Shown here in pieces: positions 1 through 64,000 of a DNA stretch of 64,000 nt. The DNA lies in assembly GCF_000310205.1 (NCBI RefSeq), contig NZ_AMXE01000004.1, positions 1 to 64,000 of the forward strand, written 5' to 3'. Position numbers and translations under genes: made by a program. The first letter of the stretch is position 1; each line of letters opens with the position of its first letter. The notes beneath the pieces are model-generated. The model had not been told where the DNA came from. It ran no database searches and saw only the letters and a list, made by a program, of their open reading frames with translations. This DNA is from Thauera linaloolentis 47Lol = DSM 12138. Lineage in GTDB: Bacteria; Pseudomonadota; Gammaproteobacteria; Burkholderiales; Rhodocyclaceae.

Positions 1-108
1 CTTCATGTCCGTTCTTCCTGCTGAAAACGGACTCTACTAACCTTCAACCGGTACGTCCTATGGGGGGCAGGTCAATGACAATTTGCGCAATGCCGTAGGG
101 GAGAGAGC

Positions 109-1140
109 ATGACAGTGATGATCAATGGGAAGGAGTCCCGCATTGGCCTCGCATTGTCCGGCGGTGGATTTAGAGCTGCCGCTTTTCATCTGGGCATGCT
201 GCGAAAACTCCACGCACTCCAGCTGCTTCAGGGTGTTGATTTGCTGACTTGCGTCAGCGGCGGCAGTATTGCCGGAGCAACCCTTGCCGCAAATTGGTCT
301 GAAGGTATCGATACAGCACTGCAGAAGCTCGATACGTATCTCAGAACCAAATCCATCGCCGTGGGATCTGTCCTCAGCGGCATTCTGGATCCCTTCGAGT
401 CACGCCTGGACAAGTTGGCTGAGAGCTACGATCGTGATCTTTTTGGTGAAAAAGCGCTTTCTACTCTGCAGCAAGGCCCTCGGATCTATCTGAATGCGAC
501 CAATCTTGCGACGGGTAACATGTTTTTCTTCGTTGCCGGTGGTGGTAGCGCCTCAAAGGCCGAAATGGGGGAGCATGAGCTTGGCGTCGTCGATGCAGGG
601 AGCTTCCGAATCAGCAACGCGGTAGCGGCCTCTTCTGCATTTCCGCCAGTGTTCGGCCCTCTGCGTCTGGATGCAGAGGAGTATCCACCGGCGCAGCAAG
701 TGGGCTATGTGACGCTCACGGATGGTGGTGTTTACGACAACCTTGGCATCAACCCAGGCCTGCGGGTAGAACGTAACAAACTTGACTACCTGATCACCAG
801 CGATGGCGGAAAGCCTTTCACGAATATTTCAGAGCCTACGGAGTCTGGAGCGCTGGTTCTCAAAGCCGCTCTTGACATCTTGATGGAGCAGGTGAGGGGG
901 CTGCAGTTCGATCGTATGCAGCACCGCCATTTGGCGGGCAAGGGCCCTAAACCACTTTGGTTCTCCATCGACAGCACTGAGGGCCAGGCTGTCGCTGGGG
1001 ATGCGACTTTTGCGTCCTCCATCAGCACCAACCTCAAGCGGCTGAACAGCGACGAAATGACCGTGCTGCAACGCCACGGAGGCGCGCTTGTTGAGGCGCG
1101 CCTTCGTTCGTACGCACCTGAGCTCTTATCTGCCGTTTGA
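109..1140 (+). CDS. Patatin-like phospholipase, first gene of a three-gene cassette
   Basis: A 343-residue patatin-fold lipid acyl hydrolase is predicted. The N-terminus shows the oxyanion-loop motif SGGGFRAA (residues 17-24), the nucleophile serine in VSGGSIAGA (Ser53) and the dyad aspartate in LTDGGVYDNLG (Asp205). The nucleophile elbow reads GGSIA rather than strict GxSxG; I believe SGGS elbows occur in bacterial patatin relatives. There is no signal peptide, so it should act in the cytoplasm on membrane lipids. The start follows the purine-rich site AGGGGAGAGAGC. It is followed 62 bp later by the metallopeptidase and then the MBL gene, so the three are probably one transcript. Patatins serve as membrane-damaging effectors in several phage-defence systems (CapV in CBASS), but this one is not in the CBASS transcription unit next door. 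Confidence 0.85.
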   Translation: MTVMINGKESRIGLALSGGGFRAAAFHLGMLRKLHALQLLQGVDLLTCVSGGSIAGATLAANWSEGIDTALQKLDTYLRTKSIAVGSVLSGILDPFESRLDKLAESYDRDLFGEKALSTLQQGPRIYLNATNLATGNMFFFVAGGGSASKAEMGEHELGVVDAGSFRISNAVAASSAFPPVFGPLRLDAEEYPPAQQVGYVTLTDGGVYDNLGINPGLRVERNKLDYLITSDGGKPFTNISEPTESGALVLKAALDILMEQVRGLQFDRMQHRHLAGKGPKPLWFSIDSTEGQAVAGDATFASSISTNLKRLNSDEMTVLQRHGGALVEARLRSYAPELLSAV

Positions 1141-1202
1141 GTCGGCCTTTCCCCGAACGAGTCGCGGCCTAGTGAGCTCGCGCAGTTTACAGGAGCCCTG
1201 CG

Positions 1203-3065
1203 ATGACGATGATCAAGCCTGGGAAGCAGTCATTCTTGGTCTTGGCCCAAGATCCTGGAATGACAGGTTCGGCTGGTGAGAGGGTCTTCGCGATGGTGGA
1301 TATCCCCGCAGAACGACTCTCGCCTGGGCCTACGGGATACCGGGTTAAGGTCGTTGACTTCGATGCAGAAGCCGGCGTGCTGTATAAGGCGCACTCGTAT
1401 CAGGAGGATGCAGAGGGCCGCCTTGTCGATGCATTTTCCGACCAGCTTCAGCCAGCGGGAAGTACGCTGCGCAAGCAGTCGGAAGACCAGTTGTTGGCCA
1501 ACCCGATGTTTCATGGACAGAATGTCTATGCGTTGGTGATGCGGACGCTGGCTCGCTTTGAATATGCGCTTGGTAGGCGTGTGCACTGGGGCTTTGATGG
1601 CCATCAACTTCATGTCGCTCCGCACGCCTTTATCGACGCCAACGCGTTTTACTCGCGTGAGGATCGCGCGTTGATGTTTGGCTATTTCAGTGCAGAGCAC
1701 GAGCCTGGCCACTTCGTCTTTACCTGCCTCTCGCACGACATTGTCGTGCATGAGACCACGCACGCGTTGCTGGACGGACTCCGAGAAGGATTCATGAACT
1801 TCTCTGGCCCTGACCAGGCTGCCTTCCATGAGGGCTTCTCAGACGTAGTCGCCTTGCTGTCGGTGTTCTCGTTCAAGGAGGTCGTCGAGCTTGCTTTGAC
1901 ACGGTTTAAAGATGGCGCTGGCGGTGTTGCTATCAAGAGTAAGGGCCGATCGCTGATTCATCGCAGGGCGCTCACTGCCAGCGCTTTGGCCGATGGTGCC
2001 CTCATGGGGCTTGCGGAGGAGTTTGGCCGGGCACTGGGCGGGATGCGGGCGAATGCTCTACGTCGATCGGTGCGAATCAAGCCTTCCCGCAATTTGCTGC
2101 ATACCCCTGAATTCAGCGAGCCACACACCAGAGGGGAGATTCTGGCCGCAGCCGTGATGCGCACCTTCCTTCAGATCTGGCTGCAACGTATCGAGGAACT
2201 GGGGACGTTTGATGACGGGTACTACAACCTGACCGAGGTGGCGGCGGAGGGCGCCAAGGTGGCGGACCACTTGCTCACCATGTCGATTCGCGCCCTGGAC
2301 TATTGTCCGCCTCTGGACCTGGAGTTTGGAGACTACCTTGCCGCCTTGCTCACAGCGGATGCGGAAATCGCGCCGGACGACAAGCGCTACCACTATCGAG
2401 ACACCGTGTCGAAGGTGTTCGGCTCTTTCGGGATTGAACCTCCGGCGAGCAGAACGGATAAGCGCGGTTGCTGGACGGGCTTCACGCAGCACCCATTCAT
2501 TCAATACCGACGGACGAATTTCGAGTCCATGCTGCGCGATCCAGAAGAAGTCTTCCGGTTCATCTGGGAGAACCGGGACGTACTTGGAGTCGACGAACGC
2601 TCCTATACGCAGGTGGTCTCCGTGCGTCCCAGCATACGCATTGGACCGGAGGGCTTTCTGTTGCGCGAAACCATCTGCGAGTACATCAGCCGTGCCAACA
2701 TCTTCGGCGCAGAGCTGGGGACGGTTTGTAACGTGAATCCCCGGCCATCGGGCGTAGACTCGAATACGGCACTGACCGTATATGGTGCTGGCACGCTCGT
2801 CTTTGATCAATATGGTCAACTGAAGTACCACATTGCCCGGCAGATGAACGATGGCGACTGGCAGCGTAAACGGCTCGAGTATTTGTTTGGTGAACCTCTG
2901 GAGGATAACGAGGTCGGCAATGCTTTTGCCAATCTTCATCGGATGCGGGCGCACTGCGCCTCGTGCAACGAGCAGGGCAAAGGCAGCCGGGCATCATCAA
3001 AAGCTCGAACCAAAGGCACTCAACCAGCATCCCCTCCAGCGGGCAAGAGAGGAGGTCCAGCATGA
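1203..3065 (+). CDS. Gluzincin-type metallopeptidase, second gene of the cassette
   Basis: This 620-residue protein carries a zinc-peptidase signature: HETTH at residues 183-187 and, 23 residues on, FHEGFSDVV with Glu210 and Asp214. That is the HExxH plus ExxxD pattern of thermolysin-like gluzincins. The rest (about 120 residues before and 400 after the motif) is not a family I can name. The last 35 residues are Lys/Ser/Pro-rich and look disordered. There is no signal peptide or propeptide pattern of secreted thermolysins, so an intracellular role is likely. The start has AGGAG 9 nt upstream. Its stop overlaps the ATG of the MBL gene (ATGA), indicating translational coupling. Substrate unknown; in this setting a protease activating or regulating the patatin is a reasonable inference. 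Confidence 0.75.
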   Translation: MTMIKPGKQSFLVLAQDPGMTGSAGERVFAMVDIPAERLSPGPTGYRVKVVDFDAEAGVLYKAHSYQEDAEGRLVDAFSDQLQPAGSTLRKQSEDQLLANPMFHGQNVYALVMRTLARFEYALGRRVHWGFDGHQLHVAPHAFIDANAFYSREDRALMFGYFSAEHEPGHFVFTCLSHDIVVHETTHALLDGLREGFMNFSGPDQAAFHEGFSDVVALLSVFSFKEVVELALTRFKDGAGGVAIKSKGRSLIHRRALTASALADGALMGLAEEFGRALGGMRANALRRSVRIKPSRNLLHTPEFSEPHTRGEILAAAVMRTFLQIWLQRIEELGTFDDGYYNLTEVAAEGAKVADHLLTMSIRALDYCPPLDLEFGDYLAALLTADAEIAPDDKRYHYRDTVSKVFGSFGIEPPASRTDKRGCWTGFTQHPFIQYRRTNFESMLRDPEEVFRFIWENRDVLGVDERSYTQVVSVRPSIRIGPEGFLLRETICEYISRANIFGAELGTVCNVNPRPSGVDSNTALTVYGAGTLVFDQYGQLKYHIARQMNDGDWQRKRLEYLFGEPLEDNEVGNAFANLHRMRAHCASCNEQGKGSRASSKARTKGTQPASPPAGKRGGPA

Positions 3066-4441
3066 GTACGAAGGGAGGTACTAAGACCAATGCGGCAAGA
3101 GCCAAGCCGCCGACGAAGGTACAGGCCCCCAAGAGTCCGACCCACCTCAATTTGTTCGCGTACCAGGTCGGCTTCGGCGACTGTTTTCTGTTGCAGTTTG
3201 TCTATGGAGATGGGGATTCTGACAAACGGCACGTACTGATTGACTTCGGCACCACTGGCGCGCCTGAGGCAGACAGTGGCACACTCATGCGGAGAATTGC
3301 GGAAGACATCAGAGACAAATGCCAGGGTGCCCGACTGGATGTCGTCGTGGCCACGCATAGGCATGCTGATCACATCAGCGGTTTCGCCACCAAAGCCAAC
3401 GGCAAGGGATCCGGTGACATCATCCGTGCCCTCAAGCCCCGATTGGTGCTGCAGCCATGGACTGAAGATCTGGCGCTGGCGACGGATGCCTCGGGGCCAA
3501 CATCCAAAGGGATCAAGGCAAGTGCTGGCAGCATTCGCACTGTGAGTTCTCTGGCGGCCATGACCAGCTTGGCTGAACAGGTCACAAGGTTGGCTATCGA
3601 GAGGCCCAACACCTTGCCCCCGGGCTTGGCCGACAGACTGGAGTTCCTCGGCCGAGACAACACGAAGAATCTCTCCGCTGTTGAGAATTTGGCACAAATG
3701 GGGCAGGTTGGAAAAAGCGCCTACGCTTACTTCGGTGTGCAGGATCCGCTTGAGGACCTGCTGCCTGGAGTGAATACCCATGTACTGGGGCCACCCACGG
3801 TGGAGCAGTGCTCGGCCATCAAAAAGCAACGTGCCACGGACAATGATCAATTTTGGCATTTCCATGCGCGTGGAGTTGCAACAACGAACTCGATCAATGG
3901 GAACGGTACCGCACCATTCGATACGGCCTTCGTCAAAGCCAAAAAGGGCAAACTTCCACGAGAGGCGCGCTGGGCGGCGAGACACATTACCAATGCGCGG
4001 GGCAATCAACTCCTGGGCATTGTCACTATGCTGGACAAAGCGATGAACAACACCAGCCTCATTTTGCTTTTTGAAGTTGGCGGGAAGCGGCTGCTTTTTC
4101 CTGGCGATGCACAACTCGAGAACTGGTCATATGCACTGGAGCAACCTGGCGTCGCGGAACTGCTTGCTGATGTGGACCTGTACAAGGTAGGGCATCATGG
4201 CAGCTTAAATGCCACGCCGAAATCACTTTGGAAGGGCTTTAGAAAGCGTGGCAAGCCTGAAAAGACTGATCGCATGACTTCCGTTTTGTCGACAATGGCT
4301 GGTAAGCACGGCAGCGAAGGAAAGAAGACTGAGGTTCCCCGCAAAACATTGGTTGATGAGCTAAAGCACGACACGCATTTTCACTCTACTCACGAGGTAC
4401 CTACGAGTACCCTCTACAGTCACGTACGGATCGATTTCTGA
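3062..4441 (+). CDS. ComEC-type metallo-beta-lactamase-fold hydrolase, third gene of the cassette
   Basis: A 459-residue MBL-fold protein. Residues 35-45 (QVGFGDCFLLQ) and the metal motif THRHADH (HxHxDH, His99 to His104) are followed by a C-terminal FPGDAQ aspartate loop and the KVGHHGS motif, the arrangement of soluble ComEC/Rec2-like MBL domains. A linker of about 180 residues between HxHxDH and GDA is longer than in plain MBL enzymes. The chosen ATG overlaps the preceding stop and has AGGAGG 6 nt upstream; a longer open frame begins at 2963 inside the peptidase gene and is unlikely. MBL proteins of this kind are hydrolases of phosphodiesters or nucleotides and recur next to proteases in bacterial conflict loci. 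The substrate here is unknown. Confidence 0.8.
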   Translation: MSTKGGTKTNAARAKPPTKVQAPKSPTHLNLFAYQVGFGDCFLLQFVYGDGDSDKRHVLIDFGTTGAPEADSGTLMRRIAEDIRDKCQGARLDVVVATHRHADHISGFATKANGKGSGDIIRALKPRLVLQPWTEDLALATDASGPTSKGIKASAGSIRTVSSLAAMTSLAEQVTRLAIERPNTLPPGLADRLEFLGRDNTKNLSAVENLAQMGQVGKSAYAYFGVQDPLEDLLPGVNTHVLGPPTVEQCSAIKKQRATDNDQFWHFHARGVATTNSINGNGTAPFDTAFVKAKKGKLPREARWAARHITNARGNQLLGIVTMLDKAMNNTSLILLFEVGGKRLLFPGDAQLENWSYALEQPGVAELLADVDLYKVGHHGSLNATPKSLWKGFRKRGKPEKTDRMTSVLSTMAGKHGSEGKKTEVPRKTLVDELKHDTHFHSTHEVPTSTLYSHVRIDF

Positions 4442-4512
4442 AGGTTCTTTTCTGCACCTCTAGCCGGGGGATGCTCTGCCCACGGTCACGCCACTGACAG
4501 CCGCCCGCCTAA

Positions 4513-4556
4513 AGGGCAATCGTTGCCGCTGGCGATGCCTCTGCAGCGGTTGCCCT
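4513..4556. terminator. Stem-loop between convergent operons
   Basis: The left arms AGGGCAA (4513-4519) and CCGCTG (4526-4531) can pair with CAGCGG (4544-4549) and TTGCCCT (4550-4556), leaving a 6-nt bulge on the left side. It lies between the convergent MBL gene and the CBASS effector, the right place for a shared terminator. There is no clear T-run, so termination is only inferred. Confidence 0.35.
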
Positions 4557-4632
4557 CGCTCCCGCACCGAGCATTGAAGCTCGGTTCTTGACTCTTCACA
4601 ACTAGCTCGCTTTGCCTGCGAGCCGGTCTCTA

Positions 4633-6171
4633 TCAGGGCCGCTCGATGTCCGGGTACAACAGCGACGGCTCGTATGATCCATGACGGTCGCGACCGAAGT
4701 CGAACTCGTAAAGCGTGACGGGCTTTAAGACCTGGACATGTCGACCGAGGAAGAACGTGAATGCGTTTGGCGCGGCCACGAAGAGATGCACGCGCTCCAT
4801 GAGGAGTGCGGGATCGACCTCGCGATCGCTCTTGAGGCGATCGGCCAAGCTCTCGGCGAGCTGAATCGCATGCGCCCCGCACTCGACTACGCTTTGCCCA
4901 CTGGCGACATTGGGCCGGGCGATCAACACGCGACGAATGCCTGGCAGCTTCTGCGCCACGTACTGACGCACCATGGGCGCGGTATCCCGCGTGATGCTGA
5001 CCGCGTACGCCGTCCCCTGCCCTTCAGGAGAGACGATTTCCTCCTCGAAGATCCAGGTGGGCCACGCAGGTGAAGGCGGCCGGTCGTTCGGCGACCAGAC
5101 GACGCGCGTCGGCGAGCGCTGAACGATCTCAATGATACGACCAGACTTCGTATCCAGCACGGCGCCGGCCGCGAACGCGATCGTCGCGTGCGCATCGATC
5201 GCCAACCGCAGATGCCCATCCTCTGCCGGCAGCTTCAGCAGGAACTCCTTCAGGCGAGGCTGTAGCGATGCCTTCCAGGCACTCGTGTCACGGATGAAAC
5301 GATCGTCGAACGCCGGCACCATGTTCAAGGTGTCCTCGCACATGAGTTCGAGCCGATCGGATGCGTGCTCGAAGGTCTTTACGCCATACATGCGCACCGA
5401 TCTCTCCGGCGCTGCGAGCAGCCCCTCGTCGCCGCACTTCTCCCGGAATGTCTTGCGATCGAACTCGGTTCTCCGCTGACCAACCCACTCGAAGATGTTG
5501 CCATCGTAGATCGTGCTGCTCGAATTCGGATCGGGCCGTTTCAACCCCGCGAAGCGGCACGCCACGTCCAGGCGATCACGTAGCATGTCGAGCGAATCGC
5601 TCGTGTGCGCGAGGCTGAGCGCGACACCCAAGGAACGCAGTTCTGCTTCGTCGATGCCCAGGTGCGACATCCACAACTGCCGCAACTGGAACATCGCGCT
5701 GCGCTCGGTCTTGCCCGTGAACATCTCCTCGATGTTCAGGGTGAACGACTTCATGCGTAGCAGGGTGTGCAGTGGGTCGTCGACATAGGTGCGATGGTTG
5801 GTCACCAGCGAGAGTCTTGACGTCCTTCCCTCCGCCCGGTCGTATTGAAGCGCGCTGTAGGCGCGTTGCAGCATCGAGGTCGTCTGGGCGTTGATGAACG
5901 CGGGCAGCGTGAGATCCTCGAAGGTGTAGTAGCCGCCCGTGGCGTGCCACTTGCACTGCATCCGCTCCACGAGGATCGCGTTCCCGAACTGGTTCTTCGG
6001 CGCGTGCGCGGGGTCGTACTCCACCCAGATGTCGTCGAAGCCGCGAGGGCCAGCTTCGAACCCCACGCGCGTTACCCTGCCCTCGGGATCAAGCAGGTGT
6101 GCCGCGTGCATCCAGAACATACGCGCCTGAAACGTGTCCCCATCGCGCCGCGTGACCACTGCCTGCGTCAT
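4633..6171 (-). CDS. cap4: CBASS effector: nuclease-like N-terminus plus SAVED domain (Cap4-like)
   Basis: A 512-residue effector, last in the CBASS operon. The C-terminal third (about residues 340-510) matches SAVED, a cyclic-oligonucleotide sensor: conserved elements are IARPNVASGQSVVECGAHAI, HLFVAAPNAFTFFLGR and LYEFDFGRDRHGSYEPSL. The N-terminal part has Glu39, Asp46/Asp47 and QCK (Gln72, Lys74) in the order of a PD-(D/E)xK/QxK endonuclease fold, as in the DUF4297 domain of Cap4. Expected action is degradation of double-stranded DNA once the second messenger binds and infection is sensed. The start has GGGAGA 8 nt upstream and lies 15 bp after the CD-NTase stop. The nuclease assignment rests on motif spacing, not on overall similarity. 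Confidence 0.82.
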   Translation of the reverse strand: MTQAVVTRRDGDTFQARMFWMHAAHLLDPEGRVTRVGFEAGPRGFDDIWVEYDPAHAPKNQFGNAILVERMQCKWHATGGYYTFEDLTLPAFINAQTTSMLQRAYSALQYDRAEGRTSRLSLVTNHRTYVDDPLHTLLRMKSFTLNIEEMFTGKTERSAMFQLRQLWMSHLGIDEAELRSLGVALSLAHTSDSLDMLRDRLDVACRFAGLKRPDPNSSSTIYDGNIFEWVGQRRTEFDRKTFREKCGDEGLLAAPERSVRMYGVKTFEHASDRLELMCEDTLNMVPAFDDRFIRDTSAWKASLQPRLKEFLLKLPAEDGHLRLAIDAHATIAFAAGAVLDTKSGRIIEIVQRSPTRVVWSPNDRPPSPAWPTWIFEEEIVSPEGQGTAYAVSITRDTAPMVRQYVAQKLPGIRRVLIARPNVASGQSVVECGAHAIQLAESLADRLKSDREVDPALLMERVHLFVAAPNAFTFFLGRHVQVLKPVTLYEFDFGRDRHGSYEPSLLYPDIERP

Positions 6172-6186
6172 CGAGTTCTCCCGTCT

Positions 6187-7086
6187 TCAGCTCAGGGGAA
6201 ACATCGGACCGAAGAGTTCGCGCCAGGTCCTCAGCGCCTCGCCGTTGCGCCCCTGGCGCACGTGGTTGATGGCAATGCCGGCTTGGCGAGCCGCCTCTTC
6301 CAGAGTGCGGCGGGCGTTCGCGATGCGGGTCGCGTCCATCGAGGCGCTGATCGGCGGCCCCAGCCCCGCGGGATCGGCCCAAGTCTCGCCGATACGCTGA
6401 GCGAGGGTGGCGAAAAAGGCCTGCATCTCCCGATCAAACTGGCCGCTCCAGCCACCATACAGGCAGTCGAGCGCTATGACCTCGATCAGGAACGACGGCT
6501 TCACGGGTTTCTCGCCGTGCTTCTTGTTGTTGTTCCAGTACTTCGCCATCCGCACGAGTCCCTTCCACTCGCTGCCGTATGCGCGGTGCGCATCAACGGC
6601 CTTTTCGGCGTGCTTCTGCGGATTGGTCTTGATCCACTTGCCGGTGTCACCATCAGGAATCTCGTAGTCGTCGCCACTATCAAAGGCCGGCACGACATCG
6701 ACGCTCAGGATCTTGTAGTCGGTCTTGTCCTCCTCCTTCACGTCGACGCCGAAGTCGATGTTGATGGAGCGGCTCTGACGGCGCACCGCCTTCTCGCCAT
6801 ATTTCTCGACGAGCACTTCCTTGTACTTGTCGAGGACGACGCCGGCGGCCTTTTCCCGATAGTGCCGCTCGGCCTGCTTCATGACGAAGAAGATGTCGAT
6901 GTCCTTGAGCGGCTTGGTCTTGGTGTAGCGGGCGTACGAGCCGGTCAGGAAGTCGCGGTCGATCGCGAACTTCGTGCGCACGAACCCGCGGACCTCCGTG
7001 TGCCGCGCGCTCGCGTTCTTCTGCTCGCGATCGTTGAGCTCCAGCCGGGACTTGAACTTGCGGAATGCCTCGTCGACGGTCAGCAT
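6187..7086 (-). CDS. CBASS CD-NTase (cGAS/DncV-like nucleotidyltransferase)
   Basis: A 299-residue nucleotidyltransferase. [20 protein letters not shown] carries the GS motif (Gly49-Ser50) and the first two catalytic aspartates (Asp62, Asp64); the third is Asp130 in SVDVVPAF. It should make a cyclic di- or trinucleotide on phage infection and signal to the SAVED effector. SAVED partners usually bind cyclic trinucleotides, but the product cannot be read from sequence. Association with HORMA and TRIP13 places it with clade C/D enzymes. The start at 7086 overlaps the HORMA stop by one base (TGATG); a longer open frame to 7188 runs inside the HORMA gene and is unlikely. Confidence 0.9.
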
Positions 7087-7586
7087 CAGGCCTTTCTCCA
7101 GTAGGTGGTATTGGCGCTCAGGCCATTGTGTTCGACGGTAGTGCCGAGGCTTTGGCGAACCATGCCGTCGGTCGAGCGCAGGGTGCAACTGCTCCAGCCG
7201 TTGACGTCAGGTCGCCCCGGCTTGTTGTGCACCGATACTCTGTAGTCGGCCTGCGCGGGAACAAGCCCGGCTTTCTTGATGGCCCACTTCAACTGCTCGG
7301 TGTCGGTCCAGAAAGTGCCGGCCGACACGTCCCACGTGTAGACGACCTCGATGTCCCAGCGGAGCAGTAGGCCGTCGGTCTTCGGATCGAAGATCTCGAG
7401 CGTCACGCTCTCGAGATGTCGGGACTCGATCCACGCGCTGAGACCGCGCAGAAGAACGGCCCAGTCGTTGACCAGCTTGGTCGGATCCAGCCCACTCAGC
7501 CTGATGATGTCCTTCAGGCTCTTCAGGATGTTGTCGGCCACATAGACCACCGACTGCGTGTACGAGAAGACGGCTACGGCACTCAT
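7086..7586 (-). CDS. cap7: CBASS HORMA-domain protein 1 (Cap7-like)
   Basis: This 166-residue protein has the profile of bacterial HORMA proteins: an N-terminal helix with a [14 protein letters not shown] stretch, a central [17 protein letters not shown] strand pair, and a C-terminal safety-belt-like part ending in TTYWRKA. In HORMA-containing CBASS the closed HORMA binds a peptide and then activates the CD-NTase, so it is the infection sensor. Four-base overlap with the upstream gene and one-base overlap with the CD-NTase gene show strict co-translation. Assignment rests on sequence pattern plus position between the ATPase and the CD-NTase. Confidence 0.8.
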
Positions 7587-8056
7587 GATTTCAGGAAGGC
7601 ATCGACGTTGAGGGACAAGCCCTGGGATTGCGCAGCCGCTTTCTCACTCTCGCCCAGCGTGGCTGTCTGGTCGCGGGCGGTGATCCTCGTGCTCTTGGCC
7701 TTAAGCGCACGCTGCACCCATTCGAGATCGTCCGCGGGGCATGGCAACGAAACCGACCAATCACCCTTCAGCGGGTCGAAGCCCAGAGCGTCCTCCTTCG
7801 CGTCTGCCCCATCAATCGCGTCTTCGTCGTAGAGGCAATAGACCCGGGTGCGCGGCCCATTGCAGGTAACAACGATGGCGGCGTCCTTGGGTGCGCGCTC
7901 GGCGATAATCGAGCCAGCTACGCCGGCGACGGATTGCAGTTCTGCCTTCGCGGTGCCTTCCTTGCCCTGTGTCAGCAGTTCAACGATCAGCGCCCAGGTC
8001 TGAGCGGTGTCCCGATGCGGCGAGCTACGGATCACGCGGCTGGCGACGGTGCTCAT
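7583..8056 (-). CDS. cap8: CBASS second HORMA-like protein (Cap8-like)
   Basis: A 157-residue protein sitting where two-HORMA CBASS operons carry their second, divergent HORMA (HORMA3/Cap8). The sequence is weakly conserved: an N-terminal helix with SPHRDTAQTWALIVELLT, a central RTRVYCLYDEDAI strand, and GDWSVSLPCPADDLEWVQRAL. I see no catalytic motif. In the Pseudomonas aeruginosa system the second HORMA forms part of the sensor complex and can supply the peptide ligand for the first. Here that role is inferred from operon position and size, not from strong homology. It overlaps both neighbours by 4 bp. Confidence 0.65.
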   Translation of the reverse strand: MSTVASRVIRSSPHRDTAQTWALIVELLTQGKEGTAKAELQSVAGVAGSIIAERAPKDAAIVVTCNGPRTRVYCLYDEDAIDGADAKEDALGFDPLKGDWSVSLPCPADDLEWVQRALKAKSTRITARDQTATLGESEKAAAQSQGLSLNVDAFLKS

Positions 8057-8955
8057 TTCGCACCTCCCTTGTCGGTCCGGGCTGCCTTGGCGGCCTTGGC
8101 TGCATCCAGCAGATCCGTGATCTTCAGTTGCGCCGGAGCAATGGCGACTTCCTTCCGCATGGTGAGCGCCGCAGCGACCGTCTTGCGGATCGCCCGTCCG
8201 TCGAGACCGACAACCTCATCCACCACGGCGTTGAACCTCGGGCCGCTTGCCAGGTCGGCGATCGACGGATACGTCTGCGCCAAGCCGTTCAGGCACTCAC
8301 GCAGGATCTGCTCGCAGGCCGCTGTGCCCGGCATCGGGATCTCGAGTACCAAGTCGCACCGCGACGTGAACGCGGTGTCCACCGCTTGAGGAAAGTTGCT
8401 CGTGGCGATAAAGAGCAGGTTGTGGTGCGTCTCCGCGAGAGCGTCCAGTTGAACCAGCACGGCATCGGTGGCGCGATGGACGTCGACGGGGTTTGCCTGC
8501 AAGCTCAACTTGCTGCGATCGGCCGCAAGGGTCTCGACCTCATCCAGCAGGACGATGGTCGGGCCGGTGAGCGCGCTCTCCGCGATCGTCTGTGAGAACA
8601 GGTCGGAGACAGCCTTCTGAGTCTTGCCCATCATGGCGCTGCCGAGGGCGTGAGGATCGACCTCAAGCAGCCGGAACTTGCTCTTGTCGAACACCGTTGC
8701 CGTCTCCGCAGCGAGGCCTTTGGCCAGTGAGGTCTTGCCGGTGCCCGGCTGGCCGACCAGGAGGATCGTGCCGTGCAGCGGGAGAACCGTTCGCGCGACC
8801 TTGCTCCGGACCGTGAAGTTAACGATGGCCTGCGAAAGTAGTTGGTCCTTGGTCCTCTTGTCGATCACGATCGATGACCACAGCTCGCGCAAACCGCCGT
8901 CGGGGAGCGTCGTGATGCGATGGATACCTTTAGCGTTTTCGGGAGGCGATGACAT
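8053..8955 (-). CDS. cap6: CBASS TRIP13-like AAA+ ATPase (Cap6)
   Basis: A 300-residue AAA+ ATPase with Walker A GQPGTGKT (68-75) and Walker B IVLLDEVETL (Asp138-Glu139), followed by sensor-1 FIATSNFPQ and an arginine-finger region in TAFTSRCDLVLEIPMP. TRIP13/Pch2-type ATPases remodel closed HORMA proteins back to the open state. In CBASS, Cap6 therefore keeps the system off and resets it. It is the first gene of the five-gene minus-strand operon and shares a 201-bp intergenic region with the divergent WYL regulator. Its presence together with two HORMA genes makes the locus a type III CBASS. Confidence 0.9.
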   Translation of the reverse strand: MSSPPENAKGIHRITTLPDGGLRELWSSIVIDKRTKDQLLSQAIVNFTVRSKVARTVLPLHGTILLVGQPGTGKTSLAKGLAAETATVFDKSKFRLLEVDPHALGSAMMGKTQKAVSDLFSQTIAESALTGPTIVLLDEVETLAADRSKLSLQANPVDVHRATDAVLVQLDALAETHHNLLFIATSNFPQAVDTAFTSRCDLVLEIPMPGTAACEQILRECLNGLAQTYPSIADLASGPRFNAVVDEVVGLDGRAIRKTVAAALTMRKEVAIAPAQLKITDLLDAAKAAKAARTDKGGAK

Positions 8956-9081
8956 GGCTGGCTACAAGCGTTCAATGGTGTAAATCGGGCGTATTGCCGC
9001 TGTCCCCCTGCCCGTTGCAGAGCCCAGAGAGTGCGGCCACATCTTCTTCACATGTCGAGATCGACTGCTTGAACGTAGCTT

Positions 9082-9142
9082 ATCACATGATCAATATGAT
9101 TCTATAAAAAGCGTAAATCGATCCCAAAATATCCGCTGATCA
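9082..9142. promoter_or_regulatory. Candidate CapW operators between CBASS operon and capW
   Basis: Two related segments centred on the palindrome TGATCA (9088-9093 and 9137-9142) occur 49 bp apart in the divergent promoter region. Each continues similarly: TGATCAATATGATTC and TGATCAAGTATCATTC. The first lies in a wider imperfect inverted repeat, ATCACA..TGATCA..ATATGAT. The region is AT-rich compared with its surroundings. CapW proteins are known to repress CBASS promoters through inverted repeats; these are the best candidates visible. Confidence 0.45.
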
Positions 9143-9156
9143 AGTATCATTCGGCC

Positions 9157-10098
9157 ATGAGCGAATTCCCAACCAACCGGCGCGCCCAACTGCTGGAACG
9201 CCTTCCTCGCGCGCAGCGCGAGAGGCTCTCCCACATTGACTTCAAGCTCTATTTCCTAGGAGAGCTGCGTCGTGCCGACGTCGTCGATCGGTTCGAAACC
9301 GGCCCTGCTGGTGCTACCCGCGACATCGCGTTGTACCGGGAGATCGCGCCGGAGAACCTGGAGTTCGACGGGGCGACCAAGACCTATCGGCCGAGCGAAA
9401 CCTTTGTGCCGTTGTTCGAGCACGCACCGCAACGCGTGCTGACAGCGCTTTCCCAAGGTTTTGGCGAAGGCATCGGCGATCAGTTGCAGCCGATGATCCG
9501 GTGCGAGATACCGGCCGCACTTACCCTGCCCAAAATGTCGGTCCTGGCTCCGATAACGCGAGCCATCCACCGCGGCAAGGCTGTTCGACTGGGTTACACA
9601 TCGGTGGAAACCGGGCATACCGAGCGGGTGATCGTGCCGCTTGCTTTGGTCGACATCGGCCTGCGCTGGCACGTTCGCGCCTACTGCCGCCTCCGGCAAG
9701 AGTTTCGAGACTTCGTCTTCACGCGCATGAACAACCCGGCGGTGATAGAGGACAGCGAGGTGCAGCGGGAGGAGTCACCCGACCAGGACGTCCAGTGGAG
9801 TCGCATCATCGAACTCGATCTGGTACCTCATCCATCGCACAAGCGTCCCGAGATCATTGCCATGGACTACCCCATGGTCGATGGCGTCATGAAGGTGAAG
9901 GTGCGGGCCGCCAATGCAGGCTACATGCTACGCAGGTGGTCGGTCGACTGCTCTCCCAACCATCGTCTGGAAGGGCTTGAGTACGCGCTCTGGTTAAGGG
10001 ATCCGTTGGCGTTGTACGGGGCGAGCAACGCCCAGCTTGCACCTGGCTACGAAAACCCAAAAGGAAGAGAAACGCCTCGCCCGATCAAGGCGATTTGA
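9157..10098 (+). CDS. capW: WYL-domain transcriptional regulator of the CBASS operon (CapW-like)
   Basis: A 313-residue protein with a winged-helix-like N-terminus (about 1-100) and a WYL domain (about 125-200) whose core reads IGLRWHVRAYCRLRQEFRDF. A C-terminal WCX-like extension follows (DLVPHPSHKRPEIIAMDY onward). This is the BrxR/CapW family layout. CapW genes stand divergently beside CBASS operons and repress them until infection. The position here, 201 bp from cap6 in the opposite direction, fits. The start is the first ATG after an AT-rich spacer. The inducing ligand is unknown. Confidence 0.85.
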   Translation: MSEFPTNRRAQLLERLPRAQRERLSHIDFKLYFLGELRRADVVDRFETGPAGATRDIALYREIAPENLEFDGATKTYRPSETFVPLFEHAPQRVLTALSQGFGEGIGDQLQPMIRCEIPAALTLPKMSVLAPITRAIHRGKAVRLGYTSVETGHTERVIVPLALVDIGLRWHVRAYCRLRQEFRDFVFTRMNNPAVIEDSEVQREESPDQDVQWSRIIELDLVPHPSHKRPEIIAMDYPMVDGVMKVKVRAANAGYMLRRWSVDCSPNHRLEGLEYALWLRDPLALYGASNAQLAPGYENPKGRETPRPIKAI

Positions 10099-10706
10099 GC
10101 TATATCGACGCGATTCTCCAGGGGCTGCTTTCGGCCGCCGCTGACACTCCACCAACCTAAGCTGGGCGCCCATACTCAGCCGAAAGCGGTCAACTGGCGC
10201 TGTGCCGTGAGCTTCGACTTTTGGTTGATACCGCAGCTGACAGGCTGTATCGGTGGGGAGGACACCTGGGCAGTGATTCCAAGAATGAGGGTCGTATGGC
10301 ACTCGGGCCAAAGTTGCATCGCAATGGCCGGGGAGGGGCCATAGCATGTTTGGCGCATCGCCCGCACCGGCGAATTTCACCAGCCAAGGTTCGCCCCCGG
10401 AGGGGGCAGCATGTTGGTACGAATCTTCCTGAAGGCGATCTCATCAACACACTACTTTTGTGCTTTTTGATCGCACTACTTTCGTGCTGTATCCCAGGGA
10501 GCGACGCGTTCAGTGGATCGTCAATTTTCTTCTGGCGGTGAGTTCGAGCTACCGATGCGGGCGCGGGATGCGCTGTGTCGACAAGCCAGTGGCTGTTCTG
10601 GTCCGACAGTCTTGTTAAGGTCCTCCGTGGGTGTCCAGTTCAATTCCGACTGCCCTGACGGTCAGCGGTCGGCATCCGTAGCAAAGCGGGCACATCCAGG
10701 GCGTTT
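10099..10706. other. Gene-free stretch between capW and hipA
   Basis: No frame here has a convincing start, codon pattern or family signature on either strand. It contains a short inverted repeat (GCTTTCGGC at 10127-10135 against GCCGAAAGC at 10179-10187) and the direct repeat pair listed separately. It is probably decayed mobile-element DNA at the edge of the CBASS island. Confidence 0.4.
10450..10488. repeat. Direct repeat pair CACTACTTTyGTGCT
   Basis: CACTACTTTTGTGCT at 10450-10464 and CACTACTTTCGTGCT at 10474-10488 differ at one base and are spaced 24 nt apart. Short tandem repeats of this kind are found near the ends of IS21-family elements, but no transposase gene remains nearby, so the link is only a suggestion. 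Confidence 0.4.
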
Positions 10707-11981
10707 TCAAATCTGCCCGACAGGCTCGGTGCGAAAGAAGCAGCCAGGCAGGATGGCCTGCTCCAGCATCTCGATGGAGCGCGCTTCCACCCCATGCCGG
10801 GCGAAGAATTCGCGCCAGCCTTGGACCACGTCGAGCATGCGCTCGATCAGGGCTTGGGCTTCGTTGGTGGACAGCCCGAAGGCGCAGCAATCGGACAACA
10901 AGTTGTAGAGGCTGGCCACCCTGCCAAAGCTCCCGGCTTCCAGCGCCAGGTCGCGGCGTTCTTGCGAGACGAGCGGTACCGGCACGATGTCGTAAGCGGG
11001 GGAAAGCCGCCAACCTGCCGGGGTGCGCAGCAAGGCGTGGTTGCGCGGGTGGTCGTCGTTGTTGGTGACCATCGCGTTGAAGAGCATGCGCATGAATAGC
11101 TCGCGCCGGTCGTCGTCGGGCTTGGCCGACCAGCGGCGCAGTTCGTCGGCCAGGAGGCGGTAGGACCATCGCTCGCGGCCGGTGTAGCCGTCTTCGGCAT
11201 CGAGGATGGTGAGGCCGGAGACCAGCCCATGCCGTGCGTAAGCTTGGGCATCCGGATTCCAGTCGCGGTCGAAGCGCAACAGGAGCAAGGCCTCCGCCTG
11301 GCCGACACGCTCCAGGCGGGTGTCGCACACACGCAGGCCGGCGGCGCGGGCCAGTTCCAGTGTGGCGTATTCGATGCGCTGCATATTGTGCTGGTCCCGT
11401 TTCTCGGGAAACTTGGCCAGATAGATGCGGTGCTGGTCTTCGACGGTGGCTTTGGGCCGCGCTCCGCCCATGCTTGTGCCCGGCTCCAGGCTTTCCAGAA
11501 CTTCGTGGGGCAGTTTGCCGGTTTCTTCCAATTGCTCGGCAGCATCGACGAGCGCCTGCAACTGATGGGTGCGGTTGAACGGCCTTGATGGTCCGGGCGG
11601 TGAGACGGACAGGCCAAAGCGAAGATACCCTGCGCCGTCGTCGGGGCCGTTGAGGAGGTATTCCATTTCGGCGATATCAGCTTCGGGGAGCGCCAGGCGG
11701 GCCTGGATGACGCGGCGTCCCCAGGCGTCGGGGCTGGCATCGCGCACGGCCCCCGGAATGCCTTTGAGCTTGGTGAAGTGCAGTGGTCGAGTAGACAGCG
11801 GCAGGTGGTAGGGGTCGAGCGCCACGACATTGGGTCGCTCGAGATAGCGCTTGCCATAGGTGAAAGTGCCCTGAAACGCGCCGGCGCCGACTTCGCGGAC
11901 TTTCAGGGACGCGCAGGGTACCCACTCAAAGGTGCCCGGCAACTGGATGTAGACGTAGCAGGATTTTTCGGTCGCAGCCAT
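10707..11981 (-). CDS. hipA: HipA-type serine/threonine kinase toxin
   Basis: A 424-residue HipA-family kinase, close to the usual length. The P-loop-like GTSMGGARPKA (168-178), the lysine in IYLAKF (Lys190), the catalytic loop NNDDHPRNH (307-315) and the metal-binding AYDIVP (Asp331) are all intact. HipA toxins phosphorylate a translation target (glutamyl-tRNA synthetase in E. coli), stopping growth. The HipB-type antitoxin gene lies 12 bp upstream on the same strand. All key residues are present, so the toxin should be functional. Confidence 0.9.
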   Translation of the reverse strand: MAATEKSCYVYIQLPGTFEWVPCASLKVREVGAGAFQGTFTYGKRYLERPNVVALDPYHLPLSTRPLHFTKLKGIPGAVRDASPDAWGRRVIQARLALPEADIAEMEYLLNGPDDGAGYLRFGLSVSPPGPSRPFNRTHQLQALVDAAEQLEETGKLPHEVLESLEPGTSMGGARPKATVEDQHRIYLAKFPEKRDQHNMQRIEYATLELARAAGLRVCDTRLERVGQAEALLLLRFDRDWNPDAQAYARHGLVSGLTILDAEDGYTGRERWSYRLLADELRRWSAKPDDDRRELFMRMLFNAMVTNNDDHPRNHALLRTPAGWRLSPAYDIVPVPLVSQERRDLALEAGSFGRVASLYNLLSDCCAFGLSTNEAQALIERMLDVVQGWREFFARHGVEARSIEMLEQAILPGCFFRTEPVGQI

Positions 11982-11993
11982 GGAGGCTCCGAA

Positions 11994-12326
11994 TCAGAAA
12001 TCGTTGTCCGGCGCGGAGGCGCGCACGCGCTGCGGCCGCCGGGCGGCTTCGAGGATCTTCCCGTGCTCGTCAGTGTCCGGATTGGCCACTGCGCGCACAG
12101 TGTTCAACAGCCCGAGCTTCCACAATACCGCCAGCAGAGTGCCGACGGCCACGCCCGGTTCGCCGTTCTCGATGCGGTAGAGGGTACGGCGCCCAATGCC
12201 GCAGGCCTGAGCCAACTCCTGTGTGCTCAGTTGCCGGCGCAGCCTAGCCGTCCGGATGTGTTCCCCCAGTCGCTGGACGGACTGCCGGACTTCCAGAGGC
12301 AGAGACTCTGCAATGACCTGAGCCAT
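11994..12326 (-). CDS. hipB: HipB-type XRE-family antitoxin and autorepressor
   Basis: A 110-residue protein with one Xre/Cro helix-turn-helix (about residues 20-75: LGEHIRTARLRRQLSTQELA, then IGRRTLYRIENGEPGVAVGT). It is the first gene of the hipBA pair and should bind HipA and repress the operon. Two 23-nt inverted repeats of the same design lie just upstream and are the likely operators. The C-terminal tail is short and charged (RPQRVRASAPDNDF). Confidence 0.88.
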   Translation of the reverse strand: MAQVIAESLPLEVRQSVQRLGEHIRTARLRRQLSTQELAQACGIGRRTLYRIENGEPGVAVGTLLAVLWKLGLLNTVRAVANPDTDEHGKILEAARRPQRVRASAPDNDF

Positions 12327-12331
12327 ATCTA

Positions 12332-12354
12332 ACCCGTAAATATATTTAATGGGT
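12332..12354. promoter_or_regulatory. HipB operator 1
   Basis: A 23-nt imperfect inverted repeat, ACCC at the left end and GGGT at the right, enclosing an A/T-only core except for one G. It begins 6 bp upstream of the hipB start codon, so repressor bound here would also block ribosome access or initiation. Confidence 0.6.
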
Positions 12355-12405
12355 CAAATTTTCTCACGGTAGTTTGAGGTGATCAAGCATCATGGGCCAA
12401 ATATA

Positions 12406-12428
12406 GCCCAAAAATGTATTTTGCGGGT
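12406..12428. promoter_or_regulatory. HipB operator 2
   Basis: A second 23-nt inverted repeat with the same architecture (GCCC...GGGT ends, A/T-rich core), centred 74 bp from operator 1. Equal length and matching ends support two binding sites for one HipB-HipA complex. Confidence 0.6.
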
Positions 12429-12954
12429 CAAATCCGGCTCAGGCTTCGCCGCTACAAAGGCTTGGGCTTCTTGCTAGCGCTTCGCTCAGGCTTTCTCGGT
12501 TGCGCGATCTTGTCCGGCGTTCGGCATGTTTCCCGTCTTACTGACGTTGTACCCCATGTGCTTTCATGTCGGGGCCACCTGACGCCAGAAACCATCGGTT
12601 GCCGGTCACTGCTTACACTTATTCGCCCAGGCACTTCTCTATCTCGTTGACCGGAGGTGGCCCGATTTGGGCATTGCCTGGCCGAGTGCGTACAACGTTT
12701 ATGTCGTGCCTGAATCCATTGACAACCCCTATCTCGTTGATGATGTGGATCGACCGGCAGCCAATAGGTGCAGATACCCTCGCGTCGGTGCGTAGCCGCA
12801 CTTTCGCAGTGAAAAGCGAGTGCGACAGACGCCGCTAAAAGCTGGTCCCCTACGGCGTTTGCGGGTGGAGTTTGGTCGTCGGCATGCCGGCCAATTTGCA
12901 CACGGTGAGACCGGATGACCCGTCTTGCCGAGGATGCAGCAGAGTCACTGATGT

Positions 12955-12973
12955 TGATCAGAGCCTCTGATCA
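12955..12973. repeat. Perfect 19-nt palindrome
   Basis: TGATCAGAG, one C, then CTCTGATCA: two perfect 9-nt arms around a single central base. The TGATCA core is shared with the CapW-region repeats. No gene begins close by, so the target promoter is not evident. Confidence 0.55.
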
Positions 12974-13109
12974 GGCCTTGCGATGGAGGTAGACATCGGG
13001 CGAAACCGTGGCATGATTTGATGCGTGGGCGAGGGGTGAGCGCGTGTACTGCATCTTTGATGTTTGATATCAGGATGTATCACGCCGTGTCACTCTAGCT
13101 CACTGGTTT

Positions 13110-13388
13110 TGACGGTATCTATGACGGTACGAAGGAGTTCAAGAACCGCTGCGGCCCGCATAGACACTGGATGTGCGGGTCCAGTGAATTATCGAGTGGG
13201 AGATCCCGCATCGTCTCAGGGCATCTCAATGCCCAAGTTTCTCCCAAGATTCCTGTTCTGACAATAAGTTAGCAGGTCTTACGATGCCTCACCCGGACCA
13301 TCATTTCTGACGGTTCTCGCGACGGTATCGTCGAACAGGTCCTCTGAAGATCGTGGTTGATACCGTCAAAGGGGCTGACGGTACGAAG
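13110..13388. repeat. Cluster of TGACGGTA repeats
   Basis: TGACGGTA occurs at 13110-13117, 13122-13129 and 13376-13383, with TACCGTCA (its complement) at 13361-13368, TGACGGTT at 13308-13315 and CGACGGTA at 13320-13327. The 13-mer TGACGGTACGAAG is repeated exactly at 13122-13134 and 13376-13388. Such clusters resemble recombinase arm sites or att regions, but no integrase gene is seen. Confidence 0.5.
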
Positions 13389-13470
13389 TGCCGATTTCGA
13401 TTGCCGAGGCGAGACCGCGCCTCGCGCGGGCGGTCCATCCAGCAAGGCGATGGCCCGTCTTGCGCCGTGC

Positions 13471-14013
13471 TCAGACACCCGGCGGCAGCTTGGCGGCCAT
13501 CAGGGTTCGCCGGTCGAGTTTGCAGCCGTCGACGATGAACGTCCCATCTCCCACGGCGTGAACGGTCCGGCGCTCCTGGCGTTCCGGGTCGATGTGGGCA
13601 GCAACGGCTTCCAGCACGACGATGCCGTGGCGGTCGATGATGTCGGCAACCGTGCATTCGATGTTGGCCAGGCATTCCTTGATGAGTGGCGCCTTGACGG
13701 ACTTGGCCGCTACCGCCGTCAGGCCGAACCTGGCGAACTTGTCGGTATCGCGCCCAGAACATGTGCCGATGCCCACCACGGTATCCAGCAGGTCCACCGT
13801 GGGGATGGCGATCACGCATTCGCGTTGTGCGCTCAGCGCTGCGAACGAATGGTTCCACGCGCCCGTCGTGATCGCGAAGACCGGGGTGAAATCCATGACC
13901 ATGGTCCACGAGATGGTCATGATGTTCGGCCGATGTCCGTCATGGGTGGTCACCAGCACCACCGGGCCCGGCTCGATCAGCGTGAAGGCCTTGGATAATC
14001 CCAGTGCTTGCAT
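13471..14013 (-). CDS. Flavin reductase-like (FMN-binding) protein
   Basis: A 180-residue protein of the flavin-reductase-like split-barrel family. Typical segments are VVLVTTHDGHRPNIMTISW near the N-terminus, WNHSFAALSAQRECVIAIPT in the middle, and a glycine/cysteine stretch GIGTCSGRDTDKFARFGL. Such proteins bind FMN and reduce flavin or other acceptors with NAD(P)H. The ATG at 14013 is preceded by GGAGGTG at a good distance, so I prefer it to the longer frame reaching 14178. It stands alone between the gene-free stretches. Substrate unknown. Confidence 0.8.
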   Translation of the reverse strand: MQALGLSKAFTLIEPGPVVLVTTHDGHRPNIMTISWTMVMDFTPVFAITTGAWNHSFAALSAQRECVIAIPTVDLLDTVVGIGTCSGRDTDKFARFGLTAVAAKSVKAPLIKECLANIECTVADIIDRHGIVVLEAVAAHIDPERQERRTVHAVGDGTFIVDGCKLDRRTLMAAKLPPGV

Positions 14014-14468
14014 GTCGGCACCTCCATCGATGCGGGCAGCGATGCCAGTACGGCCTCGGCAGCCGTTCAAGAACCGTCGGCAGCCCTTGTCCCGCATCTT
14101 AACGCCGCCCGAATGCGATGCAGACTGAACAGCGCGGCTGCGCCCCGGGCAGCAGCCTGCCGCCAGAAACGCTGCCATTCATGACGATGCTGCCGCAACT
14201 GACAGGCAATGGCCGCCATGGCAGGCGTCGAACGCGCTCGAAGGCGCTGAAGAATCATGCAGATGCGAGGATGGAGCGAAGCGGGAGGGCACGGGCATGC
14301 ATCTTGATCGGCATGGGGAGCGGCAGGTTGTTGCATGACGCTATGGGCGACAGGCTGGTATTTAGTTTGATGAAATATTAGCATAGTCTTATTATTGAGC
14401 GTCATGACTGCGCCGGTGCGGGCTGAACCGTCCTGCCTCTCGATCGAGACAACGACAGAGATACAAAC
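14014..14468. other. Intergenic region, divergent promoters
   Basis: This region separates the divergent flavin reductase-like and dihydrolipoamide dehydrogenase-like genes. An AT-rich segment at about 14362-14398 is a likely promoter location. A minus-strand open frame crosses it (to 14486) but has no recognisable domain. I see no RNA gene. Confidence 0.35.
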
Positions 14469-15911
14469 ATGCTTCCTGACATCCATACCGACGTGGCCGT
14501 GATCGGCGCCGGCACCGCCGGCCTGTACGTGCTGCGCGAAATCCGGCGGGCGCGGCGTTCGTTCGTGCTGATCGACCAGGGCCCCCTAGGCACCACCTGC
14601 GCGCGGGTCGGTTGCATGCCGTCCAAGGTCGCGCTGCATGCAGGCGGATTGTGGGCCGCGCGTGCGGACATGGCGCGCATGGGGGTCGGCGGCACCGGGC
14701 GGCTGGAACTGGATACCGCCCGGATCTGGGCCGCGCTGCGCGCCCAGCGCGACCAGTTCTCCGGCAGCGCGGCAGACAAGGCACGCAGCGCGGCGGGCGA
14801 ATTCCTGCTCGAAGGGCGCGCACGCTTCATCGAGCCCACCTTGCTGGCAGTCGACACCGCCAACGGATTGCAGCGCATCCGCGCCACATCGGTCGTCATC
14901 GCCACCGGTTCGCGCCCCGTGCGGCCAGCGTGGCTGGACCCGGTGCGCGAGCATGTGGTGAGTACCGATGAACTGTTCGAACTCGACGCGCTGCCGGCGT
15001 CGATCGGCATTCTCGGGCTGGGCGCCATCGGCCTGGAAATGGGACTGGCCTTGTCGAGACTGGGCATCGAGGTGGTCGGCGCGGATCTTGCCGACAGCGT
15101 CGCCGGCATCGCCGATTCCGCTGTCTCCGAACGGGCCTTGGCCACCTTCTCGCGCCAGATGGCGCTTTGGCTGGGCGTGCCGGTCTCGGTCTCGCGGGGT
15201 GGGCGGGGCGTGGTTGTGCGCTCGGGCGAGCGCAGCGCAGAAGTCGATCTGTTGCTCGCCGCCCTGGGCCGCCGTCCGAATACCGATGGCCTCGGCCTGG
15301 TGGAGGCGGGGTTTCCGCTCGACCAGCGCGGTGCGCCGGTGTTCGATTCTTCGACACTGCAAATCGGCGACTTGCCGGTCTTCATCGCCGGCGATGCCAA
15401 TGGCGAACGCCCCTTGATGCACGAAGCGGCGGACGAGGGCGCCATCGCAGGCTACAACGCCTCGCGTCCGGCGCCGATGCGTTTTGCCCGCAAGGTGGCG
15501 CTCGGCATCGCCTTTTCCAGCCCGGACGTGGCCGCCGTCGGCGCCAGGTTGTCCCAGCTCGATGCCGATGAAATCGTCATCGGCACGGCATCGGGCGAGG
15601 GCAACGGCCGCGCGCGCATCCTCCATGCGCAGGATGGCCTGCTGCGCGTCTATGCGGACCGCCGTGACGGCCGGCTGCTCGGTGCGGCCATGGTGACGGC
15701 CGGTGGCGAACATCTGGCGCACCTGCTCGCATGGGCCATCCAGCGCAAGGAGACCGCCCGCGGCCTGCTGGCCTTGCCGTTCTATCACCCGGTGATCGAG
15801 GAAATGCTGCAGTCCGCCTTGCAGGACATCGTGCGCCAACTCCCGCAGACCTCCGCCGGGGATGCGATACCGGCCGGTCTTGTGCCTGAATCCGGCGGGC
15901 GGGCTGCCTGA
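14469..15911 (+). CDS. lpd: Dihydrolipoamide dehydrogenase-like flavoprotein
   Basis: A 480-residue pyridine nucleotide-disulfide oxidoreductase. FAD-binding VIGAGTAGLYVLREI is followed by the redox-active disulfide TTCARVGCMPSK (Cys44, Cys49), the NAD-binding GILGLGAIGLEMGLALSRLG, the second FAD motif FIAGDANGERPLMHEA and the C-terminal catalytic FYHPVIEEM. All catalytic residues are present. It is not next to an E1/E2 dehydrogenase, so it may be a stand-alone reductase rather than the E3 of a known complex. The next gene starts inside its stop codon region (shared coordinate 15911), so the two are co-translated. Confidence 0.85.
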   Translation: MLPDIHTDVAVIGAGTAGLYVLREIRRARRSFVLIDQGPLGTTCARVGCMPSKVALHAGGLWAARADMARMGVGGTGRLELDTARIWAALRAQRDQFSGSAADKARSAAGEFLLEGRARFIEPTLLAVDTANGLQRIRATSVVIATGSRPVRPAWLDPVREHVVSTDELFELDALPASIGILGLGAIGLEMGLALSRLGIEVVGADLADSVAGIADSAVSERALATFSRQMALWLGVPVSVSRGGRGVVVRSGERSAEVDLLLAALGRRPNTDGLGLVEAGFPLDQRGAPVFDSSTLQIGDLPVFIAGDANGERPLMHEAADEGAIAGYNASRPAPMRFARKVALGIAFSSPDVAAVGARLSQLDADEIVIGTASGEGNGRARILHAQDGLLRVYADRRDGRLLGAAMVTAGGEHLAHLLAWAIQRKETARGLLALPFYHPVIEEMLQSALQDIVRQLPQTSAGDAIPAGLVPESGGRAA

Positions 15912-16240
15912 TGACGGACTTGCACCGAGGCGCCTCCGTTCGTGCTCATCGCAGACTCATCTACTGGCTGGCCTTTGCCGACGGTCTGGCGCTGCTCGCC
16001 CTCGTCGCCATTGCGGTGCCTGCCAAACATCTGCTCGACATGCCGGCGGGCGTGAGCGTGCTGGGGCCGGTACATGGCGCGCTGTTCATCTCCCTGGCCC
16101 TTGCCAGCCTGACCGCGCTGGCACGCGGCATCCTTCGGCCAGGACTCGCCCTGCTGCTGTTTCTCGGCGCGCTGCTGCCCTTCGGGGCCTTCTTCGCCGA
16201 TCACCGGCTGAAGAAAGCCTATCCGGAACTCGGCGCGTGA
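15911..16240 (+). CDS. DUF3817-like small membrane protein
   Basis: A 109-residue integral membrane protein with three hydrophobic stretches (LIYWLAFADGLALLALVAIA; GPVHGALFISLALASLTALA; LALLLFLGALLPFGAFFADH). The conserved HG in the second segment and the DHRLKK end fit the DUF3817 family. Function is unknown. Its start overlaps the stop of the flavoprotein gene, suggesting co-expression. Confidence 0.7.
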   Translation: MTDLHRGASVRAHRRLIYWLAFADGLALLALVAIAVPAKHLLDMPAGVSVLGPVHGALFISLALASLTALARGILRPGLALLLFLGALLPFGAFFADHRLKKAYPELGA

Positions 16241-16308
16241 ATGGCATCGCCCATCCGGAGCACCGTTTCGCCGAACGCCCTCATCTTTCGTCCACAAGGA
16301 GCTGCACC

Positions 16309-16725
16309 ATGAAGAAAGCCCTCGTCGCACTCGCCTTCGCACTCGGTTCCGGCGCCGCGCTCGCCGACAAGCAGGTCGTCACCGTCGTAGTCAACGATGC
16401 CAGCACCATGACGCAGGGCATGGCCATGGTCCTCGCCAATCAGATGCAGGAGCAGGGCGCGCAGGTCGACATCCTGTTGTGCGACAAGGCCGGAGACCTG
16501 GCACTCAGGAACGCGGCGGGCGAAGCCCTGAAGCCCAACGACGTCACCCCCGCGCAATTGCTCGATGCCGCACTAAAGAAGGGGGCGACGGCCTCGGTTT
16601 GCGCACTCTACCTGCCCAACTCCGGAAACAAGCCGGAGGACCTCAAGGAGGGCATCAGGCCGGCCAAGCCCGCCGACATGGGGCGTGCCCTGCTCGAACC
16701 GAGCCGCAAGGTCATCGGGTTCTGA
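16309..16725 (+). CDS. Periplasmic DsrE-like protein
   Basis: A 138-residue protein with a clear signal peptide (MKKALVALAFALGSGAALA, cleavage after ALA) and a mature domain of DsrE/DsrF type: VVTVVVNDASTMTQGMAMVL, VDILLCDKAGDLAL with a conserved cysteine, and TASVCALYLPN with another. Cytoplasmic DsrE proteins carry sulfur; exported forms are found near sulfur or redox genes. The start has AAGGAG 8 nt upstream. An overlapping longer frame from 15862 is a shadow of its neighbours. Confidence 0.78.
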   Translation: MKKALVALAFALGSGAALADKQVVTVVVNDASTMTQGMAMVLANQMQEQGAQVDILLCDKAGDLALRNAAGEALKPNDVTPAQLLDAALKKGATASVCALYLPNSGNKPEDLKEGIRPAKPADMGRALLEPSRKVIGF

Positions 16726-16758
16726 GCGGATACGGGCCCCCGCGGCGGCCAGCCCGAT

Positions 16759-16786
16759 CCGGTCCGCAGTGAGTCTCGCGGACCGG
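16759..16786 (+). terminator. Stem-loop after the dsrE-like gene
   Basis: CCGGTCCGC (16759-16767) and GCGGACCGG (16778-16786) form a perfect 9-bp stem with a 10-nt loop, 33 bp after the stop codon. No T-run follows, so it may act as a 3'-end stabiliser rather than a true intrinsic terminator. Confidence 0.5.
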
Positions 16787-16857
16787 CAGATCACTGCATT
16801 CAAGCCGGTCGCGGTGCATGACGTCCGCTACCGATCGCGTCGGCCGAGGAGGCCCCG

Positions 16858-17844
16858 ATGACCGTTCCCGCTTCAAGTGTCTCGCCCCTTGCCCACGAAG
16901 GGCGGCTGGCGCATTTCCCCGTCGCGCTGTTCTCGACCGTCATGGGCATGGCCGGGCTGGCCATCGCCTGGCTCAAGGCCCACCATGACGGCAGCGTACC
17001 GCTGGACATCGGCCTCGCGCTGCGCTGGCTGGCGAGCGGCCTGTACGTATTCCTGCTGGCGATCTACGCTGCCAAGGCGCTGCGCCATCCGGATGCCGTG
17101 CGGTCTGACTGGGGCCACCCGGTACGGCTCAATTTCTTTCCCGCCATCTCGATCGGCCTGATCCTGCTCGGCATCGCCTGGGCCCAGGATGCGCCCGGCG
17201 CGGCGCGCTGGCTGTGGGGCATCGGCGCCGCAGCCCACCTTACGTTCACACTGCTCGCCATGAGCAGTTGGATCCATCACGCCCATTACGACATCAGGCA
17301 CGCCAACCCGGCTTGGTTCATTCCTGTGGTGGGCAACATCCTCGTGCCGATCGCAGGCGTACGGTTTGCGCCTTTGGACGTCAGCTGGTTCTTCTTCAGC
17401 ATCGGCCTGGTGTTCTGGCTGGTGCTGAAGACCATCGTGCTCTATCGCCTGTTCTTCCACGAAGCGTTGCCGGCACGCTTGACACCGACGCTGTTCATCC
17501 TGATCGCGCCGCCCGCGGTGGGGTTCATTTCTTATGTGGCGCTGACCGGCCAGCTCGATGCCTTCGCCCGTGTGCTGTACTTCACCGCGCTGTTTCTGAC
17601 CCTGCTGCTGGCGAGCAATGCCGTGCGTTTCTTCCGCCTGCCTTTCTTCATCTCGGCCTGGGCTTATTCCTTTCCGCTGGCGGCGATGACGATCGCCACC
17701 TTCGAGATGAGCGCGCGCAGCGGCTCCGCCTTTTATGCCGGATTGTCCTGGGGGCTGCTGGCGATACTCAGTGCGGTGGTCGCCCTGTTGGCGTTGAAGA
17801 CCCTCGCGGCGGCGGCCGGACACAGAATCTGCGTGCCCGAATAG
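16858..17844 (+). CDS. TDT/SLAC1-family transporter (TehA-like)
   Basis: A 328-residue membrane protein with about ten hydrophobic helices. The first helix region HFPVALFSTVMGMAGLAIAW carries the FP..(F/Y)..VMG pattern of SLAC1/TehA anion channels and tellurite-resistance/dicarboxylate transporters; NPAWFIPVVGNILVPIAG is another family signature. It should conduct small anions or C4-dicarboxylates across the inner membrane. It stands alone, after the dsrE-like gene on the same strand and convergent with hisI. Confidence 0.85.
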   Translation: MTVPASSVSPLAHEGRLAHFPVALFSTVMGMAGLAIAWLKAHHDGSVPLDIGLALRWLASGLYVFLLAIYAAKALRHPDAVRSDWGHPVRLNFFPAISIGLILLGIAWAQDAPGAARWLWGIGAAAHLTFTLLAMSSWIHHAHYDIRHANPAWFIPVVGNILVPIAGVRFAPLDVSWFFFSIGLVFWLVLKTIVLYRLFFHEALPARLTPTLFILIAPPAVGFISYVALTGQLDAFARVLYFTALFLTLLLASNAVRFFRLPFFISAWAYSFPLAAMTIATFEMSARSGSAFYAGLSWGLLAILSAVVALLALKTLAAAAGHRICVPE

Positions 17845-17943
17845 GGCGCGACAGGGTACCCGCATTGCACGTTATTTCGATGCGGCCCGGCAGTGCGTGC
17901 CCGGCGCCGATGCGTGCCACCACGCTGCCTGGCCGGCGTTGCC

Positions 17944-18444
17944 CTACAGCAGGGTGGGATTGGGGGCATCCCCATACACGCGTCCGGGATCGAAGGTCTT
18001 TTCCGCCTCGGTGAACATCAGCGCCCCCGGTTGAGCCTGTCCGGCGCCGACGGCAACGCGGCGATAGAAGCAGGAGCGGTAGCCCACGTGGCAGCTTGCG
18101 CCGGAACCGGCCACGCGCACGCGCAGCCACACCGCGTCCTGGTCGTCGTCGATGCGCAGCTCTTCCACGGCCTGCACCAGGCCGCTCGTCGCGCCCTTGT
18201 GCCACAGGACCTGGCGCGAGCGGCTCCAGTAATGGGCCTCGCCGGTCTGGATGGTTTTCTGGAGGGCTTCCCGGTTCATGTAGCCCAGCATCAGCACCTC
18301 GCCGCTGGCGGCATCAGTGGTGACGCAGGCGATCAGGCCGCGCTCGTCGAACTTTGGCGCCAACTGGTCGCCTTCTTCCACTTGCTCGATGGACAGGCGC
18401 GGGGCGAACAGCGCTTCGCTGGATGGAGAGGTTCGGTTCGTCAT
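17944..18444 (-). CDS. hisI: Phosphoribosyl-AMP cyclohydrolase, zinc-sparing paralogue (HisI2)
   Basis: A 166-residue HisI (PRA-CH, third step of histidine synthesis). Core motifs are [25 protein letters not shown] and [14 protein letters not shown] (Cys118, Cys125). The canonical DCDxD metal site reads DDDQD here (Asp99, Asp100, Asp101, Asp103): the first zinc cysteine is replaced by aspartate. That loss is typical of HisI copies placed with COG0523 genes and made under zinc starvation. It is the last gene of the cluster, 14 bp after pyrQ. No other his genes are adjacent, which also marks it as the paralogue rather than the housekeeping copy. The upstream frame extension to 18549 lies within pyrQ. 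Confidence 0.88.
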
Positions 18445-18458
18445 GTCGTGGACTCTTG

Positions 18459-19850
18459 TCAGGGTTCGAGGGAGGGTTCCGGCGGCGTGGCTTCGAGAAA
18501 CCGCAGCGGCTGGCCTTGCGGGGACGTGCCGGCCAGGGCTTCGTCGCACACGGCGACCTGGCCGCGCACGACGGTGTGGATCGGCCAGCCGCTGACCGTG
18601 GTGCCGTCATAGGGCGTCCAGCCGCTGCGGCTGGCGATCCAGTCGTTGCGGATGACACGGCGTGCCCGCAGATCGACGATGCTCAGGTCGGCATCGAAAC
18701 CCAGCGCGATGCGGCCCTTGCCTTCGATGCCGAAGACGCGCGCCGGGCCGGCGCTGGTGAGGTCCACCAGGCGCTGCAGGCTCAGGCGCCCGGCATGCAC
18801 GTGGTCGAGCATGATGGGCAGCAGGGTCTGCACGCCGGTCATGCCGCTGGGCGACTGCGGATAGGGTCTGGCCTTCTCTTCCAGCGTGTGCGGGGCGTGG
18901 TCGCTGCCGATGACGTCCACCACGCCGTCGCGGATGCCTTGCCACAGCGCCTCCTGGTGGCGCCGTTCGCGCACCGGCGGGTTCATCTGCGCGAGGCTGC
19001 CCAGGCGCGCGTAGCAGTCGGGCGCGTGCAGGCTCAGGTGGTGGGGCGTGACTTCCACGCTCACGCGGCGCTTGTGGCCGGCCAGCAAGGCGATTTCCTC
19101 GCCGGTGGAAATGTGCAGGAGGTGCAGGCGGCGTCCCGTTTCGCCGGCCAGCCGCAGGATGCGCCGGGTCGCCAGCAGCGCGCTTTCCACGTCGCGCCAG
19201 ACGGGGTGCTGGCCCACGTCGCCGCTGGCCTCGACGATGGCCTTGCGCGCGCGCAGCCGGGCCTCGTCCTCGGCGTGCACGGCCATGCGCCGGCGGCCGT
19301 GGCGCAGGATGCGGCGCAGCACTTCATCGTCGTCGGCCAGCAGGTCGCCGAAGGAACTGCCCATGAAGACCTTGACGCCGGCGCAGCCGGGCAGGTTCTC
19401 CAGCGCTTCCAGTTGTTCCGCATTGACGGCCGAGCCGCCGATATAGAAGGCATGGTCGCACCAGGCGCGGCTGCGGGCAGCGTCGAGCTTGGCCTGCAGG
19501 TCGGTGGCGCTCAGCGTCAGCGGGTTCGTGTTCGGCATTTCGAACACTGCGGTCACCCCGCCCAGCACCGCGCCACGGGTGCCGGCTTCGAGGTCTTCCT
19601 TGTGCGTCAGGCCCGGTTCACGGAAATGCACTTGGCTGTCGATGACACCGGGCAGCACGTGCAGCCCCGCCGCGTCGAGCGTCGTGTCCGCGCGCCAGTT
19701 GCTGCGCAGTTCGCCCAGCGCGACGATGCGGCCGGCCAGGCAGGCCACGTCGATGCGTTCCGCGCCGTTGGGGGTGAGCACGGTGCCGCCTTGCACCAGC
19801 AGGTCGGCATGGCGGCATGCCAGCCGCCGGGGCAGATCGGGGGTGGTCAT
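18459..19850 (-). CDS. pyrQ: PyrQ-type dihydroorotase (zinc-sparing PyrC paralogue)
   Basis: A 463-residue amidohydrolase of the dihydroorotase family (carbamoyl-aspartate to dihydroorotate, pyrimidine synthesis). The usual HxH ligand pair in DxHxHxREPG reads [10 protein letters not shown]: Gln73 replaces the first histidine, His75 remains. The carbamylated-lysine segment [16 protein letters not shown] and the GSDHAPH aspartate are kept. Zur-controlled PyrQ of Pseudomonas has the same kind of N-terminal motif, so activity with altered metal use is expected. It overlaps thrS by 4 bp. Confidence 0.85.
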
Positions 19851-21877
19851 GGGTTTGCTGCCGTGGGCACCGGCGTGGGTACTGGGGCCGTTTCCGGCAC
19901 CAGCCGGCGCAGCAGCGCGGCGTGTTCCGACTGGCGCGCCGCCAGGTCGGGGGCACTGGCCTGCTCGCGCAGCAGGGCCAGCGCTTCGTCCAAGCCAAGC
20001 ACGTCCAGTTCCTTGCCCTCGCGCGTGCGGATCGCCACGCTGCCGCTGGCGGCCTCCTGGCCGCCGACCACCAGCAGGAAGGGCACGCGCTGCAAGGTCT
20101 GTTCGCGGATCTTGTAGCCGATCTTCTCGTTGCGCACGTCGGCCTCGGCGCGCAGGCCGGCGCCGCGCAGCAGCCGCGCCACATCCCCGGCATAGGCGGC
20201 GTGCGCTCCGGTGATCGACAGCACCATGGCCTGCACCGGCGCCAGCCAGGCGGGCAGCCTGCCGGCGTGGTGCTCGATCAGGATGCCGGTGAAGCGCTCC
20301 AGCGAGCCGAACAGCGCACGGTGCAGCATGACCGGGCGCTTGCGCTGGCCGTCTTCATCGACGTAGTCGATACCGAAGCGCTCGGGCAAATTCATGTCCA
20401 CCTGCAGGGTGCCGCACTGCCAGTCGCGGCCGATGGCGTCGCGCAGCACGAATTCCAGTTTGGGTCCGTAGAACGCGCCTTCGCCGGGGTTGAGCCGGTA
20501 GGCCAGCCCCATGCCGTCGAGTGCGTGGATCAGCGCGCCTTCGAGCAGATCCCAGGTGGCGTCGTCGCCCATGCGGTTGCCGGGCCGGGTGGACAGCTTG
20601 ATGCGCACGTCCTCGAAGCCGAACTGGCGGTAGATGTCCAGCACCAGCGCCACGATGGCGCGGCATTCGGCGTCCATCTGCGCCGGCGTGCAGTAGATGT
20701 GTGCATCGTCCTGGGTGAAGTGGCGCACGCGCAGCAGGCCGTGCAGCGCGCCCGAGGGTTCGTAGCGATGCACCTTGCCGAACTCGCCCATGCGGATGGG
20801 CAGGTCGCGGTAGCTCTTCAGGCCATGGCGGTACAGCAGCACGCTGCCCGGGCAGTTCATCGGCTTGAGGGCCAGCGCGCGGCCGTCCTCGGTCTCGGTG
20901 GTGAACATGTGCTCGCGGTAGTTGTGCCAGTGGCCGGAGATTTCCCACAGGCTGCGGTCCATCACGTCCGGCGAATTCACCTCCACGTAGCCGGCATCCT
21001 GCTGGCGGCGGCGCATGTAGGCGATCAGTTCCTGGAACACCGCCCAGCCGCGCGGATGCCAGAACACCGCGCCCGGTGCGTCCTCCTGGAAGTGGAACAG
21101 ATCCAGCTCGCGCCCCAGCCGGCGGTGGTCGCGCTGCTCGGCCTCCTCGATGCGCTTCAGATAGGCATCCAGGTCCTGCTTGTTGGCCCAGGCGGTGCCG
21201 TAGATGCGCTGCAACTGCGCGTTCCTGGCGTCGCCGCGCCAATAGGCGCCGGACAGCTTGGTCAGCTTGAAGTGCTTCAGGAAGCGCGTGTTGGGCACGT
21301 GCGGGCCGCGGCACATGTCCACGTACTCCTCGTGGAAGTACAGGCCCAAGTGCTGCTCGTCCGGCATGTCCTCGATCAGGCGCAGCTTGTAGTCCTCGCC
21401 GCGCTCCTTGAAGACGGCGATGACTTCATCGCGCGGGGCGATCTTCTTGACGACGTCGTAGTCCCTGGCGATCAGCTCGCGCATGCGCTGCTCGATGGCC
21501 GCCAGGTCCTCGGGGGTGAAGGGGCGCTCGAAAGCGATGTCGTAGTAGAAGCCTTCGTCGATCACCGGGCCGATCACCATCCGCGCGCCCGGGTAGAGCT
21601 GCTTGACCGCGTGGCCGACCAGGTGGGCACAGGAATGGCGGATGATCTCCAGCCCTTCCGCATCCTTGGGCGTGATGATCTGCAGCGCCGCATCCCGGTC
21701 GATCGGGTCGCAGGCATCCACAAGGCGGCCATCCACCTTGCCGGCCACGGTGTTCCTGGCCAGGCCGGGGCCGATGGCGGCGGCAACGGCGGCGGCGCTG
21801 ACGGGCGGGTCGAAACGGCGCTGCGAACCATCGGGCAGGGTGAGGGTGACGGCGCGGTCGGAAGCGAGGGTGGGCAT
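19847..21877 (-). CDS. thrS: Threonyl-tRNA synthetase (ThrS paralogue in zinc cluster)
   Basis: A 676-residue class II synthetase with TGS domain (1-65), editing domain ([18 protein letters not shown] onward), catalytic core and anticodon-binding domain. The zinc-binding residues are retained: Cys in MNCPGS, His in the following LLYRHG/DAHIY region and His in [12 protein letters not shown]. There is a 30-residue C-terminal tail rich in Ala, Pro and Thr that standard ThrRS lacks. Location among COG0523, hisI and pyrQ suggests a second copy made in zinc limitation, but unlike those two it keeps its metal ligands. It overlaps pyrQ and follows the carbonic anhydrase by 3 bp. Confidence 0.92.
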
Positions 21878-21880
21878 GGT

Positions 21881-22441
21881 TCAGAACTCGTTCTGGATGA
21901 TCTTGTAGCCGCGCACCAGTTGGTTGTTGGTGCGGGCCACGTCTTCGGAGAATTCGCTGGCGTCGACCGACACCTTGGGCAGGGTCGCCAGGTCTGTGGA
22001 GCGTCCGATGCGCACGGTCGATGGCACGTGGAAACCGGCCGGCAGATGACAGCCGTCCACTACAGCGTTGAAGCGCACCACGCAGCCGTCTTCGACGACG
22101 CAGTCGAACAGCACGCTGTTGAAGCCGATGAACACGCCGTGGCCGACCGTGCAGGGGCCGTGGACGATGGCGCGGTGGGCGATGGAGGTGCGTTCGCCGA
22201 TGCTCACCGCCGCGCCCGACTTGGAGTGGATGACCACGCCGTCTTGGATGTTGGAGTGCGCGCCGATCACGATCGGCGCCAGATCGCCGTCGGCATCGAC
22301 TTCGTCGGCGCGGATCACCGCGTAGGGGCCGATGAAGACGTTCTCCTCGACGATGACCTTGCCACACAGGATGGCGGTGGGATCGACGAAGGCGCTGGGA
22401 TGGATCTGCGGCAGGTCGCCGCGCGGGTTCTTGCGGATCAT
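21881..22441 (-). CDS. Gamma-class carbonic anhydrase-like protein
   Basis: A 186-residue left-handed beta-helix protein of the gamma-carbonic anhydrase/YrdA group. Hexapeptide repeats run through the middle (VIVEENVFIGPYAVIRADEV, VSIGERTSIAHRAIVHGPC). Three candidate metal histidines are visible: GVVIHSKS, IAHRA and IVHGPC. Gamma-CA paralogues can use iron or cobalt and recur in Zur-controlled clusters with pyrQ and folE2, where they may replace zinc beta-class enzymes. It starts 163 bp after the end of cysS and runs straight into thrS. Confidence 0.85.
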   Translation of the reverse strand: MIRKNPRGDLPQIHPSAFVDPTAILCGKVIVEENVFIGPYAVIRADEVDADGDLAPIVIGAHSNIQDGVVIHSKSGAAVSIGERTSIAHRAIVHGPCTVGHGVFIGFNSVLFDCVVEDGCVVRFNAVVDGCHLPAGFHVPSTVRIGRSTDLATLPKVSVDASEFSEDVARTNNQLVRGYKIIQNEF

Positions 22442-22604
22442 GAAGTGCTATTCCGTGGGTTTTGAGCGGGCCATGCGTAGGTGCCGTCTCGATGGCGTAC
22501 TGCGGGGCGGTTGGATGAAAGCGGCAGCGCGGAGCGGGGCAGCGGGCCGATGAACGACCGGTGGCCCCGGACCGACAAGGTCGCCGCCCGAATGAGTCAG
22601 TGCC

Positions 22605-24017
22605 TCATACCGGCGTCTCTTCGGCCAGGGCCCAGGTACTGCCCTGCGGCGTGTCCCGGAGCAGGACGCCGGCCTCGGCCAGCTGGCCGCGCAGCGCATC
22701 GGCGCGTGCGAAGTCGCGCTGCCGGCGGGCCTGCTCGCGCTCGGCTACCCGCGCCTCGACCCAGGCCGCGTCGAGCGGCATTGCGGCCTGCGCTGGAGCA
22801 GGTGTGTGCAAGGCCGCCAGCGCCGTTTCCGGGGACTGCTCCAACAGCCCGAGCAGGCGGGCGGAGGCCAGCAGCCGGGCCTTGATCTGCGCCCGTTCGG
22901 CATCGGCGCCGGCGCCGGCCAGTTCTGCCAGCAGCACGTGGAGACGGGCCAGTGCGCCGGGGACGTTGAGGTCGTTGCCCAGGGCGCCCAGCACTTCGTC
23001 GTCGGGCGCGGCGTCGGGCAGGGCAAGGTGCTCGGCCTTCTCCAGGCCACGGTAGAAGCGCGCTAGGGTCAGCCGCGCGGCGGCCAGGCGCTGCGCGCTC
23101 CAGTCCAGCGGATGGCGGTAGTGCGCGGACAGCAGCGCCAGGCGGATCGCCTCGCCCGGCGCCTGGTGCAGCAGGTCGCGCACCAGCAGCACATTGCCCA
23201 GCGACTTGGACATCTTCTGCCCGTCCACGGTGACGAAGCTGTTGTGCACCCAGGTGCGGCAGTACGGCGCGCCGTGGGCGCAGGTGCCCTGGGCGATTTC
23301 GTTTTCGTGGTGGGGGAAGATCAGGTCCTGGCCGCCGCCGTGGATGTCGATGGTGTGGCCCAGGTGGCGGCCGATCATCGCCGAGCACTCGATGTGCCAG
23401 CCGGGGCGGCCGCGCCCCCAGGGGCTGTCCCAGCCGGGCAGGTCGGGCGTGGAGGGCTTCCACAGCACGAAGTCCATCGGATCGCGCTTGTAGGGCGCGA
23501 CTTCCACCCGGGCGCCGGCGATCATGTCTTCGGTGCGCCGCCCGGACAGGCGCCCGTAGTCGGGCCAGGACGGCACGTGGAACAACGCGTGGCCCTGCGC
23601 CACATAGGCGTGGCCGCGCGCCACCAACGCTTCGATCAGCGCGATGATCTCAGCGATGTGCCCGGTGACGCGCGGCTCCAGGTCGGGCGCCAGCACGCCC
23701 AGGGCGTTCATGTCGGCGTGGTAGGCGTCGATGTAGCGCGCGGTGAGGGTGCCGATGGTCACCCCTTCGGCGGCTGCGGCGGCGTTGATCTTGTCGTCCA
23801 CGTCGGTGAAATTGCGGGCGTAGACCACCTGCGGGTAGTGGTGCCGCAGCAGGCGTGCGAGCACGTCGAACACCACCGCCGGCCGGGCGTTGCCGATGTG
23901 GGCGTAGTTGTAGACCGTGGGGCCGCAGACGTACATCGTTACCCGGTCGGGCTGTCCGGTGCGAAGCGCTTCCTTGCGGCGCGTCAGGGTGTTGTGGAGG
24001 CGGACGGCGGAACTCAT
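22605..24017 (-). CDS. cysS: Cysteinyl-tRNA synthetase (CysS paralogue in zinc cluster)
   Basis: A 470-residue class I synthetase with VCGPTVYNYAHIGNARPAVV (HIGH-type site and first zinc Cys), WHIECSAM and IHGGGQDLIFPHHENE (other zinc ligands), and KMSKSLGN. All four zinc ligands (Cys, Cys, His, Glu) are retained. The C-terminal part is the usual helical and anticodon-binding region. Its ATG overlaps the stop of the COG0523 gene by 4 bp, tying it to zinc-related expression. Whether a second cysS lies elsewhere in the genome cannot be seen here. Confidence 0.92.
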   Translation of the reverse strand: MSSAVRLHNTLTRRKEALRTGQPDRVTMYVCGPTVYNYAHIGNARPAVVFDVLARLLRHHYPQVVYARNFTDVDDKINAAAAAEGVTIGTLTARYIDAYHADMNALGVLAPDLEPRVTGHIAEIIALIEALVARGHAYVAQGHALFHVPSWPDYGRLSGRRTEDMIAGARVEVAPYKRDPMDFVLWKPSTPDLPGWDSPWGRGRPGWHIECSAMIGRHLGHTIDIHGGGQDLIFPHHENEIAQGTCAHGAPYCRTWVHNSFVTVDGQKMSKSLGNVLLVRDLLHQAPGEAIRLALLSAHYRHPLDWSAQRLAAARLTLARFYRGLEKAEHLALPDAAPDDEVLGALGNDLNVPGALARLHVLLAELAGAGADAERAQIKARLLASARLLGLLEQSPETALAALHTPAPAQAAMPLDAAWVEARVAEREQARRQRDFARADALRGQLAEAGVLLRDTPQGSTWALAEETPV

Positions 24018-25132
24018 GCCGCATGCTCCTCGGGCTGCGGCGGCACTTGCCGGAATGCGCGGAAGGTGGCCTCGATGAGCTCGCGCCCGACGTCGCGGGT
24101 GATGAACACCAGGCGCGAGCGGCGATCCTCGCCAGGCCAGGCGGGCAGCGGCACCGGCGGATGGAAGATGTGTTGTACGCCGTGGATGACGAGCGGTGCA
24201 TCCTGCCCCTCGATGTTGAGGATGCCCTTGACGCGCAGGATGTTGCTGCCGACGAAGGCCATCAACACGTCCAGCCAGGTGGCCAGCGTGTCCTCGGCGA
24301 TCGGTTCGTCCACCGTGAAGCAGAAGGCGCGGATATGGTCGTCGTGGCGGTTCACGTCGCCGTGCTCGCGCTGCCCATGCGTGTAGCGATGGCGGCCGTG
24401 ACTGGCAGGGCTGTACCGATCGGGGGCACGGGGGCGGAACCGCGATTCCGCATAGGCTTCTTCCTTGAGCCAGCGCTCCACGTCCGGCACCTTGCCCGCA
24501 GTGGAGAACACCCCGAGGTCCAGCACCTTTCCGGGTGCAAGCGCCCCATTGCGCACGGTCCAGCGCGGCGCGGCGGGGTTGATGCCATCGAGCCGATGCG
24601 CAAGCGCGGCGCGCTGCTCGTCGGTGGCCAGATCGGCCTTGGTCAGCAGCAGGACGTCCGCCATGGCCGCCTGTTTGATGGCTTCCACGTGCTGGTCCAG
24701 GGTGTTCGTCCCCGTCGCCAGGTCGATGGTCGCGACGATGCCGTCGAGCCGGTAGCGCGCTGCGATCTGCGGGTGCGTCATCAAGGTGTGCAGGATCGGC
24801 GCCGGATCGGCCAGCCCCGTGGTCTCGATCAGAACGCGGCGGAACTGGCGCTCACCGTTGCGCGAAAACCGCCAGGTGATGTCGCGCAGCGTCTGTACCA
24901 GATCGCCGCGGATGGTGCAGCACAAGCAGCCGCTGCTCATTTCCACGACCAGGCTCTCGGTGCTGTGGGCGACGAGCAGGTGGTCCAGTGCCATTTCGCC
25001 GAACTCGTTGATGATGACCAGCGCGTCGGCCAGCTCGGGCTGCTGCACCAGGTGGTTGAGCACGGTCGTCTTGCCGCTGCCCAGAAAGCCGGTCAGCAGG
25101 GTGACGGGAATCGGCAGGGGGTCTTCGGTCAT
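24014..25132 (-). CDS. COG0523 (CobW/ZNG-like) metal-chaperone GTPase
   Basis: A 372-residue G3E-family GTPase. Walker A GFLGSGKTT, the metal-binding CxCC in SSGCLCCTIRGDL, ETTGLADPAP and the nucleotide motif LLTKADL are present, with a CobW C-terminal domain from about residue 240. A histidine-rich insert near residues 240-270 (ASHGRHRYTHGQREHGD) is a probable metal-loading loop. Such proteins deliver zinc to client enzymes when zinc is scarce. It overlaps cysS by 4 bp; the second COG0523 gene ends 162 bp upstream. Confidence 0.9.
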   Translation of the reverse strand: MTEDPLPIPVTLLTGFLGSGKTTVLNHLVQQPELADALVIINEFGEMALDHLLVAHSTESLVVEMSSGCLCCTIRGDLVQTLRDITWRFSRNGERQFRRVLIETTGLADPAPILHTLMTHPQIAARYRLDGIVATIDLATGTNTLDQHVEAIKQAAMADVLLLTKADLATDEQRAALAHRLDGINPAAPRWTVRNGALAPGKVLDLGVFSTAGKVPDVERWLKEEAYAESRFRPRAPDRYSPASHGRHRYTHGQREHGDVNRHDDHIRAFCFTVDEPIAEDTLATWLDVLMAFVGSNILRVKGILNIEGQDAPLVIHGVQHIFHPPVPLPAWPGEDRRSRLVFITRDVGRELIEATFRAFRQVPPQPEEHAA

Positions 25133-25294
25133 GATGAGACACCTTCTTGCTCCGCCGCCGGGTAGGCAGCGGCTTCGTGGAGAGGCAGGCTTTCCGGGCG
25201 CCGGACATGACCTTGGGAATGGGCGGAGCCGCCGTTCGGCGCGGCTGGGGGACGGCGCTTCCGTCCGGTTTGCGACATGGGATGCATGGCGTAC

Positions 25295-26509
<1,215 letters not shown>

Positions 26510-26523
26510 TGCTGGTCGTCTTT

Positions 26524-26533
26524 CGTTATAACG
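26524..26533. promoter_or_regulatory. Short CGTTATAACG palindrome before zigA
   Basis: A perfect 10-nt palindrome sharing the GTTATAAC core of the larger Zur-like site, 14 bp upstream of the zigA ATG. It could be a weak second Zur contact or a chance partial match. Confidence 0.3.
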
Positions 26534-26710
26534 GTGGTGGTGTCGGTACGCCCCGATGCGGTGCACGCCGGGCATTTGCGATGCGGATCGATGACCGGGC
26601 GGCGGGTTCGCAAGCGGCATGGCTGAGGCCGCGCGGCCAGCACGCATCGCTGGTTGGCCGTGGGTTTTTCGGGATTGCGCATGGAGATGGGGGCAATCCT
26701 GCTGTTTCAT

Positions 26711-26736
26711 GATTGTTATGTTATAACATAACAATC
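26711..26736. promoter_or_regulatory. Zur box upstream of the zinc cluster
   Basis: A perfect 26-nt palindrome made of GATTGTTATGTTA and its exact complement. The core ATGTTATAACAT matches the proteobacterial Zur consensus (about GAAATGTTATANTATAACATTTC). It lies 201 bp before the zigA start. Zn-Zur bound here would repress the cluster until zinc is scarce. Confidence 0.8.
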
Positions 26737-26932
26737 AAAGGGCTTCAAAGAAGCTTCAAGAGTTCTCCCGCCAGGCTGGGGTTCGCCCGCCGGTCAGGGC
26801 GGGATACGGATGGCCCGCAGGCAAGTCGAGGAGTGCGGCATGGCAGTGCGGCCGCTCCGGCACTTCAGTCGCCTGGCGTCAGGCTTCGAGACAGATGGAG
26901 CGCGGGATGATGGTCGAGCCTTTCGGCGCGGT

Positions 26933-27043
26933 CGACCGCTGCTGCTGGATGTTCTTCTCGTGACGCGCCCCGAGGCCCTGCGCCAGCCGCACATCCGTGC
27001 CTTCATGGATGTTCTCCGCGACCAGAGGTGCAATCCTGCGTAG
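26933..27043 (+). pseudogene. C-terminal remnant of a LysR-type regulator
   Basis: The last 36 codons of a plus-strand frame read LLLDVLLVTRPEALRQPHIR then AFMDVLRDQ. This resembles the end of the LysR effector domain (…LWLLTHPDLRRTPRVRAFMDFL). No start, helix-turn-helix or remaining body is present upstream. The rest of 26760-27087 shows nothing else. Confidence 0.4.
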
Positions 27044-27087
27044 CCGCGCGCGATCGGTAATTCGGGCAGGGACGCGGGGCGGGGCAC

Positions 27088-28557
27088 TCAGCGGCGCCGC
27101 CACCGGAGGAAGTGCCAGCCCTTGAACAGGCCTCGCTTGCTGAGGGGCTCGAACACCGCATCCGGCCCCTCGGGGTCGAGAATCTCGTTGTCGGCGAACC
27201 ATTCTTCCGCGCTGCCGAGTTCGGGGAGCTTGTAGCGGACGAGGCTGCGCCCCGGACCGCGCAAGTGCTCGATGGCTGCGATCATGGACCGCCGCTGCCG
27301 GTACTCGTCGGCGACGTCTTCGGCATCGACTCCCAGATGCTCGGCGATGAGATCGTCGCGGACCAGGGCGATCTTTTTCCGTGTCTCGGCTGAATCGGGG
27401 CCGTCGGCGGCGAGAATCACATCGCATTCGGTGTCGAAGCGCAAGGAACGGTTGTTGAAATTCGACGAGCCGACGCGGAGGCAGACGTCGTCCACGACCA
27501 TGACCTTGGCGTGGACGTAGATGTCCGCTCCGGCGCGGGTCCGGGGGTGATAGATGCGCAAGCGCCCGTGGCGGTCGATGCGTTGAAGCGCTTCGACGAG
27601 GCGCGCCCTGGCCGAATCCATCGCCAGGGGTTCGAGCCAGCCCTCGGCCGAGACCGGGTTGACGACGACGATCTCCGGCCCGTCGTCTTCCGAGAGGCGC
27701 TGAGCAATGGCGCGCGCGATCCTGCGTGAGGCGAAGTACTGGCTTTCGGCATAGACCAGCCGCTTCGCCCGCCCGATCAGATCCAGGTACATCTGTTCGA
27801 TTTCGTGAATCGGCTCGGCGCCGTCGATTTCGGGCCGGGTGCGTGCGATGCCGAGCCTGACGTCGCGGAAGCTGGGAGCCAGCCCCGCGGGCCAGCAATC
27901 GTGCGCGTCCTCGACCGGCGCGAGGCGCTCTCCCGTTGCCGCAAGCCAGCGGTCGCGCGCCAGATCGCCGATCGCGCGGGCGGCGGCGGCGTCGAAGGCG
28001 CTGGTGGCGTCGTGCCAGGGTTCGTAAGGCGTGCCGTCCGGATCGACGCGCGCGGGAGCCTCGTCCTCGTGCGCCCGCTGGTCCCAGCGGCCCATGGTCA
28101 TGTCGATGCCGCCGCAGAACGCGAGGCAGTCGTCGATGGCCACGATCTTCTGGTGGTGCGAGCCGGCAAAGGGATGGGCGCCATCGAGCTTCAGGGTGAT
28201 GCGGGGGTGCATCTTCCAGCGCAGGATCGTCAGCAGTGTCCGCCCCCGGAAAAGCGCCTTGAAAGCGCCGGTGTCCCAGCGCAGCAGCCGGATCTCCAGT
28301 TCCGGCGAGCGCCTGGCCAGCCACAGGACGAAATCTCCGAGCTTCGCGGGGCCTTCGTCGTCACTCTCGCCGAGGCTGATGCGGGCATCGAAATCCCATC
28401 CGACGAGAAAGATGCTCTTGCGGGCCGCGAGCATCGCCTCGCGGGCTACGACGAAATAATCGGCCGCATCGACGATGAAGGCGAAGCGGTCCGCCTTTTC
28501 GACCCGCCAGCAGTTCTCGCCCAGGCGGAACAGGTTTGCGTCGTTCTTCTCGTTCAT
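27088..28557 (-). CDS. Phospholipase D-family protein
   Basis: A 489-residue protein with two HKD motifs: SHHQKIVAIDDCLAFCGG and VHAKVMVVDDVCLRVGSSN. GIDMTMGRWD after the first is typical of bacterial PLD phosphatidyltransferases and lipases. There is no signal peptide, so it should act at the inner face of the membrane on phospholipids. The ATG at 28557 gives a start (MNEKNDANLF) followed by the conserved N-terminal helix region. It is a single-gene unit on the minus strand between the zinc cluster and the siderophore locus. Confidence 0.88.
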   Translation of the reverse strand: MNEKNDANLFRLGENCWRVEKADRFAFIVDAADYFVVAREAMLAARKSIFLVGWDFDARISLGESDDEGPAKLGDFVLWLARRSPELEIRLLRWDTGAFKALFRGRTLLTILRWKMHPRITLKLDGAHPFAGSHHQKIVAIDDCLAFCGGIDMTMGRWDQRAHEDEAPARVDPDGTPYEPWHDATSAFDAAAARAIGDLARDRWLAATGERLAPVEDAHDCWPAGLAPSFRDVRLGIARTRPEIDGAEPIHEIEQMYLDLIGRAKRLVYAESQYFASRRIARAIAQRLSEDDGPEIVVVNPVSAEGWLEPLAMDSARARLVEALQRIDRHGRLRIYHPRTRAGADIYVHAKVMVVDDVCLRVGSSNFNNRSLRFDTECDVILAADGPDSAETRKKIALVRDDLIAEHLGVDAEDVADEYRQRRSMIAAIEHLRGPGRSLVRYKLPELGSAEEWFADNEILDPEGPDAVFEPLSKRGLFKGWHFLRWRRR

Positions 28558-28646
28558 GGCAGCCCCCGATGTCGAACGCGGCAGATGGCCGCCGGGTGCC
28601 GGCCCGGCCGTTCCCGCCACGTACTACCATGAACGCGCGCCTCCCG

Positions 28647-29723
28647 CTATGTCGAACGACCCATCTGAAGGATACCGTTGCACTGTTCATGCCCGCGCAG
28701 ATCGAGCAAGGCTTCCAGCAGGAAGAACGTGGCGCAGGACGATTCGACTTTTTCCTCGCCACCGGAGCCCGCATGGTAAAGGTGCCCGACGAAGCGTCCT
28801 GTTTCGGCGATATCGTCGGCAAGCAGGAGCGAGGAAATCTGTGAACGGGATTGCTGCAGCAGCCAGGGCTGGTCCGGCAGCAGGCGATACAGTTTCAGCA
28901 TCGCAACGGCGGCAATGGCTTGTGCGGAGGGGTCGTGCGATGCACGCGACGATGTCCCGTCTTCCGCGCCTTCTCCCCAATGCTGCATCCAATGGATGCA
29001 AGCCTGAAGTGCCGCATCCCGGTAGCACAGGCCGTACAAGCGGACGGCTTCGGCCATGCCCAGCATGGCCCAGGCCTGGCCGCGCGGCCAGGCGCCGGCT
29101 TCATCCGCCAAGATTATGCCGTTGGCTTCCAGTATTGCATTGGCTCGCCAGGCGCCATGCTCCGTGGCCAGATAGCGCAGGCAGGTCTGTAAATGGAGGT
29201 GCGCCTTCGTAAGTCCCTCGGTGCCGCCATAGTCGTGCAGCAATGCCAGCGTTGGCGCCAGTGCATCGACATTGACCAGGCGTGCGCCCGGCTCTCCGGC
29301 CCCCATGCCCGGCCCGACCGTACATGCCGCCAGCGACGGATCGAAATCTCCGGCAATCGCGTGTGCGGCCTGGACCGCGAGTCGTCGGGCGGCATCGTTG
29401 CCGCAAACGTGGTACCCGACGGCAGCGCCGTACCAGAAGACGAAACTGCGGTTGATCGAGGGTTCGGGCAACGATGACGCGAGCCGTGTGGACCAGATGC
29501 GCGCCGTCTCGAGGTCGTGCGTCCTGCCGTAGCGGGCCGCGCGCAGCCACCACAGCCCGGCCCAGAACCCACCGAGCCACGAGCCGCGCCTGGATGAGGT
29601 CCATTCTGCGGCAGCCGCGGGCCGGAACAGGGGAAAGCGGTCGCCGCATTGTTCGGCAATGCCGTCCAGGCTTCCGAAAAGCGCATCGATGGAATCGGGG
29701 GTGGAAACCTTCCTAGCGTTCAT
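28647..29723 (-). CDS. GH88/GH105-like six-hairpin barrel protein, end of siderophore operon
   Basis: A 358-residue protein with the repeat-helix character of (alpha/alpha)6 barrels. The segment WPRGQAWAMLGMAEAVRLY and the later DPSAQAIAAVAMLKLYRLL match the pattern of unsaturated-uronyl hydrolases (GH88/GH105). The start overlaps the upstream MFS gene by 11 bp, so it belongs to the siderophore operon. A glycosidase is unexpected there: it could remove a sugar from the siderophore, or be a barrel with another job. I do not recognise it from described thiocarboxylate siderophore clusters. Confidence 0.6.
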   Translation of the reverse strand: MNARKVSTPDSIDALFGSLDGIAEQCGDRFPLFRPAAAAEWTSSRRGSWLGGFWAGLWWLRAARYGRTHDLETARIWSTRLASSLPEPSINRSFVFWYGAAVGYHVCGNDAARRLAVQAAHAIAGDFDPSLAACTVGPGMGAGEPGARLVNVDALAPTLALLHDYGGTEGLTKAHLHLQTCLRYLATEHGAWRANAILEANGIILADEAGAWPRGQAWAMLGMAEAVRLYGLCYRDAALQACIHWMQHWGEGAEDGTSSRASHDPSAQAIAAVAMLKLYRLLPDQPWLLQQSRSQISSLLLADDIAETGRFVGHLYHAGSGGEEKVESSCATFFLLEALLDLRGHEQCNGILQMGRST

Positions 29724-30912
29724 GAGCGTGTTCCGGCGCGCCAGTGCGCAGATGCCATAGCAGCAGGCATAGAACGCCGCCTGCCAGCAGAATGATGATG
29801 AGCCCCAGCCAGGCGGCGGCAAAGCCTTCCGTGTGTGCGAGCAGCCAGCCGAACGCGGGCGGGCCAAGGGCGAAACCGCCGAAAAAGCCTGCCGATAACA
29901 TGCCGGCCGACGTGGCGGCGCCGCCGAATCGCTGGTCGCGCAGCAGCATGCTCATGGCGATCGCGTTGCTGGCGACGACCGTCAGCCCCATTCCGATCAC
30001 CCCCAGCCATAACAGCCAGTGCTGTTGGGGACTGGCCTGGCGCAGGGCCGCCAGTGCCAGGCCGGCGAGCACGAACAGGGCTCCCAGCAGCACGCTTTCG
30101 TCCCGCAGCCTGGTGCCGAGTGGTGTCAGCAGTACCCGCGACAGGATTCCCATGGCGCCGAAGCAGGCGACCATGGCGCCGATGGTTGCTGCCGGCACGC
30201 CCAACTGGTCGGCGTAGACACCGAGGAAGGTCATGAATGAAGACAGCGCCAGGCCTGCGCAAAGCTGGATGGCCATGAGCATCGACAGCCATATGCTGGG
30301 TGCATGAACGGACAGTGGGGGAGGGCGCATCGTTGTCGCCCTGGCAGGCACCCAGCGAGCCACCAGTGCGGCCATCAACAGTGCCACCGGAACCCAGGCG
30401 GCCAGGGCGCCGCGCCAGCCCCACAGCAGGACGAGGGGCGGGAGTGCCACGCCCGCCAACAGCGCGGATGCCTGCACTCCCGACTGCTTGAGGCCGACCA
30501 CGCCGGCTTTGCGGGCAGCGGGCACGCCGTGGGCGATGGCCTGGTTGGTGGCAGGGTTCGCCAGCGACTGCGCGATGCCGCAGAACAGCAGGGCCGCCAC
30601 CAAGCCACCGAACCCTGGCAGGACGGCCATCAGCGAGAACGACAATCCGACCAGCAGGAACAGGCCCACGAGCCCCGCGCGCGTCCCCGTCCGCTGTACC
30701 AGGGATCCAGCCCAGGGCGACAACAGCGCGGCGACTCCGAAGGTGCTGGCGGTAAGCCACCCCAGTTGCTCGCGGAGGATTTCCAGATCGGAGATCAGGC
30801 GTGGGCCGATGATGCCGATGGCGTAGAAAATCATCATCGGCATGCCCATCGCCATCACCAGCAGCCCGGAAAGCCCTGCCATTGAGCGGGGGAGTGATGG
30901 TTCTCCGCTCAT
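29713..30912 (-). CDS. MFS transporter, probable siderophore exporter
   Basis: A 399-residue major-facilitator protein with twelve predicted helices and the loop-2 motif area SLVQRTGTRAGLVGL. Its start overlaps the dehydrogenase stop (ATGA), and its end overlaps the GH88-like gene. Since the other MFS of this locus looks like an importer, this one more likely exports the product; that is inference from position. Confidence 0.75.
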   Translation of the reverse strand: MSGEPSLPRSMAGLSGLLVMAMGMPMMIFYAIGIIGPRLISDLEILREQLGWLTASTFGVAALLSPWAGSLVQRTGTRAGLVGLFLLVGLSFSLMAVLPGFGGLVAALLFCGIAQSLANPATNQAIAHGVPAARKAGVVGLKQSGVQASALLAGVALPPLVLLWGWRGALAAWVPVALLMAALVARWVPARATTMRPPPLSVHAPSIWLSMLMAIQLCAGLALSSFMTFLGVYADQLGVPAATIGAMVACFGAMGILSRVLLTPLGTRLRDESVLLGALFVLAGLALAALRQASPQQHWLLWLGVIGMGLTVVASNAIAMSMLLRDQRFGGAATSAGMLSAGFFGGFALGPPAFGWLLAHTEGFAAAWLGLIIILLAGGVLCLLLWHLRTGAPEHAHER

Positions 30913-32129
30913 TCGGCAGCCCTGGAAAGCCGCCTGGATGGGTACCTGGGATCGAATGCGGTGTCGGGTGTCGTCGCGTCCAGCAACTGCCGGCCGATGG
31001 TGCTGATCAGCGCATCGTCAGCGCCATCCAGGATGTGAGTGGTCCTGGCATTTCGGTAGATGCCCGCCAGCGGCATCCAGTCGCTCAGGCCCTCGGCGCC
31101 CATGATCTGGATGGCACTGTCCGAAGCTTCGCTTACGGCATCGGATGCGGCCAGCTTCGCCAGATTGACCTCGATGCTGTTGCCGATGCCGGTGTCGAAC
31201 TTGTGCGCTGCATCCAGCACCAGGCTCCGAGCGGTGGCGATGGCGCGGTATACCCGGTAAATCCGCGCACGCACGAGCTGCTTGCCGGCCAGCCGTGCCA
31301 GTTGTCCCTTCGGCGAATGAACGCGCCCGCACATCAGCTCGAAGCAGCGTTGTGCCTGCCCCAGCCAGTGGGCGGAGCGCAGCAGCCTGCCCAGGCCCAG
31401 GCGTTCCTGCATCAGGGCGATGCCCTGGCCGGGCTGGCCGAGAACATGGTCGTAAGGTACCTGCACGCCCTTGAAGGCCAGTTCGGCCTGGCCCTGCCAG
31501 CGCCCCAGCAGCGATAGGGGACGCAGAACCTCGAAACCGGGCGCACCGGTCGGGACCACGATCATGGAAAGGGCCTGCGCCACCGGGCCCTCGCCGGTGC
31601 GTGCCACCACGGTTGCGAAATCCGCAAGCTGGGAACGGCAGATGAACCACTTGCGGCCATCGATGTGCCAGTTGCCGTCCCCCAATTCGGCCCGGCAGTT
31701 CATCGTCGCCGGAATTGAACCAATACTGTCTGGCTCCGACATCGCATAGCTGGAAACGGCATTGCCTTGTACCAGCGGCAGGAAGAAACGAGCTCTGATG
31801 GAGGGGCCGGCATGGCGCTCGAGCATGTAGGCATCCAGCGTCGCATCGGCTCCCAGGATGCCTGGCGCGTATTCCGAGCGTCCTTCCTGCTCCGCCACCT
31901 CGATGTAGTCGGTCAGGCTGGCCAGGCGTCCGCCATACCTGAGCGGATAGAAGTTGCCGAATACGGACGCATCCCTGGCCTGTTGCGACAAGGCACGTGT
32001 CAATGCCCTCGCCGCGCTGTCCTCGGCAGCGAGGAGGGGCTCGGCAGGCAGGATGAATTCATCGACGAAGCGGCGGACGCGCTGCGCCAATTCGCTTGCG
32101 GGGGATGCCGATGGGGGCGTTTCGCTCAT
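30909..32129 (-). CDS. Acyl-CoA dehydrogenase-like enzyme
   Basis: A 406-residue flavoenzyme of the acyl-CoA dehydrogenase fold: SSYAMSEPDSIGSIPATMNC (FAD/substrate region), WHIDGRKWFICRSQLADF, GLGRLLRSAHWLGQAQRCFE and the C-terminal QIMGAEGLSDWMPLAGIYRN followed by RTTHILDGADD. Pyridine-dithiocarboxylate clusters carry a similar dehydrogenase (PdtL). It probably oxidises or aromatises a CoA-bound or carrier-bound intermediate. It is cotranscribed with the MFS gene (4-bp overlap) and follows the TonB receptor gene by 44 bp. Confidence 0.82.
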   Translation of the reverse strand: MSETPPSASPASELAQRVRRFVDEFILPAEPLLAAEDSAARALTRALSQQARDASVFGNFYPLRYGGRLASLTDYIEVAEQEGRSEYAPGILGADATLDAYMLERHAGPSIRARFFLPLVQGNAVSSYAMSEPDSIGSIPATMNCRAELGDGNWHIDGRKWFICRSQLADFATVVARTGEGPVAQALSMIVVPTGAPGFEVLRPLSLLGRWQGQAELAFKGVQVPYDHVLGQPGQGIALMQERLGLGRLLRSAHWLGQAQRCFELMCGRVHSPKGQLARLAGKQLVRARIYRVYRAIATARSLVLDAAHKFDTGIGNSIEVNLAKLAASDAVSEASDSAIQIMGAEGLSDWMPLAGIYRNARTTHILDGADDALISTIGRQLLDATTPDTAFDPRYPSRRLSRAAE

Positions 32130-32173
32130 GACATGTTCTCCAGTGTGTCGCCTTCCGGCGGTCGTGCCTTCGG

Positions 32174-34252
32174 TTACTGGCGCCAGGTCAGCCGTACGCC
32201 GAGCTCGCGCGGCGGGCTATAGACGGTGACGAATCCGTTCTGGTACCCCACGGCGTCGTAGCGCTGGTTGCCGGCATTGTGTGCGTAGGCTGAAATCTCC
32301 CAATCGCCCCGCCGGTACCCTGCGCTCAGGTGGAGCTGGCCATAGCCGTTGCGCTTGTAGTGGTTGGCAGCGTCCAGATAGACCTTGCTGCTGCCCACCA
32401 GGCTGGCTTGCACGTACCAATCCTGAGGAGCGTCGTAGCGGATGCCGACATGGCCGTTCAGATCCGGCGCGAATGGATTGCGCTTGCCGCGATAGTCGGC
32501 ACTGCCATCGACAAAACGGTCGAAGCGGGTGCGGTTCCAGGCCAGTCCGCCCTTGAACTGCCAGCCGCCGCCCAGCAGGTAGTCCACGTCGAGTTCGATT
32601 CCGCTGGATGTCGCCGTCGCTGCACTGGTGATGTACATCATGCCCACGGTGGGCATCTGCATGACCTGCATGTCATCAATGTCCATCAAGTAGGCGGACA
32701 ACGAATAGCGCATGCGCAGGCCGAAGAGCCGGCCCTTGAGCCCTGTTTCGTAGGACCAGTTCTTTTCGGCGTCATACGGCAGGTAGCCCATCATCGGCGC
32801 CAGCACGTTGAAGCCGCCCGTGCGCACCCCTTGGCCGATGCTGGCGTACCACTGGTGTTCCGGCCCGGTCTGATACTGGATCGCCAGCTTGGGCGACACG
32901 TGCGTCCAGCCCTTTTTCTGCTCCTCCAGGTCTCGAGGACGCAGTCGCAGTTCATTGCGCTCGATTCGCGCGCCTGCCGACACCGACCAGCGGTCGGCCA
33001 GCGGCAGGTTCCAGTGTGTGAACAGCGTCGCTGTCCGGCTCTCCTGCCGGGCGCGCATGTCCGACATCCCCATCATCGTCTTGCTGATACTGCGCAGGTC
33101 GTTGTCGCTGCCATCGCCATAGATGCCAACCAGCCAGTCTGCCCGGCCGAGCTTTCCTTCCAGCCGGAACTCCTGGGACAGGCTGCGCAGATGGTGGTCG
33201 CGCCCGACATGCAGGACGTCCAGGGGCATGAAATCCGTGTCCTGCTGGATCCGGTCCCTGAAATCGTTCCAGGCGGTGATCGAATGCAGGCGCAGGCCGG
33301 TGCTGAGATCATGCCTCGCGGTCAACGACAGGATCTGTCCCCTGGAGCGGTTCCAGCCCGGAGTTCCCGAGGCCACGCTGGCACGCGCAGCGGCGGGAGC
33401 TCCCCAGAGCGATGCGCCATCGTTGTAGCGCTGGTGGGCGTAGCGCAACACGAGATCGGTGGCGGAACCAGGCGTCCAGCGCAGGCCTAGGTTCAGGTTG
33501 AGCCGCTCGCGTTCATCTTCCCCGCGACCGGTGTGGCGGTTATCGATGAAGCCTTCCTGTTCCGACCAGCTCGCTGACACGCTGGCGTACACGGTGTCCG
33601 GTACGATGGGGCGGCCGAGTGCAAGGCGGACGGCGCGCTTGTCGCGATTGCCGGCTTCGCCGGAAATGCTGGTGCGTGGCTCGCCGTCCAGCGGCAGGCT
33701 ATGGATCGCGATTACGCCCGCCTCAGCGTTGCGGCCGTACAGGGTCGACTGCGGCCCCCGCATGACTTCGATGCGATCCACGTCGAGCAGGCCATTCTCG
33801 AACCCCTGAGCCGTCAGCGTGGGAACGCCATCGACCAGAAGCAGGGTAGCGGTGGAAAAAGTGTTGAAATTGGCCGTCAGCCCGCGCATCACGGGCGAAT
33901 TCATGCCCGCCTGCCCGAAAGGCTGGAAGGAGAGGCCGGGTATGCGTCCTTCCAGTTGTTGCAGGCCGGTGGTGGCCGACTGTTCGATCTCCCAGCCATC
34001 CACCACGGCCACGCTGGCAGGGACTTCTTCCAGCGTCCGCTCGATCTTCTCCGCGGTGACGGTGATGCTGGGCAGCGCCTGCATCCCTTCCGCCGTGCTT
34101 CGCTCGCCCGATGCCTGCGCCCATGCGGCCTGGGGCAGGGCGGGCAGCAACGCCAGGACGGCGATCGGGGCGAAATAGAACGGAAAGTACTTGCACGCAG
34201 CCCCTATGCGCGCGATGAAGGCTGACACGGCCCTAAGGCGTGATGCACTCAT
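32174..34252 (-). CDS. TonB-dependent siderophore receptor
   Basis: A 692-residue outer-membrane receptor. A signal peptide lies in the first 45 residues (ending LPQAAWAQA), then the TonB-box region ITVTAEKIERTLEEVPASVA, a plug with VDRIEVMRGPQSTLYGRNAE, and a 22-strand barrel ending in VRLTWRQ. The start at 34252 (MSASRLRAV) puts the signal peptide near the N-terminus. Only 13 bp separate it from the ligase gene. It should import the ferric form of the locus's siderophore, as PdtK does in the pdt cluster. Confidence 0.88.
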   Translation of the reverse strand: MSASRLRAVSAFIARIGAACKYFPFYFAPIAVLALLPALPQAAWAQASGERSTAEGMQALPSITVTAEKIERTLEEVPASVAVVDGWEIEQSATTGLQQLEGRIPGLSFQPFGQAGMNSPVMRGLTANFNTFSTATLLLVDGVPTLTAQGFENGLLDVDRIEVMRGPQSTLYGRNAEAGVIAIHSLPLDGEPRTSISGEAGNRDKRAVRLALGRPIVPDTVYASVSASWSEQEGFIDNRHTGRGEDERERLNLNLGLRWTPGSATDLVLRYAHQRYNDGASLWGAPAAARASVASGTPGWNRSRGQILSLTARHDLSTGLRLHSITAWNDFRDRIQQDTDFMPLDVLHVGRDHHLRSLSQEFRLEGKLGRADWLVGIYGDGSDNDLRSISKTMMGMSDMRARQESRTATLFTHWNLPLADRWSVSAGARIERNELRLRPRDLEEQKKGWTHVSPKLAIQYQTGPEHQWYASIGQGVRTGGFNVLAPMMGYLPYDAEKNWSYETGLKGRLFGLRMRYSLSAYLMDIDDMQVMQMPTVGMMYITSAATATSSGIELDVDYLLGGGWQFKGGLAWNRTRFDRFVDGSADYRGKRNPFAPDLNGHVGIRYDAPQDWYVQASLVGSSKVYLDAANHYKRNGYGQLHLSAGYRRGDWEISAYAHNAGNQRYDAVGYQNGFVTVYSPPRELGVRLTWRQ

Positions 34253-34265
34253 GATCCAGCCCCTG

Positions 34266-35915
34266 CTATGCCAGCGCCACGGCGTCGGCACCGGCTGCCT
34301 CGACCTCGCTGCCAAGCGCCTTCTTGTCGATCTTGCCGGCGGGCGTCAGCGGCAGGTGGCGGTAGAAGCGCAGGTATTCAGGCAGCTTGTTCACTTCCAG
34401 GCCCTTGGCGCGCAGGAAGTCGGTGATCTCCTTGAGGGAGAATTTCCGGGCACCCTCGCGCAAGGTGACGCACAGGCATACCCGCTGTCCGAGATCGGCG
34501 TCGGGAACCGGTACGCAGGCCACGGTGACCACGTCCGGATGTGCCATCACCAGTCCTTCGATCTGGACCGGGCTGATGTTGGCGCCGCCACGGATGATGA
34601 TGTCCTTCTTGCGCCCCGCGAGCACCAGATGGCCGTTGCTGTCGATGAAGCCGAGATCGCCTGTCTTCACCCAGCCCTGGGGGTCGCGGTAAAGCGCATC
34701 CAGCTCGGGCGCGTTGACGTACTGCATCGGACTTAGCGGTCCGCGCGCGGTGATCTCGCCGATCTCGCCCTGCGGCACTTCGCGGCCATCCTCGTTGACC
34801 AGGCGGATCGCGCAGACCGCAGGGTTCGGCTTGCCCACGCTGTTCAGCACGACCTCGATGGGGTCGTCTAGGGTGTTGTGGCAGTTCACGCCATCGGCAG
34901 ACCCGTAGAGGCTGATGAAGCCGCAGCCGAAAGCCTCGCAGCACTTGCGCACTGTGGCCTCGTCGATCACCGAGCCGCCGACGATGAGGCCGCGCAGGCT
35001 TGATTTGTCGATATGCGCCAGCGCGGGCTCGGCGGCAATGCGCTGCAGCATCGTCGGCACGCCGAGAATGAAGCTGGGCCGGAACGCCGCGATGGCTCTG
35101 ATAGCTTCAGCTACATCGAACTTGGGCAGTACCACCAGCGAGCCGCCCAGCCAGCATAGGACGCCGAAGGTAGCGGTGGAACCGAAGGACGATCCCAGCG
35201 GGATCAGGTACATGCCGCGGAACGTTTCGCCAGCCGGCGTGACGCGCTGCAAGAAGCGCCCACGCCCTCCCACCAGCGCATTGTGCGAATAGGCAACCAG
35301 CTTGGGCTCGGACTCCGTGCCCGAAGAAACCAGCAGGCGCACCGGGGAATCCGGGCACACCTCGGGCAGGCTGTCGCCATCCAGCGGCTCGGCGTTCATC
35401 AGCGCATCGAGCGTTACCCAGCCATCGCGCGGCTTGCCCTGGACGATCAGTAGGCGCATGGACAGCAAGGTGGGACGCAGCGACTCGATGACCTCGCACA
35501 GATCGATGCCCGCGTATTCTTCGGGAACGATTACCGCTCGTGCATCGCAGCGGCGCACCAGAGACTGGATGTCGAGCTTGCCGCGGCCCGGCGGAAAGGG
35601 GGCCACGACGGCACCGAGCGCTGCCACGGCCAGATCGATGGCGCAGCACAGCCAATGATTGGCCAACTGGTAGGCCACCACGTCGCCCGTGACGATACCC
35701 GAATCCCGCAGGCTTCGCGCCAGGCGCAGGGCTGCGTCGAACAACTGGCCATAGCTCACGCTGCCCTGAGGCGACAGCACGGCCTCCTTGTCGGGATGTA
35801 CTCTGGCTTTGGCGGCAAACAGCGTGAACACGGGCTGGTTGGGATAGGTGCCGTCCTGTGCCCAGCGTTTGCGTTCCTCGGCGGGAACCAGATCGATGAT
35901 GCCGGCGTTGTTCAT
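34266..35915 (-). CDS. Acyl-adenylating ligase (AMP-binding enzyme) of siderophore pathway
   Basis: A 549-residue ANL-superfamily enzyme. LLVSSGTESEPKLVAYSHNA (phosphate-binding A3), SLYGSADG (A5), WVKTGDLGFIDSNGHLVLAG and KKDIIIRGGANISP (A7/A8), and the catalytic lysine in LTPAGKIDKKALG (A10) are complete. It activates a carboxylic acid as adenylate, the step needed before sulfur transfer from the ThiS-like carrier (PdtJ-type). The ATG at 35915 overlaps the CoA-transferase stop (ATGA); the open frame above it is inside that gene. Confidence 0.88.
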   Translation of the reverse strand: MNNAGIIDLVPAEERKRWAQDGTYPNQPVFTLFAAKARVHPDKEAVLSPQGSVSYGQLFDAALRLARSLRDSGIVTGDVVAYQLANHWLCCAIDLAVAALGAVVAPFPPGRGKLDIQSLVRRCDARAVIVPEEYAGIDLCEVIESLRPTLLSMRLLIVQGKPRDGWVTLDALMNAEPLDGDSLPEVCPDSPVRLLVSSGTESEPKLVAYSHNALVGGRGRFLQRVTPAGETFRGMYLIPLGSSFGSTATFGVLCWLGGSLVVLPKFDVAEAIRAIAAFRPSFILGVPTMLQRIAAEPALAHIDKSSLRGLIVGGSVIDEATVRKCCEAFGCGFISLYGSADGVNCHNTLDDPIEVVLNSVGKPNPAVCAIRLVNEDGREVPQGEIGEITARGPLSPMQYVNAPELDALYRDPQGWVKTGDLGFIDSNGHLVLAGRKKDIIIRGGANISPVQIEGLVMAHPDVVTVACVPVPDADLGQRVCLCVTLREGARKFSLKEITDFLRAKGLEVNKLPEYLRFYRHLPLTPAGKIDKKALGSEVEAAGADAVALA

Positions 35916-37741
35916 GAGAAGCTCCAAGGGGATTTGACAAACGAATAGGCTCTGTGGCCCAGGCACTCGGCAATGCGGGGATCGGCGGCAAGATCGCGAA
36001 GGTCTTCGGTGACCACGCAGGCTCCGATGCCGCGTGCGCTCAGCAGCACCTCCCATTCGGCTGCCGCCAGCGCGTGGAACTGCTCCGGCAGCGAGGCCGG
36101 GCATGCTGCGCCGGCCAACTGCTCGAGCAGCGTCGCCAACGACCTGGACTGCTCGGGACGCTGGCAGTCGATGGCGATCAGGCCGGATCGGGTGGAGTAC
36201 ACCCCGGACAAGGTGCCAGCCGGAGGGGGCGCATTGCCGCGTATCAGAAGGTCGGCCGCGCCCAGCAAGGAACTTTCGACGTGGACGCCAGTGCCTGTGA
36301 GTGAGCGCCTGAGCAGGGCCGCGGTCACGCCCAGCGTCGCCAATACGCCGCCCAGCACGTCGAGCACCGTAAACAGTGATCCGCCAGACGTGCCCGAGGC
36401 CGTGGCGATCGCATCGGCGACGCCCGACCAGGCCTGAACCGTGAAGTCGGTGCCCGGTGCCGTGACAGGGGCGCTCCCCCAGCCGCCGGCGTAGGCATAG
36501 ACCAGTTGCGGCCGAACGGCATGCAGGTGTTCGGCATCGAGCATCAGGGCCTGCGCCTTGCCGGGCGCCCAATTGTGCAGAAACACATCGGACTCACGGA
36601 CCAGCTCATGGATTAGTTGCCGGCCCTCAGGCGATTTGATGTCTACTTCCTGGATGCGCTTGAGATGGTTCAAGGCATCAAAACGCACCGAGCAACCGTC
36701 GGCGCATGGGGGCATGGCGCGCAGCGGATCGCCGCCCGGTGGCTCGAGGCGGATGACCTCGGCGCCCAGCAGCGCCAGCAGATGCCCTGCCAGCGGACCC
36801 TGTATGCGCCGGCACGATTCGATGACGCGCAGTCCCTGCAGGGGCAGGTGCGTCGGGGCAGACGCCGTCCACGGCCTGCCGGGCGCAAAAGCGGGTTCGC
36901 TGAATGCCCAGGGCTGGCCCTGCCCACGCTGGTAGTCTACGTCTTGCCGGCGCTGCGCCACCGTGCGTACCGGCACCACCGCCACGCCGGCTTGCTCGGC
37001 CAGTACCTGGATGCGCTCATAGGGCAAATGCGCCAGTGCCTCGATGCACTCGGCAGGCAGTGGGGACATCGCCCTGGCGTAGCGCAGTAGGAACGCGCGC
37101 CAGGCCGTGCCGGCCACGTCCGGCTTGATGCCGACGCTTTCCCAGAAGCATCGCCATGGCCCGCTGTCGAGCGTTTCCAGCTCGAAAACGGCGCCATCGG
37201 CAGAGCGGAAGGGCGGCCGCAGGCATGCATTGGCACGGCCCGGCAAGAAATGCTCACGTTCTTCCCGTGCCGTAGCACCGGCCAGATACTGGCCGATGCC
37301 GAGCAGCCCGCAGCCCAGCGGAGAGACACCCACCTGCTGGAACGTGCCGCCACGGAGCTGGCCGATGGCAGCAGCCAGCGTGGCCTGCAAAGCCATGGCG
37401 CCGGTCAGCGTGGCAAGGTAGCCCACCCCGAGGGGCTGCGCCCGGCCGCTGGCCCGGCCATGCACCGACATGATGCCGCTGGCGGCCTGCAGCAAAGGTT
37501 CGGAAAAGTCCGCAAGCGGTATCCAACTGGCCGGAGAGACATAATGGCCCTGGATCGGCGAAAGGGCGGGATGCGCCAGCGCGAATGCGGCGCTGTCCAT
37601 GCCTACCGGCAGAGAATGCCCCGGCTGCTGGATGCCCAGCAGGTGGGCCTGTTCGGCAAAGGATGCGTGCATGGCGCCCCACGCCGGAAACGGCGTGGTC
37701 TGTGCATGCAAGAGGGAAAACTGATTCAGCAGGGGCGGCAT
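35912..37741 (-). CDS. Double-length CaiB/BaiF-type CoA transferase-like protein
   Basis: A 609-residue protein made of two class III CoA-transferase-like parts. The second half (about 300-560) is clear: LQGLRVIESCRRIQGPLAG, HLLALLGAEVIRLEPPGGDP, SDVFLHNWAPGKA and LVYAYAGGWGSA. The first half resembles the distal half of a CaiB fold (GYLATLTGAMALQATLAAAI). The catalytic aspartate region in the second half should be checked by alignment. A similar gene (pdtI) is part of PDTC synthesis. The frame opens at 37840 with TTG; I prefer the ATG at 37741 (MPPLLNQF), though its ribosome site is weak. Confidence 0.78.
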   Translation of the reverse strand: MPPLLNQFSLLHAQTTPFPAWGAMHASFAEQAHLLGIQQPGHSLPVGMDSAAFALAHPALSPIQGHYVSPASWIPLADFSEPLLQAASGIMSVHGRASGRAQPLGVGYLATLTGAMALQATLAAAIGQLRGGTFQQVGVSPLGCGLLGIGQYLAGATAREEREHFLPGRANACLRPPFRSADGAVFELETLDSGPWRCFWESVGIKPDVAGTAWRAFLLRYARAMSPLPAECIEALAHLPYERIQVLAEQAGVAVVPVRTVAQRRQDVDYQRGQGQPWAFSEPAFAPGRPWTASAPTHLPLQGLRVIESCRRIQGPLAGHLLALLGAEVIRLEPPGGDPLRAMPPCADGCSVRFDALNHLKRIQEVDIKSPEGRQLIHELVRESDVFLHNWAPGKAQALMLDAEHLHAVRPQLVYAYAGGWGSAPVTAPGTDFTVQAWSGVADAIATASGTSGGSLFTVLDVLGGVLATLGVTAALLRRSLTGTGVHVESSLLGAADLLIRGNAPPPAGTLSGVYSTRSGLIAIDCQRPEQSRSLATLLEQLAGAACPASLPEQFHALAAAEWEVLLSARGIGACVVTEDLRDLAADPRIAECLGHRAYSFVKSPWSFS

Positions 37742-37826
37742 ATCGAAACCCGCAGGCAAAGCGTTGTGCGTGCCCCATGCCTTTAAGAGCAAGGGGCATC
37801 CAGTGGTAGCAGTCGCGGTACCCGGC

Positions 37827-38099
37827 TCAGCCGCCCGCAACCGCTGGCAGTACGGTCAGGCTGTCTCCGGCCTTGACCAGCGTCCTCAGGCCATCGGCAA
37901 AACGGATGTCGTCTTCGTTGACGTAGATGTTCACGAAGCGGTGAACCTGGTCGCCATTGACGAGCCTGGCCTTGATCCCCGGGAATTGGGTTTCGAGATG
38001 GTCGATGGCCTCGGCCACGGAATTGCCCTGGGCGTAAACCTCTTTTTCTCCGTTGGTCAATGGCCGCAACAGGGTGGGAACAATCACTGAAACCGACAT
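37827..38099 (-). CDS. ThiS/MoaD-like sulfur-carrier protein
   Basis: A 90-residue beta-grasp protein ending in VAGG; the terminal Gly-Gly is adenylated by the E1-like enzyme and turned into a thiocarboxylate. Internal signatures are FVNIYVNEDDIRFADGL and AGDSLTVLPAV. It should donate sulfur to the activated carboxylate of the siderophore precursor. Unlike QbsE-type carriers there are no residues after Gly-Gly to be trimmed. It lies between the JAMM gene and the CoA transferase gene in the same direction. Confidence 0.88.
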   Translation of the reverse strand: MSVSVIVPTLLRPLTNGEKEVYAQGNSVAEAIDHLETQFPGIKARLVNGDQVHRFVNIYVNEDDIRFADGLRTLVKAGDSLTVLPAVAGG

Positions 38100-38156
38100 G
38101 CAAGACTCCTTTTGCCAGTCACTGGCTATGGCGTTTCTGAAAGTGGGTGGAGAAGC

Positions 38157-38567
38157 TCAGGCTAGAATGCAGACGCTTTCCTCGATGGCCCTGCCGTCGA
38201 GCAGCCGGAAACTCCGTATGGCCTCTCTGGCGTGATCCCAGGTCGACACGATCAGGTAGTGCGCCTCGGGGCTGCCCGCGTACTCGATGTCCTCCCGGCT
38301 TGGGTAGGCCTCGCTCACGGTATGGGAGTGGTAGATCACACGGCAGGTCTCGCCGTGCTCGTCCAGTTCCCGAAAAACCCGGAACTGCTCGCGCGAATCG
38401 AACAGGAAGAAGGTCTCGGAAGCTGCCTGGTTGCGCATCGGCACGACCCTACTGGCTACCGTGCTGCCTGATGCCGAAACCACGATGCCGCAGGTCTCGA
38501 TCGGGTGGTCGCGGTACGCCTGGGCCACGATCCGCTCCAGAGCCTGGTTCTTGATATGCAGGGCCAT
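38157..38567 (-). CDS. JAMM/MPN+ metalloprotease
   Basis: A 136-residue JAMM protease with the full motif: Glu in PIETCGIVV and HSHTVSEAYPSRED (HxH, seven residues, SxxD). Homologues (QbsD, Mec) cut sulfur-carrier proteins, either trimming a tail or releasing a product from the carrier's Gly-Gly. The ATG at 38567 follows a GGAG site; the TTG at 38588 that overlaps the E1 stop is less likely. Its neighbours are the E1-like enzyme and the carrier. Confidence 0.88.
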   Translation of the reverse strand: MALHIKNQALERIVAQAYRDHPIETCGIVVSASGSTVASRVVPMRNQAASETFFLFDSREQFRVFRELDEHGETCRVIYHSHTVSEAYPSREDIEYAGSPEAHYLIVSTWDHAREAIRSFRLLDGRAIEESVCILA

Positions 38568-38584
38568 GCCTCGGGCTCCGGTCG

Positions 38585-39757
38585 TCAATAGCTTGGCAGC
38601 GAGGGATCAATGTCCCTGATCCATGCCAGCACGCCGTCCTCGAGATTGCGGGCATTGCGCATGCCCAGCCGCTGCAGTTCAGAGACGACTTCGGCGGAGC
38701 GCCTGCCGCTTTTGCAACTGACCACCAGGTCGGCATCGCGGCCGTATTGCTCGAGCAGGGTGCGCACCAACGTGGGGGACTTGGGCATCAGCGTGGAGCC
38801 TGGAATGCGGACGATGTCCCATTCGGTCGCCTCCCGGACGTCGATCAGCACTGGCATTGCCTGCCGGTCCATCAGTGTCTTGAGCTGGATCGCCGTAATG
38901 CTGGGCAAGGATGCGGTGTCGGCGGCCGGCGCCCCCAGATTGCAGAATGCCTGGTAATCCGCAGCCAGTTGGGTCAGCGGCTCGCGGTCCGGCAGGCGGC
39001 GGATGGGCAGTTCGCGGTAACGCATCTCGAGCGCGTCATAGGCCACGAGGCGCCCGAGCAACGGCTTACCGATGCCGGCGATGAGCTTGACGGCCTCGGT
39101 CGCCATGATGGCGCCGATGGATGCGCACAGAATGCCGAACACGCCGCCCTCGGAGCACGACGGAGCCATTTCCGGCGGCGGAGGTTCGGGATACAGGTCG
39201 CGATAATTCAGGCCGCGCCCATTCGGTGCCTTCTCCCAGAACACCGAAACCTGTCCTTCGAAACGGAAGATCGACCCCCATACGTAGGGTTTGTCCGCCA
39301 GCACGCAGGCGTCGTTGACGAGGTAGCGGGTGGCGAAATTGTCGGTGCCGTCCAGGATCAGGTCGAAGCGGGAGAAGAGATCCACCGCCGTGTCGCGTTC
39401 CAGGCGGTCGGTGAAGGTTTCCACCTCGACGAAGGGGTTCAGCCGGGCGATGGCCCGTCGGGCGCTTTCGACCTTCAATTCACCCACGGTGTCCACACCG
39501 TGGATCACCTGACGCTGAAGATTGGAATCGTCCACCCGGTCGAAGTCGATGATGCCGATGGTTCCGACTCCGGCTGCCGCGAGGTAAAGCAGGGTAGGGG
39601 AGCCCAGCCCGCCAGCGCCGATGACCAGCACCCTGGCATTCTTCAGCCGGCGCTGCCCAACCGTGCCTACATTGGGAATCAGCAGATGGCGGCTGTAGCG
39701 ATTGATTTCTTCGCGGCTGAGCTGCGCTGCGGGCGCGACCAGAGGGGGTAATGACAT
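38585..39757 (-). CDS. E1-like adenylyltransferase with C-terminal rhodanese domain (MoeZ/ThiF type)
   Basis: A 390-residue MoeB/ThiF-like enzyme (about 1-265) with nucleotide motif VLVIGAGGLGSPTLLYLAAA and DFDRVDDSNLQRQV, fused to a rhodanese domain (about 285-390) with active-site LVVSCKSGRRSAEV. It should adenylate the carrier's Gly-Gly and pass sulfur to it. MoeZ-type proteins usually have a zinc-binding CxxC after the RDPD segment; here that place reads LPDREPLTQL. First of the sulfur-transfer genes, it is preceded by a Fur box and has a good GAAGGAA ribosome site. Confidence 0.9.
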   Translation of the reverse strand: MSLPPLVAPAAQLSREEINRYSRHLLIPNVGTVGQRRLKNARVLVIGAGGLGSPTLLYLAAAGVGTIGIIDFDRVDDSNLQRQVIHGVDTVGELKVESARRAIARLNPFVEVETFTDRLERDTAVDLFSRFDLILDGTDNFATRYLVNDACVLADKPYVWGSIFRFEGQVSVFWEKAPNGRGLNYRDLYPEPPPPEMAPSCSEGGVFGILCASIGAIMATEAVKLIAGIGKPLLGRLVAYDALEMRYRELPIRRLPDREPLTQLAADYQAFCNLGAPAADTASLPSITAIQLKTLMDRQAMPVLIDVREATEWDIVRIPGSTLMPKSPTLVRTLLEQYGRDADLVVSCKSGRRSAEVVSELQRLGMRNARNLEDGVLAWIRDIDPSLPSY

Positions 39758-39780
39758 ATCATTTCCTTCGTTGATTCAAT

Positions 39781-39800
39781 AGAAATGATTATCATTATTA
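39781..39800. promoter_or_regulatory. Fur box upstream of the E1-like gene
   Basis: AAATGATTATCATTATTA (39783-39800) closely follows the Fur consensus GATAATGATAATCATTATC. It lies 26 bp before the E1 start codon, consistent with iron repression of the sulfur-transfer and downstream genes from a promoter between the E1 gene and the importer gene. Confidence 0.7.
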
Positions 39801-39921
39801 AATATACGTATGGCAATATGCTTAACTGGTTATTTAGTATGCGGATGACACGAAAAACTATGCGGAGAATCCATCGCCAGGCATCAGCGCATACCAGCAG
39901 CTCCCATGCGCCTTCCTCGCG

Positions 39922-41163
39922 TCAATCGGTCTCGTTTGCCAGTACCGACTGTGCCGATTCGCCCACCTTGCCGCGTACCCGCCATGCCAGCCCGAAGGCG
40001 ACCAGGACCCCCAGCGTCAGGCCGGCCAGCATGCCGTTGTAGTCCAGGCGGTCGAGCAGCACGCCGGCGGCGATGGGGACCGCCATCCGGGCTGCGGTGA
40101 ACAGCGTGGTCTGCAGGCCATAGTCGGAAGCGTTGCGCTGGCGCCGGGTGAAGAACATCGTCAGCCCGAACATCAGTGCCGACACGGCGCCCATGCTCGC
40201 GGCCACGCAAATTGCGCTGGCGATCAGCCAGCCCGTGCCCAGTTTGACCCATACGGTGACGGTGAGCAGCGCCAGCGAGCACAAGGCCGCCAACAGGTAC
40301 AGCACGATGGCGCGTGCCGTCCCCAGCACCGGCACCAGGCGTCCGCCAATGAGACTGAACAGCGCGCCGGTCACGCCGCCGACGATGCCCACGATGAACG
40401 CCACCCGTTCGAGCGGCATGCCCATGTCCAGCATCAGGGGCTTGAGGTACAGCCACACCGCGCCGATGAAGGGAAAGCTGGTCAACAGCATCAGCGTCCA
40501 CTGCCGGGCCCCCGGCTGGTTGAAGAAACCTGCCCAGTCGGCCACCACGCCGGGAATGGGCACATCGCCGGCCCGCTCTGGCAGGGCCGCCCGTGAACGC
40601 AGCAGCGCAAACGGCAGGCAGCCGGCCAACAGGCCGGCACCCATGATCCAGAACGGCACCTGCCAGCCCATGCGCGACTGCACCACGATCATGATGCCGC
40701 CGCCGACGATGGCCCCCAGGAACAAGGCCGCGGAGCGGATGCTGCCTGCGCGCAGTTGCTCGCTGCGCGGCAGCCACTGCACCGCCAGCGCATTCAGCGG
40801 AATATCCGCCCAAGTGGCGGCGATGCTGATGGCGAAGGTTAGTGCGAACAGCAGCACGCGATCGTCGATCAGGTTCTGCCGTCCGATCAGCCAGTACAGC
40901 GCCAGCATCGCCGCGCTGAGCAGCAGCAGCCAGTGCGCGAAATGACCGCGTCCCAGGCGCACGCGCTGCACTGGCACGGCGAACAGGAACTTGAAGATCG
41001 CCGGCAGCGCGGCCAACTGGAACAAGCCGATTTCGGTGCCGCTCCACCCGTGTTGCCGCATCACCAGCGGCATGCCGAACATCAGGTAGATGCTGGGAAT
41101 GGCCAGCACCAGGTTCATCCAGCCGAACAGCAGTTGCAGGCCGAGCAGGCGGGGTTTGGTCAT
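39922..41163 (-). CDS. MFS transporter, RhtX/FptX-like siderophore importer
   Basis: A 413-residue inner-membrane MFS protein with about twelve helices. Its opening (LLFGWMNLVLAIPSIYLMFG, GTEIGLFQLAALPAIFKFLF, then VPVQRV) matches the RhtX/FptX family, single-protein importers of ferric siderophores, related to AmpG. The ATG at 41163 overlaps the methyltransferase stop by one base (TGATG). In pdt loci a similar gene (pdtE) stands at this place. The open frame above 41163 is inside the methyltransferase gene. Confidence 0.82.
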   Translation of the reverse strand: MTKPRLLGLQLLFGWMNLVLAIPSIYLMFGMPLVMRQHGWSGTEIGLFQLAALPAIFKFLFAVPVQRVRLGRGHFAHWLLLLSAAMLALYWLIGRQNLIDDRVLLFALTFAISIAATWADIPLNALAVQWLPRSEQLRAGSIRSAALFLGAIVGGGIMIVVQSRMGWQVPFWIMGAGLLAGCLPFALLRSRAALPERAGDVPIPGVVADWAGFFNQPGARQWTLMLLTSFPFIGAVWLYLKPLMLDMGMPLERVAFIVGIVGGVTGALFSLIGGRLVPVLGTARAIVLYLLAALCSLALLTVTVWVKLGTGWLIASAICVAASMGAVSALMFGLTMFFTRRQRNASDYGLQTTLFTAARMAVPIAAGVLLDRLDYNGMLAGLTLGVLVAFGLAWRVRGKVGESAQSVLANETD

Positions 41164-42233
41164 CAAAGAGCTTCTCCTTTCCGAGCTATCAGAACGGTGA
41201 CGGGCGCCACCGGAAAATCCACGTCCGCACAGGTCGTCACGTCGGTGAAACCGGCTTTGCGCAGTTGCCGTGCCAGCGCGCCTTCGGGCAGCACCTGCCG
41301 GCCCTGCATGCGCATGCGCAGGTAGTACTGCAGTACGCGGCGGTCGCCGGCCTCGGCATGGGCGCACAAGAGCACGCCGCCCGGCTTGAGTGCGGCATGC
41401 AGGCGTTGGAGGACGGGGGCTTCGTCGGGCACGAAATGCAATACTGACGAGCACCAGATCAGGTCGTAGCCGCAACCGAAGTCATCATGCGCCAGATTGC
41501 CGCCCATGCTTTGCAGGCGCCCCTGCAGGCCGGCCGCCTCGATGTTGTGCTGTGCCACCTCGGCGACGGACGGATAGTCGTAAACCACCCCGGACAAATC
41601 GGGCAGGTCCTGCGCCAGCGCGATTGCCACAAGGCCGGGGCCGCCGCCCAGGTCGAGCATCGTCCGCCATTGCAGGCGGTCGGGCAGGCGTCCTGCGATC
41701 CGGCGTGCCACCGGTACGGTAATGGCGCGCTGTTCTTGTGCGATCTGCACCCGGGCTGCCCTGGCCCATGCTTGCTGTGCCGTTTCGTCGGGGGCGGCGT
41801 CTCGGGGCGGCGCGCCTTCGCGCAGCAGCACTTCGAGTTGCTTGCGTGACCGGCACAACACCTTGTGGCGGAACAGCAGCGCGTCTCCGAGGTAAAGCGA
41901 TGATGCCGGGCTCAGGTAGGGCTGCATCTGGGGATGGGTTCGGTAGACCGCGGGCGCTGTTTGCCCCGGCACGCGGGACGTGTGCTCCAGCACGCCCATG
42001 CTGGCCAGCACCTCGAGGAACAGCCGGGTATTGCCTGGCGACAGCGCCAGCTGTGATGCGACCTGTTCGGCCGTGGCGAATTCATCCAGATGGGTGAACA
42101 GCCCCAGTTCCAGTGCCAGGCTCAGGACATCGGAATCCTGGCAGGCCAATTGTGCATCCCAACAGGATTGCACCTGCGCCGGTACGGGCGAGACGGGCAG
42201 GGTGGGATATGGATCATGAGGAAAATAGGTCAT
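41163..42233 (-). CDS. SAM-dependent O-methyltransferase-like protein
   Basis: A 356-residue protein with an N-terminal winged-helix dimerisation part (ALELGLFTHLDEFATAEQVA) and a Rossmann methyltransferase domain (motif I TMLDLGGGPGLVAIALAQDL; acidic loop GVVYDYPSVAEVAQHNIEAA; post-motif WCSSVLHFVPDEAPVLQRLH). This is the acetylserotonin/ubiquinone-like O-methyltransferase layout. It is the first gene after the Fur box at 42369. It probably methylates the siderophore, a precursor, or an S-atom; the substrate is not readable. The ATG at 42245, four codons longer, is an alternative start. Confidence 0.82.
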   Translation of the reverse strand: MTYFPHDPYPTLPVSPVPAQVQSCWDAQLACQDSDVLSLALELGLFTHLDEFATAEQVASQLALSPGNTRLFLEVLASMGVLEHTSRVPGQTAPAVYRTHPQMQPYLSPASSLYLGDALLFRHKVLCRSRKQLEVLLREGAPPRDAAPDETAQQAWARAARVQIAQEQRAITVPVARRIAGRLPDRLQWRTMLDLGGGPGLVAIALAQDLPDLSGVVYDYPSVAEVAQHNIEAAGLQGRLQSMGGNLAHDDFGCGYDLIWCSSVLHFVPDEAPVLQRLHAALKPGGVLLCAHAEAGDRRVLQYYLRMRMQGRQVLPEGALARQLRKAGFTDVTTCADVDFPVAPVTVLIARKGEAL

Positions 42234-42368
42234 GGTGCGTTCCATCTCTGTGGCAAAAGGCCGTTGCGGCGAGAGATTCAAAGCGTATTTGATGGATTGG
42301 CGATTTGATTTGTCTGTATTGCCGTATTCGATTTGATTGTTCTTGGTAAGGTGGAAATGATGGACTAT

Positions 42369-42386
42369 ATTAATGAGAATCATTCC
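42369..42386. promoter_or_regulatory. Fur box between methyltransferase and AraC regulator genes
   Basis: ATTAATGAGAATCATTCC matches the Fur consensus well (AATGAGAATCATT core). It lies in the divergent region between the methyltransferase operon (minus) and the regulator (plus), so it can serve both promoters. Confidence 0.7.
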
Positions 42387-42458
42387 GTCATTGGCTATGC
42401 GAAAAGCACAAATATCTATGCAAGAAATTCAACCCCTTCGAAAAGACGGTAGCGAGAC

Positions 42459-43430
42459 ATGAGTGCGCGCAACAACTGCTGCCGGCTGACACTGGACGAA
42501 CCCCGTATCCGCAGCGCCCTGGGAAGTGGCAAGACCCGGCTGCAACTGCCCGAAGACATCGGCCATTGCTACCAGGATTTCGTGGAGCTCGAACCGGGGC
42601 TCGGGCTGGGCAGGCTGCACTACATCCCCAGCGTGCCGCTGATCGAAGAAACCAACGGGCCGCACGATGGCCACGTCATGGTCATCACCCTTGGCATGAA
42701 AGGCCGCTCCTGCTACGAAGGGCAGGACGCCACGAGCCTGGAATTCCAGAAGGGCTACACCACCATTTCATCCTTCCGCGCGATACCCGGCGAGCGGCGC
42801 TACGAAGCCGGCGATACCGTCTCGCAACTGCGGGTGGTGGCGCACGAATCCCTGATCTGCAAATACGTCGGCCAGGAGCGCACCGCCGAAATCCTCGGCA
42901 GCAGGCAGCTCAGCCGCCTGGCCTTCCGCGCCAGCACTCCGGCCGCGATGACCCACGCCAAGGCACTGCTCAGCCATCTGCTGCCCTGCCAGACCCGGCT
43001 CTCGCGCCTGGATCTCCACATCCACACGCTCAGCCTGCTCAACGAACAATTCAGCTTGCTGGCGCCGCAGCACTGCGCCCCATCATCACCGTTTTCGCCA
43101 TCGGAAATCGAACGCATCGAAAAAGCCAGGCAGATCATGGACGAGCACCTGGACAAACCCCTCACGCTCGACTACCTCGCCACCATCGTCGGCACCAACA
43201 AGAACAAGCTCAAGGACGGCATGATCTACCTCTACAACGCCACACCGACCGAACTACTGCTGGAACTGCGCATGAACAAGGCCATCGCCCTGCTCGAATC
43301 CGGCCAGCAGGTGTCCCAGGTGGCCTGGCAGGTGGGATACAAGTACGCCAACAACTTCACCGTCGCCTTTACCCGCTACCACGGCAAATCGCCCAAGGCG
43401 ATGTTCGGAAAGCGGGCGCTGGAGGGGTGA
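42459..43430 (+). CDS. AraC-family regulator, PchR-like
   Basis: A 323-residue regulator with a C-terminal AraC DNA-binding domain (about 220-323: KARQIMDEHLDKPLTLDYLA, TNKNKLKDGMIYLYNATPTE, QVSQVAWQVGYKYANNFTVA, then FTRYHGKSP). The N-terminal 200 residues are the ligand-sensing part, as in PchR-type regulators that use the ferric siderophore as co-activator. Divergent from the biosynthetic operon, it is likely its activator (PdtC-like). Confidence 0.88.
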   Translation: MSARNNCCRLTLDEPRIRSALGSGKTRLQLPEDIGHCYQDFVELEPGLGLGRLHYIPSVPLIEETNGPHDGHVMVITLGMKGRSCYEGQDATSLEFQKGYTTISSFRAIPGERRYEAGDTVSQLRVVAHESLICKYVGQERTAEILGSRQLSRLAFRASTPAAMTHAKALLSHLLPCQTRLSRLDLHIHTLSLLNEQFSLLAPQHCAPSSPFSPSEIERIEKARQIMDEHLDKPLTLDYLATIVGTNKNKLKDGMIYLYNATPTELLLELRMNKAIALLESGQQVSQVAWQVGYKYANNFTVAFTRYHGKSPKAMFGKRALEG

Positions 43431-43498
43431 GTTTGCGGCCTAGTCCCGCCCTGTTTTGCATGCCGGATGGCAAAGCCGCCAGGGACGGATCATCGCGC

Positions 43499-44059
43499 TC
43501 AGCTCGGAGGTACGCTGAAGTGCCAGCGAGAGCGGGAAGGATCCGCGTTGGCGCACACGTCCAGATAGAGTGACCGCCACCGGTGAGTCTCGTCGAACGT
43601 GCTTGCGGACTCAGGGCCCACCGTAAGGCACAAGCCAGAGCGGTTCAGCTCAACCTGCCCGGAATCCTTCAAGTGAAAAACCTGGAGCGCCTGCGCTTCG
43701 AGGAAAGGCGACCGTTCGCCGCAGTTGCGGACCACGAGCCCAGCGCCCGGCAACGCGCGGCCATTCAGGCCGGCGGCCGTCAGGCACTTGTTGTCGTAGG
43801 CGGGGAACCGGATGTACCCGCTCGAATCGACGATCACCGCCTCATCCGCATACAACCCGGGTTTGCAGTTGTGAGCGGTCGCCGGCAGATCGAAGCGGAT
43901 GTAGGGGCCGGAACCAACGATGTCCAGGCAATAGCCGTCCTCCGGGCGATCGAGCGTGTCGATGAGCTTCAGGTGTCCCGGAGGGGAGGGCGTTTGTGCG
44001 TGCCCCGGCGCGATGGATGCCAGCCCGAGGCACAGGATGAAGCAGGTACGAAGAGTCAT
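43499..44059 (-). CDS. Secreted protein with ricin-type beta-trefoil features
   Basis: A 186-residue protein with a signal peptide (MTLRTCFILCLGLASIAPGHA). The mature part has three repeats of the kind CLDIVG, NKCLTAAG and GLCLTVG, separated by 50-60 residues with paired cysteines. That spacing suggests a beta-trefoil carbohydrate-binding fold, but QxW signatures are weak. It is a monocistronic unit between the AraC and gdx genes. Function unknown. Confidence 0.6.
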   Translation of the reverse strand: MTLRTCFILCLGLASIAPGHAQTPSPPGHLKLIDTLDRPEDGYCLDIVGSGPYIRFDLPATAHNCKPGLYADEAVIVDSSGYIRFPAYDNKCLTAAGLNGRALPGAGLVVRNCGERSPFLEAQALQVFHLKDSGQVELNRSGLCLTVGPESASTFDETHRWRSLYLDVCANADPSRSRWHFSVPPS

Positions 44060-44132
44060 GGTATCTGGTCGAAAACCGCAATTGCCGCTCAGGTTGGAAG
44101 GGGCTGCCCTTGGCCATGGCAGAGGTACCGGC

Positions 44133-44447
44133 TCAGGACGAGAGCTTCATCAACACCAGACCCCCGACAATCAGGATGGCGGCAAGGATACGCATCGGGC
44201 TGGCAACCTCGCCCAGCACAACGATGCCGACGACGAATGCGCCCACAGCCCCGATACCGGTCCAGATGGTGTAGGCCGTGCCGAGCGGAAGGGATTTCAT
44301 CGCAACCGACAGCAGCCCGAAGCTGGCGATCATAGCCACGATGGTGATGGAGGAATAGCCCAGCCGGGTGAAGCCGTCCGACAGCTTCATCGTGTAAGCC
44401 CAGATGACCTCGAGCAAACCTGCAACGGCCAAGAAAATCCAAGCCAT
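44133..44447 (-). CDS. gdx: Guanidinium exporter Gdx (SugE), SMR family
   Basis: A 104-residue four-helix SMR protein. The first helix carries the essential glutamate in GLLEVIWAYTMKLSDGF (Glu13), with the Trp16 and LSDGF features of the Gdx/SugE branch rather than EmrE. Gdx proteins exchange guanidinium for protons. The upstream guanidine-II riboswitch confirms that guanidine is the substrate. AGGAG sits 7 nt upstream of the ATG. Confidence 0.92.
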   Translation of the reverse strand: MAWIFLAVAGLLEVIWAYTMKLSDGFTRLGYSSITIVAMIASFGLLSVAMKSLPLGTAYTIWTGIGAVGAFVVGIVVLGEVASPMRILAAILIVGGLVLMKLSS

Positions 44448-44449
44448 AT

Positions 44450-44516
44450 GGCTCTCCTATATCAAAGAGCCGGGTCGTCCCGGACGGTAGATGGCCCGCA
44501 GGCTGAGGTCGTCCTC
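44450..44516 (-). promoter_or_regulatory. Guanidine-II (mini-ykkC) riboswitch controlling gdx
   Basis: Read on the minus strand, two hairpins with the diagnostic ACGA tetraloop occur: GAGG-ACGA-CCTC (44516 to 44505) and CCGGG-ACGA-CCCGG (44483 to 44470), with a 21-nt linker. Downstream, GGCTCT (44471 to 44466) can pair with AGAGCC (44455 to 44450), which overlaps the ribosome site AGGAG. The last two bases of the second hairpin are shared with that pairing, so guanidine-stabilised hairpin 2 would free the ribosome site. Confidence 0.88.
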
Positions 44517-44566
44517 GATGCGAATGATACCTCATCGGAAAAAAACCGGGATACCGGTCAGTTGCG

Positions 44567-44734
44567 TCAGGCGAAGACGTCCAGGGCTTGCATCCGGGCG
44601 GGAATGTTGCGTTGGCCGTGCAGCACACGCCAGACATCTATGTGATCCGGCCGTTCGACGTAGAAGGCGAGGCAAGGATAGGCCGACAGCGCCCAGGAGC
44701 GCAGACCAGGAAGTGCCGAAGGATGGTTTCTATA
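44567..44734 (-). pseudogene. C-terminal remnant of a RelE/ParE-family toxin
   Basis: The frame ends with LPGLRSWALSAYPCLAFYVE and HIDVWRVLHGQRNIPARMQ, the conserved last third of ParE toxins (GLRS..Y..FY...I.VLRVLHG.RDI). The N-terminal half and any antitoxin gene are missing, so it is a decayed toxin-antitoxin locus. Confidence 0.6.
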
Positions 44735-45085
44735 CCATCCGAATGGTTTTTGAGGAAGAGTTGAGCGGCATTGGGAATGCTGTGGACAGCACAATACTGG
44801 TTTTCAGTGTTTTTTCATGGGGTTACGATCGTCGATGCAATTTCTTGAATACGGCTTGAAGCAGTCCTTCAATCGTCGTACCATCCGTGCGGGCCTCCCT
44901 TCATCCACTAAGATCGCGTTCAATTTGGTTCGCAATGCAGTGTTGTGCTTTGCTCTCCGGTAAGCGGGGTAGGGGTACATAGGAAGCTCTTTGAAATCAA
45001 TCCGCCGAATCCCTGGCAAGCCGCGCTTGCTTTTGTTTGGCGCTTTTCGTTAGACGATAATTCAAGAAATATTAGGAGACAATCA
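44735..45085. other. Gene-free stretch before the DUF4242 gene
   Basis: More AT-rich than its surroundings. A minus-strand frame of 71 codons (44804-45019) has no recognisable feature. The promoter of the DUF4242 gene probably lies in the last 100 bp. I see no RNA gene or clear repeat. Confidence 0.35.
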
Positions 45086-45361
45086 ATGACCCAGTACCTG
45101 ATTGAGCGTGAAATAAGCGGGGCCGGAGACATGTCGGCTCAGGCACTTCGCGACGCGTCCAAGCATTCCAATGCGGTCCTGGCGGATATGAGCCCGGACA
45201 TCCAATGGGTTCACAGCTATGTGGCTGGCGACAAGATCTATTGCGTATATAACGCACCGAGCGAACAGCTCATTCGAGAGCACGCAGAGAAATCGGGTTT
45301 TCCTGCCAATAAGATCACGCCCATCAGCGCAGTCATCGACCCCTCCACGGCGAATGGCTAA
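45086..45361 (+). CDS. DUF4242-family small protein
   Basis: A 91-residue ferredoxin-like-fold protein of the DUF4242 family: MTQYLIEREISGAG at the start, DIQWVHSYVAGDKIYCVYNA in the middle and EHAEKSGFPANKI near the end. One member, SCO4226, binds nickel; in most the role is unknown. The start follows TTAGGAGACAATCA, a strong ribosome site. A long stem-loop follows the stop codon. It is a single-gene unit. Confidence 0.82.
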   Translation: MTQYLIEREISGAGDMSAQALRDASKHSNAVLADMSPDIQWVHSYVAGDKIYCVYNAPSEQLIREHAEKSGFPANKITPISAVIDPSTANG

Positions 45362-45376
45362 AGCAGCCTGACGATG

Positions 45377-45419
45377 CCAGCGGACGGCCAGGAAGCCAAG
45401 GCTTCTGTCCGTCCGCTGG
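45377..45419 (+). terminator. Stem-loop terminator after the DUF4242 gene
   Basis: CCAGCGGACGG (45377-45387) pairs perfectly with CCGTCCGCTGG (45409-45419), and the inner GAAGCC/GGCTTC extends the hairpin around an AA tip. GTTTGG follows. It lies between convergent genes and may work for both. Confidence 0.7.
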
Positions 45420-45458
45420 GTTTGGTGCCTTCCCCGATGTAGCAAACACCGCTCAATA

Positions 45459-46154
45459 TCAGCAACGCAACGCCTCTTCCGCCGCTGCGGCAGCATGAAG
45501 CGCGGTGGTATCGAATAGCGGAACCCCCGCGTCCTGCTCGCTCACCAGCATCGAGATCTCCGTGCAACCCAGAATGATGCCTTGCGCGCCGCGCTCGGCG
45601 AGGCCTTGCATCACGTTGCGGTAGACCTTCCGCGAAGCGTCCTCGATGCGGCCGAGACAGAGTTCTTCATAGATCACACGATGCACCAGGTCACGCTCGT
45701 CCTGCTCGGGGATCAGCACCTCGATGCCGTGGTGTTCTGCCAGGCGACCCCGATAAAACGGTTGTTCCATCGTGAATCGCGTGCCAAGCAGGCCGATGCG
45801 GGACAAGCCGGTGTTGCGTATCGCGGCCGCGGTCGGGTCGGCGATGTGGAGCAGCGGAATCTTTACCGTGGCCTCGATGGCGGGGGCCACCTTGTGCATG
45901 GTGTTAGTGCATAGCACGATGAAATCCGCGCCGGCACGCTCCAGCGCCTGCGCCGCATCGGCCAGTACGGCTCCGGCCGCTTCCCAATCTCCGCAGTGTT
46001 GCAGGCGCTCGATTTCGCCGAAATCGACGCTGTAGAGCACGATCTTTGCCGAGCGCAACCCGCCGAGCCTGGCCTTCACAGCCTCGTTGATCTGGCGGTA
46101 GTAGGGCACGGTGGATTCCCAGCTCATGCCGCCCAGGAGACCGATGGTTTTCAT
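45459..46154 (-). CDS. Aspartate/glutamate racemase family protein
   Basis: A 231-residue PLP-independent racemase. Both catalytic cysteines are visible: FIVLCTNTMHK and IILGCTEISML, with the N-terminal GLLGGMSWESTVPYYRQIN signature of the RacX/YgeA-type Asp/Glu racemases. It converts L-amino acids to D-forms, broad-specificity members acting on several residues. It is a monocistronic minus-strand gene. Confidence 0.9.
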   Translation of the reverse strand: MKTIGLLGGMSWESTVPYYRQINEAVKARLGGLRSAKIVLYSVDFGEIERLQHCGDWEAAGAVLADAAQALERAGADFIVLCTNTMHKVAPAIEATVKIPLLHIADPTAAAIRNTGLSRIGLLGTRFTMEQPFYRGRLAEHHGIEVLIPEQDERDLVHRVIYEELCLGRIEDASRKVYRNVMQGLAERGAQGIILGCTEISMLVSEQDAGVPLFDTTALHAAAAAEEALRC

Positions 46155-46295
46155 GAGGCGTAGCCCCGGAAGTTGTGGGGCATGAATTATCCCATGAGCG
46201 TCATCTTGTAGCTTCCCCGCGGTCTTTCTATTGATATGGCATCACATCGCATGCCTGCATAGATTTTCGTGCCCTTCGCATAGAAATCTACTTAA

Positions 46296-46312
46296 GACTC
46301 ATTCTCATTTGT
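46296..46312. promoter_or_regulatory. Fur-like box upstream of the haem receptor
   Basis: GACTCATTCTCATTTGT; on the other strand ACAAATGAGAATGAGTC, similar to the Fur consensus AATGATAATCATT and to the box at 42369. It is about 190 bp upstream of the receptor start, so the transcript would include a long leader. Confidence 0.5.
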
Positions 46313-46349
46313 GGATAGCATAAGAGCCGTAAAAGGAGTGCTGGATCAC

Positions 46350-46416
46350 CCCCACGAGCAGGCGGCGGCTAAGCCCAAGTAACGACAGGGCGTACTGCAA
46401 CGAAAGGCTCGTGGGG
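46350..46416 (+). repeat. Long-range inverted repeat in the receptor leader
   Basis: CCCCACGAGC (46350-46359) and GCTCGTGGGG (46407-46416) are perfect 10-nt complements enclosing 47 nt that can form smaller stems. It could be a structured 5' leader or a remnant of a mobile RNA element; the sequence does not match a riboswitch class I know. Confidence 0.45.
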
Positions 46417-46503
46417 ACAAGGCCCGGCATAGGTCGCCACCGGCGGAGCCCTGCAACAGACATGCATCCGGCCCGCTGCCAAAAGTAAAGGTTGTCGTTC
46501 GTC

Positions 46504-49500
46504 ATGCTACCCATAACTACAAGTTCATCCCTTACCCCCAGGTTGCGGCCACTGGTCGTGTGTATCGGACTTGCACTGCTGCAGGGCGCTGTCGCCTATG
46601 CCAACCAAGGCACGGCGGTGGTGGAGGCGAGCGGAGAAGGGAAGCTGGGCGAAGAGGCGCAAGGCGGGCATCCAGACGACGCAACGGTAATGAAGAGCGT
46701 CACGGTAATCGGGCAGCACGAGAAGCGGGACGAACAGGGCAGGAACGACGTATTCGACAAGGACGTCGTCAATGTTTACCAGGGCAAGGAAGAGATCGAG
46801 CGCTACAAGGGCAGCGCGGCCGCCGACGTGTTCAAGGGAATGAATGGCGTCTACAGCGGCGATGCGCGCAACAGCGGCGCTCTGGACCCGAACATCCGCG
46901 GTATTCAGGGGGAAGGGCGGATTCCCGTGATCGTGGATGGCACGGAGCAGGCAACCTCGGTATGGATGGGGCCGGCAGGGGTCTCGAACCGCAACTACGT
47001 CGATCCCAACATGATCGGCGGCATCACGGTAGAAAAAGGCCCGTCGCTGACTTCGCCCGTCAGCGGCATCGGCGGTTCGGTACAGGTCAGGACGCTGGAG
47101 CCGGACGACATCGTCAAGCCTGGCGAGCGCTTCGGGATCGAATTCAAGGCCGAAACATCCACCAATTCCGTCAAGCCGAACGAAAGCACCTTTGGTTATT
47201 TCGGCAGGGATTATCGGGATATTCCAGGCGCGGCTAACAATATGTCATTTACCAACGGTCTCATCCTGCCGGGTCGGAGCCAGATCCCCAAGGAGGGCAA
47301 TGGCGGCAGGAGCTTCAGTTTCGACGACAAGGCTTTTCGTCTGGCGATCGCCACCAAGCAGGAGCACTTCGATTTGCTGATGGCTCATAGCGACCGCAAA
47401 CGCGGAAATTATTTCAGCGGCAAGAAAGGCAGCAGCAAATACGAAACCGATTCCTGGCGGGAGGATGCCGAGCGCGACGCGAACGTCGGCAGTGTCTCGG
47501 GGGTGCCCAGTGTTTCGTACATCGCACGCTATTACCAGCCCGGCGATGAAGTCAAGAACACGTCCAGCGACCAGCAATCCACGCTGCTGAAAGGCACGCT
47601 GCGCCTGCCGCACGACCAGACGCTGAAACTGGGTTTCATGCGCACCAAGCATGAGTTCGGCGAATCGATTCCGTGGATGATTATCCGGGCGATCGTGGAC
47701 AGTGATGGAAGCAAACAACGGAACATGGACGTGCCCTACAGCGAAATCAGGCAGGACAATTTCAATATCGGCTACACATGGCAGCCTGCGGACAACCCCT
47801 GGGTCGATCTGGAAGCAGGTCTGTGGATGACGCAGAACGACAGCAGGCGCCATCAGAATGGCAACGATGCCTTTGGAATTGGTGATTTCGACCAGGCCTG
47901 GGACCGCTATACCCATTGCCATGTCCTGCATACGCCGCATCAGAACTGCGTCGGTGTTTCCAGCACTCCGCCAGAAAAGCTGCCCAATGACGATGGCCGT
48001 TTCAACGTGCAGGCAAGCGCACTGCAAATATCGGATCACCGCCGCACCGGCTTCAATCTGAGCAACCGCATGCGGCTGCATCCGACCCTGGATCTTGCCA
48101 TACACGGCGATTACACCCGGGAAAAACTGAGGCAGCGGGATGCTTCGGAAAACCAGGTCCTGACGGAGCTGACCTGGGGCGTCAATCACATGGGGCCGCG
48201 TTCCGGCACGCGCCAGCAATGGAATGCCGGGTTCAATTTCGACTGGCGGCCCGTTGGCTGGCTGCAGGTGAATGCTGGCATGCGCTACAGCGATTACTGG
48301 TCGTTCGACGACAAGCTTGCGGAGAAGCGGCGTAATAAAAGTGATGTCAGTTGGGCCGTTCAACCAGAAATAACTGCGATGGAATATAGATATCAACGGA
48401 TTATGAGTGATGACGAGGTTGCTGCGCAAAAAGAATATCTTTACGGAAATTATGGCAGACAGCTTGCACGCATTCAGCAGTTTTTCCCGGGTCAGCTTGA
48501 AGCTTTTCTGGGTGAGTATCCTGATGCTGAAACATTTGCCAATTCTTCATACAGGTATGTTGTGGACGGATACTGGTATTCATCGGAATCTGAGACGATT
48601 TCCGTTCCATATTCAGGGAATCACAAGGGGTTTGCCGAAATAAATCCTTTTATGAATGGTATTTTCGATCCGAACGAGCAAGTTGAAAATGCCCAAGGCA
48701 AGGCCGGTAGTGCAAAACGCTACGTCATGGGGGGGCGAAATATCGTTTATGGGCCCGAGCCAGCAATTGAAAAAAAATGGGCGCTCCCCAAAAGGGTGAA
48801 AGATCACGCCTGGGTCCCGCATCTTGGTATGACTGTATTTATCACCAACAACATCCGCTTGTATGCGCGGTATAGCGAGTTTGTCAGATTTCCCAGCGTA
48901 TTCGAATCCTCCATGGCTTTGGCTGGAGGAAATAAGCGCTCGACCGGAGTCGCAGGCAGGCCAGAGCACGCTTACAACTGGGAGGTTGGCTACGTTCATA
49001 ATCTTTCAGGGTATTTTGAAAATATAGAATATGTCGATTTTAGACTAAATTATTTCAACAACCGCATCGAGGACTATATTGACCGGGACTGGAGTTTCAA
49101 CATCGTCCAGTTCGCGGAAAAGAAGCTGTCGGGGATCGAGGTGCAGGCCAGGGCGGATAGCGGGAAGTATTTCGCCAATTTCGGCGCCACTTATCGGCTC
49201 AAGCAGGAATTGTGCGACAAGGATTACGCCTCTTATCTTGATCCGATTGGCGGACGGATTTCAGCGTGCATCGACGGCGGGTTTCCGCGGACTTTTGCCC
49301 GGACTGCCCTGCAGCCCAAATATTCAGTCAATCTTGATCTTGGCGCCCGCCTTTTGGAGCGGAAGCTGCAGTTCGGCACGCGCGCTGTCTATCACAGCGA
49401 AGCCAGCAATGAGGACGAGGCGCAGTTCGGTCAGATTGGCTGGGGTCTAAATCGTGCCAATTACTGGAATCCGATTCTCGTGTTCGACGCCTATGCCAGT

Positions 49501-49638
49501 TACCGGCTGGACAAGAACATCGATCTGGATGTCGCCGTCACCAACCTGACCAACCGATATTACCTGGACCCGATGGCGCGCGTCAGTCAGCCCGCGCCTG
49601 GCCGCACGATCAGGGTGGGCATGACGGCAAGATTCTGA
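46504..49638 (+). CDS. Large TonB-dependent receptor of haem/hemophore type
   Basis: A 1044-residue outer-membrane receptor. A signal sequence spans the first 35 residues (LVVCIGLALLQGAVAYA), then the TonB-box-like MKSVTVIGQHEKRDEQGRND, a plug with YKGSAAADVFKGMNGVYSGD and GGITVEKGPSLTSPVSGIGG, and a large barrel ending RTIRVGMTARF. The size and NYWNPILVFDAYASYRLDKN near the end fit haemoglobin/hemophore receptors. Next to it lie a hemophilin-like secreted protein and Slam, as in the hphR-hphA-hsmA locus of Acinetobacter. Start chosen at the ATG; the TTG four codons earlier is less likely. Base composition drops to AT-rich within about 48330-49080. Confidence 0.85.
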   Translation: MLPITTSSSLTPRLRPLVVCIGLALLQGAVAYANQGTAVVEASGEGKLGEEAQGGHPDDATVMKSVTVIGQHEKRDEQGRNDVFDKDVVNVYQGKEEIERYKGSAAADVFKGMNGVYSGDARNSGALDPNIRGIQGEGRIPVIVDGTEQATSVWMGPAGVSNRNYVDPNMIGGITVEKGPSLTSPVSGIGGSVQVRTLEPDDIVKPGERFGIEFKAETSTNSVKPNESTFGYFGRDYRDIPGAANNMSFTNGLILPGRSQIPKEGNGGRSFSFDDKAFRLAIATKQEHFDLLMAHSDRKRGNYFSGKKGSSKYETDSWREDAERDANVGSVSGVPSVSYIARYYQPGDEVKNTSSDQQSTLLKGTLRLPHDQTLKLGFMRTKHEFGESIPWMIIRAIVDSDGSKQRNMDVPYSEIRQDNFNIGYTWQPADNPWVDLEAGLWMTQNDSRRHQNGNDAFGIGDFDQAWDRYTHCHVLHTPHQNCVGVSSTPPEKLPNDDGRFNVQASALQISDHRRTGFNLSNRMRLHPTLDLAIHGDYTREKLRQRDASENQVLTELTWGVNHMGPRSGTRQQWNAGFNFDWRPVGWLQVNAGMRYSDYWSFDDKLAEKRRNKSDVSWAVQPEITAMEYRYQRIMSDDEVAAQKEYLYGNYGRQLARIQQFFPGQLEAFLGEYPDAETFANSSYRYVVDGYWYSSESETISVPYSGNHKGFAEINPFMNGIFDPNEQVENAQGKAGSAKRYVMGGRNIVYGPEPAIEKKWALPKRVKDHAWVPHLGMTVFITNNIRLYARYSEFVRFPSVFESSMALAGGNKRSTGVAGRPEHAYNWEVGYVHNLSGYFENIEYVDFRLNYFNNRIEDYIDRDWSFNIVQFAEKKLSGIEVQARADSGKYFANFGATYRLKQELCDKDYASYLDPIGGRISACIDGGFPRTFARTALQPKYSVNLDLGARLLERKLQFGTRAVYHSEASNEDEAQFGQIGWGLNRANYWNPILVFDAYASYRLDKNIDLDVAVTNLTNRYYLDPMARVSQPAPGRTIRVGMTARF

Positions 49639-49699
49639 GCAGATTCAGTTTTTGGCCGTTTTAGAAAAAACGTCCGTTCTCGACCAACCGGAGATTGAA

Positions 49700-50620
49700 A
49701 TGATGAAAACCATGCATTTCCAGAAACTTGCCATTGCTTCGGCAGTGATGATCGTGTCGGCATCCGCGCTGGCTCAGACGGTGTCTCCTTATGGCGGCGC
49801 ATCGACTGATTATGTCAATACGGGTATCGGGACATCGATGGGAACTGGTGTAGGCATCTCGATGCCAGGCACCAACCCGCCAACAACCAATCCTGGCGAC
49901 CAGTCCGCGATTGTCAGCTTCGCGGGCGGCCCGATCATGCAGACGAACTATGCTTATTCGACACAATCAGGGCCGTATTACTACATCTATATCCCCGGCT
50001 CAAGTGGACTCATTCAGATGGCCCAGACATGGAAGGCGAATGCAGCTTATGGGACGGAGATCTATGCCTATCGCCAGATCAGCAACCCGCTTCCGACATT
50101 CCCTCACTTCGGTGGCGAGGTCGTCGCCAAAGTTTCCGGGCATGAAGTCTATTTTGGCGAGTGGGCTCCCAAAGGCTCCAATACCGGAACGGGGAATGAC
50201 ACGAATCTGAACATGAATGATTCGAGGCGCACAGTTTTCTATGTTGGCGAGCATCCAACTACGACTACGCCAGTCATGGTGAATGCCCAGTACGATGTCG
50301 TTGGTATTGTTCAATACAACCCCGGAACCCAGGCTGGTGTGCATACTGGCACGCTGACCGCTCAGTATGGTGCCGGCAATGGCAACACGCTGAGCGGTAC
50401 GGTCGGCTATGTCGATTTCGCCGGCACTACCATCGCTTCGAATGGCACGTTCTCCAGGGCTGCTGCAGGTAGCGATGGGGCCATCACCGGGCGCTTCTAC
50501 AACAATGCAGCCGGTACCGATGTTGCGGCTGCTTTGGCCGGCTACTACAAGGATGGAAGTAGCGTCGCATATGATATGGCGTTCGGCGGTGCGCGAGTAA
50601 CGCCGCTCAACAACCCGTAA
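49700..50620 (+). CDS. Secreted hemophilin-like hemophore, Slam substrate
   Basis: A 306-residue secreted protein. The signal peptide (KLAIASAVMIVSASALA/QT) has no lipobox cysteine, so the product should be soluble. The C-terminal 110 residues (GTLTAQYGAGNGNTLSGTVG, YVDFAGTTIAS, AITGRFYNNAAGTDVAAALA, GYYKDGSSVAYDMAFGGAR) form the beta-barrel typical of TbpB-like and hemophilin Slam clients. The N-terminal part would hold the ligand; haem is likely by analogy with HphA. It lies between the receptor and slam genes, and a terminator follows it. Confidence 0.75.
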   Translation: MMKTMHFQKLAIASAVMIVSASALAQTVSPYGGASTDYVNTGIGTSMGTGVGISMPGTNPPTTNPGDQSAIVSFAGGPIMQTNYAYSTQSGPYYYIYIPGSSGLIQMAQTWKANAAYGTEIYAYRQISNPLPTFPHFGGEVVAKVSGHEVYFGEWAPKGSNTGTGNDTNLNMNDSRRTVFYVGEHPTTTTPVMVNAQYDVVGIVQYNPGTQAGVHTGTLTAQYGAGNGNTLSGTVGYVDFAGTTIASNGTFSRAAAGSDGAITGRFYNNAAGTDVAAALAGYYKDGSSVAYDMAFGGARVTPLNNP

Positions 50621-50644
50621 TTCTGGCCATCCAGGTGTAGTGGG

Positions 50645-50675
50645 AACAAGGGGGGCAAGTCCCCCTTGTTTCTTT
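50645..50675 (+). terminator. Intrinsic terminator between hemophore and slam genes
   Basis: AACAAGGGGG (50645-50654) and CCCCCTTGTT (50661-50670) form a perfect 10-bp stem with a 6-nt loop, followed by TCTTT. It probably reduces read-through into slam so that the secreted client is made in excess of its translocon. Confidence 0.8.
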
Positions 50676-50712
50676 CGAATTTAAATCGGTTTCAGCGGCA
50701 AGGCTGATTCAT

Positions 50713-52209
50713 ATGTTTCAACGCCCGATCATGGCCATTTTCTTCTTGGCTGTCATGCTTCCGATTCACGCCCTGGCTGACGATGACGATACCCGCCTGC
50801 TGCTTAACAAGATCGATCGCAGCACGGCGGTAAGGGAACGCTCTCACTTAGTGGAGGATACGCCGCCTGGCATCGATCCGGGATCCTTGATCACCATTGG
50901 CGAGACGACTTATCACGTCGAGAATACGCTGGAAGATTTGGGGCCGGCCATTTATGTTTCGATGAACCTGCGGCAGTGGCACAAGGTGGGGCAGTTTGTA
51001 GAAAAGTACCGCAGTTTGTCCGGGCATGAGGAAGGGCTCGTGCTATTAGCCGAAGGAATGCTGGACCGAGAGAACAGAGACTATCGCGCAGCCAGCGACA
51101 AGCTCAATGCCGCATTGGCGGCCAAGCCGGATTTCGCGCGTGCCAGGCTGGAACTGGCACGTGTCTACTTCGAGGATCACAAGTCGCAAGAAGCCAGGGA
51201 TTTGTTCGACCAGGTTTCCACCAGCGGTATTCCGGATGAGGTTCGTCCCGTCATCGAAGGTTTTCAGCGGGCCTTGCGCGACCGCGATACTTGGCATGGT
51301 TCGCTGGCCCTGGGGCTCGGCTACAGTAGCAACGTCAACCAGGCTAACGGCAAGGTGCTGGTTTCGGAAACCTGCATTCCGGTCTTCGGCTGCGCGATCA
51401 CCAGGCGTCGCATGGACGAGCCGATCGAATCCTCCATGTTTACCTATGATTTGACATTGAACCGTCGTTATCAGATTTCCGGCCACCACAACGCATTGCT
51501 GCGGGCGATCAGCTACGGCAAGCTGCCCAATGAGCACAAGGACACAACCGCAACGTTAGCCAGCACTTACTATGACGAAAGCACCAGCATCGTCTACGCG
51601 GGCTACAACTACATGAGTGCATTGAATGATTTTTCGGTGATGCCGCTGTTCGAACATCATTACGGCAACCGCCACGTCCGCTATCAGGCCGTGGGTTTGC
51701 GTCTGGACTGGAAGCACAATCCAAGGCCGGATACCCAGGTCGGCGTCAATGCGCAGCGAAAGCACTTTCGCTTTCAGGGTCGCGAACGGCAGTATTTCGA
51801 CAATTACGACGAAAATCAGTTTGGCTTCTATGCTTCGAATGTGCTCGACGCCAAGACAATGATTTACGGCGGTCTGAACTTTACCCGCAAGCTGTTTCCA
51901 CAAGCTGTTGCCAGCAGCAAGGAATACATGGCCAACCTGGGGGCATACAGAATGTTCGATGCGGGCTTCACCATCAACGCCACCGCGCTTTTTCGCCATA
52001 TCCGCAACGACGAGGGCAGCCAACTCATGGGCGGGCGCCGCGAGGACGACCAGCAGATCTACATCGTCAATCTCGGCATGCCGCGCTTCGCGTTCAAAGG
52101 CATAACGCCCAATCTGTATCTCAAGCGCACGGTCAACGACAGCAGCATCGACTGGGCTTACGAATACCGCCAGACCGAAGTAGTGCTGAAGCTCGAGAAA
52201 AATTTTTGA
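50713..52209 (+). CDS. slam: Slam: surface lipoprotein assembly modulator / hemophore translocon
   Basis: A 498-residue outer-membrane protein. After a signal peptide (IMAIFFLAVMLPIHALA) comes a TPR-like periplasmic domain (YRAASDKLNAALAAKPDFAR, ARLELARVYFEDHKSQEARD) and then a DUF560 barrel from about residue 195 (HGSLALGLGYSSNVNQANGK) to the terminal phenylalanine of VVLKLEKNF. This is the Slam layout. Slam proteins carry specific clients across the outer membrane; the client is almost certainly the preceding hemophilin-like protein. Confidence 0.88.
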   Translation: MFQRPIMAIFFLAVMLPIHALADDDDTRLLLNKIDRSTAVRERSHLVEDTPPGIDPGSLITIGETTYHVENTLEDLGPAIYVSMNLRQWHKVGQFVEKYRSLSGHEEGLVLLAEGMLDRENRDYRAASDKLNAALAAKPDFARARLELARVYFEDHKSQEARDLFDQVSTSGIPDEVRPVIEGFQRALRDRDTWHGSLALGLGYSSNVNQANGKVLVSETCIPVFGCAITRRRMDEPIESSMFTYDLTLNRRYQISGHHNALLRAISYGKLPNEHKDTTATLASTYYDESTSIVYAGYNYMSALNDFSVMPLFEHHYGNRHVRYQAVGLRLDWKHNPRPDTQVGVNAQRKHFRFQGRERQYFDNYDENQFGFYASNVLDAKTMIYGGLNFTRKLFPQAVASSKEYMANLGAYRMFDAGFTINATALFRHIRNDEGSQLMGGRREDDQQIYIVNLGMPRFAFKGITPNLYLKRTVNDSSIDWAYEYRQTEVVLKLEKNF

Positions 52210-52251
52210 TACGCCACCATCAGTTACGTTGCGACACCGCTACAAGAATCC

Positions 52252-53163
52252 ATGAAAACCGTCATTTCCTCGCTCGAATCCACCGTTGAAAGCCTGGTCA
52301 GGCTCGCAGGCGCAGTATTCAAACTCAGTGTCGGTCTGGGCAGTATCTGCGTTGTTATCTATGCGCTGCGCGTTAATCATTTTCCGCAGGGGGTATCGCT
52401 TGGAGATGGGCTCTTGTTCCTGCTGGCCGCGGCCTGCTTCGGGGCGGTTTATGCGTTGTTCGTCGGCTGCCTGCTGTCGTTGGGGATCTGCTTGTCCTTC
52501 ATTGTCAGGCCGCTGCTCAGGGGCATTTTCTGGCTCTGGGGCAAGATTACCCGTGCCGATGTGAGACCCGGTTATGAGCTGGCTGGGTTCAATTGGTTTG
52601 CGCTTCCCTTCGCGCTTTTTGCGGTGTTGCTCGTGCTGGACCTGGGACGGGAAGATGTAACGCTTTACTGGGGTCTTCCGCTGCTGTCCGTTGGGCTCTA
52701 CCTGTTCTATTCGGCGGCAAGGGATGCCGGTGTGCGTTTCCGTCATGGAGAACGTTTGCTTGCTAGCGCCATTGCCATGCCGGAAAAGGACGTATTCCGG
52801 CGTTCGGGAGAGGTGAACAAGTACAAGAATGTCCAGTTGATGGGTATCGCCGTGGTGGCGTTGCTGCCGCTTTTCTTGAGCGGAGCGTTCGGCTACCTTC
52901 TGGAAGGCGCCATGCGCATGGCCCAGGTGCGCATCGAAGCCCCCGCCATCTACGTGAAGGCACCATACGCCACGCTGTTGCCGGAGGCACTTGCCAGTCG
53001 CCACCCACGCGTTCCAGAAGGCTATACGGCCTACATCGGCACCACGGTGCTGTTCAAGGGCTTCGGCAACATGACGGTAGTGGCCTTCCCGGATGCGAAC
53101 GGTACCCGGCAACTGGCCATTCCCAACGAGCAGATCATCGTGGAGCGCCAGTCTGGCGGCTAG
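52252..53163 (+). CDS. Inner-membrane protein of unknown function in the hemophore locus
   Basis: A 303-residue protein with about five hydrophobic segments (LSVGLGSICVVIYAL; GLLFLLAAACFGAVYALFVG; FALPFALFAVLLVLDLG-type; LPLLSVGLYLFYSAA; LMGIAVVALLPLFLSG) and a C-terminal soluble domain of about 80 residues. The last part (RIEAPAIYVKAPYATLLPEA, GYTAYIGTTVLFKGFGNMTV) is probably periplasmic. It starts 42 bp after slam on the same strand. No family I recognise; a role in haem uptake or secretion is inferred from position only. Confidence 0.65.
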   Translation: MKTVISSLESTVESLVRLAGAVFKLSVGLGSICVVIYALRVNHFPQGVSLGDGLLFLLAAACFGAVYALFVGCLLSLGICLSFIVRPLLRGIFWLWGKITRADVRPGYELAGFNWFALPFALFAVLLVLDLGREDVTLYWGLPLLSVGLYLFYSAARDAGVRFRHGERLLASAIAMPEKDVFRRSGEVNKYKNVQLMGIAVVALLPLFLSGAFGYLLEGAMRMAQVRIEAPAIYVKAPYATLLPEALASRHPRVPEGYTAYIGTTVLFKGFGNMTVVAFPDANGTRQLAIPNEQIIVERQSGG

Positions 53164-53268
53164 ACTGGGGAGCGTGACAAATTTTCGCCATGTACATCGT
53201 CAGATGATACTTGACGAGTTCCGCCGTAATACCATGCACACATGCCATTGCACTGCTGGGAGCCGATG

Positions 53269-54354
53269 ATGAAGCAAAGGGTCGGGCGTTTGACGCATGC
53301 CGTGGGCGTGCTTGGAGGTCTGCTGTTTGCGTGCTCGGCACAGGCGGCGCCTGCGCTGCCGGCGTTGGGGGCTGATGCGAATGCAGTGACGGTGTCGGGT
53401 ATTTCGTCCGGTGCCTATATGGCGGTGCAGCTGCAGGTTGCGCATTCGCGCTTGGTGAAAGGGGCGGGGGTGGTCGCGGGCGGTCCGTACGAGTGCGCAG
53501 AAGGCAGCATGTGGCGTGCGCTGAGCAATTGCATGGAGCCTTCGACACCGGGCAGCGTGCCGACGGCGGTGGATACCGAGGCGCGCATCGCGGCGCGTGC
53601 GCGTGCAGGCCGCATCGACGATCCTGCCGGGCTGGCAGAGGATCGTGTCTGGGTGTTTTCCGGTAGTGCGGACCGTACGGTCGAACGACCGGTGGTCGAC
53701 GGCCTGGTGGCGTTCTACCGCAGCCGCTTGCCGCAGGCTGCCGTCCGTTACGTCCAGTACGAGGGGGCGGGGCACGCGATGATTTCGGTGGCGGATCCGG
53801 CCGCGAATGCCTGTGAGATTTCGGCACCGCCTTTCATCAATCGCTGTGGCGAACTGGATGCGGCGGGCGAGTTGCTGGCGCACCTTTACGGCCCGCTGGA
53901 ATCGCGCGTGGAACGTCCCGCCGGAGATGTGATCGCCTTCGATCAGCGCGAATTCACCGGCGTCGCACCGTTCGAGCTGAGCATGGCGGCGCAGGGGTAT
54001 GCCTACGTTCCGCAGGCGTGCCGCGCGGGAGATTGCCGCGTCCACGTCGCGCTGCATGGCTGCCGCCAGGGTGAGGGCGAGATCGGGCGACGTTTCGTCG
54101 ACACGGCGGGCTACAACGAGTGGGCCGACGGTAACCGGATCATCGTGCTGTACCCCCAGGCTGCGGCGCGCAGCGGCCTGGCGTGGGGATCTTGGCGCTG
54201 GGTCTATAACCCGAAGGGGTGCTGGGACTGGTGGGGCTACACCGGTACGGACTATGCAACGCGCGATGGCGGCCAGGTCCGTGCCATTCGTGCCATGCTC
54301 GCCCGCCTCGCCGGGCCGCCCGCGAGGGGCGGGCAGGGCGCGGCTACCGATTGA
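53269..54354 (+). CDS. PHB depolymerase-like secreted esterase
   Basis: A 361-residue alpha/beta hydrolase of the poly(3-hydroxybutyrate) depolymerase group. It has a signal peptide (GVLGGLLFACSAQAA), the nucleophile elbow VSGISSGAYMAVQL, GAGVVAGGPYECA, the aspartate in VFSGSADRTVERP and the histidine in YEGAGHAMISV. The C-terminal half (CRAGDCRVHVALHGCRQGEG onward) is another conserved block of this family. It should hydrolyse extracellular or periplasmic polyester or related esters. Three in-frame ATGs exist; 53269 and 53266 have GGAG just upstream. Monocistronic and convergent with suhB. Confidence 0.85.
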   Translation: MKQRVGRLTHAVGVLGGLLFACSAQAAPALPALGADANAVTVSGISSGAYMAVQLQVAHSRLVKGAGVVAGGPYECAEGSMWRALSNCMEPSTPGSVPTAVDTEARIAARARAGRIDDPAGLAEDRVWVFSGSADRTVERPVVDGLVAFYRSRLPQAAVRYVQYEGAGHAMISVADPAANACEISAPPFINRCGELDAAGELLAHLYGPLESRVERPAGDVIAFDQREFTGVAPFELSMAAQGYAYVPQACRAGDCRVHVALHGCRQGEGEIGRRFVDTAGYNEWADGNRIIVLYPQAAARSGLAWGSWRWVYNPKGCWDWWGYTGTDYATRDGGQVRAIRAMLARLAGPPARGGQGAATD

Positions 54355-54367
54355 AAGTTGGCTTTGA

Positions 54368-55180
54368 TCAGGCTTGCATGTCGGCCGGGCGGTAGGCCTG
54401 GATGATCGGCAGCAGCTGGCCGAAGACTTTCGGCGTGCCGGCGACGATGTTGCCGGTGGCCATGAAGCCCGCCTCGCCCGACAGGTCGGACGCCAGGCCG
54501 CCGGCCTCCTGGATCAGCAGCACGCCAGCGGCCATGTCCCACGGCGCCAGGCCCATTTCCCAGAAGCCGTCCAGGCGGCCGCAGGACACGTAGGCGAGGT
54601 CGAGCGAGGCCGCGCCCGGACGACGAATGCCGGCGGTCTTCTGCGTGAGTTCCTTGAACATTCCCAGATAGGCATCGACGTTGTCGAACTGGCGGAAGGG
54701 GAAGCCGGTGCCGATCAGCGATTCGTTGAGGCGGGTGCGGCGCGAGACGCGGATGCGGCGGTCGTTGAGGAAGGCGCCGCTGCCGCGCGAGGCGGTGAAC
54801 AGTTCGTTGGCGTTCGGGTCGTAGACCACCGCGTGTTCGAGCACGCCATTCTTCGTTTGCGCGATCGACACCGCGTATTGCGGAAAGCCGTGGATAAAGT
54901 TGGTGGTGCCGTCGAGCGGATCGATGATCCAGTTGTACTCGCTGCTTTCGCCATTGAGCGGTCCCGACTCGCCGGACTCCTCTGCTAGAATCCCGTGCCC
55001 TGGAAAGGCGTCGCGCAGGACTTCGATGATGGCCTGCTCGGCCGCACGATCGACCTCGGTGACGAAGTCGTTGGGCGATTTGCTCTGCACCGCCAGTAGG
55101 TCGAGCTGCGTGGAAGCGCGGTTGATGATGGTCGCGGCGCGGCGAGCGGCCTTGACGGCGATGTTCAGGGTGGGATGCAT
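54368..55180 (-). CDS. suhB: Inositol-1-monophosphatase SuhB
   Basis: A 270-residue phosphatase with the metal-binding motifs [29 protein letters not shown] and [15 protein letters not shown]. It dephosphorylates inositol monophosphate and, as SuhB, also helps rRNA transcription antitermination. It is divergent from trmJ, an arrangement common in betaproteobacteria. Length and all ligands are normal. Confidence 0.94.
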
Positions 55181-55267
55181 GCGGGGCGGTCTCGGTTAAA
55201 GAAGCGGGGCTGCGTTGCGCTGTCGTGCGGCCAGCCCGGCGGAATTCGGAAAACGCGGAATTTTAAT

Positions 55268-56002
55268 ATGAATCGCCCCCTTGCGCTCGACCGTATCCGG
55301 GTCGTGCTGTCGCGCACCAGCCATCCCGGCAATATCGGCGCCGCTGCCCGCGCAATGAAGACGATGGGGTTGCGGCAGTTGTGGCTGGTGTCGCCGGCCG
55401 CTTTTCCCGATGAGGTTGCCACGGCGCGCGCCTCGGGGGCGGCGGACATCCTCGAATCGGCGCGGGTGGTCGATACGCTGGAAGGCGCGCTGGCCGATAC
55501 CGTGTTTTCGGTGGCGCTGACCGCGCGCCGGCGCGAGTTGTCACTGCCGCGCATGCATGCGCGCGACGCTGCGCTGGAAATCGTCGGCCGCACTGTGGAC
55601 GGCGATGTGGCGCTCGTGTTCGGCAATGAAACCAGTGGCATGACCAACGAGGAAGTGGGGTTGTGCAGCATGCCGGTGACGATTCCCACCAATGCGGAAT
55701 TCTCCTCGCTGAACCTGGGCGCCGCGGTCCAGTTGCTCGCCTACGAGCTGCGCATGGCGGCACTGCAGCCGCTGCCCCTGCAGGATTTGCAGGCCGAGCC
55801 GGCGACGCACGCCGATTTCGAGGGCTTCATGGCGCATCTTGAGCATGCCGTGACGCTGAGCGGCTTTCACGACCCCAAGAACCCCAAGCGGCTGCTGCCG
55901 CGCATGCGCCGGATGTTCAACCGCATCCGCCTGGAGAAGGAAGAGGTCGCCATCCTTCGCGGCATGCTGACGACTTTCGAGCAGCCCAAACGGCGCCGCT
56001 GA
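55268..56002 (+). CDS. trmJ: tRNA (cytidine/uridine-2'-O-)-methyltransferase TrmJ
   Basis: A 244-residue SPOUT methyltransferase. LDRIRVVLSRTSHPGNIGAA and ARAMKTMGLRQLWLVSP form the N-terminal TrmJ signature. The knot motifs VALVFGNETSGMTNEEVG and VTIPTNAEFSSLNLGAAVQL follow. It methylates the 2'-OH of nucleotide 32 in several tRNAs. The ATG at 55268 opens at the expected conserved residues. It is followed 159 bp later by cysE. Confidence 0.94.
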   Translation: MNRPLALDRIRVVLSRTSHPGNIGAAARAMKTMGLRQLWLVSPAAFPDEVATARASGAADILESARVVDTLEGALADTVFSVALTARRRELSLPRMHARDAALEIVGRTVDGDVALVFGNETSGMTNEEVGLCSMPVTIPTNAEFSSLNLGAAVQLLAYELRMAALQPLPLQDLQAEPATHADFEGFMAHLEHAVTLSGFHDPKNPKRLLPRMRRMFNRIRLEKEEVAILRGMLTTFEQPKRRR

Positions 56003-56161
56003 GGCCTTCCGCCACTGCCGGCCTGCCTTATCTGTTTTATTGCGATCGTTTCAAGTTTGTGACTAAGTCGATTAAAATCGTCGGGAATTCAGGCATGGCA
56101 GTTGCCGTTCACGTGCCCGCTTTCCTTGGTTCGATCAACTTGTTCCGGAGTCCGCCGAAAA

Positions 56162-56917
56162 ATGTTCAGTCGCCTGCGTGAAGACCTGGCCAGCGTTCGC
56201 GAACGCGATCCCGCAGCCCGCTCCACGTTCGAGGTACTGACCTGTTACCCCGGTGTGCATGCGCTGATGTTCCATCGCCTCGCGCATGGAGCCTGGCGCC
56301 GGCAGTGGTTCTGGCTGGGGCGCTTCGTCAGCCATCTGAGCCGCTTTCTGACCGGTATCGAGATCCACCCGGGGGCCATCATCGGCCGGCGGGTGTTCAT
56401 CGATCACGGCATGGGCGTGGTCATCGGCGAAACGGCGGAAATCGGCGACGACTGCACGATCTACCAGGCCGTGACCCTGGGCGGCACGTCGCTCTACCGT
56501 GGCACCAAGCGGCACCCGACGCTGGGCAAGGGGGTCGTCGTCGGCGCCGGCGCCAAGGTGCTGGGCGGCTTCACCGTCGGCGATGGCGCCAAGATCGGCT
56601 CGAACGCCGTGGTCGTGAAGCCCGTACCCGCGGAAGCGACGGCGGTCGGCAACCCCGCGCGGATCATCGATGCCGAGCGCGACGTGCAGCGCGAGCAGAA
56701 AGCCGAACAGATGGGCTTCAGCGCCTATGGTGTGACCCGCGACATGGATGATCCCGTGTCCAAGGCCTTGCATGGCCTGCTGGACCACGCCGTCGAGACC
56801 GACCGCCGCCTGCAGGCGATGGCCGCCCGGCTCGAAGCGGCGGGCCTGAAGCTCGATTCGTCGGTCGAGGCGAGCGACGATTTCGATGCGTCGCGCTTGT
56901 CGCGGATGGTGGACTGA
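56162..56917 (+). CDS. cysE: Serine O-acetyltransferase CysE
   Basis: A 251-residue hexapeptide-repeat acyltransferase making O-acetylserine for cysteine synthesis. [40 protein letters not shown] and [19 protein letters not shown] are diagnostic. The tail after residue 175 is longer than in the short CysE type and ends in [10 protein letters not shown]. Location directly before iscR links cysteine supply with the cysteine-using isc system. Confidence 0.94.
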
Positions 56918-56938
56918 GCCCGTTTGCGGTACCGCCGA

Positions 56939-56991
56939 TTAGTTGACCGTTTTTGTCGGGATAAGTATAGTTGACCGAAACGTTCGGGTAT
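56939..56991. promoter_or_regulatory. Tandem IscR-binding sites in the isc promoter
   Basis: The second site (56967-56991) has left arm ATAGTTGACC and right arm GTTCGGGTAT around GAAAC. It is 25 nt, the length and pattern of the type-1 IscR consensus (ATASYYGACT...AGTCRRSTAT). The first (56939-56963) has TTAGTTGACC and GTCGGG. They lie about 55-110 bp upstream of iscR, supporting autorepression by [2Fe-2S]-IscR. Confidence 0.72.
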
Positions 56992-57046
56992 TAGGGCGCA
57001 TGGCGCTCTTGCGGCGGGCGGCTTACGGTTTCTGAGAGGTGACACG

Positions 57047-57529
57047 ATGAGATTGACGACCAAGGGGCGTTTCGCCGTTACGGCGATGATCGATCTGGCT
57101 GCACGCCAGGACGACGGGCCTGTGACGCTGGCCGGCATCGCCGAACGGCAAAAGATCTCGCTGTCCTACCTCGAGCAGCTGTTCGGCAAGCTGCGCCGCC
57201 ACAGCCTGGTCAACAGCGTGCGCGGCCCCGGTGGCGGATATCGCCTAGCGCGCGCCATGGAAGAGATCACGGTGGCGGACATCATCATTGCCGTGGACGA
57301 GCCGCTGGATGCCACCCAGTGCGGCGGTAAGCAGAATTGCCACGATGCGCACCGCTGTATGACCCACGATTTGTGGGCCAACCTGAACAAGCGCATGTAT
57401 GCCTATCTCGACTCCGTCACCCTGCAGGCGCTCGTCGAGCGCAAGGTGAAGCCGGATGCCGACATGGCTGTGCTGAAGAGTATTCGTCGCCGCGCCACCT
57501 TGCAGGTGCGCGAGGTCGCAGCAGCCTGA
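57047..57529 (+). CDS. iscR: Iron-sulfur cluster regulator IscR
   Basis: A 160-residue Rrf2-family regulator with winged-helix DNA-binding part (TTKGRFAVTAMIDLAARQD, ISLSYLEQLFGKLRRHSLV, RGPGGGYRLAR) and cluster cysteines in CGGKQNCHDAHRC (spacing C-x5-C-x5-C). It senses [2Fe-2S] status and represses this operon. First gene of the isc operon. Confidence 0.95.
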   Translation: MRLTTKGRFAVTAMIDLAARQDDGPVTLAGIAERQKISLSYLEQLFGKLRRHSLVNSVRGPGGGYRLARAMEEITVADIIIAVDEPLDATQCGGKQNCHDAHRCMTHDLWANLNKRMYAYLDSVTLQALVERKVKPDADMAVLKSIRRRATLQVREVAAA

Positions 57530-57537
57530 GGGTCGGG

Positions 57538-58701
57538 ATGAGTTTTGCCCCGGTCTACCTCGACTGGAACGCGACGACACCGCTCGATGCGCAGGTGCGC
57601 GAGGCCATGCTGCCGTGGTTGGGCGCGGCCGAGCCGGTACGCTTCGGCAATGCGTCCAGCCGCCACGAGTATGGTCGCCAGGCGCGTTCAGCCATCGACG
57701 AGGCGCGCGCGCGCGTCGCCGCGGCGGTGGGGGCGCACGCCACCGAAGTGATCTTCACCAGTGGCGGATCGGAAGCGAACAACCTGTTCCTGAAAGGCGC
57801 GGCCGCATGTCTGAAGCCGGGCGCCGTCGCGATCAGCGCGATCGAGCATCCCTGTGTGCGCGAACCCGCCAGGCAGTTGCGGCGGACGGGCTGGAGCATG
57901 ACGGAGATCGCGGTCGATGCGCAGGGCGTGATCGACGCGGCCGCCTGGGCCGAAGCCTTGCGGGCGCGGCCGGCGCTGGTGTCGGTGATGCTGGCCAACA
58001 ACGAGACGGGTGTGTTGCAGGACATCGCCTCGCTCGCGGTCGAGGCACGTGCGGCGGGCGCCTGGTTCCACAGTGACGCGGTGCAGGCACTGGGCAAGGT
58101 GGAGCTGGATTTCCGTGCGTTGGGCGTCAATGCGATGACGCTGTCGGCGCACAAGGTCGGAGGCCCGCTGGGCGCCGGCGCGCTGGTGGTCGACAAGCGC
58201 GTCGAACTGGCGCCGCTGATCGCGGGGGGAGGGCAGGAGCGCGGCCTGCGCTCCGGTACCGAGAACGTGGCCGCGATCGTCGGCTTCGGCGTCGCCTGCG
58301 AGCAGGCCTCGGCGCGGCGCGCGGCGCAAGCGCAGCGCCTGGCGCAGTTGCGCGACGAGATCGAGAGCGGCCTGGCAGCGCTTGGCGCCACCGTGTTTTC
58401 ACGGGCGGCGCAGCGCTTGCCGAACACGATATTTTTCGCCGTCGACAACATCGACGGTGAAACCCTGGTCGGCAAGCTGGACCGCGCGGGCTTCGCCTGC
58501 GCCAGCGGTTCCGCGTGTTCGAGCGCCCAGCCCGAGCCTTCGCACACGCTGTTGGCGATGGGCGTCGATCCGCTGGTGGCGCGTGGCGCGGTGCGTGTCA
58601 GCCTGGGCCATGGCACGACGGCGGACGAGGTGGGGCGATTCGCCGGTACCTTGTCGCGCGTGGTCGAAGAATTGAAGACGCTGGCGTCGGTCGCAGGCTG
58701 A
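57538..58701 (+). CDS. Additional NifS/IscS-type cysteine desulfurase
   Basis: A 387-residue PLP enzyme with lysine in [16 protein letters not shown] and active-site cysteine in [19 protein letters not shown]. It is a separate paralogue from the IscS that follows: the opening [13 protein letters not shown] and many internal segments differ, and it lacks the IscS C-terminal tail. It starts 8 bp after iscR and lies 56 bp before iscS. It likely shares sulfur donation, perhaps under different conditions. An upstream extension of the frame to 57337 lies within iscR. Confidence 0.9.
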
Positions 58702-58757
58702 ACCGCGACGGCGTTCCGAAACATGAAAACAAAACAACCCCTCTGCGGAGAGATGCA

Positions 58758-59969
58758 ATGCTGAAGTTCCCGATCTACCTCGACTACTCTGCGACGACGC
58801 CGGTAGACCCGCGCGTGGCGGCGAAGATGATCCCGTGGCTGACCGAGCATTTCGGCAACCCGGCCAGTCGTTCGCACGCCTACGGCTGGGAAGCCGAGCA
58901 GGCGGTCGAGGAGGCGCGCGAACAGGTCGCGGCGCTGGTCGGGGCAGATGCCAAGGAAATCATCTGGACCTCAGGCGCGACGGAGTCGAACAACCTCGCC
59001 ATCAAGGGCGCGGCGCATTTCTACCAGGGCAAGGGCAAGCACGTCATCACGGTGAAGACCGAGCACAAGGCCGTCCTCGACACGGTGCGTGAGCTCGAAC
59101 GTGAAGGCTTCGAAGCCACCTACCTCGACGTGCAGGAAAACGGCCTGATCGACCTCGATGTGCTGAAGGCGGCCATTCGCCCTGACACCATCCTGGTTAC
59201 CGTCATGTTCGTCAATAACGAGATCGGCGTGGTCCAGCCGATCGCGGAGATCGGCGAGATCTGCCGCGAGCAGGGCATCATCTTCCACGTCGATGCGGCG
59301 CAGGCCACCGGCAAGGTGGATATCGACCTCGGCAAGCTCAAGGTCGACCTGATGAGTTTTTCCGCCCACAAAACCTACGGCCCGAAGGGCATCGGCGCTC
59401 TCTACGTGCGCCGCAAGCCGCGTGTGCGGCTCGAAGCGCAGATGCACGGCGGCGGCCACGAGCGCGGCATGCGTTCCGGCACGCTGGCAACGCACCAGAT
59501 CGTCGGCATGGGCGAGGCCTTCCGCCTGGCGCGCGAGGAAATGGCGAGCGAGAATGCGCGCTTGCTCGGGCTGCGCGACCGCTTGCTGAACGGGCTCACC
59601 GGCATCGAGGCCACCTACGTCAATGGCGACCTCGAACAACGGGTGCCGCACAACCTGAACATTTCCTTCGCCTACGTCGAAGGCGAGTCGCTGATCATGG
59701 CGATCAAGGACATCGCGGTATCCTCCGGCTCGGCCTGCACCTCGGCCAGCCTGGAACCCTCCTACGTGCTGCGTGCGCTGGGCCGCAACGACGAGCTGGC
59801 GCACAGTTCCATCCGCTTCAGCATCGGCCGCTTCACGACCGAGGAAGAAATCGATTTCACCATCGGCCTGCTGAACGAAAAGATCGGCAAGCTGCGCGAA
59901 TTGTCGCCGCTGTGGGAAATGTACAAGGACGGCGTCGATCTCGACGCGGTGCAGTGGGCCGCGCACTGA
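58758..59969 (+). CDS. iscS: Cysteine desulfurase IscS
   Basis: A 403-residue Isc[39 protein letters not shown] (PLP lysine), [20 protein letters not shown] (active-site cysteine loop) and the C-terminal [20 protein letters not shown] tail that contacts IscU. It takes sulfur from cysteine for cluster assembly and tRNA thiolation. The start has GCGGAGAG upstream. Confidence 0.96.
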
Positions 59970-60033
59970 CGGACAGCGGCGAGATAACGACGCGATAGCG
60001 GCTGGATAACGCAGAACCCCCTGGAGAAACATC

Positions 60034-60417
60034 ATGGCTTACAGCGACAAGGTCCTGGACCATTACGAAAACCCCCGCAACGTCGGTTCCTTCGGCAAGG
60101 ATGAGGAAGGCGTGGCGACCGGCATGGTCGGCGCCCCAGCCTGTGGCGACGTCATGAAGCTGCAGATCAAGGTCGGCAAGGACGGCGTGATCGAGGATGC
60201 GAAGTTCAAGACCTACGGCTGCGGCTCGGCGATCGCGTCGAGCTCGCTGGTGACGGAGTGGGTGAAGGGCAAGACGATCGACCAGGCCCTGGACATCAAG
60301 AACACCCAGATCGCCGAGGAACTGGCCCTGCCGCCGGTCAAGATCCATTGCTCGATCCTGGCCGAGGATGCGATCAAGGCCGCCGTGGCCGACTATCGCA
60401 AGAAGCATCAGGCCTGA
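60034..60417 (+). CDS. iscU: Fe-S scaffold IscU
   Basis: A 127-residue scaffold with the three cluster cysteines and conserved aspartate: GAPACGDVMKLQ, KTYGCGSAIASSS and VKIHCSILAEDA; the HscA-recognised LPPVK motif precedes the last one. It assembles [2Fe-2S] clusters from IscS sulfur. Standard length and position. Confidence 0.97.
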   Translation: MAYSDKVLDHYENPRNVGSFGKDEEGVATGMVGAPACGDVMKLQIKVGKDGVIEDAKFKTYGCGSAIASSSLVTEWVKGKTIDQALDIKNTQIAEELALPPVKIHCSILAEDAIKAAVADYRKKHQA

Positions 60418-60441
60418 CGGCCGAGAACAGGAGGCAAGACC

Positions 60442-60765
60442 ATGAGTGTGACCCTGTCCGAGAGTGCTGCCCGCCATGTGTCGAATTTCATTGCCAAGCG
60501 CGGCAAGGGCTTCGGCATCCGCCTCGGGGTGAAGACCTCGGGATGTTCCGGCATGGCATACAAGCTCGAGTTCGTCGATGACACCCATGATGAAGACCTG
60601 GTGTTCGACAGTCATGGCGTGAAGGTCGTCGTCGACCCGAAGAGCCTGGTGTATCTCGAAGGCACCGAGCTCGATTTCGTCAAGGAAGGGCTGAACGAAG
60701 GCTTCAAGTTCAACAACCCGAACGTGAAGGATCAGTGCGGCTGCGGCGAGAGCTTCAACGTTTGA
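60442..60765 (+). CDS. iscA: A-type carrier IscA
   Basis: A 107-residue HesB/IscA protein with the conserved cysteines in [14 protein letters not shown] and CGCGESF. It accepts and delivers iron or Fe-S clusters. It begins 24 bp after iscU with AGGAGG upstream. Confidence 0.96.
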
Positions 60766-60779
60766 CTCCGCGACAAGGC

Positions 60780-61313
60780 ATGAGCATCGATCCCACCCAG
60801 GACTATTTCAGCCTGTTCGGCCTGCAGCGCACCTATGCCATGGACGAGGCGGTACTGGAGGCTGCGTGGCACCGTCTGCAGTCGCAGGTGCATCCGGACC
60901 GCTATGCCCATCTGCCGGATGTGGACAAGCGCCGCGCCATGCAGTGGGCGACACGCGTCAACGAAGGCTTCCGCACGCTGAAGAAGCCGCTGGCGCGTGC
61001 CCGCTACCTGCTGGAACTGGCGGGCGTGGATGTCGGCGTCGAGACCAATACCGCGATGTCGCCCGAGTTCCTGATGGAGCAGATGGAGTGGCGCGAGGCT
61101 GTCGAGGAGGCGCGCGCGGCGGCCGAGGTCGAGGAGCTGGAGCAGCTTCACGTGCGCCTGCTGCATCATGCGCGCGACGTGCGCGCCGAGCTGGGGCGCC
61201 AGATCGATGTCGATCATGACCTTGCCGGGGCGGCCGATACCGTGCGCCGGCTGATGTTCATCGAAAAACTCCAGCACGAGATCGACGAAGCCCTGCTTGC
61301 GCTCGAAGGCTGA
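60780..61313 (+). CDS. hscB: Co-chaperone HscB
   Basis: A 177-residue J-domain protein with the HPD motif in [12 protein letters not shown] and a C-terminal helical domain that binds IscU. It stimulates HscA and brings IscU to it. The ATG at 60780 gives [15 protein letters not shown], the expected beginning. Confidence 0.94.
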
Positions 61314-61339
61314 AAACAACAATAGGCTCCGATTCCCCG

Positions 61340-63208
61340 ATGGCCCTGCTGCAAATTGCCGAACCCGGCATGTCCACCGAACCGCACAAGCACCGGCTCG
61401 CGGTGGGCATCGACCTGGGGACCACCAACTCGCTCGTTGCCAGCGTGCGCAACGGGATCGCCGTGTGCCTGCCGGACGAGTCCGGCCGCACGATGCTGCC
61501 CTCGGTGGTGCGCTATCACGTAGACGGCAGCACCGAGACCGGGCTGGGCGCGCTCAAGGCGCAGGCCACCGATCCACGCAACACCATCGTGTCGGCAAAG
61601 CGTTTCATGGGGCGCGGCCTCAAGGACGTGGCCCATGTCGAGGCCATGCCCTACGATTTCGAGGACGGCCCGGGCATGGTGAGGCTGCGTACCGTGCAGG
61701 GCGTGAAAAGCCCGGTCGAGGTTTCGGCCGAAATTCTGCGTGTGCTGCGCGTACGCGCCGAAGCCAGCCTGGGCGGCAGGCTGGTCGGCGTGGTCATCAC
61801 GGTGCCGGCCTATTTCGACGATGCCCAGCGGCAGGCGACCAAGGATGCAGCACGCCTGGCCGGCCTGGATGTGCTGCGCCTGCTCAACGAGCCGACGGCG
61901 GCTGCGGTGGCCTATGGCCTGGACAACGCAGCCGAAGGGGTCTACGCGGTGTACGACCTTGGCGGCGGCACCTTCGACCTGTCGATTCTCAAGCTGTCGC
62001 GCGGCGTTTTCGAAGTGTTGTCGACGAATGGCGATGCGGCGCTGGGTGGCGACGATTTCGACCACCGGCTGTTCTGCTCCATCCTCGAACGCGCCGACAT
62101 CGATCCGCCTTCGCTGGAAGACGCCCGCCGGCTGCAGATGAAAGCGCGCGAAGTGAAGGAATTGCTCACGTCCTGCGAAGAGGCGCCCATCCACCTGCGC
62201 CTGGGCTCGGGCGAGCTGGTCGACGTCGTCGTCACCCGCAACGAGTTCGCCGACATGACCCGCCACCTGGTACAGAAGACCTTGACGCCGGTGCGCAAAG
62301 CGCTGCGCGATGCCGGATTGACGCCCGAAGAGATCAAGGGCGTGGTGATGGTCGGCGGCGCGACGCGCATGCCCCAAATCCAGCGCGCGGTCGCCGCCTT
62401 CTTCGGCCAGGAGCCGCTGACCAACCTCGACCCGGACAAGGTGGTTGCGCTTGGCGCCGCGATGCAGGCCAACGTGCTGGCCGGCAACCGCGCGGAGCAG
62501 GACGACTGGCTGCTGCTCGACGTCATTCCGCTGTCGCTCGGTCTGGAGACCATGGGCGGGCTGGTGGAGAAGGTCGTGCCGCGCAATTCCACGCTGCCGA
62601 TTGCGCGGGCGCAGGAGTTCACCACCTTCAAGGACGGCCAGACGGCAATGGCCTTCCATGTCGTGCAGGGCGAGCGCGAACTGGTTGCCGACTGCCGTTC
62701 GTTGGCGCGCTTCGAACTGCGCGGCATTCCGCCGATGGTGGCGGGCGCGGCGCGCATCCGTGTGACCTTCCAGGTCGATGCCGATGGCCTGCTGTCGGTG
62801 TCCGCGCGCGAAATGTCTTCCGGCGTCGAGGCGAGCGTGCTGGTGAAACCATCCTATGGCCTGTCCGACGACGAGATCGCGGAGATGCTCAAATCGGGCG
62901 TCGAGCACGCCGGCGACGACATGGTGTTGCGCGCGCTGCGCGAACAGCAGGTCGAGGCGGAGCGCGTGATCGAGGCTGCGGAACAGGCGTTGGCAAAGGA
63001 TGGCCACCTGCTCGATGCGGACGAGCGGGCGGGGATCGATGCCGCCGTCGCCCGCCTGCGCGAGCTGCGCGCGGGCAGCGACCACCGCGCCATCAAGAGC
63101 GGCATCGACGCGTTTGCGCGAGCCACCGATGAATTCGCCGCCCGCCGCATGGATAACAGCATCCGCAGCGCGCTGGCCGGCCACAAGGTAGACGAGTTGG
63201 AACTCTGA
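61340..63208 (+). CDS. hscA: Hsp70-type chaperone HscA
   Basis: A 622-residue Hsp70. The N-terminal ATPase shows [28 protein letters not shown] and [14 protein letters not shown]; the substrate-binding domain begins about residue 390 ([20 protein letters not shown]). It releases clusters from IscU to target proteins with HscB. The length is normal for HscA. Confidence 0.96.
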
Positions 63209-63215
63209 CCCAATC

Positions 63216-63557
63216 ATGACCCAGATCACTGTCCTTCCCCATGTCGAACTCTGCCCCGACGGCAGCGTGATCGAGGCCGAACCCGGCAAGACCGTTTGCG
63301 AGACGCTGCTCCAGCACGACATCTACATCGAGCATGCCTGTGAGATGTCCTGCGCCTGCACGACCTGCCATGTCATCGTGCGCGAGGGCTTCGATTCGTT
63401 GCCCGCCGCCGAGGAAGAAGAAGAGGACCTGCTCGACAAGGCCTGGGGGCTGGAGCCGCGATCGCGGCTTTCGTGCCAGGTCGAGGTCGGCGACACGCCG
63501 CTGGTGATCGAGATCCCGCGCTATACGATCAACATGGCCCGCGAAGGAAAACACTGA
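63216..63557 (+). CDS. fdx: [2Fe-2S] ferredoxin of the isc system
   Basis: A 113-residue adrenodoxin-type ferredoxin. Ligand cysteines are in EHACEMSCACTTCHV (C-x5-C-x2-C) and RLSCQVEV. It provides electrons for cluster assembly on IscU. Placed 7 bp after hscA. Confidence 0.95.
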   Translation: MTQITVLPHVELCPDGSVIEAEPGKTVCETLLQHDIYIEHACEMSCACTTCHVIVREGFDSLPAAEEEEEDLLDKAWGLEPRSRLSCQVEVGDTPLVIEIPRYTINMAREGKH

Positions 63558-63558
63558 G

Positions 63559-63753
63559 ATGAAATGGACCGACGTGCAGGAGATCGCCATTCAGTTGTCG
63601 GATGCCAGGCCGGAGGTCGATCCGGCCAAGGTGAATTTCGTCGACCTGATGAACTGGGTGATGGCACTGCCCGAATTCGACGATGACCCCAAGCGCTGCG
63701 GCGAGCGCATCCTGGAAGGCATCCAGCAGGCCTGGATCGACGAGCTTGCCTGA
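63559..63753 (+). CDS. iscX: IscX (Fe-S assembly regulator)
   Basis: A 64-residue acidic protein with the IscX pattern MKWTDVQEIAIQLSDARPEV, FVDLMNWVMALPEF and the end ILEGIQQAWIDE. It binds IscS and iron and modulates desulfurase activity. One base separates it from fdx; last gene of the isc operon. Confidence 0.95.
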   Translation: MKWTDVQEIAIQLSDARPEVDPAKVNFVDLMNWVMALPEFDDDPKRCGERILEGIQQAWIDELA

Positions 63754-63771
63754 ACGGGCAGGGGGCGGCGC

Positions 63772-64000
63772 TCAGTAGCCGTTGCGTGTGCTGGCGTCGC
63801 TGCTTTCGTTGATGTTCAGCCAGTACTGGCCCAGCAGGCCGATGACCTGAACGAAGCGCTCGAAGTCCACCGGCTTGCGCACGTAGCTGTTTGCCCCGAG
63901 GTTGTAGGCTTGCTGCAGGTCCAGCGATTCGCGCGATGTGGTGAGCACTACCACCGGCAGCAGGGTGGTGCGCGAGTCGGCGCGGATGCGGCGCAGTACC
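63772..64000 (-). CDS. Response regulator receiver domain, 5' end outside window
   Basis: Only the C-terminal 75 residues are visible. LLPVVVLTTSRESLDLQQAY, LGANSYVRKPVDFERFVQVI and LLGQYWLNINE show the beta4-alpha4 threonine and the conserved lysine of CheY-like receiver domains. The protein ends soon after alpha5, so it is a stand-alone or C-terminal receiver domain without an output domain. The phosphorylation aspartate lies beyond the window. Confidence 0.82.
   Translation of the reverse strand, partial: VLRRIRADSRTTLLPVVVLTTSRESLDLQQAYNLGANSYVRKPVDFERFVQVIGLLGQYWLNINESSDASTRNGY

Follow-up and report, generated by a model that had tools for sequence, protein, structure and literature searches.

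A hemophilin-fold Slam cargo beside a thiocarboxylate-siderophore cluster in Thauera linaloolentis and its possible role in metallophore uptake

Among the closest described relatives of the locus considered here is the hemO locus of Acinetobacter baumannii, which runs in the order sigma factor, FecR, TonB-dependent receptor (HphR), hemophilin (HphA), Slam-type porin (HsmA), TonB and haem oxygenase. A secreted protein is likewise paired with a TonB receptor in HasA-HasR, although HasA differs from the cargo protein described below in both fold and export route. HphA and Hpl are haem binders according to PMC8560813, and structure entries titled holo HphA come from three further species. CrpC of Xenorhabdus cabanillasii, which belongs to another bacterial group, is likewise a Slam cargo and is named for a non-haem ligand, a likeness drawn from its description in the accessible part of PMC12282271, where a term search finds no use of the word siderophore; among the open-access papers listed by searches on this point, none is seen to link a Slam cargo with siderophore clusters. 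On the siderophore side, the closest known systems are the PDTC (pdt) clusters of Pseudomonas. The cluster of P. kilonensis F113 comprises 13 genes lettered pdtCKPELMFGHIJON (PMC7415375), and the gene order at one locus in our set (L197) fits this string, with the letters alone compared and their assignment to families presumed.

In the 64,000-nucleotide stretch of T. linaloolentis DNA analysed here (hereafter the window), three genes on the + strand encode a TonB-dependent receptor (R), a putatively secreted cargo (C) and a Slam protein (S) in the order hphR-hphA-hsmA (Table 1). The first-pass annotation had read the same arrangement from the DNA, and its positions and gene order agree with ours. 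Profile searches identify R as a TonB receptor (PF00593, E 1e-24; Plug, 9e-11), and S matches PF04575 (E 2.5e-30) and PF24575 (1e-16), both above cut-off, as the sole PF04575 match in the whole genome. C has a Sec-like signal (judged by eye) and no cysteine; it exceeds the cut-off of the NCBIfam family slam_lipo (NF041636, 83.6 against 80 bits), matches hemophilin 8glo in the PDB (E 5e-8) and falls below the cut-off of Pfam HphA_N (18.5 against 22 bits). By the above-cut-off matches to NF041636, PF04575 and PF24575, it is a cargo barrel of the Slam-dependent family adjoining a Slam protein. Receptor, cargo and Slam genes share one strand in 35 of 37 loci (L024-L060), the exceptions being L034, with a receptor gene broken across two reading frames, and L049, whose contig begins at the cargo, and because this one-strand trio recurs, the arrangement is not due to chance. 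Unlike the hemO locus, the window has no homologues of the sigma factor, FecR or haem oxygenase, as searched with phmmer queries. The open reading frame that follows S has no family match in Pfam or NCBIfam, and of the 57 loci scanned, that of Thauera sp. Sel9 alone contains a homologue; its product is perhaps not part of the cassette system.

Table 1. Features of the cassette and of the thiocarboxylate-siderophore cluster in the window
Feature	Position	Strand	Remarks
406-aa protein without assigned family	28647..29867	-	conserved at cluster end
Second MFS transporter	29713..30912	-	family search
Acyl-CoA dehydrogenase-like protein	30909..32129	-	family search
Second TonB receptor, siderophore type, PdtK-like	32174..34315	-	TIGR01783 163 bits, below cut-off; homologues in clusters
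AMP-binding ligase	34266..36572	-	family search; true start probably within ORF
CoA-transferase family III protein	35912..37840	-	family search
ThiS-type sulfur carrier, ends GG	37827..38099	-	family search
JAMM (Prok-JAB) peptidase	38157..38588	-	family search; cluster marker
ThiF/MoeZ-type adenylyltransferase with rhodanese domain	38585..39757	-	family search
Fur-box-like site	39781..39799	.	best in window, 15/19; directly before ThiF gene
MFS transporter	39922..41475	-	weakly similar to RhtX/FptX siderophore transporters; true start probably within ORF
O-methyltransferase-like protein	41163..42383	-	family search
AraC-type regulator	42459..43430	+	PF12833; PdtC-like by position; homologues adjoin cassette and cluster
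TonB-dependent receptor (R) of cassette	46504..49638	+	1044 aa from ATG; no STN domain found
Secreted hemophilin-fold Slam cargo (C)	49700..50620	+	306 aa, unlipidated
Slam / type 11 secretion outer-membrane protein (S)	50713..52209	+	498 aa; PF04575, PF24575
303-aa membrane-like protein, no family match	52252..53163	+	family libraries; homologue scan of loci

Upstream of the cassette, at 28.6-43.4 kb of the window, lies a thiocarboxylate-siderophore cluster, PDTC-type by its gene order, in which genes for ThiF/MoeZ, JAMM and ThiS proteins accompany those for an AMP ligase and for transport of siderophore type (29713-41475). In common with the Pseudomonas pdt clusters it has homologues of the AraC regulator, receptor, MFS transporter, ThiF, JAMM, ThiS, CoA-transferase and ligase, whereas it differs from them in having gained the receptor-hemophilin-Slam cassette and in its lack of PigD/PigE-like genes. 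Neither of the latter is found within the window, which thus falls short of the full Pseudomonas pdt gene set, and they are also missing from the Alcaligenes and Marinobacterium stretches. A seemingly conserved 407-aa neighbour (U407) was discarded as the antisense frame of the methyltransferase. When scored against what we take to be the Fur consensus, the best site upstream of the cassette reaches 11/19, a value attained by 895 of 2000 base shuffles. Near the Pseudomonas loci there is an ABC importer to which the libraries assign no substrate and which is presumably ferric. The outer parts of the window (1-22 kb and 54-64 kb) were covered by open-reading-frame lists and the phmmer queries, with one Hsp70 match besides.

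The data support an environmental betaproteobacterium, as had been surmised, with Thauera sp. Sel9 as the nearest named relative. The suggestion of transfer also fits the data, since the distribution of the cargo is patchy and transfer-like (2 of 29 congeners) and the GC content of the cassette is 0.55 against 0.65-0.68 in its surroundings. In plasmid records, no cargo match of at least 60% identity and no JAMM match was found.

The cassette and the cluster are linked across genomes. Cluster genes lie no more than 10 kb from 13 of the 17 loci of the clade of C, or 14 of 17 once an additional stretch is counted for L029; the cluster gene set is found at none of the 20 sister-group loci. A cluster-type JAMM is present in 14 of 16 genomes with a clade cargo versus 1 of 24 genomes with other hemophilins (a control drawn from 24 of the 40 loci L041-L080), although the genomes are related and Fisher values therefore overstate the association. 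JAMM presence alone was rejected as a cluster marker, since of 368 further genomes from the class 68 contain a match, always at or below 69 bits; bit scores were used because a bare JAMM match is not cluster-specific. Within Thauera, cargo and JAMM coincide in the same 2 of 29 genomes. Gene arrangements vary between genera, and the linkage holds in four families. Three loci (L035, L036 and G937) lie in genomes that have no cluster-type JAMM, yet keep the cassette, AraC, methyltransferase and MFS genes. Conversely, 10 of 14 Pseudomonas with a cluster-type JAMM have no clade cargo, and the cassette is therefore dispensable for the cluster. At L033 and L039 the cassette is unlinked from the cluster, which retains a PdtK-like receptor.

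The AlphaFold2 model of C (pLDDT 88, pTM 0.86) has the clamp-like N-terminal domain and eight-stranded C-terminal barrel of a hemophilin. Structure comparison by VIA ranks six hemophilin entries first (Z 22.7-24.4), with A. baumannii apo-HphA at the top (Z 24.4), followed by HpuA (Z 15.2), and so bears out the hemophilin-like fold that had been proposed. Haem is ligated by H43 and H106 in HphA and by one His in Hpl; in contrast, neither HphA histidine is conserved across the 19 proteins of the clade of C. All 19 have Phe or Tyr in the H106 column, and none has a His at the H43 position or in the four columns on either side of it. The best N-terminal His column, two residues past the H106 position, is occupied by His in 8 of the 19; H136 of C (in PHFGG) falls here and was set aside as an axial ligand, the position being Gln in 11 of the 19. 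Conserved positions in the N-terminal domain are mostly aromatic or apolar, with no conserved His or Cys, and the clade-invariant residues in C include Met55, Phe74, Trp111, Tyr124 and Arg125. Sister group b is also without both histidines, yet has no siderophore-cluster linkage; in this comparison between groups, for which 24 of the 28 cargos of L061-L080 were usable, all 8 group b proteins have Met or Trp at the position aligned with the -10 His (a regular expression had given 1 of 8). Cargos of group c (C34-type), by contrast, retain a single invariant His.

Receptor trees, which leave out the split L034 receptor, several Xenorhabdus receptors, C1 and C32, place R in a different clade from HphR and the receptors linked to haem oxygenase. 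The best named family for R is nevertheless haem/haemoglobin (TIGR01785 TonB-hemin, 223 bits, below the cut-off of 317), and its best solved-structure match is HasR (E 6e-17). The HasR positions H189 and H603, whose roles we assume, are not His in the alignment of the Thauera Sel9 receptor, an observation of little weight because the receptor on C134 of the T. linaloolentis genome, by eye, also has neither. This separate receptor adjoins ExbB, ExbD and a haem oxygenase (PF01126, E 9e-24); its likeness to R (42-48% in pieces) was rejected as evidence for haem, since the trees group it with Methylophaga and HphR and not with R. None of the 17 scanned clade loci showed a haem oxygenase in its flanks, whereas the same search was positive at 4 of 4 Methylophaga loci.

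One may argue that the locus serves true haem acquisition, with other residues (e.g. Met55, Tyr124, or H136 where present) holding the haem, and that it sits beside siderophore genes since both supply iron. The fold and gene order shared with HphR-HphA-HsmA, the haem binding described for HphA and Hpl (PMC8560813), the holo HphA entries from three more species, the TonB-hemin match of R and the His in 8 of 19 clade proteins all speak for this explanation. We consider it unlikely, given the altered H43 and H106 positions, the clade flanks devoid of haem oxygenase, the placement of R outside the HphR clade and the genome's own haem receptor and oxygenase on C134. Judged from sequence, and in view of the tie to the siderophore cluster, haem is thus doubtful as the ligand of C, against the first-pass annotation, whose aside that another ligand might be involved gains support. 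It is less probable still that C has some other metal, free or chelated, as its ligand, such as copper or cobalt, and that the linkage reflects general metal handling: the Xenorhabdus Slam cargo is named cobalt receptor protein (CrpC; PMC12282271), but the N-terminal domain of the clade offers chiefly aromatic or apolar conserved positions in place of the His or Cys expected for a bare metal.

The distribution of receptors shows a trade-off. A PdtK-like receptor is present in 11 of 12 clusters without an adjoining cassette versus 2 of 13 with one, a count that leaves out L180, a second, differently arranged G904 cluster with a PdtK-like receptor, and scores Marinobacterium iners (L190), where the match is weak at 145 bits, as lacking the receptor. 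Thauera sp. Sel9 and Pseudomonas bharatica CSV86 (L034) are environmental strains that carry the cassette while their clusters have no PdtK-like receptor. The single cassette-less cluster without the receptor is that of G1008, for which 19.9 kb of a 23.0 kb contig were covered; the receptors of G1015 and G1172 are truncated where the stretch ends. The window is one of the two cases in which cassette receptor and PdtK-like receptor are both present, and in M. marinum a TonB receptor of no relation lies on the far side of the cassette (L027:3115-5955). That cassette and cluster merely travel together on transferred DNA to unrelated ends is very improbable: the patchy presence (2 of 29 Thauera) fits, as does the lower GC content of the cassette (0.55 against 0.65 in the cluster), by which the two blocks need not have a common history, but the linkage is kept in four families despite differing arrangements, the three loci without a cluster-type JAMM in the genome retain the cassette with AraC, methyltransferase and MFS genes, and PdtK-like receptors are mostly missing where the cassette is present.

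Because the haem-holding residues are missing and the gene adjoins a siderophore cluster, the cargo may capture a siderophore and not haem. We lean, by a narrow balance, towards the view that R, C and S capture and take up the ligand at the outer membrane for a metallophore system of thiocarboxylate (PDTC) type. In this view the cargo would cross the inner membrane by Sec and leave the cell through Slam, and its N-terminal handle would then bind the metal-loaded metallophore outside the cell and pass it to the adjacent TonB receptor for import. In several lineages the receptor-cargo pair occupies the place that a PdtK-like receptor has in other clusters. PDTC or a related compound may be the ligand, whether produced by the cell itself or obtained from neighbours. 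The wider proposal, to which we give not quite even weight, is that a hemophilin-fold Slam cargo switched from haem to a thiocarboxylate metallophore, which it hands to the TonB receptor of its own cassette, and displaced the PdtK-like receptor in several lineages of beta- and gammaproteobacteria, some of them apparent non-producers that may use the siderophore of others. Several observations count against the metallophore reading: known hemophilins bind haem, the best family of R is a haem one (below cut-off), group b lost its histidines without linkage, the window keeps its PdtK-like receptor alongside the cassette and has neither PigD/PigE-like genes nor a convincing cassette Fur site, and there are the cargo-less Pseudomonas and the unlinked L033 and L039.

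If the metallophore reading is true, a secreted protein siderophore carrier would bridge iron scavenging by haemophore proteins and by small chelators, which are usually separate, and the many clusters without a PdtK-like receptor would be explained. In that case, not every hemophilin-Slam locus should be named a haem-uptake system. Such a carrier would also suggest a route by which bacteria may privatise or steal a shared siderophore.

The first-pass annotation had read this locus as a hemophilin-type haem acquisition system with a Slam translocon, and its receptor, cargo and Slam genes, in the order of hphR-hphA-hsmA of Acinetobacter baumannii, are borne out; the Slam gene is the only one found in the whole assembly (4.2 Mb, 220 contigs), of which the window is contig C4. 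The cargo has a Sec-like signal with last residues ALAQ and contains no cysteine. Structure prediction of this 306-residue protein, with good model quality (pLDDT 88, pTM 0.86, 40 sequences), recovers the hemophilin fold: the model matches A. baumannii apo-HphA with VIA Z 24.4 and 2.9 Å across 216 residues, all six hemophilin entries score at least 22.7, and HpuA (15.2), then TbpB and fHbp (about 13), follow in the ranking. By its modelled fold, the window cargo is a hemophilin.

Coordinates and gene content of the cassette, the siderophore cluster and related loci of the same genome
Feature	Location	Strand	Content
Cassette receptor	window 46504-49638		TonB receptor
Cassette cargo	window 49700-50620		Hemophilin-fold protein
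Cassette Slam	window 50713-52209		Slam
Siderophore cluster	window 28.6-43.4 kb	minus	Divergent from AraC regulator; methyltransferase, MFS transporter, ThiF-rhodanese, JAMM, ThiS ending GG, CoA-transferase, AMP ligase, siderophore-type TonB receptor, acyl-CoA dehydrogenase, second MFS, protein of no assigned family
Group-b cargo locus (L007)	contig C46 1-6089		Sigma factor, FecR, STN receptor, cargo
Group-c cargo locus (L008)	contig C34 1-6551		Sigma factor, FecR, STN receptor, cargo
Receptor locus without cargo (L020)	contig C134 2-5385		Receptor, haem oxygenase, YbaN-like ORF, ExbB, ExbD

A single scan of named genomes gave 57 cargo loci. A tree of 67 cargo proteins separates a clade of 42 (100/100) from the remaining 25, from Xenorhabdus, Providencia, Methylophaga and Alkalilimnicola, and the clade divides into three groups that are recovered in the receptor trees too: group a (19 proteins, 91/85), from the window and 17 loci, with members in Thauera, Alcaligenes, Marinobacterium, Pseudomonas, Stutzerimonas and a bin labelled Paucimonas; group b (8, 92/92); and group c (15, 100/98). 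The Thauera sp. Sel9 cargo is 75-78% identical to that of the window. Marinobacterium iners has a tandem pair of cargo genes within one cassette (L029, 10007-11971), and a Rhodocyclaceae bin (L052) has two receptor-cargo pairs about 2 kb apart with a single Slam. A second Xenorhabdus cargo class (L063-L079), with an IENQY...QVPN motif and without the H106-type histidine, branches as a separate clade of 11 (100/100) and is perhaps CrpC-like. Records labelled Neisseria gonorrhoeae contain an unannotated stretch with 36.7% identity over 90% of a group-a cargo (NZ_CP119142.1 602009-602854; NZ_CP119140.1 605023-605868).

The haem ligands of HphA are H43 and H106 (PMC8560813). In columns read from the alignment to the A. 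baumannii protein, group a has Phe (12) or Tyr (7) at H106, group b Met or Trp and group c Ala; no group-a protein has a histidine within 4 columns of H43, and the most frequent histidine column of their N-terminal domain reaches only 8/19. Group c has one invariant histidine, within SNH (15/15), and group b has lost both positions too, yet without siderophore linkage. All four Methylophaga cargos keep His at H106 and have a haem oxygenase at their loci; the A. baumannii locus contains haem oxygenase and TonB genes. HphR groups with receptors from Methylophaga, C134, Xenorhabdus and Providencia (SH-aLRT 100 for the 11 rows), with the window's cassette receptor outside, among the remaining 40, in what is a quick tree with long branches. 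Caution is called for, since group b shows the same losses and haem can be bound via other residues; the foremost alternative, that this cargo binds haem through other ligands, is unlikely but deserves attention. Capture of another metal or chelate is distinctly less probable.

All three cargo groups occur in the window's genome, b and c each preceded by an ECF sigma factor, FecR protein and STN-bearing receptor. Contigs C46 and C34 open with an identical 74-base stretch and stop shortly after the cargo, so the sequence behind is probably a collapsed repeat absent from the assembly, which, by analogy with Sel9, perhaps holds Slam. The C134 locus, whose haem oxygenase matches PF01126 (E 9e-24), is likely a haem-uptake locus, with no hemophilin in that stretch; since haem oxygenase, ExbB and ExbD adjoin its receptor, haem uptake in this genome seems independent of the cassette. 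On C45, C32 and C1 (L018, L019, L021) there are other receptor paralogues, accompanied by sigma and FecR genes but by no recognised cargo.

The cluster's JAMM, sulfur carrier and MoeZ-like proteins are kinds tied to thiocarboxylate sulfur. Thioquinolobactin and PDTC are given as the sole thiocarboxylic natural products before those of a 2018 paper (PMC6006322) and are reviewed as Pseudomonas siderophores (PMC10393863). A Pseudomonas locus (L197) reads AraC, receptor, methyltransferase, MFS, PigD-like, PigE-like, ThiF, JAMM, ThiS, CoA-transferase, ligase, dehydrogenase, MFS, unknown; this order is consistent with pdtCKPELMFGHIJON, the 13-letter series listed for P. kilonensis F113 (PMC7415375), letters being matched to families by inference from order. 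PDTC-type Pseudomonas clusters carry homologues of the prodigiosin proteins PigD and PigE (L197 6283-11252: 663 bits, cut-off 950, and 1429 bits, cut-off 850). Such genes were not found in the window, the extent of the search in this strain, so its siderophore production is uncertain; they are also missing from the Alcaligenes and Marinobacterium stretches examined. The window's best Fur-like site (39781; 15/19 to the Fur-box consensus) lies within the cluster, and no candidate ahead of the cassette exceeds chance expectation. Two adjacent CobW-type GTPase genes lie upstream of the cluster (24017-26734). Between AraC and the cassette (43499-46154) are genes for a ricin-B-like protein, a SugE-type SMR pump and an Asp/Glu racemase; in Alcaligenes (L025) AraC directly adjoins the cassette.

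Cluster genes lie within 10 kb at 13/17 group-a loci, or 14/17 with M. iners, linked via its next stretch (L170), but not at L033, L039 or L040, and the linkage spans four families. The 20 loci L041-L060 have no such gene set, three (L048, L050, L060) showing one generic match each. Cluster-type JAMM occurs in 14 of 16 group-a genomes (L040 excluded; 121-228 bits), being missed in those of L035 and L036, and in 1/24 genomes with other hemophilins (Xenorhabdus, 122 bits); none of 368 other genomes of the class exceeds 69 bits. By coordinates, it lies at most about 14 kb from the cargo in 12/16. Among 29 Thauera genomes, the same two have both cargo and JAMM. These counts span related genomes, so Fisher values overstate the association. 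An ABC importer to which no substrate is assigned lies near all 11 Pseudomonas-type group-a loci. In the Pseudomonas genus sample (298 genomes), 14 have cluster-type JAMM, 7 a cargo of groups a-c and 4 both, leaving 10 of the 14 without such cargo.

The cluster's own PdtK-like receptor (32174-34315) bears on whether cassette and cluster merely hitch-hike together, which we consider very improbable. In the 12 clusters without an adjoining cassette (those ten Pseudomonas genomes and unlinked clusters of G904 and G910), its homologue adjoins the AraC or methyltransferase gene in all but G1008. Of the 13 clusters that do adjoin a cassette (those of the window, of Sel9, of three Alcaligenes, of two Marinobacterium, of five Pseudomonas and of S. 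kirkiae), two have this receptor, namely the window and S. kirkiae, where it lies within the cluster. Usual receptor and cassette lie mostly on opposite sides of AraC; in G1187 the receptor takes the side otherwise used by the cassette (L167, L193). L035, L036 and genome G937 have AraC, methyltransferase, MFS and cassette with no cluster-type JAMM in the genome (weak evidence for L036, a metagenome bin), as expected of a siderophore user that stopped making its siderophore.

The open-access literature searched yielded no link between a Slam cargo and a siderophore cluster. Fold, gene set, lost histidines, linkage and receptor trade-off are directly supported, and we lean slightly towards the cassette being the outer-membrane capture and uptake arm of the thiocarboxylate siderophore system. 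The cargo would be exported via Sec and then Slam, its handle would hold the metal-loaded thiocarboxylate, and it would pass this ligand to the adjoining receptor, which may import it by TonB-driven uptake.
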